IMG/VR virus record: IMGVR_UViG_3300008339_006872
Location: 1 to 22,337 of that record
DNA from: a virus
DNA length: 22,337 nt
Reading direction: 5' to 3' (one strand)
The notes below the pieces were generated by a model, which was not told where the DNA came from, did no database searches, and saw nothing but the letters and a program-made list of their open reading frames with translations. Shown here piece after piece: positions 1 through 22,337 of the stretch (position 1 is the first letter of the stretch; every line of letters starts with the position of its first letter). The position numbers and the translations under genes were made by a program.

Positions 1-2
1 CA

Positions 3-1805
3 ACTACTGGTTTAATAACATATAGTGATGGAACTACAGAAACTTATCAACTTCAACACAATGTTAGTTCAGAATATACAAACTATGTACATACAGAAAC
101 ATTTACAGCCCCTGCAGGAAAAACCATATCAACAATTACAGTTCCAACAGACTATGATTATTTTGCAATTGATAATGTTTCTGCTACAAGCACAACTACC
201 ACACAAACAACTGTTACAGAAGATTTTCAAGTAAGATGGCAAGGTCTGTGGACACCTCAGTATACTGGAACACAGTACATCACAGCATCAGCAGATGATG
301 GTACTAGACTATATCTTGATGGAGAACTAGTTATTAATGACTGGTTTGATAAAGGTGGGGGAGGTTCTACCGCTGATGTGCAGACCGTTGCTGGAGTTTC
401 TAAGACTTTAGATTTTTGGTTTTATGAAAATGGTGGTGGAGCAGGGGTAAGCCTTCTTAGATATACTGATAATCTGGGATGGGCAGTTATACCTGGTTCT
501 GAGTTTTCAACATCTACAGCAACACCACAACAAATTCAGGCTCTTAATACAGCACAAACAAACCTTCAGGTTGCACAAGCCACACTAGATATTTTAGAAT
601 CAGATCTTGAGACAGCAGAAGAAGATCTTATTGAAGCAGAAGAAAATTTAGAAGATGCTCAAGATGAATTAAACTCAGCAATAATTGCAGTAACAAATGC
701 GGTATCTTCAATGAACACAAATGTAACAGCAGCACAAACTTTAGTAGTAGAAACTCTTGCTGCAGAAGAAGCAGAGAGAGCACGAATCGCTGAAGAGGCA
801 AGATTAGCAGAGATTGCTAGACAGGCAGCAGAGGCTGCAGAAGCAGCCAGAATTGCTGCAGAACAAGCATATGCTGCAGAACAAGCAAGGGTAGCAGCAG
901 AGCAAGCAAGAATTGCAGCAGAGGCTGCAGCGGCTAAGGCTGAAGCAGATCGTATAGCAGCAGAACAGGCTGCAGCACAAGCAGAAGCGGAAGCACAAAA
1001 GGCTGAAGCAGATAGAATTGCTGCAGAAGAAGCAGCAGCACAAGCACAAGCCGAAGCAGAAGCCAAGGCAGAGGCAGAGGCTAAAGCAGAGGCTGAAAGA
1101 TTAGAGGCTGAAGCAGAGGCTGCTAGACAGGCTGAAGAAGAGGCTAAAGCAGAAGCGGAAAGATTAGAAGCGGAAGCAGAGGCTGCTAAAGAAGCAGAAG
1201 AAAAAGCCAAAGAAGAAGCAGAAGCCAAAGAAAAAGAATTAGAAGAGGCAAAGGCTGAAGAAGAGGCAGCACAAGAAAAAGAAGAAGAGTTAAAAGAAAT
1301 ACTTGAAGATGCAAAAGATGGAAAAGAATTAACAGAAGAACAAAAAGAAGTTGTCGTTGAAGCATTATTAGAAGACCTTAAGCCTGGAGAATCAATTTCA
1401 GCAGCAGAAATTAAAGCATCTGGAGTCTCATATGCAGACCTTCCACCAGAAACACCAGTTGAACTTCGCACTGATGAAAATGGTAATGCTCTTGTAATTA
1501 CCGCTGCAGTTGCAGCAAACATTGAATTAGTTCAAGACCCAGGGGCATTGCTGGAAGCAGCATTTACAGATCCAGGGGCAGCACTAGCAGCACTTGGAAG
1601 TATTGGTGCAGATATGACTGAAGAAGAAAGAGAAGAAGCAACAGAAATGGTTGTTGCAACAGTTGTAGCAGCAGGAGCAGCAATTAATGCAGCAGCAGTT
1701 GCAGCAGGTGGAGCAACTGGGGGAAGCACGGGTGGAGGAAGTTCTGGTGGAGGTGGTGCTTCAGGTGCTAATTCACCAGGTTCAAGAGGAGGAAGAAAAT
1801 GGTAA
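3..1805 (+). CDS. PA14-domain / long coiled-coil fibre or adhesin protein (5' end outside window)
   Basis: The frame is open from the first bases of the window, so the gene starts upstream; 600 residues are visible. Visible residues about 71-168 look like a PA14 domain: 'SADDGTRLYLDGELVIND' is the usual core of this calcium-stabilised carbohydrate-binding fold, and 'WAVIPGSEF' resembles the usual final strand. Residues about 178-450 are a very Ala/Glu/Lys/Arg-rich helix (TolA-like coiled coil) with 21-residue internal repeats. A short mixed region follows, then a Gly/Ser-rich tail ending GRKW. In phages PA14 is found in tail fibre and baseplate adhesins, so host-surface glycan binding is likely but inferred. 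The next gene starts inside its stop codon region. A GTG at 378 would split the PA14 domain and is not a sensible start. The domain call is firm; the virion role is not. Confidence 0.8.
   Translation, partial: TTGLITYSDGTTETYQLQHNVSSEYTNYVHTETFTAPAGKTISTITVPTDYDYFAIDNVSATSTTTTQTTVTEDFQVRWQGLWTPQYTGTQYITASADDGTRLYLDGELVINDWFDKGGGGSTADVQTVAGVSKTLDFWFYENGGGAGVSLLRYTDNLGWAVIPGSEFSTSTATPQQIQALNTAQTNLQVAQATLDILESDLETAEEDLIEAEENLEDAQDELNSAIIAVTNAVSSMNTNVTAAQTLVVETLAAEEAERARIAEEARLAEIARQAAEAAEAARIAAEQAYAAEQARVAAEQARIAAEAAAAKAEADRIAAEQAAAQAEAEAQKAEADRIAAEEAAAQAQAEAEAKAEAEAKAEAERLEAEAEAARQAEEEAKAEAERLEAEAEAAKEAEEKAKEEAEAKEKELEEAKAEEEAAQEKEEELKEILEDAKDGKELTEEQKEVVVEALLEDLKPGESISAAEIKASGVSYADLPPETPVELRTDENGNALVITAAVAANIELVQDPGALLEAAFTDPGAALAALGSIGADMTEEEREEATEMVVATVVAAGAAINAAAVAAGGATGGSTGGGSSGGGGASGANSPGSRGGRKW
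936..1061 (+). repeat. Tandem 63-bp coding repeat (two 21-residue units)
   Basis: Two adjacent in-frame units (936-998 and 999-1061) encode near-identical 21-residue peptides beginning KAEADRIAAE. Twenty-one residues is three heptads, so the repeat lengthens the coiled coil without changing its register. The DNA copies have diverged at third positions. Confidence 0.7.
1083..1208 (+). repeat. Tandem 63-bp coding repeat (two 21-residue units, second type)
   Basis: Units 1083-1145 and 1146-1208 encode peptides beginning KAEAERLEAEAEAA. They have the same 63-bp period as the pair at 936-1061 and probably arose from the same kind of duplication within the coiled-coil gene. Confidence 0.7.
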
Positions 1806-1981
1806 GAGTAATAAAAAATATAATAAAAGATCTAATTGATCAGGCATGGACTCTTCTTGGAATGTTTATTGCCTGGGTTGTATTAGATGGTAGTGCAAAA
1901 ACGGTAGTTGGATATGGAATCGTAGCAACTACCGCACTTTGGATTTTAACTAGTCCAATTAGAAATAAGGAGGAAGAATAA
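1799..1981 (+). CDS. Small membrane protein, holin candidate
   Basis: This 60-residue protein starts at an ATG lying across the stop codon of the fibre gene (ATGGTAA), so translation is probably coupled. It has an amphipathic N-terminus followed by two hydrophobic stretches at about residues 16-29 and 36-50, separated by a short DGSAKT turn, and a charged tail ending RNKEEE. Two short membrane segments with a charged C-terminus is a common holin layout, and a second membrane gene follows at once. The nearest recognisable endolysin is 3.4 kb downstream with its own promoter, so the lysis role is inferred from shape and position only. Confidence 0.6.
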   Translation: MVRVIKNIIKDLIDQAWTLLGMFIAWVVLDGSAKTVVGYGIVATTALWILTSPIRNKEEE

Positions 1982-2292
1982 TGGCAAGAAAAAAAGAAGT
2001 AGACCTAACAGTTGTTGATCCTACCACAGGAGAAGAAGTTCTTGGTTCATCAGCAGTAACAAATCTTTGGAATATTTTTCTGAGAATTGTTGCAGTATTT
2101 GCAGCATCAGGACTATCAGTCATTGGTGCAGGTGCAGTGGTTGGTATTTCTACAGTTACAGCAGTAACAATGGCGGGATTGCTAGGAGTAGCAACTGTCG
2201 TTGAAAGACTAGCAAGATCATTCCTAGATGATGGAAAATTAAGTGCTGCAGAAATCAATGCTGCATTTTCTAAAGTAGATAAGCAGTCATAA
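1981..2292 (+). CDS. Membrane protein with EF-hand-like tail, holin-like candidate
   Basis: The ATG overlaps the previous stop (TAATG), and a GGAGG ribosome site lies just upstream inside the preceding gene. The 103-residue product has a polar N-terminus (MARKKEVDLTVVDPTTGEE) and a hydrophobic region at about residues 28-72, enough for two membrane passes. Its soluble tail contains LDDGKLSAAEINAAF, which resembles an EF-hand-like or dockerin-like loop. Such proteins lie next to tail and lysis genes in actinophages. A holin or anti-holin role is possible; calcium binding is a guess from one motif. Confidence 0.6.
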   Translation: MARKKEVDLTVVDPTTGEEVLGSSAVTNLWNIFLRIVAVFAASGLSVIGAGAVVGISTVTAVTMAGLLGVATVVERLARSFLDDGKLSAAEINAAFSKVDKQS

Positions 2293-2302
2293 TATAAACT
2301 CT

Positions 2303-2331
2303 TTGACAACCCCTTTTAAAACTGATATACT
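2303..2331 (+). promoter_or_regulatory. Sigma-70-type promoter (TTGACA-17-TATACT)
   Basis: TTGACA at 2303-2308 and TATACT at 2326-2331 are separated by 17 bases, in the gap between two genes. Predicted transcription starts near 2338, about 22 bases before the next ATG, and an AGAGGGG ribosome site lies in the leader. Confidence 0.8.
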
Positions 2332-2359
2332 TTAAATATAAAAGTTTTAAGAGGGGTTT

Positions 2360-3109
2360 ATGAGTAAAAAAAACACAATTACTGTTTACTGGGCACCAGT
2401 CTTTGAGCCTGAACTAATAAATGAAGAAGACATTAAGTCCTTTTACTTAAAGCCAGAAACCTTAATGTATGAATTAGCAAAAGATAAAAGTAAAGATATG
2501 GGTCAAAATGGTCATTTTTTTACCTGCCCTGCTTCAAGTAATTATTTTAAAAATACCCATGTGTTTAAAAGTCCAGTTAGCATAAATTATTTTTATGATT
2601 TTACTGATGAAAAAAATCCAATTATTAATTCAGTTTTAGACAAACAGCCACAACTTCAGTTAATGAGACCTCCAACACTAAAGAATAAGCCAGTTCTTTT
2701 TCTTAAAATGGGGTTTATATTTTTTTCTGAAGAAACAATAGATTTAACTTTTACTCCTCCATTTTTAACAGAACCCAAATACACAAAATTTGGAACTGTT
2801 ATTTCAGGATCCTTTGATGTTTCAAAATGGTTTAGGCCTTATACCCTTGAGGTACAAATGTGGAAGCCAAAAGGAAACTTAGTTATTGAAAAAAATGAAC
2901 CACTGTTTTATCTTACAACAGAAACAAACAAAAGTATTGATTTAATTGGATTTAAATTAAATGATAGATTATTTAAATATATGGCAGACTGTGTTTCCGC
3001 ACCAGAATGGCAAGGAAAAAATCTTCCTTTGTCGGATCGCTATGAGGTTTTTAAAAAATTAAAGATGGATAAGTTAATATTATCTGAAATAAAAAATAAT
3101 TTGATATAG
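2360..3109 (+). CDS. Phage protein, divergent member of the DUF6065-like family
   Basis: The function of this 249-residue protein is not known. Its overall plan matches the proteins at 12943-13674 and 20334-21029: a 'C-P-x(n)' patch near residue 56, a central beta-rich region, then a segment running GTVISGSFDVSKW through VIEKNEPLFYLT. That segment lines up with GVIDTDTW...GVIPAGTPIIQF and GVLEGGYV...GVIHQGTPIAQL in the other two. The N-terminal half is much more divergent. The DUF6065 name is from memory and should be treated as tentative. The gene has its own consensus promoter and ribosome site and is monocistronic, since another promoter follows. Confidence 0.55.
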   Translation: MSKKNTITVYWAPVFEPELINEEDIKSFYLKPETLMYELAKDKSKDMGQNGHFFTCPASSNYFKNTHVFKSPVSINYFYDFTDEKNPIINSVLDKQPQLQLMRPPTLKNKPVLFLKMGFIFFSEETIDLTFTPPFLTEPKYTKFGTVISGSFDVSKWFRPYTLEVQMWKPKGNLVIEKNEPLFYLTTETNKSIDLIGFKLNDRLFKYMADCVSAPEWQGKNLPLSDRYEVFKKLKMDKLILSEIKNNLI

Positions 3110-3138
3110 TTGAATTTGTCAGTTCAATGATGTATAAT
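3110..3138 (+). promoter_or_regulatory. Promoter (TTGAAT-17-TATAAT) with a small inverted repeat over the -35
   Basis: TTGAAT at 3110-3115 and TATAAT at 3133-3138 are 17 bases apart in the short gap before the Ntn-hydrolase gene. TTGAA (3110-3114) and TTCAA (3123-3127) form a 5-bp inverted repeat spanning the -35, which could be a repressor site but is short enough to be chance. Confidence 0.75.
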
Positions 3139-3159
3139 TGATGTAAGAGGGGTGGAGCA

Positions 3160-3690
3160 ATGACTTGTATTGCAGTTGTTCGTGATGAAATAAATAATAA
3201 GGTTTACATGGCTGGTGATCGTGGTGCATCTGACGATGGAACAATTTTAGCATTGTCTAGTCCAAAAGTTTGGAAACTAGGACCTTATTTAATTGGTTAT
3301 GCAGGCGCTATGGATGGTGAGCGTATTCGTTATAATTTTAATCCTTATGTTCCAGACATTAAAGACACTGACAAATTTATGCAAACTAAATTTATAAAAC
3401 AACTTAAAAATTTTTATAATGATTTTTGGGTAGATACATCTAAAGATGGAGACCTTGGTTTAATTATTGCAGTTCGTGGAAATATATATGAGCATAGTTC
3501 TGCAGATATGTCTTTATCTAAATATACCTTGCCGTATTTGGCTATGGGTTCAGGTGCAGAATATGCCTATGGATATTTAAATGCTACAGAAAAAACAAAA
3601 GATGCAAGAAAACGAGTAGTGGGCGCTGTAAATTCAGCAATTAAATTTAGCCCATCATGCATGGGTCCAGTTGACGTTGTGAGTGTTTAG
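3160..3690 (+). CDS. HslV/proteasome-like Ntn-hydrolase (putative threonine peptidase)
   Basis: The N-terminus reads M-TCIAVVRD, so removal of Met would expose Thr2 as the nucleophile, as in HslV and proteasome beta subunits. The next strand ends in AGDR with Asp20. Lys36 in SPKVWKLG follows 16 residues later, the same spacing as Asp17-Lys33 of HslV. GYAGAMDGERI then matches the 'GFAG..' segment. At 176 residues it is HslV-sized. No HslU-like ATPase is in the window, so the substrate and any unfoldase partner are unknown. It has its own promoter and an AAGAGGGGTGGAG ribosome site, and lies next to a secreted protease and Hsp20. The fold call is good; peptidase activity is inferred. Confidence 0.75.
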   Translation: MTCIAVVRDEINNKVYMAGDRGASDDGTILALSSPKVWKLGPYLIGYAGAMDGERIRYNFNPYVPDIKDTDKFMQTKFIKQLKNFYNDFWVDTSKDGDLGLIIAVRGNIYEHSSADMSLSKYTLPYLAMGSGAEYAYGYLNATEKTKDARKRVVGAVNSAIKFSPSCMGPVDVVSV

Positions 3691-3699
3691 GGGTATACT
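3671..3699 (+). promoter_or_regulatory. Promoter (TTGACG-17-TATACT) placed for leaderless transcription
   Basis: TTGACG at 3671-3676, inside the 3' end of the Ntn-hydrolase gene, and TATACT at 3694-3699 are 17 bases apart. Six bases later comes the ATG at 3706, where a transcript would be expected to begin, so the mRNA may lack a leader. Confidence 0.7.
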
Positions 3700-3705
3700 T
3701 ATAAT

Positions 3706-3912
3706 ATGAATCATTCACACGAAGAAGATTTATCTCCAGAAGAACAAGAGTTTGGTATCTGGCTTGAAAACGGTATTGAAAGAGGTTGGGTAACACCGCC
3801 ATACTGCAATACTCATGATGGTGGATACGAATACATGGGGGAAGAAGAGCAAGAGGAATGGGAAGCAGGTGGCGACCCATGCCAACATGTCGTCAGATTG
3901 ATGATATCGTAA
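3706..3912 (+). CDS. Small acidic protein, probably leaderless
   Basis: The 68-residue product is strongly acidic (many Glu and Asp) and has Cys/His residues (YCNTHDGG, DPCQHV) that could bind a metal. I do not recognise a named family. No ribosome site can precede the ATG in the predicted transcript, because the -10 box ends only six bases upstream. The secreted protease gene follows after 18 bases and has its own AAAAGGAA ribosome site, so the two may be co-transcribed. Confidence 0.65.
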   Translation: MNHSHEEDLSPEEQEFGIWLENGIERGWVTPPYCNTHDGGYEYMGEEEQEEWEAGGDPCQHVVRLMIS

Positions 3913-3930
3913 AAACAGAAAAGGAATAAA

Positions 3931-4800
3931 ATGAAAAAGGTAGTGGGACTATTAGCAGTAATGCTTGGCTTTGTTGTAATTCAACCAGTTCAGGCAGCAC
4001 CAACAGATACAATTGCAATTATTGATACAGCGATTGATTCTTCAAAAAATGCAAATGTAGTTTATGAAGTTTGCTTTACACTAAAGACATGTCCAAATGG
4101 AACTTCTTTTCAAGAAGGAAAAGGTTCTGCTATGGTTAATGACTGGAAGGTAAAGGGCATTGATCACGGCTTCAATGTTTCACAGGCAGCAGTATTGGCA
4201 AATCCTTCTGTAAAGATTGTATTTATCCGTATTTCTGACATTAACGTTTATCCTACATTTAGTGCTATGCACAATGATGGAAGATCTTTGTCACGTGCAA
4301 TTGAGTGGGTATCAAATAATGCTGCAAAGTTTAACATTAAGGCAGTTTCAATTAGCCAGTCAAGAGTTAACTTCACTGCTGGAACTTGTCCAAAAGATTT
4401 AGTTTTTGAGTCAGCAGTAAAGAATCTTAATGCTCAAAACGTTGCAACATTTGTTGCTACAGGAAATGATTCAAGAAAGAATCAAGTAGGTTTTCCTGCA
4501 TGTGTTGATGGAGTTGTAGGTGTTGGAGCACTTCGTCCAACTGTATCAACTAGACCTTACCCTGAGTCATCCTATACAGCATTGGCAAACTATACAAATG
4601 TTGGTCCTGGACTAGACTTGGTTGCTAGAGGAGATGCAGATGTAAAGGCATATGGTGGATGGGATATTACAGTCACAGGAACATCAATTGCTACTCCAAT
4701 TGCAGCATCCCTTGCTGTTGCAAAAAATGATTCAACAAATTGGAATGTGTTTATTTCTAGTTTGCCAAAGTCAGCGAATTACCAGTACATTTCAAAGTAG
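3931..4800 (+). CDS. Secreted subtilisin-like serine protease (S8 family)
   Basis: Residues 1 to about 22 form a signal peptide (KK, a hydrophobic core, then VQAAP cleavage). The subtilase triad is visible: Asp32 in IAIIDTAID, His79 in DHGFNVSQA and Ser252 in VTGTSIATP, with Asn179 of ATGND as the likely oxyanion residue. At 289 residues it is a minimal S8 catalytic domain with no obvious propeptide or C-terminal domain. Four or more Cys residues suggest disulfides outside the cytoplasm. The DHG motif replaces the usual HGTH, so it is a divergent member. It sits between the Ntn hydrolase and Hsp20. Possible roles are cleaving host envelope proteins or processing virion parts; the sequence does not decide. 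Confidence 0.85.
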   Translation: MKKVVGLLAVMLGFVVIQPVQAAPTDTIAIIDTAIDSSKNANVVYEVCFTLKTCPNGTSFQEGKGSAMVNDWKVKGIDHGFNVSQAAVLANPSVKIVFIRISDINVYPTFSAMHNDGRSLSRAIEWVSNNAAKFNIKAVSISQSRVNFTAGTCPKDLVFESAVKNLNAQNVATFVATGNDSRKNQVGFPACVDGVVGVGALRPTVSTRPYPESSYTALANYTNVGPGLDLVARGDADVKAYGGWDITVTGTSIATPIAASLAVAKNDSTNWNVFISSLPKSANYQYISK

Positions 4801-4808
4801 TGTATAAT
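4779..4808 (+). promoter_or_regulatory. Putative promoter (TTACCA-18-TATAAT) for hsp20
   Basis: A perfect TATAAT lies at 4803-4808, straight after the protease stop codon. The best -35 is a weak TTACCA at 4779-4784. Transcription would start near 4815, at the left arm of a 9-bp hairpin. Confidence 0.6.
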
Positions 4809-4811
4809 AGG

Positions 4812-4840
4812 TAGTGCACCTGCCAAATGGGGGTGCACTA
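4812..4840 (+). promoter_or_regulatory. Perfect 9-bp inverted repeat in the hsp20 leader
   Basis: TAGTGCACC (4812-4820) and GGTGCACTA (4832-4840) pair perfectly around an 11-base loop, between the -10 box and the ribosome site (GAAAGGGG, 4853-4860). There is no T-run, so it is not an intrinsic terminator. It could be an operator at the transcription start or an mRNA leader structure. The Shine-Dalgarno lies outside the stem, which argues against a simple RNA thermometer. Confidence 0.65.
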
Positions 4841-4867
4841 ACTTATTCGCTTGAAAGGGGAATAAAA

Positions 4868-5296
4868 ATGGTAACACAATTCGCAATGGATCTATTTAAT
4901 GATCCTTTTTTTATTGGCTTTAACAGAGAGTTAGGCCGTCTTAACAATGCACATAAGATCAATTCACAGTCATACCCTCCATATGATCTTCTAAAACTAG
5001 ATGAAGATACATACAGGCTATCTATTGCGGTAGCAGGGTTTGGCAAAGATAATATTGATGTGTCAGTGGACAATGGAACACTTATTATTAAGGGTGAAAT
5101 TGTTGAAGTAACAGATGCTGAGATTGTTCACAAGGGAATTGCTGGTCGTAAGTTCACACGATCTTTTGCTCTTGGTGAATATATGGAAGTAACTGGGGCA
5201 GAAATGAAGGATGGTATGCTACATATTAATGTAGATCGTATTGTTCCTGAAGAAAAGAAGCCAAAAACTATTGATATCAAAGTTGCTAAAAAGTAA
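4868..5296 (+). CDS. Hsp20/IbpA-type small heat-shock protein
   Basis: The chosen ATG follows a strong GAAAGGGG site by seven bases and gives 142 residues. A longer frame from a GTG at 4814 would start at the transcription start and run through the hairpin, so it is rejected. The alpha-crystallin domain spans about residues 35-135: YPPYDLLKLDEDTYRLSIA, then VAGFGKDNIDV, then the IbpA-class GIAGRKFTRSF, then MKDGMLHINVDRIVPEE. Such ATP-independent holdases bind unfolding proteins. Hsp20 genes are known in phages such as cyanomyoviruses, where a role in protecting folding or assembly is proposed. The gene is monocistronic, with its own promoter and the endolysin promoter following. Confidence 0.9.
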   Translation: MVTQFAMDLFNDPFFIGFNRELGRLNNAHKINSQSYPPYDLLKLDEDTYRLSIAVAGFGKDNIDVSVDNGTLIIKGEIVEVTDAEIVHKGIAGRKFTRSFALGEYMEVTGAEMKDGMLHINVDRIVPEEKKPKTIDIKVAKK

Positions 5297-5311
5297 TCTT
5301 TAGGATATAAT
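5283..5311 (+). promoter_or_regulatory. Promoter (TTGCTA-17-TATAAT) for the endolysin
   Basis: TATAAT at 5306-5311 is preceded 17 bases upstream by TTGCTA (5283-5288, inside the end of hsp20). The predicted start near 5318 leaves a leader of about 70 bases before the endolysin ATG. Confidence 0.65.
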
Positions 5312-5322
5312 AGTAATACAGA

Positions 5323-5341
5323 ATCAATAAATTTTATTGAT
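5323..5341 (+). promoter_or_regulatory. Perfect 8-bp hairpin in the endolysin leader
   Basis: ATCAATAA (5323-5330) and TTATTGAT (5334-5341) pair around a 3-base loop right after the predicted transcription start. The position matches the hairpin in the hsp20 leader, but the sequence differs. There is no T-run after it. An operator or an mRNA-stabilising 5' hairpin are both possible. Confidence 0.55.
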
Positions 5342-5390
5342 ACAGCCTGGGTACGCTGATAAAACTGCCCATTTACTTGATGGAGGAATA

Positions 5391-6173
5391 ATGGCAGTAA
5401 AAGGTTCGGTAGAGGCAATCATTGAGGTTGCAAAGAAAGAAATTGGAACTATTGAAGGTCCAAAAGATAACGAAACAAAGTATGGCGCATGGATGAAAGT
5501 AAACTTCCAACCTTGGTGTCAGTCATTTGTTTCTTGGTGTGCAATGACAGCAGGGGTTGCAAAGTTCCCTAAGTCAGCATCAACAGTTGCAGCATCAGAT
5601 CAGTTTAAGAAAGAAGGTCGTTGGGCAGATGCTCGTAATGACGATCCAACTCCAGGAGACTGGATTTATTTTGATTTTCCAGAAGATGGCGTAAATCGTA
5701 TTTCACACGTAGGTCTTTGCATTAAGAACAATGGCGATGGAACTATCCAAGTTATTGAGGGAAACACTTCAGGAACTGCTAAGGGAGACCAACGCAATGG
5801 AGGAATGTGTGTTGAAAAGACTCGTGGTTATGTAAAGGATAATAAGAAGAAGTTGATGAATGCAGTTGTTGGTTGGGGTCGTCCAGTTTATGCTGGTGAA
5901 GAAAATGCACCATTGCTTTCAAAGCGTGATGCAGCACCTGCAGCAGCAACAACTTCTCCCGCAAAAAAGGCAGCACCTGCAGCATTTAAAACATTAAAGG
6001 TGGGATCAAAGGGGCAAGCAGTTAAGAATGTTCAAACACTTCTTGGTCTTAAGGCAGATGGTGATTTTGGTCCAGGTACCGAAAAGGCTGTCAAAGCATT
6101 TCAAGCATCTAATAAGTTAAAGGTTGATGGCATTGTAGATGTTATTACTTTTAAGGCATTAAAGGCTAAGTAA
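5391..6173 (+). CDS. Endolysin: CHAP amidase/endopeptidase with peptidoglycan-binding domain
   Basis: The ATG is chosen because a GGAGG site lies five bases before it; a frame open from 5337 has no such site. The 260-residue protein has an N-terminal CHAP domain with likely catalytic Cys43 (PWCQSF), His106 (RISHVGLC) and Glu123/Asn125 (VIEGN). An Ala/Pro-rich linker follows at about 180-198, then a PG_binding_1 domain at about 201-258 (LKVGSKGQAVKNVQ, DGDFGPGT, VKAFQ). This is a standard layout for a phage lysin that cuts peptide bonds in peptidoglycan. There is no signal peptide, so release would need a holin. It has its own promoter and leader. Confidence 0.9.
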   Translation: MAVKGSVEAIIEVAKKEIGTIEGPKDNETKYGAWMKVNFQPWCQSFVSWCAMTAGVAKFPKSASTVAASDQFKKEGRWADARNDDPTPGDWIYFDFPEDGVNRISHVGLCIKNNGDGTIQVIEGNTSGTAKGDQRNGGMCVEKTRGYVKDNKKKLMNAVVGWGRPVYAGEENAPLLSKRDAAPAAATTSPAKKAAPAAFKTLKVGSKGQAVKNVQTLLGLKADGDFGPGTEKAVKAFQASNKLKVDGIVDVITFKALKAK

Positions 6174-6175
6174 GT

Positions 6176-6751
6176 ATGGTTAACTCAAAAAATGAATTTT
6201 TATTGCCAAAAGATTTAGAAGGACCTGGCATATCTTCTTATCAAGGAATTTGGGCTGATTCAGAAGAAACTATTTTTCAATTAGAAAATTATTACAATCT
6301 GGATTCTTTTGCGTCTTTAAATGAAATGTCTAAAGATAGTGATTCAATAAACCAAATACTAAAAAGATATACAAAAATACTTGAAATAACTGTTTTTGGG
6401 TATAATTTTCATTTTGGAGTTAATGAAGGATTTTATATAAACGAAGATTCTTTTGTTTTAAAGTTTGAAGATGGTGAAGAACGTCAACTTAGTTATGGTG
6501 GAGGCACACAAACTGGCAGATCAATGTGTGCAATTCTTTATTTAAATGATGATTATGATGGTGGAGAGATTGAATTTGTTAACCTTAATTTAAAAATTAA
6601 TCCAAAAGCGGGAACACTTTTACTATTTCCAGCAAATTTTTTATATTCATATAAAGAAAATAAAGTAACAAATGGAACTAAATATTCAATTGTTAACTTT
6701 ATTCACGATAGACCAATTGACGAAATATCTAAGCAAGTTTTGGAACAATAA
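6176..6751 (+). CDS. 2OG-Fe(II) oxygenase-fold protein lacking visible iron ligands
   Basis: The middle and end follow the phage prolyl-hydroxylase-like pattern: VLKFEDGEE, GRSMCAILYLNDDYDGGEIEF, a PKAGTLLLFPA strand, then NGTKYSIVNF carrying the basic residue that would hold 2-oxoglutarate. The usual HxD of the first iron site should come between 'EDGEE' and 'TGRS', but the segment reads RQLSYGGGTQ with no His. The distal His expected after 'FPA' is replaced by YSYKENKV. So the fold is kept and the 2-His-1-carboxylate site appears lost. It may be a non-enzymatic descendant or use another metal site. The 191-residue product starts two bases after the endolysin stop, and the FmdB-like gene starts inside its stop. 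Confidence 0.7.
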   Translation: MVNSKNEFLLPKDLEGPGISSYQGIWADSEETIFQLENYYNLDSFASLNEMSKDSDSINQILKRYTKILEITVFGYNFHFGVNEGFYINEDSFVLKFEDGEERQLSYGGGTQTGRSMCAILYLNDDYDGGEIEFVNLNLKINPKAGTLLLFPANFLYSYKENKVTNGTKYSIVNFIHDRPIDEISKQVLEQ

Positions 6752-6927
6752 TGCCTATATATGATTACAAATGCACACAGTGCTCTAGTACTGTTGAATA
6801 CAAAAGAGATTTTAGTGACAGCACTGAGCCTGTGTGTTGTAATCAAACAATGCAACGCCAATGGCAATCGCCAGGGGTACTTTTTAATGGTTCGGGATTT
6901 TATTCCACAGACAACAGAAAGAAGTAG
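6751..6927 (+). CDS. FmdB-like zinc ribbon mini-protein
   Basis: The 58-residue product begins MPIYDYKCTQC and has a later CC pair (PVCCNQTM), giving the CxxC...CC arrangement of FmdB-type putative regulatory zinc ribbons. The ATG overlaps the stop of the oxygenase-like gene (TAATG), so translation is likely coupled. The family is widespread in bacteria and actinophages, and its role is unknown. Confidence 0.75.
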   Translation: MPIYDYKCTQCSSTVEYKRDFSDSTEPVCCNQTMQRQWQSPGVLFNGSGFYSTDNRKK

Positions 6928-6933
6928 TACAAT

Positions 6934-7164
6934 ATGAATACAATGATTGAACAAGAAGAGCAAGTATGGCTTTTAGACGCAACAGATCGTTGTGATAGAT
7001 GTTCTGCTCAAGCATACGTAAAGGTAATTGGAAACTCTGGCGAACTGCTATTTTGTAGTCATCATTACAACAAGGTAGTAGATAATGCTGTGGGATATGA
7101 CAAAATCATGAAGTTTATGGTTGAAATAATTGATGAAAGAAAGAGACTAGAAAATGGGCAATAA
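6934..7164 (+). CDS. DUF7455-like small zinc-binding protein
   Basis: The core TDRCDRCSAQAYVKV followed by GELLFCSHHYNK is the signature of a small actinobacterial family (called DUF7455, from memory), with CxxC and CxHH as a likely zinc site. The 76-residue product has an extra C-terminal helix compared with cellular members. An ATG at 6943 could also be the start. This gene is one of the better host indicators, because the family is largely confined to Actinobacteria and their phages. Confidence 0.75.
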   Translation: MNTMIEQEEQVWLLDATDRCDRCSAQAYVKVIGNSGELLFCSHHYNKVVDNAVGYDKIMKFMVEIIDERKRLENGQ

Positions 7165-7297
7165 TAAGCATCCATTTAATGCTACGCAAATTAAAGATGG
7201 CAGAATTGTTAAGTTAAGAAAAGATGGTCGCATTAAGGCTGACCTAGGTCCATATTATGCTAATCATAATAAGGTAAAACCAAAGAGAGTTGGCTAA
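7154..7297 (+). CDS. Small basic hypothetical protein
   Basis: This 47-residue frame starts inside the last codons of the preceding gene and ends overlapping an alternative TTG start of the thermonuclease. It is Lys/Arg-rich (IVKLRKDGRIKADLGPYYANHN) with no family I recognise. Its tight fit between two genes and protein-like composition support it being real. Confidence 0.55.
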   Translation: MGNNKHPFNATQIKDGRIVKLRKDGRIKADLGPYYANHNKVKPKRVG

Positions 7298-7301
7298 TCG
7301 T

Positions 7302-7709
7302 ATGTATGAATATTATGTTCGTAAAGTAGAGAATGTCGTAGATGGGGATACCATTGACGTTCTTATTGATCTGGGTTTTGATATCCTATTTGCATCTCGT
7401 GTAAGACTGGCTGGTATTGATACCCCTGAGTCTCGCACAAAGGATATTGCTGAGAAAGCACTTGGTCTTGAATCAAAAGAATATCTTAAGAAGCATTTAA
7501 AGGATGCAAAGTCTGTTATTATTAAAACTGAGAAGATGGACTCATCAGAAAAATATGGGCGTATTCTTGGTTGGCTTTATGTTAATGGAGACACAGAGTC
7601 TGTTAATGATAAGATGATTAATGATGGATATGCTTGGGGATATATGGGTGACACGAAAGTTAAAGACTTTGATGCACTTGCTAAAGCCAGAAAGAAGTCT
7701 GGAAAATAA
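7302..7709 (+). CDS. Thermonuclease (staphylococcal nuclease family)
   Basis: This 135-residue protein has the full SNase catalytic pattern: VVDGDTIDV with the first metal Asp, RVRLAGIDTPES carrying Arg, Asp, Thr and Glu of the active site, and EKYGRILGW carrying the second Arg. It has no signal peptide, so action in the cytoplasm or in the virion is likely. The ATG at 7302 gives the usual phage beginning MYEYYVRKV; a TTG at 7290 in the same frame is an alternative. Known members cut DNA and RNA using calcium. Its stop overlaps the thioredoxin start (TAATG). Confidence 0.88.
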   Translation: MYEYYVRKVENVVDGDTIDVLIDLGFDILFASRVRLAGIDTPESRTKDIAEKALGLESKEYLKKHLKDAKSVIIKTEKMDSSEKYGRILGWLYVNGDTESVNDKMINDGYAWGYMGDTKVKDFDALAKARKKSGK

Positions 7710-7897
7710 TGAAACATGTAATGTATTTTACTGCTGAATGGTGTAATCCATGCAAAAGAATTAAGCCAATAGCGGAAGAACTAGAAAGAGAAGGTTTTGT
7801 TAATTTTCAAATAATTGATGCTGATGATAATCCAGAACTTTGTAAGAGTTTTGAAGTTCGTGGAGTGCCAACCTTTATCGTTATTGAAGACGGATAA
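7709..7897 (+). CDS. Thioredoxin-like protein, cut short by an in-frame TAA
   Basis: The start overlaps the thermonuclease stop. Residues 7-16 (FTAEWCNPCK) hold the CxxC redox site, and VRGVPTFIVIEDG holds the cis-Pro loop. The frame stops at 7895-7897 after 62 residues, before the last strand and helix of the fold. The same frame resumes after the TAA with exactly the expected continuation. The original gene was therefore about 89 residues, and the TAA is a recent nonsense change or a sequencing error. A one-base change of AAA or CAA would explain it. Confidence 0.85.
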   Translation: MKHVMYFTAEWCNPCKRIKPIAEELEREGFVNFQIIDADDNPELCKSFEVRGVPTFIVIEDG

Positions 7898-7978
7898 GAA
7901 GTAAGAAGAGTTACTGGCGCACCTCCAACAAGAGAAGATTTTATTAACTTTATAGAGGGCAAAAATGGATCCAATTGA
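7898..7978 (+). pseudogene. Orphaned 3' end of the thioredoxin gene
   Basis: In frame with the thioredoxin after its TAA, this stretch encodes EVRRVTGAPPTREDFINFI and ends at a TGA at 7976-7978. The first residues match the final beta-strand and the rest the C-terminal helix of thioredoxins. The next gene's ATG at 7965 overlaps this original end, which is the overlap style seen throughout the window. Confidence 0.75.
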
Positions 7979-8291
7979 TCAAACTATTGATGAATTAATC
8001 TTAAGTGGTGCAGTAGAGATTGCTGCAATTGACTCTATAACTGGAGAGCCTTTATATTCTTTTAGTCCTAAAATTAAAGAGGTAATGCCAAAATTATATG
8101 AGCAACACATGACAGAGGTAAACAGAGATATTATGGCATTATGGGAAAAGGGTTTTTTGAACATAGAAATGCTCACTGATAACCCATTGGTTACCCTTAC
8201 AGATAAGGCTTTTATTAATGATGAGATCGTAAAAATACCAAAAGAACTTCAGTTAAGCCTCTCTGAAATTAAAAGACTTTTGGTTAAGTAA
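7965..8291 (+). CDS. Hypothetical mostly helical protein
   Basis: This 108-residue product has alternating helices and no cysteines (IDQTIDELILSGAVEIAAID, then LYEQHMTEVNRDIMALWEKG). I do not recognise the family. It begins inside the original thioredoxin reading frame, after GAGGGCAAAA which can serve as its ribosome site, and is followed by a promoter for the next gene. Confidence 0.65.
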   Translation: MDPIDQTIDELILSGAVEIAAIDSITGEPLYSFSPKIKEVMPKLYEQHMTEVNRDIMALWEKGFLNIEMLTDNPLVTLTDKAFINDEIVKIPKELQLSLSEIKRLLVK

Positions 8292-8293
8292 TC

Positions 8294-8302
8294 TGCTATA
8301 AT
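8294..8302 (+). promoter_or_regulatory. Extended -10 promoter (TGCTATAAT)
   Basis: TG-C-TATAAT at 8294-8302 is a perfect extended -10 element, just after the preceding stop codon; no good -35 is visible. Transcription would start near 8309, leaving a short leader containing AGGAGG (8316-8321) before the ATG at 8326. Confidence 0.65.
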
Positions 8303-8325
8303 CAGAGTAGACAATAGGAGGCATC

Positions 8326-8886
8326 ATGCCATATAAAGTAGGAGCAAAGGGTTCATACGGCTGTTCTGGCTACCCTGCAGTCAAAGATACTGGGGAAGTC
8401 ATGGGATGCCACAAGACTAGAGCAGAGGCTGCTGGTCAAATTTATGCAATAAACCGTAGTGAGGGTAATATTGGCAAGGCAATGCCTAATCTTAAAGAAG
8501 GCGATTTTGCCATGACTGCACATGGTGGAGATGAAGAGTTTCACGTTGGGCAAGTAGTTCATGTCATGCGTGAAGGAATGCTTGGAGTTCCTGGTGGAGA
8601 ATATACTCTTGAAGCGACACCAGAAAATCCTGCTGTAATGATTCAATTATTTGAGCAAGAAGAAGAAGGATTTTGGGAAGCAACAAGACTATATACAGCA
8701 TGCATGATGAGTTTGTATATTCCAATTGATCCACTCCCAATGGAGCCAGAGATGTCAATTGAAGATATGCCTAACATGAATGCACAACCAGACTTAATGG
8801 ATGCATATGATGCGTCAATTGGAAAAAATGTTTACAAAACCGTATGGGGCGGAACAATTTTTGATTTGAGTCAGTTTACAAAATAA
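8326..8886 (+). CDS. Phage protein with a prohead-protease-like N-terminal motif
   Basis: The first 45 residues (MPYKVGAKGSYGCSGYPAVK, then GEVMGCHKTRAEA) match a short module often found at the start of phage prohead-protease or XkdF-like proteins, with a recurring 'G-x-W/S-C...VMGCH-x-T-x-x-A' pattern. The rest of the 186 residues is acidic, with a glycine-bearing central part (KEGDFAMTAHGGDEEFHVGQ) and no protease motif that I can see. A stand-alone copy of this module with an unknown partner domain is the safest reading. It has its own extended -10 promoter and a perfect AGGAGG site, so it may be well expressed. Confidence 0.6.
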   Translation: MPYKVGAKGSYGCSGYPAVKDTGEVMGCHKTRAEAAGQIYAINRSEGNIGKAMPNLKEGDFAMTAHGGDEEFHVGQVVHVMREGMLGVPGGEYTLEATPENPAVMIQLFEQEEEGFWEATRLYTACMMSLYIPIDPLPMEPEMSIEDMPNMNAQPDLMDAYDASIGKNVYKTVWGGTIFDLSQFTK

Positions 8887-8900
8887 AAAAGGGGTAGAGT

Positions 8901-9059
8901 ATGAATGATTTAACAATTGAAGAACTTAAGCAATTGGTTGTTTTTTATAAGCAAAAAAGTTCGGATCTTGAGTTTGAACTTTTGAAAACACAACTAATGA
9001 TTAATAGGGCAGTTACAACTAAAGTTCAACCAGAACCAAAAAACAAAAAGTCTGAATAA
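8901..9059 (+). CDS. Small coiled-coil protein
   Basis: This 52-residue product is one helix with a heptad-like spacing of hydrophobic residues (TIEELKQLVVFYKQKSSDLE) and a polar tail ending PKNKKSE. A GGGG stretch seven bases or so before the ATG can serve as the ribosome site. No family is recognised. Confidence 0.6.
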   Translation: MNDLTIEELKQLVVFYKQKSSDLEFELLKTQLMINRAVTTKVQPEPKNKKSE

Positions 9060-9070
9060 AAGGTCATGAT

Positions 9071-9490
9071 GTGCAATATTTTTTGCTTGTACTATTGACA
9101 TTGTGCCTTAGTTCCTATATAATTTATAGAGGAAGAAAAGTAAAAATTTTTCCAGGTATAGTATATAGCCAAAGCAGTATACATATCATGATAAAAAACT
9201 TTCTTCCAAAAAATTTATACGAAAGGCCTATGCAAAAGTCTCAAGCATTAAAACATGCAGAGAAAAACAGTGTAAAGGTAATTTTCATAGAGGGGAAAGC
9301 ATATTGGGTAAGCAATAATATATTTTATTGTGCAGAAGCAATTGGTGGAAATGTAAATATAGATACAACAGAACCAGTTGATACAAACAATATGTCAAAA
9401 AGAGATATTGATAAGATGTTGTTTATATTGGACAACTTAAAGAATGGAAATGATGATGATAGTAGTAGTGCAGGGAACAAAAGAATTTAA
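9071..9490 (+). CDS. Membrane-anchored hypothetical protein (GTG start)
   Basis: The GTG start is preceded by AAAAGG. Residues 1-19 (QYFLLVLLTLCLSSYIIY) form one membrane segment followed by RGRKVK, which suggests an N-out or signal-anchor topology. The remaining 120 residues are soluble, ending in an acidic Asp/Ser-rich tail. No family is recognised. Its last 35 bases overlap the start of the next gene in another frame. Confidence 0.6.
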   Translation: MQYFLLVLLTLCLSSYIIYRGRKVKIFPGIVYSQSSIHIMIKNFLPKNLYERPMQKSQALKHAEKNSVKVIFIEGKAYWVSNNIFYCAEAIGGNVNIDTTEPVDTNNMSKRDIDKMLFILDNLKNGNDDDSSSAGNKRI

Positions 9491-9806
9491 CGATTACCAG
9501 GTTTTTCTTCGTGCAATGGGAGTCGCTATGTCTGCTATGCAAGAAGAAGACAAAGAATTTTTAATATATTCTGTTGGTCCTGCAAAAATTAACTCAATGG
9601 TTTCAGAATTTTCTAATCTTTCTGAAAGAGGAATGAAGTCAAGAGGAAAAAAGATTAAATTTTTTAAGGTTCCTCCTTCTTATGTTGAAGAAAACATTGA
9701 TTATGTAAATCATCTAGCATTTTTAAGCAAGCCAAAAGAACCACTTTCAAAGTTAGTCGCATTAGCCGAACTCAAAAATATTGAAGTCGGAATTTACAGA
9801 TACTAA
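9456..9806 (+). CDS. Small Rossmann-like protein, possibly SLOG/DUF2493-related
   Basis: From the ATG at 9456 the protein begins MIVVVQGTKEFNDYQVF, which resembles the first strand and loop of DUF2493/SLOG nucleotide-binding proteins (usually 'GSRDFxDY'). FLIYSVGPAKINSMV matches the second strand region, and the ending LVALAELKNIEVGIYRY fits the last helix and strand. The usual glycine-rich 'GGAKGAD' is degenerate, so nucleotide binding is doubtful. Earlier in-frame ATGs at 9444, 9450 and 9453 are possible. At 116 residues it overlaps the preceding gene. Confidence 0.5.
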   Translation: MIVVVQGTKEFNDYQVFLRAMGVAMSAMQEEDKEFLIYSVGPAKINSMVSEFSNLSERGMKSRGKKIKFFKVPPSYVEENIDYVNHLAFLSKPKEPLSKLVALAELKNIEVGIYRY

Positions 9807-9815
9807 GGATATAAA

Positions 9816-10025
9816 ATGATTATAAATAAATTAGAAACAATGGAAGCAATTGTCAAGAAGAATCGTAATCTTCGCTGGGATGGATGGAACGTAATGGATC
9901 TTAAGAAAACAGACATTGCCAGAACATCTCCTCAAGGAATTAGAATTAATGGTGAATGGTACCTAAACAAAGTTTATGTATTAAATAGTAATGGCTGGGA
10001 TATTCCGAATAAATACAAGGAGTAA
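9816..10025 (+). CDS. Conserved-looking small actinophage protein
   Basis: This 69-residue product contains RNLRWDGWNVM, then RINGEWYLNKVYVL and GWDIPNKY at its end. I associate this pattern with small uncharacterised actinophage proteins, but I know no function. AAGGAT five bases before the ATG is the ribosome site. The final lysines end just before the WhiB gene. Confidence 0.65.
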   Translation: MIINKLETMEAIVKKNRNLRWDGWNVMDLKKTDIARTSPQGIRINGEWYLNKVYVLNSNGWDIPNKYKE

Positions 10026-10028
10026 CTA

Positions 10029-10316
10029 GTGAAGCAGCATTTATGGAAAGATGAAGCCAAGTGTCTTGGTTTAGAGACTAATTTATATTTTGATAAATAT
10101 GAAGATGATATTGATTTAAGATTTAACATAGATAATTTTTGTGAGTCCTGTCCAGTTGCAAAAATATGTTTTGCTAATGGTGTATCTGGCAAAGAGTGGG
10201 GTGTTTGGGGTGGTGTATACTTAGAAGGTGGAGAAATCTCTAGGGAGTTCAACAAACACAAGACAAAAGAAAAATGGGGTGAGGTGTGGAAATCTCTGAC
10301 AACGGAAATGAATTAA
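10029..10316 (+). CDS. WhiB-family iron-sulfur transcription regulator
   Basis: The four WhiB cysteines are Cys12, Cys38, Cys41 and Cys47 (CESCPVAKIC), followed by the diagnostic GVWGG turn at 58-62. WhiB-like proteins bind a [4Fe-4S] cluster and contact the domain-4 region of the primary sigma factor; the family is confined to Actinobacteria and their phages. At 95 residues it is the usual phage size, and its C-terminal tail is basic (KHKTKEK). The start is GTG with AAGGAG upstream. The phage protein may redirect or restrain host transcription, which is inferred from the family. Confidence 0.88.
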   Translation: MKQHLWKDEAKCLGLETNLYFDKYEDDIDLRFNIDNFCESCPVAKICFANGVSGKEWGVWGGVYLEGGEISREFNKHKTKEKWGEVWKSLTTEMN

Positions 10317-10585
10317 CACCGTTTGAAAGTATTTGTGAAATACTTGCCGATTTATGGATTAATCATAAGCATGAAAAAACATTTCAAGATTTTATATCTT
10401 ATAATGATTTAGGGTTGCCCCTTGCTTTTTTAATTGATTCAGAATTAGTCATACCAACCGAACTAGCAAAAAGATATATTGAAGAAACTTGGAACATTCT
10501 TCTTAACTCTCTTGAAATTGAAAATGATACTGGTTTTGAATCTTTAGAAGATTTGTTTAATTATTCTAAAATGGAAGAACAATAA
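10286..10585 (+). CDS. Hypothetical acidic protein
   Basis: The GTG start lies inside the end of the WhiB gene, after GGGGTGAG, giving a 31-base overlap. The 99-residue product is acidic and helical (FESICEILADLWINHKHEKT, later YIEETWNILLNSLEIEND). No cysteines or known motifs are present. It overlaps the next start by one base. Confidence 0.6.
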   Translation: MEISDNGNELTPFESICEILADLWINHKHEKTFQDFISYNDLGLPLAFLIDSELVIPTELAKRYIEETWNILLNSLEIENDTGFESLEDLFNYSKMEEQ

Positions 10586-10815
10586 TGTATACATATGATA
10601 TGCGTAAGGCTGTACACTCAATCATTCCTCCAAAAAATTTTGGTGTTCAAATTATTGACAATGATAGTTTTTTAACTATTAAACTTAATGAAATGGATTT
10701 TTTGCCTATGGCTCATGACGAAAAAATAGAGGCTGTTGAGTATGTTGCAAGAGTAAAAAAAGCATTAGAGCAAAATGGTGCAATTGTTTTGGTTACAAGA
10801 GAGGCAGTTAAATGA
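10585..10815 (+). CDS. Hypothetical small protein
   Basis: The ATG overlaps the previous stop (TAATG). The 76-residue product reads like a small alpha/beta protein (FGVQIIDNDSFLTIKLNE, then a helix KIEAVEYVARVKKALEQNG and a strand AIVLVTREAVK). It has no recognisable family. It ends overlapping the halogenase ATG, so the two genes are probably translated together. Confidence 0.6.
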   Translation: MYTYDMRKAVHSIIPPKNFGVQIIDNDSFLTIKLNEMDFLPMAHDEKIEAVEYVARVKKALEQNGAIVLVTREAVK

Positions 10816-12380
10816 AAGATATTGTTGTAGTTGGTGGTGGCTCTGCAGGATGGATGACAGCAGCAATACTAATAAAATCTTTTCCTGAAAAAAATATTTA
10901 TGTACTTGAAAGCAATGATATTCCACGAGTTGGGGTTGGAGAAAGTACATACGAAGGCATAAACCATTATCTTGAGTATTTAGGAATTGACAGAGAATCA
11001 TTTTTTGAATATACAAATGCCACGGTAAAACTTGCAATTCAATTTAGAAATTTTTATAAAGAATCTGGTGAACCAGATTTCATTTATCCTTTTGGAGCGC
11101 CTACCTTTACTAAAGAAGGATCATCTTTAGATGATTGGATGGTAAGAAAAAATTTAGATAAAACTATACCAGTTACAGATTTTGCAGAGTCATATTTTCC
11201 AGCAGCACATCTAGTTAAACATAATAGGCTAACTGATAAAAACCATTATGGTAATTTTACACAAACTCTTAATACTGCATTACATTTTGACGCAATAAAG
11301 TTTGCAGATTGGCTAAAGAATAATTATTGTTTGCCACAAAATGTTAAGCAAATTGTAGGAACTATAGAAAAAATTACCACAAACGACAATGGTGTAGATA
11401 AGTTATTCTTGTCGGATGGAACAACTGTTTCTGCAGACCTATTTGTTGATTGCACTGGGTTTAAGAGTTTATTACTAGACAAAACTCTTAATGAAGAATT
11501 TATTTCTTATACTGATCTACTTCCTAATACAAACGCATGGGCAACACAAATACAGTATAAGGACCCAGAAATTGAAATTGAAAATGTTACAAGATGCACA
11601 GCCCTAAAAAATGGCTGGTGTTGGAATATACCTCTTTTTTCTAGATTAGGTTCTGGCTATGTATATTCTGATAAGTATACAACACATGAAGATGCACTTG
11701 AAGAATTTAAAAAATACTTAATGACAGAGTTAAAAATACCAAGAACAAAAGAAGAAGTTGAAAGCCTAGATTTTAGAAATATACAGATGAGAGTTGGTAT
11801 TCATAAACGTACTTGGGTCAAAAATGTAGTTGCAATTGGTCTTGCTGCAGGTTTTATTGAGCCACTAGAAAGCAATGGGCTTTTTACTGTTCATGAATTT
11901 TTGTTCTGTTTAATCAAAACATTACAGCATGATAAAATTTCTCAATGGGATAGAGACGTATACAATAAGGCTACAAAAAAGATATATGACAACTTTGTAG
12001 AGTTTATTAGACTACACTATGCTCTTAGTTTAAGAGATGATTCTGAATATTGGAAAAATAATTTTAATAGAACATTTTTTAATGATGAAAACAGTTCAAG
12101 TGTTTTTAGTCACTTAAATGACATGGCAACAATTAAAATGAACTCAATAAGTTCAATGCCATTAAGAGGTGGAAATGGTTGGATTGCAACTGGGATGAAC
12201 TATTTTATTCTTGATAGCGTTGCTTTGGCTTTTTCTGATATACTGTATGGTAATCTGGATAAGGAAAAAATAAAAATAGTGTTTGAAAATTTAGATAATA
12301 ACAAAAAAATATGGGAAAATTTAGCACTTGAATCAGAAACTTCGTATCAATATATAAAGAGGAAATATCATAGTGAATAA
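10812..12380 (+). CDS. Flavin-dependent (tryptophan-type) halogenase
   Basis: The 522-residue length is typical of the family. The FAD-binding VVGGGSAGWM is at residues 6-15 and the second flavin-contact motif GVGEST at 41-46. Lys73 in ATVKLAIQF corresponds to the catalytic Lys79 of PrnA. The WxWxIP signature of flavin halogenases is present as W269-C-W271-N-I-P274, and EPLES at 350-354 holds the catalytic Glu-Ser pair. These enzymes use FADH2, oxygen and chloride, bromide or iodide to halogenate an aromatic substrate, so a flavin reductase from the host would be needed. Viral relatives are known in cyanophages. The substrate cannot be read from sequence. It overlaps the gene before and the Cys-rich mini-gene after. 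Confidence 0.9.
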   Translation: MKDIVVVGGGSAGWMTAAILIKSFPEKNIYVLESNDIPRVGVGESTYEGINHYLEYLGIDRESFFEYTNATVKLAIQFRNFYKESGEPDFIYPFGAPTFTKEGSSLDDWMVRKNLDKTIPVTDFAESYFPAAHLVKHNRLTDKNHYGNFTQTLNTALHFDAIKFADWLKNNYCLPQNVKQIVGTIEKITTNDNGVDKLFLSDGTTVSADLFVDCTGFKSLLLDKTLNEEFISYTDLLPNTNAWATQIQYKDPEIEIENVTRCTALKNGWCWNIPLFSRLGSGYVYSDKYTTHEDALEEFKKYLMTELKIPRTKEEVESLDFRNIQMRVGIHKRTWVKNVVAIGLAAGFIEPLESNGLFTVHEFLFCLIKTLQHDKISQWDRDVYNKATKKIYDNFVEFIRLHYALSLRDDSEYWKNNFNRTFFNDENSSSVFSHLNDMATIKMNSISSMPLRGGNGWIATGMNYFILDSVALAFSDILYGNLDKEKIKIVFENLDNNKKIWENLALESETSYQYIKRKYHSE

Positions 12381-12528
12381 TGTAAATGCAATGTCAATGA
12401 TAAAAATGGCTATTGGATCAATAAGATGTAAAAAAAACGGTCACAATCTTAATGAAAAAGTTTCATGCCCATTTACAGGAAAATCATATCGTGGATGCAT
12501 GGTGTGTGGAAAGGTAATAACTATATGA
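12373..12528 (+). CDS. Cys-rich zinc-ribbon-like mini-protein
   Basis: The GTG start follows GAGGAAA and overlaps the halogenase stop. The 51-residue product has Cys19, Cys32, Cys42 and Cys45 plus a His (RCKKNGHNL, then VSCPFTGKSYRGCMVCGK), a plausible zinc ribbon. The stop overlaps the next ATG (ATGA). Function unknown. Confidence 0.6.
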   Translation: MNNVNAMSMIKMAIGSIRCKKNGHNLNEKVSCPFTGKSYRGCMVCGKVITI

Positions 12529-12953
12529 GTTTAACGGTTATTCTGTCAGTTTGTCTTTTTTCAATGTCTGTTGCTTATCTTACATCAGTATATAATTTTA
12601 ATAAACTTCGTTCTAGACATCAAAAACTTTTTATTGAGATGATGGTTCTTGAAAAAATAGTAAACGAATCTGAAGAGTTAAAGATTCAAAGCGATGAAAG
12701 TGTTCATAAGGAAAATTTTATTAAATTTTTATCTGATTCAAGAGATTGGGCCTATAAATATATTGAGGATGTACAGTCTGGGCTAAGTAATTTTATTGTT
12801 ACCATTGAACCAGAGATTAAATATTTTAAAGAATTTGGTGGTGTTCTTGGTGAAAGTGCTCCAAATTATTACTCTATGAAAAAAATAACAGAAGAGTATG
12901 AAAAGTTAAAAACTTTATTGCCAAAAGAAGAAAACACAAATTATGAAAAATAA
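12525..12953 (+). CDS. Membrane-anchored helical protein
   Basis: The ATG overlaps the previous TGA, with GGAAAGG upstream; this start puts a membrane segment at the very N-terminus (MSLTVILSVCLFSMSVAYL). A frame open from 12465 would run through the Cys-rich gene and is rejected. The remaining 120 residues are helical and charged, with coiled-coil-like stretches (EMMVLEKIVNESEEL, KKITEEYEKLKTL). The 142-residue layout resembles small phage membrane tethers. No family is recognised. Confidence 0.65.
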   Translation: MSLTVILSVCLFSMSVAYLTSVYNFNKLRSRHQKLFIEMMVLEKIVNESEELKIQSDESVHKENFIKFLSDSRDWAYKYIEDVQSGLSNFIVTIEPEIKYFKEFGGVLGESAPNYYSMKKITEEYEKLKTLLPKEENTNYEK

Positions 12954-13674
12954 AAAAGTATTTTTTGTTCCTAGAAGTCAGATTGTTTCTGATATAAATA
13001 GGTATCCACAACCATCCAAAAAATATATTCCTGAATGGTATAAAAAAATGAGTGGATCTTATAAAGAAAAAAATGGTTTCTTAGTTCCTGGACCTAAAAG
13101 TTGTATGCCATTTTTAGATTCTTTTACAAGTGGCTATACAATGGAATTGGCAACAGATGTTGTTATTCAATATCACGGAAAAGATCCTAAAACAAACAGA
13201 GATGACATTAGTTATACTTGGGCTGGTGGTGGTAATAACCTTACGGAAAGACCTATAACAACAAGACAAGAAGAAACTGATGCACCTTTTGCTCTTCCAA
13301 AGTTTGACGGATACTATGATACAGAATTTCAATGGTATACCATGTGGGATACAAAAACGCCACTAGGGTATAGCACTGTATATCATCATCCCAATAATAG
13401 GTTTGATTTGCCGTTCCACACTTTTACTGGAGTAATAGATACTGATACCTGGAATGGTGATGGTCCAATTCCATTCTTATTAAAAGAAGGTTTTGAAGGG
13501 GTTATTCCAGCAGGTACACCGATTATACAGTTTACCTTCATTAAAAGAGAAAACTGGAAATCTGAAGCATTAGAGTTTGATCAAAAGAAAAGAAGAAGAG
13601 AAAAACATATGGTCAAAAGACATATTATGAATGGGTACAAAAAAGAACATTGGAAAAAGAAAGAGTTTGATTAA
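12943..13674 (+). CDS. DUF6065-like phage protein (paralog of the minus-strand gene at 20334)
   Basis: This 243-residue protein is clearly homologous to the minus-strand protein at 20334-21029. Both share PEWYKK/PDWYKK near residue 30, a K-x-C-x-PFL-(D/E) motif, (T/S)GY, HP-x-NR-x-DLPF, (F/S)GV, and IPF-L-KE-FEGVI-x-(Q/A)GTPI. I recall the name DUF6065 for such proteins but cannot verify it. No catalytic motif stands out. The conserved His-Pro-Asn-Arg-Asp and Trp/Tyr residues could form a ligand site. The start overlaps the membrane protein by 11 bases. It sits two genes from the halogenase, so a linked role is possible. Confidence 0.6.
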   Translation: MKNKKVFFVPRSQIVSDINRYPQPSKKYIPEWYKKMSGSYKEKNGFLVPGPKSCMPFLDSFTSGYTMELATDVVIQYHGKDPKTNRDDISYTWAGGGNNLTERPITTRQEETDAPFALPKFDGYYDTEFQWYTMWDTKTPLGYSTVYHHPNNRFDLPFHTFTGVIDTDTWNGDGPIPFLLKEGFEGVIPAGTPIIQFTFIKRENWKSEALEFDQKKRRREKHMVKRHIMNGYKKEHWKKKEFD

Positions 13675-13675
13675 T

Positions 13676-13834
13676 ATGAAAGAAATATTTCTATCAACAT
13701 TAACAGGTTTTGGATGTGGCGTAGTATTTGCTGCATTCAAATTGCCAGTACCAGCACCACCAGTTTTTGCGGGAGTCGCAGGAATTATTGGTTTATGGAT
13801 TGGCTTTACAGTTATAACGAATATAATATCCTAG
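13676..13834 (+). CDS. XapX-domain small membrane protein
   Basis: The 52-residue product is two hydrophobic helices joined by KLPVPAPPVFAGVAG, which is the XapX family core (P-x-PAPP). The ATG lies one base after the DUF6065-like stop; an upstream frame from 13631 runs through that gene and is rejected. XapX proteins are tiny membrane proteins of unknown function and are unusual in a phage. Confidence 0.75.
   Translation: MKEIFLSTLTGFGCGVVFAAFKLPVPAPPVFAGVAGIIGLWIGFTVITNIIS
13800..13827 (+). promoter_or_regulatory. Possible promoter (TTGGCT-16-TATAAT)
   Basis: TATAAT at 13822-13827 with TTGGCT 16 bases upstream lies in the end of the XapX gene. It would start transcription about 12 bases before the next ATG, with AGGAGG (13833-13838) in that short leader. 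The tight spacing makes this uncertain. Confidence 0.4.
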
Positions 13835-13845
13835 GAGGAAAATAT

Positions 13846-14124
13846 ATGAATGAACAAATTAAGGCACTACTAGCATCATATGGACGATCAGTCCTTGGTG
13901 CAGGCCTTGCACTATACATGTCTGGGGTAACAGACCCTAAGACTCTTGCTTACTCACTATTGGCTGCGCTTGCGCCAGTTGCATTGAGAGCACTCAACCC
14001 TAATGATAAGGCGTTTGGTCGTCTTCCAGATGTAGCAGAAGTTGATGCTGCAGTTAAGAAGGCAACCGTTAAGAAGGCTCCTGTCAAGAAGGCTGTCAAG
14101 AAGGCTGCACCAAAGAAGAAGTAA
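13846..14124 (+). CDS. Membrane protein with Lys/Ala-rich tail, holin-like
   Basis: AGGAGG seven bases before the ATG fixes the start, giving 92 residues. A hydrophobic region at about residues 15-50 (SVLGAGLALYMSGVTDPKTL, then AYSLLAALAPVALRAL) fits two membrane segments. NPNDKAFGR follows, and the last 27 residues are Val-Lys-Lys-Ala repeats ending APKKK, like histone H1 tails. The hydrophobic part resembles small actinophage proteins sometimes labelled holins. The basic tail could bind DNA or the membrane face. It is the last gene before a terminator. Confidence 0.65.
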   Translation: MNEQIKALLASYGRSVLGAGLALYMSGVTDPKTLAYSLLAALAPVALRALNPNDKAFGRLPDVAEVDAAVKKATVKKAPVKKAVKKAAPKKK

Positions 14125-14130
14125 TTCTTT

Positions 14131-14170
14131 AGGGAGGGATATGCATATCTAGCCTATCCCTCTCTTTTTT
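14131..14170 (+). terminator. Rho-independent terminator
   Basis: AGGGAGGGATA (14131-14141) pairs with TATCCCTCTCT (14155-14165), with one G-U pair, around a 13-base loop, and six Ts follow at 14165-14170. It closes the transcription unit that includes the halogenase. Confidence 0.85.
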
Positions 14171-14180
14171 GGATACCATT

Positions 14181-14891
14181 ATGTATATATTTCAAAATCA
14201 AATTAAACCTAAATCTAAGACTGCATTAATAATGTGCACCTATCTTAGATACAAGAACTTGCCCAAAACATATAGCGACCTTAATAGTCAAACTAATTTA
14301 GACTTTGATTTTTATATATCTGATAACTCAAATGGTGACCCACACATATTAAATACAACTAATAAATTTTTAGAATCTTTTCAGTATAATCTTTTTATTA
14401 AAGAACATCATAATAAATATAGTATTTTTAGTAGATTTATACTAGCAAAAGAACTTGCAAAAAGTGGATATGAAAAAATTATTATCATTGATGATGATGA
14501 AAGAATTCCAGCAAACTTTATTCAGGATTGTTATGATCAGTATGAAGATAATACAGTTAAGTCTTTTTACGCACATAAAATAATTGATAACTATTGGGAA
14601 AAGGTTATGTTGAAGCCAGGAGAGTTAGGAAACTACGCTGGTGGCGGTGGACTGATGTGTAATGCAAAACTTTTTTTGCATAAAGACTTTTTTAATTGTC
14701 CAAAAAAATATTATGTACTTGATGATTTGTGGATTTCATATTTTTCTAAAGAAATTGCAGGATATAACATTAAATTACTTAAGACAGATATTAGGTTTAT
14801 ACACGATAATCATGCAACAGCAAAAGGACTAATAAAAGAAAAACAATATTTTACAGATAAATACATACTGAAAAAAGAGTTAAATAAATGA
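14181..14891 (+). CDS. Glycosyltransferase, GT-A fold (GT2-like)
   Basis: The protein starts MYIFQNQ and then shows the GT-A nucleotide-sugar pattern: TALIMCTYLRYKNL, FYISDNSNGD, and the metal-binding IIIIDDDERIP at about residues 106-116. A GGGGLMC loop and a late LDDLWIS follow, with a His (RFIHDNH) near the end. These fit a small inverting transferase of 236 residues. The ATG at 14181 lies 11 bases after the terminator T-run, so expression depends on read-through or an unseen promoter. A TTG at 14169 would fall in the T-run and is less likely. Its stop overlaps the next gene (ATGA). Confidence 0.75.
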   Translation: MYIFQNQIKPKSKTALIMCTYLRYKNLPKTYSDLNSQTNLDFDFYISDNSNGDPHILNTTNKFLESFQYNLFIKEHHNKYSIFSRFILAKELAKSGYEKIIIIDDDERIPANFIQDCYDQYEDNTVKSFYAHKIIDNYWEKVMLKPGELGNYAGGGGLMCNAKLFLHKDFFNCPKKYYVLDDLWISYFSKEIAGYNIKLLKTDIRFIHDNHATAKGLIKEKQYFTDKYILKKELNK

Positions 14892-15487
14892 AAATTGATC
14901 TAAGAAAATTCCCAACTTTTTACATTAACATGGATAAACATCAAGATAGAAACACTGACATGATAAAACTTGGCAAAGATGTTGGGTTTAATCAATACTC
15001 AAGGTTTTCAGGTATTGCTATGCCAAAACAACCAATGGCGGGATGTGCAAAGTCTCATTACGGAATTTTAGAAAACATGAGCAGTCCAACAATAATACTT
15101 GAAGATGATTGTGTTATTAAAAATGATTCATATGTTTTTGAAATACCAGACGATACTGATGCTTTATATCTTGGTTTGTCTGGATGGGGTTTTCTTAATA
15201 GCGAATCTAAACTAAACAATTTTTCTTATCAAAAACATACAGATTTTTCAGGTATTTATAAAATAAATGGAATGCTTGCTACTCATGCTATATTATACAT
15301 ATCGCCAGAATACATAGAGTTATCAAAGAAAATTGCTAAATGGTCTGGAGATAATAATCAGCATATTGACCAAGGTTTTGCACTTGTTCAAAAATATTTT
15401 AATGTTTATGCTTTAAAGAAACCAGTTTTTTATCAGCACAGTAATACAGCATCAACTAATATTATATTAAGAGGAATGAATGGCTAA
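14888..15487 (+). CDS. Glycosyltransferase, GT25-like
   Basis: FYINMDKHQDRN, then AGCAKSHYGIL and IILEDDCVI is the GT25 signature (usually YxxNLxxxxxR, GCxLSH, EDD), known from LPS beta-galactosyltransferases and related enzymes. The EDD is the metal and sugar-nucleotide site at about residue 73. The 199-residue length is near the family norm. It overlaps the genes on both sides and should act on the same acceptor chain as they do, which is inferred. Confidence 0.75.
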   Translation: MKIDLRKFPTFYINMDKHQDRNTDMIKLGKDVGFNQYSRFSGIAMPKQPMAGCAKSHYGILENMSSPTIILEDDCVIKNDSYVFEIPDDTDALYLGLSGWGFLNSESKLNNFSYQKHTDFSGIYKINGMLATHAILYISPEYIELSKKIAKWSGDNNQHIDQGFALVQKYFNVYALKKPVFYQHSNTASTNIILRGMNG

Positions 15488-16193
15488 ATTTGGATCTTTA
15501 TGGGTAGGAAACCCAATGACAAAAATACAAGAAGTATCTTTATCTTCTTTCATATATCATGGCCACAACCTTACCCTTTATGTATACGACATGGATATGA
15601 AGGTCCCAGAGGGCGTTCAGAAGGCTTTTGCGGGGGATATTATGGATGAGTCTGAGATGTTCCTAGTACAGAATACATATGCAGCATTCTCTGATTTATT
15701 TAGATATAGGATGATTAAAAAGACTGGTTTGACATGGGTAGATGCTGATACTATTTGTTTATCACCTGACTGGGACGGGCTTGGATATACCTATGCTTGC
15801 CTGGAAAATGATACAGTGGTTGGTGGTGTTCTTGCTTTACCGCAAGATTCTCCAGCATTAAATTATTTAATTAAGAAGTCAACTCAATTTGATAAAACAA
15901 AGATTAAGTGGACTGATGTTGGTCCAGCCCTTGTAGACAAAGCATTTAGATCTTTTGAATTAATGGAACATGTTCAGCCAATGGAAGTTTTTTGTGGAGT
16001 TCACTGGTCTCAATGGGAAAAATTATGGAATCCAAAACATACAAAAGAAATTAAATTATTAGAGAAAACTTCAAAAAGTATTTCTGTTTATCACTCAATG
16101 ACAACTCGTGGAGGAATAGACAAAAACTATTTTCCACCAAAGTCTGCAATGGAATATTTTTATGATAAATTCGTAATGAAGAAGTGGGGATAA
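15480..16193 (+). CDS. Glycosyltransferase with DXD motif (GT32-like)
   Basis: The segment YAAFSDLFRYRMIKKTGLTW directly followed by VDADT is the Gly_transf_sug (GT32) pattern, with the Asp-x-Asp metal site near residue 89 and the SDLFRY helix before it. The start LWVGNPMTKIQEVSLSSFIY fits the 'iW.g..p....' opening of that family. HSMTTRGG near residue 204 would provide the late His. The 237-residue length fits. AGAGGA before the ATG, inside the previous gene, is the ribosome site. Confidence 0.75.
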   Translation: MAKFGSLWVGNPMTKIQEVSLSSFIYHGHNLTLYVYDMDMKVPEGVQKAFAGDIMDESEMFLVQNTYAAFSDLFRYRMIKKTGLTWVDADTICLSPDWDGLGYTYACLENDTVVGGVLALPQDSPALNYLIKKSTQFDKTKIKWTDVGPALVDKAFRSFELMEHVQPMEVFCGVHWSQWEKLWNPKHTKEIKLLEKTSKSISVYHSMTTRGGIDKNYFPPKSAMEYFYDKFVMKKWG

Positions 16194-16194
16194 T

Positions 16195-16842
16195 ATGAAT
16201 AAGATAAGTATTGAATATGACAAAGGGGCAAACTTCCTGTCATCATTAATGAAGAATTATGGAAGCGACAAGGGTTCTCCTCATGAGGTAGATATAACAC
16301 CTTCTGGTTGGATAGCGAATAGATACACAGACATATACCATATATTGTTTGCAACAATTCGTGATGATGCTAAGAAGATATTTGAATGTGGAATTGGCAC
16401 AAACAATGAAGATATACAGTCTAATATGACTGCTAATGGTGTCCCAGGGGCTTCACTAAGAGGCTGGAGAGATTATTTCTGGAATGCTCAGATATATGGT
16501 GCAGATATAGATGACCGTATTCTTTTTGAAGAAGATAGAATTAAAACCTATCAAGTTGATCAAACAGATCCAGAATCTATTAATAATATGTGGGAGCAGA
16601 TAGGTGAATCAGATTTTGATGTTATTCTTGATGACGGCCTTCATGAGGCTCATGCCAATATAACACTGCTTGAAAATTCGTGGGACAGGCTAAAGCATAA
16701 TGGCATATATATTATTGAGGATACATACTATACACATGAACCAATAAAGAAATACCTAAAGGAAAAGGGGTATAACTTTATCTTGGTAACCTTTGACAAT
16801 ACTGCCAGTTATTGCTTTGTAATATTTAAAACTACAGTCTAA
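16195..16842 (+). CDS. SAM-dependent methyltransferase (MycE/CmcI-like class I)
   Basis: The 215-residue protein shows IFECGIGTN (SAM motif I), then ASLRGWRDYFWNAQIYGADI (motif II), TYQVDQTD, DVILDDGLHEAHANI and GIYIIEDTYY. The 'SLR-W-dyFp-A-iyG-DiD' and 'DDG-H' features are typical of sugar O-methyltransferases acting on macrolide or glycan sugars (MycE/TylF-type) and of cephalosporin CmcI relatives. The Asp-Asp-Gly-x-His likely binds magnesium. It follows three glycosyltransferases within two bases, so it probably methylates a sugar they transfer. That target is inference. Confidence 0.8.
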   Translation: MNKISIEYDKGANFLSSLMKNYGSDKGSPHEVDITPSGWIANRYTDIYHILFATIRDDAKKIFECGIGTNNEDIQSNMTANGVPGASLRGWRDYFWNAQIYGADIDDRILFEEDRIKTYQVDQTDPESINNMWEQIGESDFDVILDDGLHEAHANITLLENSWDRLKHNGIYIIEDTYYTHEPIKKYLKEKGYNFILVTFDNTASYCFVIFKTTV

Positions 16843-16858
16843 GTCTGATTAAATAGGG

Positions 16859-16864
16859 TATAAT
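16859..16864 (+). promoter_or_regulatory. -10 box (TATAAT) six bases before an ATG
   Basis: TATAAT at 16859-16864 is followed by GGTAGG and then ATG at 16871, the same geometry as at 3694-3706. The -35 region is poor. The GGTAGG touches the ATG, too close to act as a normal ribosome site. Confidence 0.55.
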
Positions 16865-16870
16865 GGTAGG

Positions 16871-17437
16871 ATGGCTGATACATATACTCCAAATGCTGGC
16901 ATGAAGGCTGCTGCTAGACGTGCTTTGAAGTGGAAAGAAGATGGCAAAGCAACTGGTGCTGGAACCCCTGTAGGCTGGGGAAGAGCAAGTGATATTGTTG
17001 CAGGTAGATCAATGTCTCTTGATACAGTTAAAAGAATGTATTCTTTTTTCTCCCGTCACGAAGTAGACAAAAAAGGTAAAGATTTTTATAATACATCTAA
17101 TCCATCCAATGGCCGTATCATGTGGGACGCATGGGGCGGAGATGCTGGTTTCTCATGGTCAAGAGCAATTGTAAACAGAAATAAAGAAGCATCTGATCTA
17201 TTTATTAATTTTGGTAAGTTTATTCCTGGAGCAGAAAGATTAACAGAAGTTTTTGATTTATCTAAAAAAGAAAATTACGGTGGTGTAATTGGAAACAGAA
17301 AGGGTGAACCAGCAGACAAAGAACTGTATGCAAGAGTAATTGCAGCAGCGAAGAAAAAGTTTAAGGTTTACCCATCAGCATACGCTAACGGCTGGGTAGT
17401 GCAAGAATACAAGCGCCGTGGCGGAACATATAAATAA
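16871..17437 (+). CDS. Phage protein with DUF5872-like C-terminus, probably leaderless
   Basis: Two modules are visible. Residues about 10-110 carry KAAARRALKWKEDGKA, VGWGRASDIVAGR, VKRMYSFFSRHEVDK and WDAWGGDAGFSWSRAI, a module I associate with phage structural or maturation-protease-linked proteins. The C-terminal part (YPSAYANGWVVQEYKRRGGT) resembles DUF5872, named from memory. The product is 188 residues and basic. A virion or packaging-related role is possible. It stands alone between the glycosylation operon and the converging tRNA genes, with its -10 box placed for a leaderless mRNA. Confidence 0.65.
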   Translation: MADTYTPNAGMKAAARRALKWKEDGKATGAGTPVGWGRASDIVAGRSMSLDTVKRMYSFFSRHEVDKKGKDFYNTSNPSNGRIMWDAWGGDAGFSWSRAIVNRNKEASDLFINFGKFIPGAERLTEVFDLSKKENYGGVIGNRKGEPADKELYARVIAAAKKKFKVYPSAYANGWVVQEYKRRGGTYK

Positions 17438-17440
17438 AAG

Positions 17441-17512
17441 TACCCCTGGCAGGATTTGAACCTGCGACCTACACCTTAGAAGGGTGTCACTCTTCCACTG
17501 AGTTACAGAGGT
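17441..17512 (-). tRNA. tRNA-Arg (anticodon TCT)
   Basis: The complement folds with acceptor ACCTCTG/CAGGGGT (one G-U), D stem ACTC/GAGT, anticodon stem ACACC/GGTGT around CTTCTAA, and T arm GCAGG-TTCAAAT-CCTGC. CCA is not encoded. It reads AGA, the commonest Arg codon in this window by eye. Confidence 0.93.
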
Positions 17513-17516
17513 TTGG

Positions 17517-17588
17517 AGCCTTCTGTCAGGATTGAACTGACGACATCTCGCTTACAAGGCGAGTACTCTACCACTGAGTTAAGAAGGC
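17517..17588 (-). tRNA. tRNA-Thr (anticodon TGT)
   Basis: Acceptor GCCTTCT/AGAAGGC, D stem ACTC/GAGT, anticodon stem CTCGC/GCGAG around CTTGTAA, and T arm GTCAG-TTCAATC-CTGAC. CCA is not encoded. It reads ACA. It lies four bases from the Arg gene. Confidence 0.93.
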
Positions 17589-17589
17589 G

Positions 17590-17661
17590 CATCTCCAGAG
17601 AGAATTGAACTCTCGTTTACACCGTGAAAGGGTGTTGTCCTAACCACTAGACGATGGAGAC
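17590..17661 (-). tRNA. tRNA-Glu (anticodon TTC)
   Basis: Acceptor GTCTCCA/TGGAGAT (terminal G-U), D stem GTC/GAC, anticodon stem ACACC/GGTGT around CTTTCAC, and T arm GAGAG-TTCAATT-CTCTC, with discriminator G. CCA is not encoded. It reads GAA. One base separates it from the Thr gene. Confidence 0.93.
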
Positions 17662-17662
17662 T

Positions 17663-17738
17663 TGGCTGGTCTGGCAGGCTACGATCCTGCGACTTCCGAA
17701 TTAACAGTTCGGCACTCTACCAACTGAGTTACAGACCA
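17663..17738 (-). tRNA. tRNA-Asn (anticodon GTT), with CCA encoded and an odd T loop
   Basis: Acceptor TGGTCTG/CAGACCA is perfect, followed by G and an encoded CCA. Anticodon stem CCGAA/TTCGG surrounds CTGTTAA. The T stem GCAGG/CCTGC holds the loop ATCGTAG where TTCRANN is expected, so positions 54 and 58 are A and T instead of T and A. It is the only member of the array with CCA. Confidence 0.9.
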
Positions 17739-17742
17739 ATAG

Positions 17743-17816
17743 TACAACAGGTAGGACTTGAACCTACGATAACCGAATTATGAGTTCGGGGCCTTGACCA
17801 ACTTGGCTACTGTTGC
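17743..17816 (-). tRNA. tRNA with anticodon CAT (Met elongator, or Ile2)
   Basis: Acceptor GCAACAG/CTGTTGT (terminal G-U), D stem GCC/GGC, anticodon stem CCGAA/TTCGG around CTCATAA, and T arm GTAGG-TTCAAGT-CCTAC. The paired first base and the lack of three G-C pairs in the anticodon stem exclude an initiator. CAT could also be an Ile-AUA tRNA if the C is lysidinylated; sequence alone does not decide. It is the first gene after the array promoter. Confidence 0.9.
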
Positions 17817-17980
17817 TTGTTAATTATATTATATCCTGCATTATCTAGGTTGTCAACTATTGCATTAACAATAACTTCATAATCTATTTCCATAATAAAA
17901 TGATTTTCTATCTTGTGCATGTTTATTGCAATTGGTGCATGATGTTGCAATGATTTAGATATTATTTCTTTGTAATCCAT
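17807..17980 (-). CDS. Small hypothetical protein overlapping the tRNA array
   Basis: The 57-residue product (MDYKEIISKSLQHHAPIAIN...) starts on the stop of the upstream gene (TAATG) and ends at a TAG ten bases inside the tRNA-Met gene. No family is recognised. Its last third also carries the perfect promoter of the tRNA array, so this DNA has three jobs. The coupled start supports it being translated. Confidence 0.55.
   Translation of the reverse strand: MDYKEIISKSLQHHAPIAINMHKIENHFIMEIDYEVIVNAIVDNLDNAGYNIINKQQ
17828..17856 (-). promoter_or_regulatory. Full-consensus promoter (TTGACA-17-TATAAT) for the tRNA array
   Basis: On the minus strand TTGACA (17856-17851) and TATAAT (17833-17828) are 17 bases apart. 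Predicted transcription starts near 17821, about five bases before the tRNA-Met gene. It is the only promoter in the window matching both hexamers exactly. Confidence 0.85.
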
Positions 17981-18243
17981 TATTTACTCTTTGGCTTAGG
18001 GTTTCTGCTTTCAATAAGTTCAATTATTCTATCAAGACCTTCAGAGTAAGTCATTGCATCATCTTTAGCCCAAAATAAAGTACCATCTTCATTAAACGAA
18101 CTGCCCCTGTATTCAAGATATTCTTTTTGTATTTGTTTTATTATGGTAACTAATTGTTTTCTTTCCCATTTAACTGCTTTTTGACAGCCACTACATGGAC
18201 AGGCCCAATCTCCACGGTCAGGTGTTTGATTTGGATCAGCCAT
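17980..18243 (-). CDS. Small Cys-containing hypothetical protein
   Basis: The 87-residue product begins MADPNQTPDRGDWACPCSGC, with three Cys in CPCSGC followed by QKAVKWERKQL, a helix, and a basic tail (NPKPKSK). The CPCSGC start recurs in small uncharacterised actinophage proteins, to my recollection. The ATG overlaps the stop of the 25-residue membrane peptide upstream. Confidence 0.65.
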   Translation of the reverse strand: MADPNQTPDRGDWACPCSGCQKAVKWERKQLVTIIKQIQKEYLEYRGSSFNEDGTLFWAKDDAMTYSEGLDRIIELIESRNPKPKSK

Positions 18244-18320
18244 TATCTATCATGCTTTCCATGAACATAACCAACAATTATTCCACAAATAAAACCTATT
18301 ACAAGGTCAATTACTTCCAC
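18243..18320 (-). CDS. 25-residue membrane micro-protein
   Basis: GTG start at 18320, with a perfect AGGAGG six bases upstream (18332-18327). The product is one hydrophobic helix with charged ends (MEVIDLVIGFICGIIVGYVH then GKHDR). It starts within the end of the carbamoyltransferase gene and its stop overlaps the next ATG. The ribosome site is stronger than those of most neighbours, which argues that it is translated. Confidence 0.6.
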   Translation of the reverse strand: MEVIDLVIGFICGIIVGYVHGKHDR

Positions 18321-19866
18321 TGTTTTCCTCCTCATATTTTTTAAAAATTGTATTACCAATTATCATGTAATCTATTGGAGAACTATAAAATAAATCAATT
18401 GCATTTTCAGGATATCCAGCAATTGGTTTTTTATTAACATTTAAACTAGTATTTAAAATTATTGCACATCCCGTAATATTGTAGAACTCTTCTATTAGTT
18501 TTCTAAAATAGCCATCATCTTTTTCAACTGTTTGTACTCTGCAAGTATTATCAACATGTGTAATTGCAGGAAAATCTTTTACAATAAAATTATTTGTAAA
18601 TAACATATAAGGATCTTTATTTTCAAACTCAAAATAATCTTTTATATTTTCAGACAAAACTGAAGCACCAAATGGTCTATAAAACTCTCTGTTTTTTACG
18701 GTGTTTATTATTTTTTTCCCATCTTTTATTCTGGGATCCATTAGTATAGAGCGGTTCCCCAATGCTCTTGGCCCAACTTCTCCATGTTCTTGATACCAAC
18801 CAACTATTTTACCTTCAGATAGTAACTGTGCAACCATTTTAATTGTTTCATCAGTTGGTTTGTCTTTTGGTGCAATATCATTTTGGCAGTAAGGAAAGTT
18901 TTCTAGTTTAAACTTTGGTAAATTATTTAACTGTCTTAAAAGTTCAATTGCTCCTAGGCTTGTTCCTTCATCACTTGAATGTGGAGCAACAATAAGGTTC
19001 TTAAACTTATTTAAAATTTTTGTGTTCCATACAACGTTTTGAGCCACACCACCAGAATATGAAACAACATCATCGGTATCTGCGTATTCTAAAAATAAAT
19101 TAACTATTAAATCTCCAACTGCTTCATGAACCGTTCTAATCCAATCAAGTTTATTGTGTGCAGCAAGTAGCAGATCGCCTTTATGTTCAATCCATCTTTC
19201 AAAATTAAAAATCTGATTTACTTCATCAATTGAATATTCTTTTGTTTTGTTTAAAAAATCATTATCTACTTTTCCATAAGACTGCAGCCCCATAATTTTT
19301 CCAGCGTTATCATGAATATTATTAGAATTAACTCCAAGCATCGGTCCAATTTCACCCATAGTAAGACCAATAGATCCGTTTTCTATTCTTCCATACCGAA
19401 CAATTTTGTTGTTTTTAAATACAGTATAGGTTCTTCCTTGACCAACTCCATCAATAACTATTTTTGTTGATGGCAAATTATTTTCATCTTCTAGCATCCA
19501 AGTTGACATAGCATGAGCATAGTGATGATTTAAATGCCATAACTCTTTTACTCCATGAACCGCAAACATATTTGCATGGTCTGGAACTTTATAATAGTTT
19601 TTGTTATAATCTCTTAAGGCCTCAAACCCATCAGGCTCTTTACCACCATTAAACTTTGTGGCATCATAATCAATTGCTACTTGATCAATTTCTTTAATTT
19701 CAAAGTTAAATAATTTTTCAGCATCTTTTATGATTTCCCAAATTGTTTCATACCAAAAATGTTTTTCTTGTTTTGTTCTTTCAAATTTATGATAATATAG
19801 TTTTTCTCCATCAAAATAAGAAACATTGTTATCGTGATACATCAAACTAATACCCAATAACTTCAT
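18307..19866 (-). CDS. Carbamoyltransferase (NodU/CmcH/TobZ family)
   Basis: The 519-residue length is near the usual size. Residues 1-12 MKLLGISLMYHD begin the actin-like domain. NHHYAHA at 113-119 supplies metal ligands His114 and His118, and VIDGVGQGRT around 137-146 the next Asp. SYSGGVAQNVVWN and SSDEGTSLG complete the nucleotide site. The C-terminal domain shows GEVGPRALGNRSILMDPR, NREFYRPFGASVL, and NTSLNVNKKPIAG. Family members move a carbamoyl group from carbamoyl phosphate, via carbamoyl-AMP, to a hydroxyl on Nod factors, cephalosporins or aminoglycosides. The acceptor here is unknown; the neighbouring glycosyltransferases suggest a glycan. GGGGGAAT precedes the ATG. Confidence 0.92.
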   Translation of the reverse strand: MKLLGISLMYHDNNVSYFDGEKLYYHKFERTKQEKHFWYETIWEIIKDAEKLFNFEIKEIDQVAIDYDATKFNGGKEPDGFEALRDYNKNYYKVPDHANMFAVHGVKELWHLNHHYAHAMSTWMLEDENNLPSTKIVIDGVGQGRTYTVFKNNKIVRYGRIENGSIGLTMGEIGPMLGVNSNNIHDNAGKIMGLQSYGKVDNDFLNKTKEYSIDEVNQIFNFERWIEHKGDLLLAAHNKLDWIRTVHEAVGDLIVNLFLEYADTDDVVSYSGGVAQNVVWNTKILNKFKNLIVAPHSSDEGTSLGAIELLRQLNNLPKFKLENFPYCQNDIAPKDKPTDETIKMVAQLLSEGKIVGWYQEHGEVGPRALGNRSILMDPRIKDGKKIINTVKNREFYRPFGASVLSENIKDYFEFENKDPYMLFTNNFIVKDFPAITHVDNTCRVQTVEKDDGYFRKLIEEFYNITGCAIILNTSLNVNKKPIAGYPENAIDLFYSSPIDYMIIGNTIFKKYEEENSGSN

Positions 19867-19893
19867 GATTCCCCCAATTAAATGTTTTTGTTT

Positions 19894-20100
19894 TTATGAA
19901 TTGGTTTGTTCTAAAACCATTCCATCATATTCTATGGTATGGGTGTTATCTTCATTGTGTATAATTGAATCAACTTCATGAGAGAAGTACCACATTTCTT
20001 TACAATCAGACGAAGCGCATCTGGTTAGAAACCAAACCTGCTTTCCATCTTTTTGTACTCCGTCTGTAAAAACTATATCGTCTGGTAAATTATTATTCAT
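19894..20100 (-). CDS. Hypothetical protein, probably leaderless
   Basis: The 68-residue product has two Cys (RCASSDCKEMW), an acidic middle and no recognised family. Its ATG is preceded by an extended -10 ending six bases upstream, so no leader or ribosome site is expected. Translation start at this ATG is therefore supported by position rather than by a Shine-Dalgarno. Confidence 0.6.
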   Translation of the reverse strand: MNNNLPDDIVFTDGVQKDGKQVWFLTRCASSDCKEMWYFSHEVDSIIHNEDNTHTIEYDGMVLEQTNS

Positions 20101-20106
20101 ATATAC

Positions 20107-20115
20107 AGTATACCA
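20107..20115 (-). promoter_or_regulatory. Extended -10 promoter (TGGTATACT) six bases before an ATG
   Basis: On the minus strand TG-G-TATACT is followed by GTATAT and then ATG at 20100. The spacing equals the two plus-strand cases at 3694-3706 and 16859-16871. No good -35 is visible, as is usual for extended -10 promoters. Confidence 0.6.
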
Positions 20116-20340
20116 TCATTCTTCCTTGAATACTTCATTTTTTCCTTGAACAATAGAACGGCATGCCTCAAACGCTTTGCGTGTTCTGCGACTTTTCAAG
20201 AATCCTTTGCGTTCCCAGATTTGCTGGGTAAATAAAATATCTTGATCTATTTGGTATCTTATTTCTTTTACCGTAGTAACAATAAGATCCATTATTTTTG
20301 TTTTTTGTTCTTCTGTTAGTTCTTCTGTCCAGTCTACCAT
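20116..20340 (-). CDS. Hypothetical helical protein
   Basis: The 74-residue product is acidic at the start (MVDWTEELTEEQKTKIMDLI) and basic after residue 44 (ERKGFLKSRRTRKAFEACR), fitting a small helical bundle or nucleic-acid-binding protein. No family is recognised. The start overlaps the end of the upstream DUF6065-like gene by seven bases. Confidence 0.6.
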   Translation of the reverse strand: MVDWTEELTEEQKTKIMDLIVTTVKEIRYQIDQDILFTQQIWERKGFLKSRRTRKAFEACRSIVQGKNEVFKEE

Positions 20341-21029
20341 TGCTTCTTCTTCCAGTGTGTGTTTTTATACCATCCCAAAAAAACTGTATTTGCTTTTTCT
20401 GTGTTTTTAAAACCTTCTTCCAATATCTTATTGTTTTCTTTTAATTCCCATTTTTCATTTTTAAATGGTATTAGTTGTGCAATTGGGGTTCCTTGATGTA
20501 TTACTCCCTCAAAGTTTTCTTTTAAAAAAAACGGAATACTTCCATGAGGTGCTAAAACATAACCACCCTCAAGAACTCCACTTAGTGTATAAAAAGGAAG
20601 ATCGTTTCTGTTTAATGGGTGTGTAAACAAAATACTGTAGTCTTTAGGAACAGTGAAGGATCCAAAAGTTTTCCACACCCAATGTTCGTTAGAGTATCCA
20701 TGAGGCACTGGCAAAAAGGGATTACTTTGTGGATTTCTTTGATCTACTAACTGATCTCTATTTCTCCAAAAAAATGCCTGCTTGCCATTTTTAATAGAAA
20801 CCATTATGTCTGCAGGTAAAAGTAAATGATATCCAGTTGTTATTGCTTCTAAAAATGGTGTACAGGCCTTAAATGTTCTGTCATCAACTTCTGAAAACTT
20901 TCCACTTAAAAATTTTGGAGTTTTCTTGTACCAGTCTGGCACAGTTGCAGATGCCTGCTTTACTGTTGGAAAATCATTTTGAACTATAGAAGCATGCTCA
21001 AATGTTGGTTTATCTTTTTTAAATATCAT
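20334..21029 (-). CDS. DUF6065-like phage protein (paralog of the gene at 12943)
   Basis: This 231-residue protein shares VPDWYKK, KACTPFLEAITTGYH, THPLNRNDLPFYTLSGV and IPFFLKENFEGVIHQGTPIA with the plus-strand protein at 12943-13674. That is clear homology despite the opposite strand and about 7 kb of distance. No function is known to me. It lies directly downstream of a glycosyltransferase (two-base gap), and its paralog lies near the halogenase, so both copies neighbour tailoring genes. The DUF6065 label is from memory. Confidence 0.6.
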   Translation of the reverse strand: MIFKKDKPTFEHASIVQNDFPTVKQASATVPDWYKKTPKFLSGKFSEVDDRTFKACTPFLEAITTGYHLLLPADIMVSIKNGKQAFFWRNRDQLVDQRNPQSNPFLPVPHGYSNEHWVWKTFGSFTVPKDYSILFTHPLNRNDLPFYTLSGVLEGGYVLAPHGSIPFFLKENFEGVIHQGTPIAQLIPFKNEKWELKENNKILEEGFKNTEKANTVFLGWYKNTHWKKKQW

Positions 21030-21031
21030 TA

Positions 21032-21733
21032 TTATCCAAACTCATACATTCCTATGTGTTTTGCTACTGCGTATGGAGCCAAATAAACTTTGCCCCCAGT
21101 TTTTATCCAGGACTTACAAAAATAATAATCTTCTGATAAAAGAGTGTTTGTTTCTTCATCAATTTCTAAACTAAAAAAGTTTTTTGTAGTTTTATCTTCA
21201 CTGTTTTTAAACATTAAAGAATTATTTGTATAAGTTTCTGCATCTATTATATCAAATACTTCTCTCTTTATCAGCATGTATCCCGTTCCAATTCCAGAAA
21301 CTTCCTGTACTTCATTGTTGTCAAAAAAATCATTATTATTTTTTTGTGTAAAGACATAATTAAATCCATTTTTATGAAAATTAGAGTCTCCATTAAGCAC
21401 GGAAGACCTAATCTTAATCCAATCAATCTTTTTTAAAGGATATAAACCACCAATAATATCTCTATCTTCTTTTACTAATCTTATAACGTCTTTTGCATTA
21501 AAATAAATATCTGCATCAATAAAAAGTAAATGAGTTGAATCTGATTCTAAAAATAATTTTGTAAGGTCATTTCTTGCACGATTAATTAGTGATTCATTAT
21601 ATATAAAAGCAGTTGAAAGACCCCATCCTTCTTTTTCAATCTCTTGCTTTAGTGCTAATATTGCTTTTGTGTATTCTCCACTGCACATGCCTCCATACAT
21701 GGGGGTTGCTAAGAATATGCTTGGTGTTTTCAC
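21032..21733 (-). CDS. Phage glycosyltransferase, GT-A fold with DAD motif
   Basis: ATPMYGGMCSGEYTKAI near the start, then IYNESLINRARNDLTKLFL, STHLLFIDADIYF (metal-binding DAD at about residues 73-75), and GGLYPLKKIDW are typical of a phage glycosyltransferase family. The late part has GIGTGYMLIKREVF and LLSEDYYFCKSW, with the catalytic-type acidic pair. The 233-residue product starts at a GTG overlapping the TGA of the zinc-finger gene (GTGA), with AAAGGA upstream. The substrate is unknown; surface glycan or virion modification are both possible. Confidence 0.8.
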   Translation of the reverse strand: MKTPSIFLATPMYGGMCSGEYTKAILALKQEIEKEGWGLSTAFIYNESLINRARNDLTKLFLESDSTHLLFIDADIYFNAKDVIRLVKEDRDIIGGLYPLKKIDWIKIRSSVLNGDSNFHKNGFNYVFTQKNNNDFFDNNEVQEVSGIGTGYMLIKREVFDIIDAETYTNNSLMFKNSEDKTTKNFFSLEIDEETNTLLSEDYYFCKSWIKTGGKVYLAPYAVAKHIGMYEFG

Positions 21734-21831
21734 TTGTGTCCTTTCATATGTCTTACAAGTGTATCACTAGCCATCCTTGATCTTGACTCAATTTCTTTTT
21801 TGCATACTGGACATATAACTATTTTAGCCAT
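21730..21831 (-). CDS. 33-residue C2H2-like zinc-finger mini-protein
   Basis: The product (MAKIVICPVCKKEIESRSRM...) has Cys7, Cys10, His28 and His32, a C-x2-C-x17-H-x3-H spacing ending LVRHMKGHK. This looks like a single C2H2 finger. GGGAG upstream is the ribosome site, and the glycosyltransferase starts on its stop. It may bind DNA or a protein; the length allows little else. Confidence 0.65.
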   Translation of the reverse strand: MAKIVICPVCKKEIESRSRMASDTLVRHMKGHK

Positions 21832-21833
21832 AA

Positions 21834-21887
21834 CTACTCCCACTCTATGTTGTTGATACTAAGCCAATCAAGATAGTTAATGATCAT
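21834..21887 (-). CDS. Candidate 17-residue micro-ORF
   Basis: ATG at 21887 overlaps the stop of the upstream gene (ATGA), and the frame encodes MIINYLDWLSINNIEWE, ending two bases before the zinc-finger ATG. It fits the local overlap style and has protein-like composition, but the ribosome site is weak and 17 residues could arise by chance. Confidence 0.3.
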   Translation of the reverse strand: MIINYLDWLSINNIEWE

Positions 21888-22246
21888 ATTCCGTTTTCTT
21901 CCATATACTTTAATCTTTCTTCATATTTTTCCCAGTACGGAATATTATTTTCATCATAATCTGATCCAAGCATTTTTACAACTGGATCATTTTTTAACTT
22001 TTCTGTGTAATATGTATCTAATTCATAAACTGTTCCCCACTTATAGTATGGTTTGTAAAATAGTTCTGACATAAAAGAATGATATTTATTTGTAAAACCC
22101 CAATCGCCTGCCTCATCTAAACGTATAGCCTTAATTAAATGGTAGTGACCAAAAATTTCACAAGAGTTAGCAAACCATCTAAGCGGAAGTATCTTCGTCC
22201 TGTGTTGCTTGGTAAACCTCTCCAGGAACCCATCGTACTCTTCCAT
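21884..22246 (-). CDS. Hypothetical phage protein, overlapping a second frame
   Basis: The chosen ATG at 22246 (MEEYDGFLERFTKQHR) follows GAGAG by seven bases and gives 120 residues; ATGs and a GTG further upstream in the frame are less supported. The core WFANSCEIFGHYHLIKAIRL and ELFYKPYYKWGTVYELD is rich in Trp, Tyr and His and looks conserved in style, but I know no function. Its first 68 bases overlap the 44-residue gene in another frame. Confidence 0.6.
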   Translation of the reverse strand: MEEYDGFLERFTKQHRTKILPLRWFANSCEIFGHYHLIKAIRLDEAGDWGFTNKYHSFMSELFYKPYYKWGTVYELDTYYTEKLKNDPVVKMLGSDYDENNIPYWEKYEERLKYMEENGI

Positions 22247-22313
22247 ATTTATACTCTCTTTCATATCCAAGTGACTTCCAGTCCATCTTAATAATCTTAG
22301 GCTCTTTTGGCAT
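22179..22313 (-). CDS. 44-residue hypothetical phage protein
   Basis: ATG at 22313 begins MPKEPKIIKMDWKSLGYERE and continues KYGRVRWVPGEVYQ to a TAG at 22179. The dense aromatic and charged composition is typical of real small phage proteins. It starts directly after the stop of the next upstream frame (TAAATG) and overlaps the following gene by 68 bases. Confidence 0.5.
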   Translation of the reverse strand: MPKEPKIIKMDWKSLGYEREYKYGRVRWVPGEVYQATQDEDTSA

Positions 22314-22337
22314 TTACACACCAAATGTTTTCATCTT
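22314..22337 (-). CDS. Possible 3' end of an upstream gene (partial)
   Basis: Minus-strand codons from the window edge read K-M-K-T-F-G-V then TAA, abutting the next ATG. Eight codons are too few to identify a gene, but the abutting stop and start suggest that the operon continues outside the window. Confidence 0.3.
   Translation of the reverse strand, partial: KMKTFGV

Follow-up and report, generated by a model that had tools for sequence, protein, structure and literature searches.

A swap slot with a probable surface-glycan cassette beside a halogenase and a carbamoyltransferase in a putative actinophage

The window, as the whole stretch analysed is called here, comprises 22,337 nt of virus record IMGVR_UViG_3300008339_006872. 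Every gene named in an earlier sequence-only reading is an open reading frame at its assigned position, and the naming is borne out: there are a halogenase, four glycosyltransferases (GTs), a MycE-like methyltransferase domain, and a NodU/TobZ-type carbamoyltransferase (Table 1). All of these parts, namely the sugar-attaching genes, the halogenase, and the carbamoyltransferase, are already known from other phages. Genes are referred to below by type and first position. The infected host probably belongs to the Actinobacteria, as indicated by a WhiB-like regulator. A DNA search of a phage collection with the whole window gave no match, and the conserved backbone protein 9444–9806 has no match in named phages. 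For ten window proteins, PADLOC returned a 2OG model for 6176–6751 as its sole result.

Table 1. Features of the window with coordinates, strand, and main evidence.
Feature	Position	Strand	Evidence or remark
2OG-Fe(II) oxygenase, 4 kb upstream of halogenase	6176..6751	+	PF13640 above cut-off; phrog_61
WhiB-like regulator	10029..10316	+	phrog_12112 5.3e-10, further matches; Actinobacteria host indicator
VirX1-like flavin-dependent halogenase, conserved neighbour outside slot	10812..12380	+	PF04820, phrog_2928, 6qgm; motifs
phrog_7084 copy a, dUTPase-like fold	12943..13674	+	phrog_7084 1.3e-32; predicted model pLDDT 89.7; dUTPase chains Z about 9.7
Small protein, left slot border (holin-like by eye only)	13714..14124	+	99.5% DNA identity to G003; anchor gene
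GT family 2, left edge of swap slot	14169..14891, in-frame ATG 14181	+	PF00535 24.5 bits; DDD motif 108-110
GT25-like glycosyltransferase	14888..15487	+	phrog_24091 6.6e-53; EDD motif 72-74
Gb3_synth/capsular-synthesis-like glycosyltransferase	15480..16193	+	PF04572 above cut-off; DAD motif 88-90
MycE/TylE-like O-methyltransferase catalytic domain	16195..16842	+	8ia9 1.5e-16, 3ssm 1.2e-13; DDGLH 146-150, IED 174-176
phrog_2859-like protein, right slot border	16871..17437	+	phrog_2859 3.6e-32; G003 alignment resumes at 16853
Five tRNA genes (Arg, Thr, Glu, Asn, Met)	17440..17816	-	ARAGORN
NodU/TobZ-type carbamoyltransferase, conserved neighbour outside slot	18307..19866	-	PF02543 + PF16861, phrog_1601, PDB relatives
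phrog_7084 copy b	20334..21029	-	phrog_7084 3.6e-30; about 32% identity to copy a
Fourth glycosyltransferase, GT-A-like fold	21032..21733	-	phrog_1574 4.4e-44; DAD 73-75, SEDY 200-203; fold matches

All four GTs contain an acidic DXD-type motif. GT14169 scores barely above the Pfam family 2 cut-off of 23.3 bits. GT14888 stays below the Pfam GT25 cut-off (17.6 versus 24 bits) and has no match in contig L005. PDB sequence searches at E up to 1 gave nothing for GT14888 or GT15480. The latter is found in 28 viral loci, a dozen of them at 84–97% identity in phages that have diverged further in their other genes, and the methyltransferase follows it in relatives with similar identity. A host origin of GT15480 was considered and rejected: relatives occur at seven of 49 candidate genome-contig places, are 24–45% identical, and carry titles naming other phyla in six cases, the seventh being labelled only "bacterium". 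The neighbours of bacterial homologues are mixed, with GTs in some and housekeeping genes in others. GT21032 matches no Pfam family above cut-off. Its predicted structure is of moderate quality (pLDDT 70.5, four sequences) and mostly matches glycosyltransferases (upper rows E 1e-7 to 1e-4, TM about 0.5 or less); a PDB sequence search at E up to 1 returned bacterioferritin only, at 0.16.

The closest PDB chain to the methyltransferase is the demethylmacrocin O-methyltransferase 8ia9, followed by 3ssm, which we take to be MycE. The DDGxH and IED motifs of the MycE/TylE catalytic domain, presumably metal-binding, are present. The protein measures 215 aa compared with 397–419 aa for the MycE/TylE chains; the alignment starts at chain residue 176 or 198, and the N-terminal part ahead of the catalytic domain is absent. 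It is classed only as a relative of that catalytic domain.

The halogenase (PF04820 1.4e-103; phrog_2928 3.4e-133) has VirX1 of cyanophage Syn10 as its best solved relative (6qgm, 3.8e-86). It shares with VirX1 the motifs GxGxxG (8–13), WxWxIP (269–274), and EPLES (350–354), as well as an aligned lysine, the putative catalytic one (lysine 73 of NATVK, corresponding to that of NATYK). It differs in being 39.4% identical over 80% of the query at the best Syn10 place and in coming from a phage of probably actinobacterial host. GxGxxG and WxWxIP are given as signatures of flavin-dependent halogenases in the relevant part of PMC8407142. Glutamate 353, within EPLES, is read by us as the putative catalytic glutamate. 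NCBIfam matches to LodB, QhpG, and CmlS are far below cut-off. Both the N- and C-terminal domains of the carbamoyltransferase are present and above cut-off (PF02543 58.1 bits, PF16861 184.4 bits; phrog_1601 5.8e-145), and its PDB relatives include GdmN, a novobiocin carbamoyltransferase, and TobZ. For the two phrog_7084 proteins, a PDB sequence search with the family profile at E up to 1 gave chance-level rows only (at least 0.2), dUTPases included.

The three GTs and the methyltransferase at 14,169–16,842 occupy a swap slot. Its borders emerge from comparison with the sister contig G003 in 150-base steps: identity is 94.7–100% from 13,000 to about 14,169 and 65–73% inside GT14169; no alignment exists from 14,875 to 16,852, and beyond it 94.7–100% is regained. 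Over the whole of GT14169 the DNA identity is only 68%, compared with 99.5% for the preceding gene, and the halogenase and carbamoyltransferase are 98.7% and 99.7% identical. Within the slot, G003 carries two diverged GTs, a double GT25 protein, and two methyltransferases. The slot of contig L004 holds an NDP-sugar epimerase in addition; in the window's twin G001 such an enzyme lies elsewhere (phrog_540 1.5e-78). The replacement between near-identical phages is documented by one contig pair, window and G003, with support from more distant contigs. Such support comes from L207, where GT15480 and the methyltransferase are 97% and 95% identical to those of the window, compared with 53% for GT14888, 58% for GT14169, 56% for the open reading frame o12465, and 63% for o10585.

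The left border protein has no match in Pfam or PHROG. Its gene serves as an anchor in 61 loci that also contain WhiB. Pfam families within 4.5 kb of it comprise GT1, GT2, RXYLT1, FkbM and other methyltransferases, and GDP-mannose dehydratases/epimerases, in a survey of 150 of 167 open reading frames from 31 of 35 loci, including L002, L004, and L005. Of 42 related loci, 32 contain GTs that belong to a different cassette type. The gene order GT-(epimerase)-GT-GT-methyltransferase is retained in 15 of 27 loci, near-duplicates and two of the window's own kind included, and deviates in the relatives L221, L223, L229, and L230. The slot adjoins tRNA genes and the small family-less protein; no known receptor or fibre gene lies alongside. 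The contigs may be fragments, and unequal evolutionary rates may contribute to the identity contrasts.

The slot brings together several GTs and sugar-modifying enzymes and varies from one close relative to the next, as is characteristic of a serotype-like glycan cassette of phages. With moderate confidence, 14,169–16,842 is interpreted as a hypervariable, serotype-like glycan cassette acting on the virion or host surface, with the halogenase and carbamoyltransferase as separately acquired neighbours. The enzyme mix and the replacement between near-identical phages fit a glycan-modifying cassette, and thereby support the earlier suggestion of phage-borne glycan-modifying genes whose acceptor comes from elsewhere. 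The three DXD-containing GTs would pass NDP-sugars in turn onto an acceptor made outside the cassette, probably either a protein on the virion surface or a glycan on that of the host, and the metal-dependent O-methyltransferase would cap one sugar hydroxyl. Recombination within the conserved flanking genes may exchange cassettes, so that near-identical phages would display different glycans, as in serotype switching. Such a change would hide receptors, keep rival phages out, or let the phage escape recognition by the host. The halogenase, being of VirX1 type, would halogenate some aromatic group, and the carbamoyltransferase would O-carbamoylate a hydroxyl group on either a sugar or hydroxymethylcytosine. 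Aquatic actinobacteria have abundant phages that are difficult to culture; a recurrent slot through which otherwise near-identical phages exchange glycan cassettes would offer a concrete and testable explanation for the diversity of their surfaces or host ranges.

The sequence-only reading had suggested a set of tailoring enzymes like those that decorate antibiotics, taken here as one co-acting set that would add halogen, carbamate, methyl groups, and sugars to a host metabolite or glycan. All families do lie within 11 kb, in the window and in its near-identical records, and these records (L002, L003, and L005) contain both halogenase and carbamoyltransferase. Moreover, the annotation of S-SSM7 groups carbamoyltransferases, a halogenase, a heptose kinase, a heptose isomerase, and a sugar epimerase, and carbamoyltransferase-like genes (at 28–32%) lie on the opposite strand near the cassette in seven of 26 loci (the window's twin L206 excluded; flanks up to about 6 kb). 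However, the halogenase and carbamoyltransferase are situated outside the varying block, the genes do not form one operon, and the comparison with G003 reveals separate conservation histories of slot and neighbours. Co-occurrence in related phages, which that reading had itself named as its test, was surveyed by tblastn (E up to 1e-5, at least 40–50% of the query covered), as were the anchor loci and the cassette gene order above; diverged copies are missed at these thresholds. Across 75 related loci the genes scatter independently, the very outcome that the reading had named as counting against it: the halogenase is present in eight, the carbamoyltransferase in five, and both in none. Such zero overlap is to be expected from chance alone (P=0.56), so mutual exclusion is not claimed. 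GTs of the common cassette type accompany the halogenase in five of eight loci, versus 33 of 67 loci lacking it. An association of the halogenase with phrog_7084 (5/8 versus 11/67, p=0.009) shrinks to 3/6 versus 8/36 (p=0.31) within the 42 loci that carry o10585 and the border gene 13714–14124. Nor is there linkage among 16 phage records, in which carbamoyltransferases lie within 10 kb of a halogenase at two of 20 loci and GT2 genes at none, no more than in rotated genomes. The window's genes are not inherited jointly in the manner of antibiotic-type tailoring sets, and a co-acting set is considered very improbable. What survives of the proposed site of action is the virion or host surface, probably, for the cassette, not as joint work of halogenase, carbamoyltransferase, methyltransferase, and GTs.

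The halogenases of these 16 records cluster instead with 2OG-Fe(II) oxygenases of the same Pfam family as 6176–6751. Phage halogenases might, together with such oxygenases and sometimes GTs, act post-translationally on tail fibres or adhesins of the same phage, giving these halogenated or hydroxylated side chains and so altering adhesion or stability, which is regarded as unlikely. A shade more doubtful is the form in which phage tryptophan-halogenase homologues are virion-maturation enzymes that halogenate aromatic residues of these proteins, acting jointly with 2OG hydroxylases and, in certain phages, with GTs. With rotated genomes as the null for 20 merged loci, 41 2OG matches lie within 10 kb of a halogenase compared with 18.6 (p=0.0002) and 28 compared with 11.1 at 6 kb (p=0.0012), and 14 of the 20 loci have at least one within 10 kb compared with 9.6 (p=0.024); at 3 kb, however, the link is not significant (p=0.10–0.15), and the 16 records are related and have synteny in common. 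The label "tail fiber" appears in nine of 16 halogenase stretches (15–21 kb) but also in two of ten control stretches (15 kb, half a genome away), a weak contrast (p=0.078) that for the same genomes only becomes 6/10 versus 2/10 (p=0.085), with S-WAM1 as the tenth control; with S-PM2, the control originally chosen, the halogenase figure would be 5/10. The halogenase of S-SRM01 has a gene labelled tail fiber on one side and one labelled adhesin tip on the other. In the actinophage DSL-LC01 it is the last but one gene of a minus-strand run, overlaps a GT gene, and shares the run with genes for collagen-like proteins and with one very long gene, adhesin-like in our reading. Collagen domains are found in just four of 33 records and the S74 tail-chaperone domain in five of 33, so the collagen link is not general, and a collagen-specific rule was discarded. 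The window's nearest candidate for an adhesin has a PA14 domain and lies 9 kb away, and none of the eight halogenase loci of related actinophages is linked to the window's 2OG gene. If true, fibre halogenation would account for the unusually open active site of VirX1, which accepts bulky substrates according to the section of PMC8407142 on it, and for its long-elusive natural substrate. That halogenases lie close to 2OG oxygenases, and in many cases to fibre genes, provides a testable lead on the substrate of the viral enzymes.

DNA hypermodification, in which the carbamoyltransferase and perhaps the GTs alter 5-hydroxymethylcytosine or another phage base to block restriction, is rather improbable. 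It draws on the MetaGPA study, in whose relevant part (PMC8670742) the carbamoyltransferase of a phage-like contig produces 5-carbamoyloxymethylcytosine; this phage-borne, two-domain enzyme has the same Pfam pair as that of the window. The authors of PMC10202952, in their remarks on the GTs of such phages, also suggest DNA glycosylation. In the same part of PMC8670742, however, co-occurrence of a thymidylate-synthase domain is confined to modified contigs and GT1 neighbours occur in unmodified ones, which the window resembles in its GT neighbours. Thymidylate synthase was found in none of 16 carbamoyltransferase-bearing records, possibly fragments. A base modification that spans the genome would also be less likely to show cassette replacement between near-identical phages.

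Related arrangements exist in named phages. In Actinomycetia phage DSL-LC01, a tryptophan halogenase adjoins a GT in the account given in PMC10611076. It differs from the window in having no near DNA match to it and in carrying thymidylate synthase, and it lies outside the best 60 of 70 records in the search that gave the 39.4% Syn10 match. Planktophila phages E7 and F5 resemble the phage of the window in being WhiB-bearing actinophages with GTs, and have two highly variable islands; the description of these in PMC10202952 lists hypothetical proteins and tail-fibre, collagen-like, and DUF2541 genes and no GT/methyltransferase cassette. The T4-like cyanophages P-SSM2 and S-SCSM1 similarly possess runs of GT, methyltransferase, and NDP-sugar epimerase genes in lipopolysaccharide/cell-surface clusters, for which host-surface modification is proposed in the pertinent part of PMC9602691. 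GT14888 has a homologue within the GT/epimerase cluster of P-SSM2, and the methyltransferase has one in the cluster of S-SCSM1. The cyanophage clusters hold more sugar-nucleotide enzymes, whereas the window's cassette is short and sits in a slot that recurs among actinophages and can be swapped.

The glycosyltransferase (GT) and methyltransferase block of the window is a swap slot. The same phage type is represented by L002/G001 (99.98% DNA identity), L003 (99.9%), and the sister contig L005/G003 (97–99%). Computed in 150-base steps, identity between the window and G003 amounts to 94.7–100% from 13,000 to about 14,169 and falls to 65–73% inside the first GT; the sequences are unalignable from 14,875 to 16,852, and thereafter identity is again 94.7–100%. 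Outside the slot, the halogenase (98.7%), the carbamoyltransferase (99.7%), and the fourth GT (99.7%) are nearly identical. The slot of G003 is occupied by two methyltransferases, a double GT25 protein of 502 residues, and diverged copies of GT14169 (59% protein identity) and GT15480 (44%). L004, a relative with 81–84% DNA identity, combines the cassette of the window with an epimerase; the twin G001 also encodes an epimerase, outside the cassette.

The window comprises 22,337 bases of an IMG/VR virus record, and no close DNA match was found among 50,697 phage records. A WhiB-like gene speaks for an actinobacterial host, and resemblance to described actinophages suggests an aquatic habitat. 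All genes named in the sequence-only reading are present. The halogenase exhibits the motifs GxGxxG, WxWxIP, and EPLES as well as a lysine aligned with that of VirX1. All four GTs contain an acidic DXD-type motif, and two exceed the Pfam cut-off; for the third, support comes from PHROG and the P-SSM2 gene order, and for the fourth from PHROG and a fold prediction that is no more than moderately confident. Of a MycE/TylE-type enzyme, the methyltransferase has the catalytic part but lacks the N-terminal one.

Coordinates of features in the window and in related phages
Record	Feature	Position (strand)
Window	phrog_17480 paralogue	2360-3109 (+)
Window	HslV-like Ntn hydrolase, secreted-looking subtilase, HSP20	3160-5296 (+)
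Window	2OG-Fe(II) oxygenase (2OG) gene	6176-6751
Window	VirX1-like halogenase	10812-12380 (+)
Window	phrog_7084 copies	12943-13674 (+); 20334-21029 (-)
Window	left border gene	13714-14124
Window	slot (GT14169, GT14888, GT15480, methyltransferase)	14,169-16,842
Window	right border, phrog_2859-like	16871-17437 (+)
Window	carbamoyltransferase	18307-19866 (-)
Window	fourth GT	21032-21733 (-)
G003	further phrog_7084 copies	37039; 37767; 39455
L021	phrog_17480 paralogue	18511-19287 (-)
S-SSM7 (L188)	SSSM7_124	6960-7514
S-SSM7 (L188)	carbamoyltransferase/halogenase run	3588-13153
DSL-LC01 (L192)	minus-strand run with halogenase	21149-46391

Slot loci of related phages were fetched with two anchors, the left border protein and WhiB, which yielded 61 loci, or 48 once duplicates were removed by hand. 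Of the 167 ORFs situated up to 4.5 kb downstream of the border gene, 150 were run against Pfam; they represent 31 of 35 loci, L002, L004, and L005 included. Among them, GT1 is represented by 23 and 17 members (two models), FkbM methyltransferases and RXYLT1-like GTs by 16 each, GT2 by 10, and other methyltransferases and GDP-mannose dehydratase/epimerases by four each. A background set, fetched with the right border protein, comprised 75 loci after thinning by hand. GTs of the common cassette type occur, anywhere in the locus, in 38 of these; among the 42 loci carrying both the window ORF o10585 and the border gene, the figure is 32. The right border domain itself is very widespread (577 among 600 stretches listed, a lower bound), is found in other phages overlapping genes for capsid, portal, or protease, and varies in position among relatives, as if inserted.

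A search with GT15480 returned 28 loci. In 15 of the 27 examined (twin L003 excluded), several being near-duplicates, the order is GT–(epimerase)–GT–GT–methyltransferase, and in four it is different. In L207, GT15480 and the methyltransferase are 97% and 95% identical, as opposed to 53–63% for GT14888, GT14169, and the ORFs o12465 and o10585; L211, L212, L214, and L217 exhibit a similar contrast. Since the pair is far more similar than all else in several loci, horizontal transfer of the pair is the likeliest explanation. Among bacteria, seven distant relatives were detected, none with an actinobacterial name; five of their loci, taken together, have other GTs and also housekeeping genes as neighbors.

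The halogenase and the carbamoyltransferase lie outside the cassette block. They occur in eight and five of the 75 background loci, respectively, and together in none, which is also expected by chance. Common-cassette GTs accompany the halogenase in 5/8 loci versus 33/67 loci without it. In five of the eight (L112, L116, L142, L147, and L151), the halogenase is located between o10585 and o12465; it is placed elsewhere in L098 and L109, and the L149 locus is cut off. Other loci have a phrog_7084 gene (L148 and L150) or little else (L162) at this position. The sequence-only reading had regarded halogenase, carbamoyltransferase, methyltransferase, and GTs as one antibiotic-like tailoring set. Its glycan part is supported, as a swappable cassette that is replaced in G003; a single co-acting set is not supported, given the independent scatter of the genes across related phages and the missing linkage of halogenases to carbamoyltransferases or GT2. 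The individual parts are of known kinds; the slot and the cassette exchange vary them in a new way. One run in S-SSM7, which by annotation contains two carbamoyltransferases, a halogenase, 2OG oxygenases, heptose kinase, heptose isomerase, and a sugar epimerase, is the sole case seen that resembles such a set.

In 16 halogenase-bearing phage records, 139 2OG, 12 carbamoyltransferase, and five GT2 matches were located. Against rotated genomes, with 20 merged halogenase loci, 41 2OG genes lie within 10 kb (18.6 expected, p=0.0002), 14 of 20 loci have one within 10 kb (9.6 expected, p=0.024), and 10 genes lie within 3 kb (5.5 expected, p=0.10); these p-values are optimistic because the records are related. 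Neither carbamoyltransferases (2/20 loci within 10 kb, 1.6 expected) nor GT2 (0/20 loci) cluster with halogenases. A 2OG gene is contained in 10 of 17 IMG/VR halogenase records, the remaining seven being contigs of at most 10.3 kb; a homolog of the window's 2OG gene is found in none of eight halogenase loci of related actinophages. SSSM7_124 of S-SSM7 is labeled DNA endonuclease V, yet its 2OG domain exceeds the Pfam cut-off, and the window's 2OG protein also matches PHROGs so labeled; hence, a mistake has probably been propagated through PHROG names.

That phage halogenases act on the phage's own fiber proteins is an unlikely reading. Tail fiber annotations occur in nine of 16 halogenase stretches of 15–21 kb (P-RSM6, S-WAM1, P-TIM40, S-SZBM1, syn9, S-RIM44, P-SSM2, S-H38, and S-SRM01) and in two of 10 control stretches (15 kb, half a genome away), one being a baseplate connector and one lying at the edge. 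For the ten genomes shared by both sets, the figures are six versus two, and p is about 0.08 for this comparison as for the full one; with S-PM2, the intended tenth genome, in place of S-WAM1, six would become five. In the actinophage DSL-LC01, the halogenase overlaps a GT gene and is the penultimate gene of a long run on the minus strand that includes collagen-like genes. No literature title found states the fiber reading, some papers being represented by passages alone. A role in the host's antibiotic protection is termed speculative in a passage of an older review (PMC2984593).

A model of the cassette can be drawn from what was observed: the enzyme families and their motifs, the replacement of the cassette, the contrast in identity, and the independent scatter. 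In this model, the GTs would use NDP-sugars of the host or the phage to assemble a short glycan on a virion or host-surface acceptor, and the methyltransferase would cap it; exchange by recombination in the conserved borders could then create serotype-like variation. For comparable cyanophage clusters, host-surface modification was proposed (PMC9602691), and for actinophage GTs, DNA protection or superinfection prevention (PMC10202952). Possible targets of the carbamoyltransferase are a sugar and hydroxymethylcytosine (cf. passages of PMC8670742). Of 16 records that carry a carbamoyltransferase and are possibly fragments, none yielded a thymidylate-synthase partner, and the GT neighbors here resemble those of the unmodified contigs in these passages.

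The window carries two copies of the phrog_7084 family, and G003 carries five or more divergent ones, counting as six with a tblastn match near 43,480; in other phages, the family is often arranged in tandem. Its confident model (pLDDT 89.7) predicts a dUTPase-like fold (e.g. 2py4: Z 9.7, 117 residues, 2.8 Å). Copy a retains a VIDTD stretch, which we take to be reminiscent of a dUTPase motif. The family was also found in 49 phage records; with a single exception, their names refer to haloarchaeal viruses, and 40/40 rows among those listed carry the label hypothetical protein. A second uncharacterized family, phrog_17480, likewise has paralogues within this phage type, namely in the window and in L021. 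Ahead of the endolysin, the window contains genes for an HslV-like Ntn hydrolase, a secreted-looking subtilase, and HSP20 in series, a run that is found again in some related phages.
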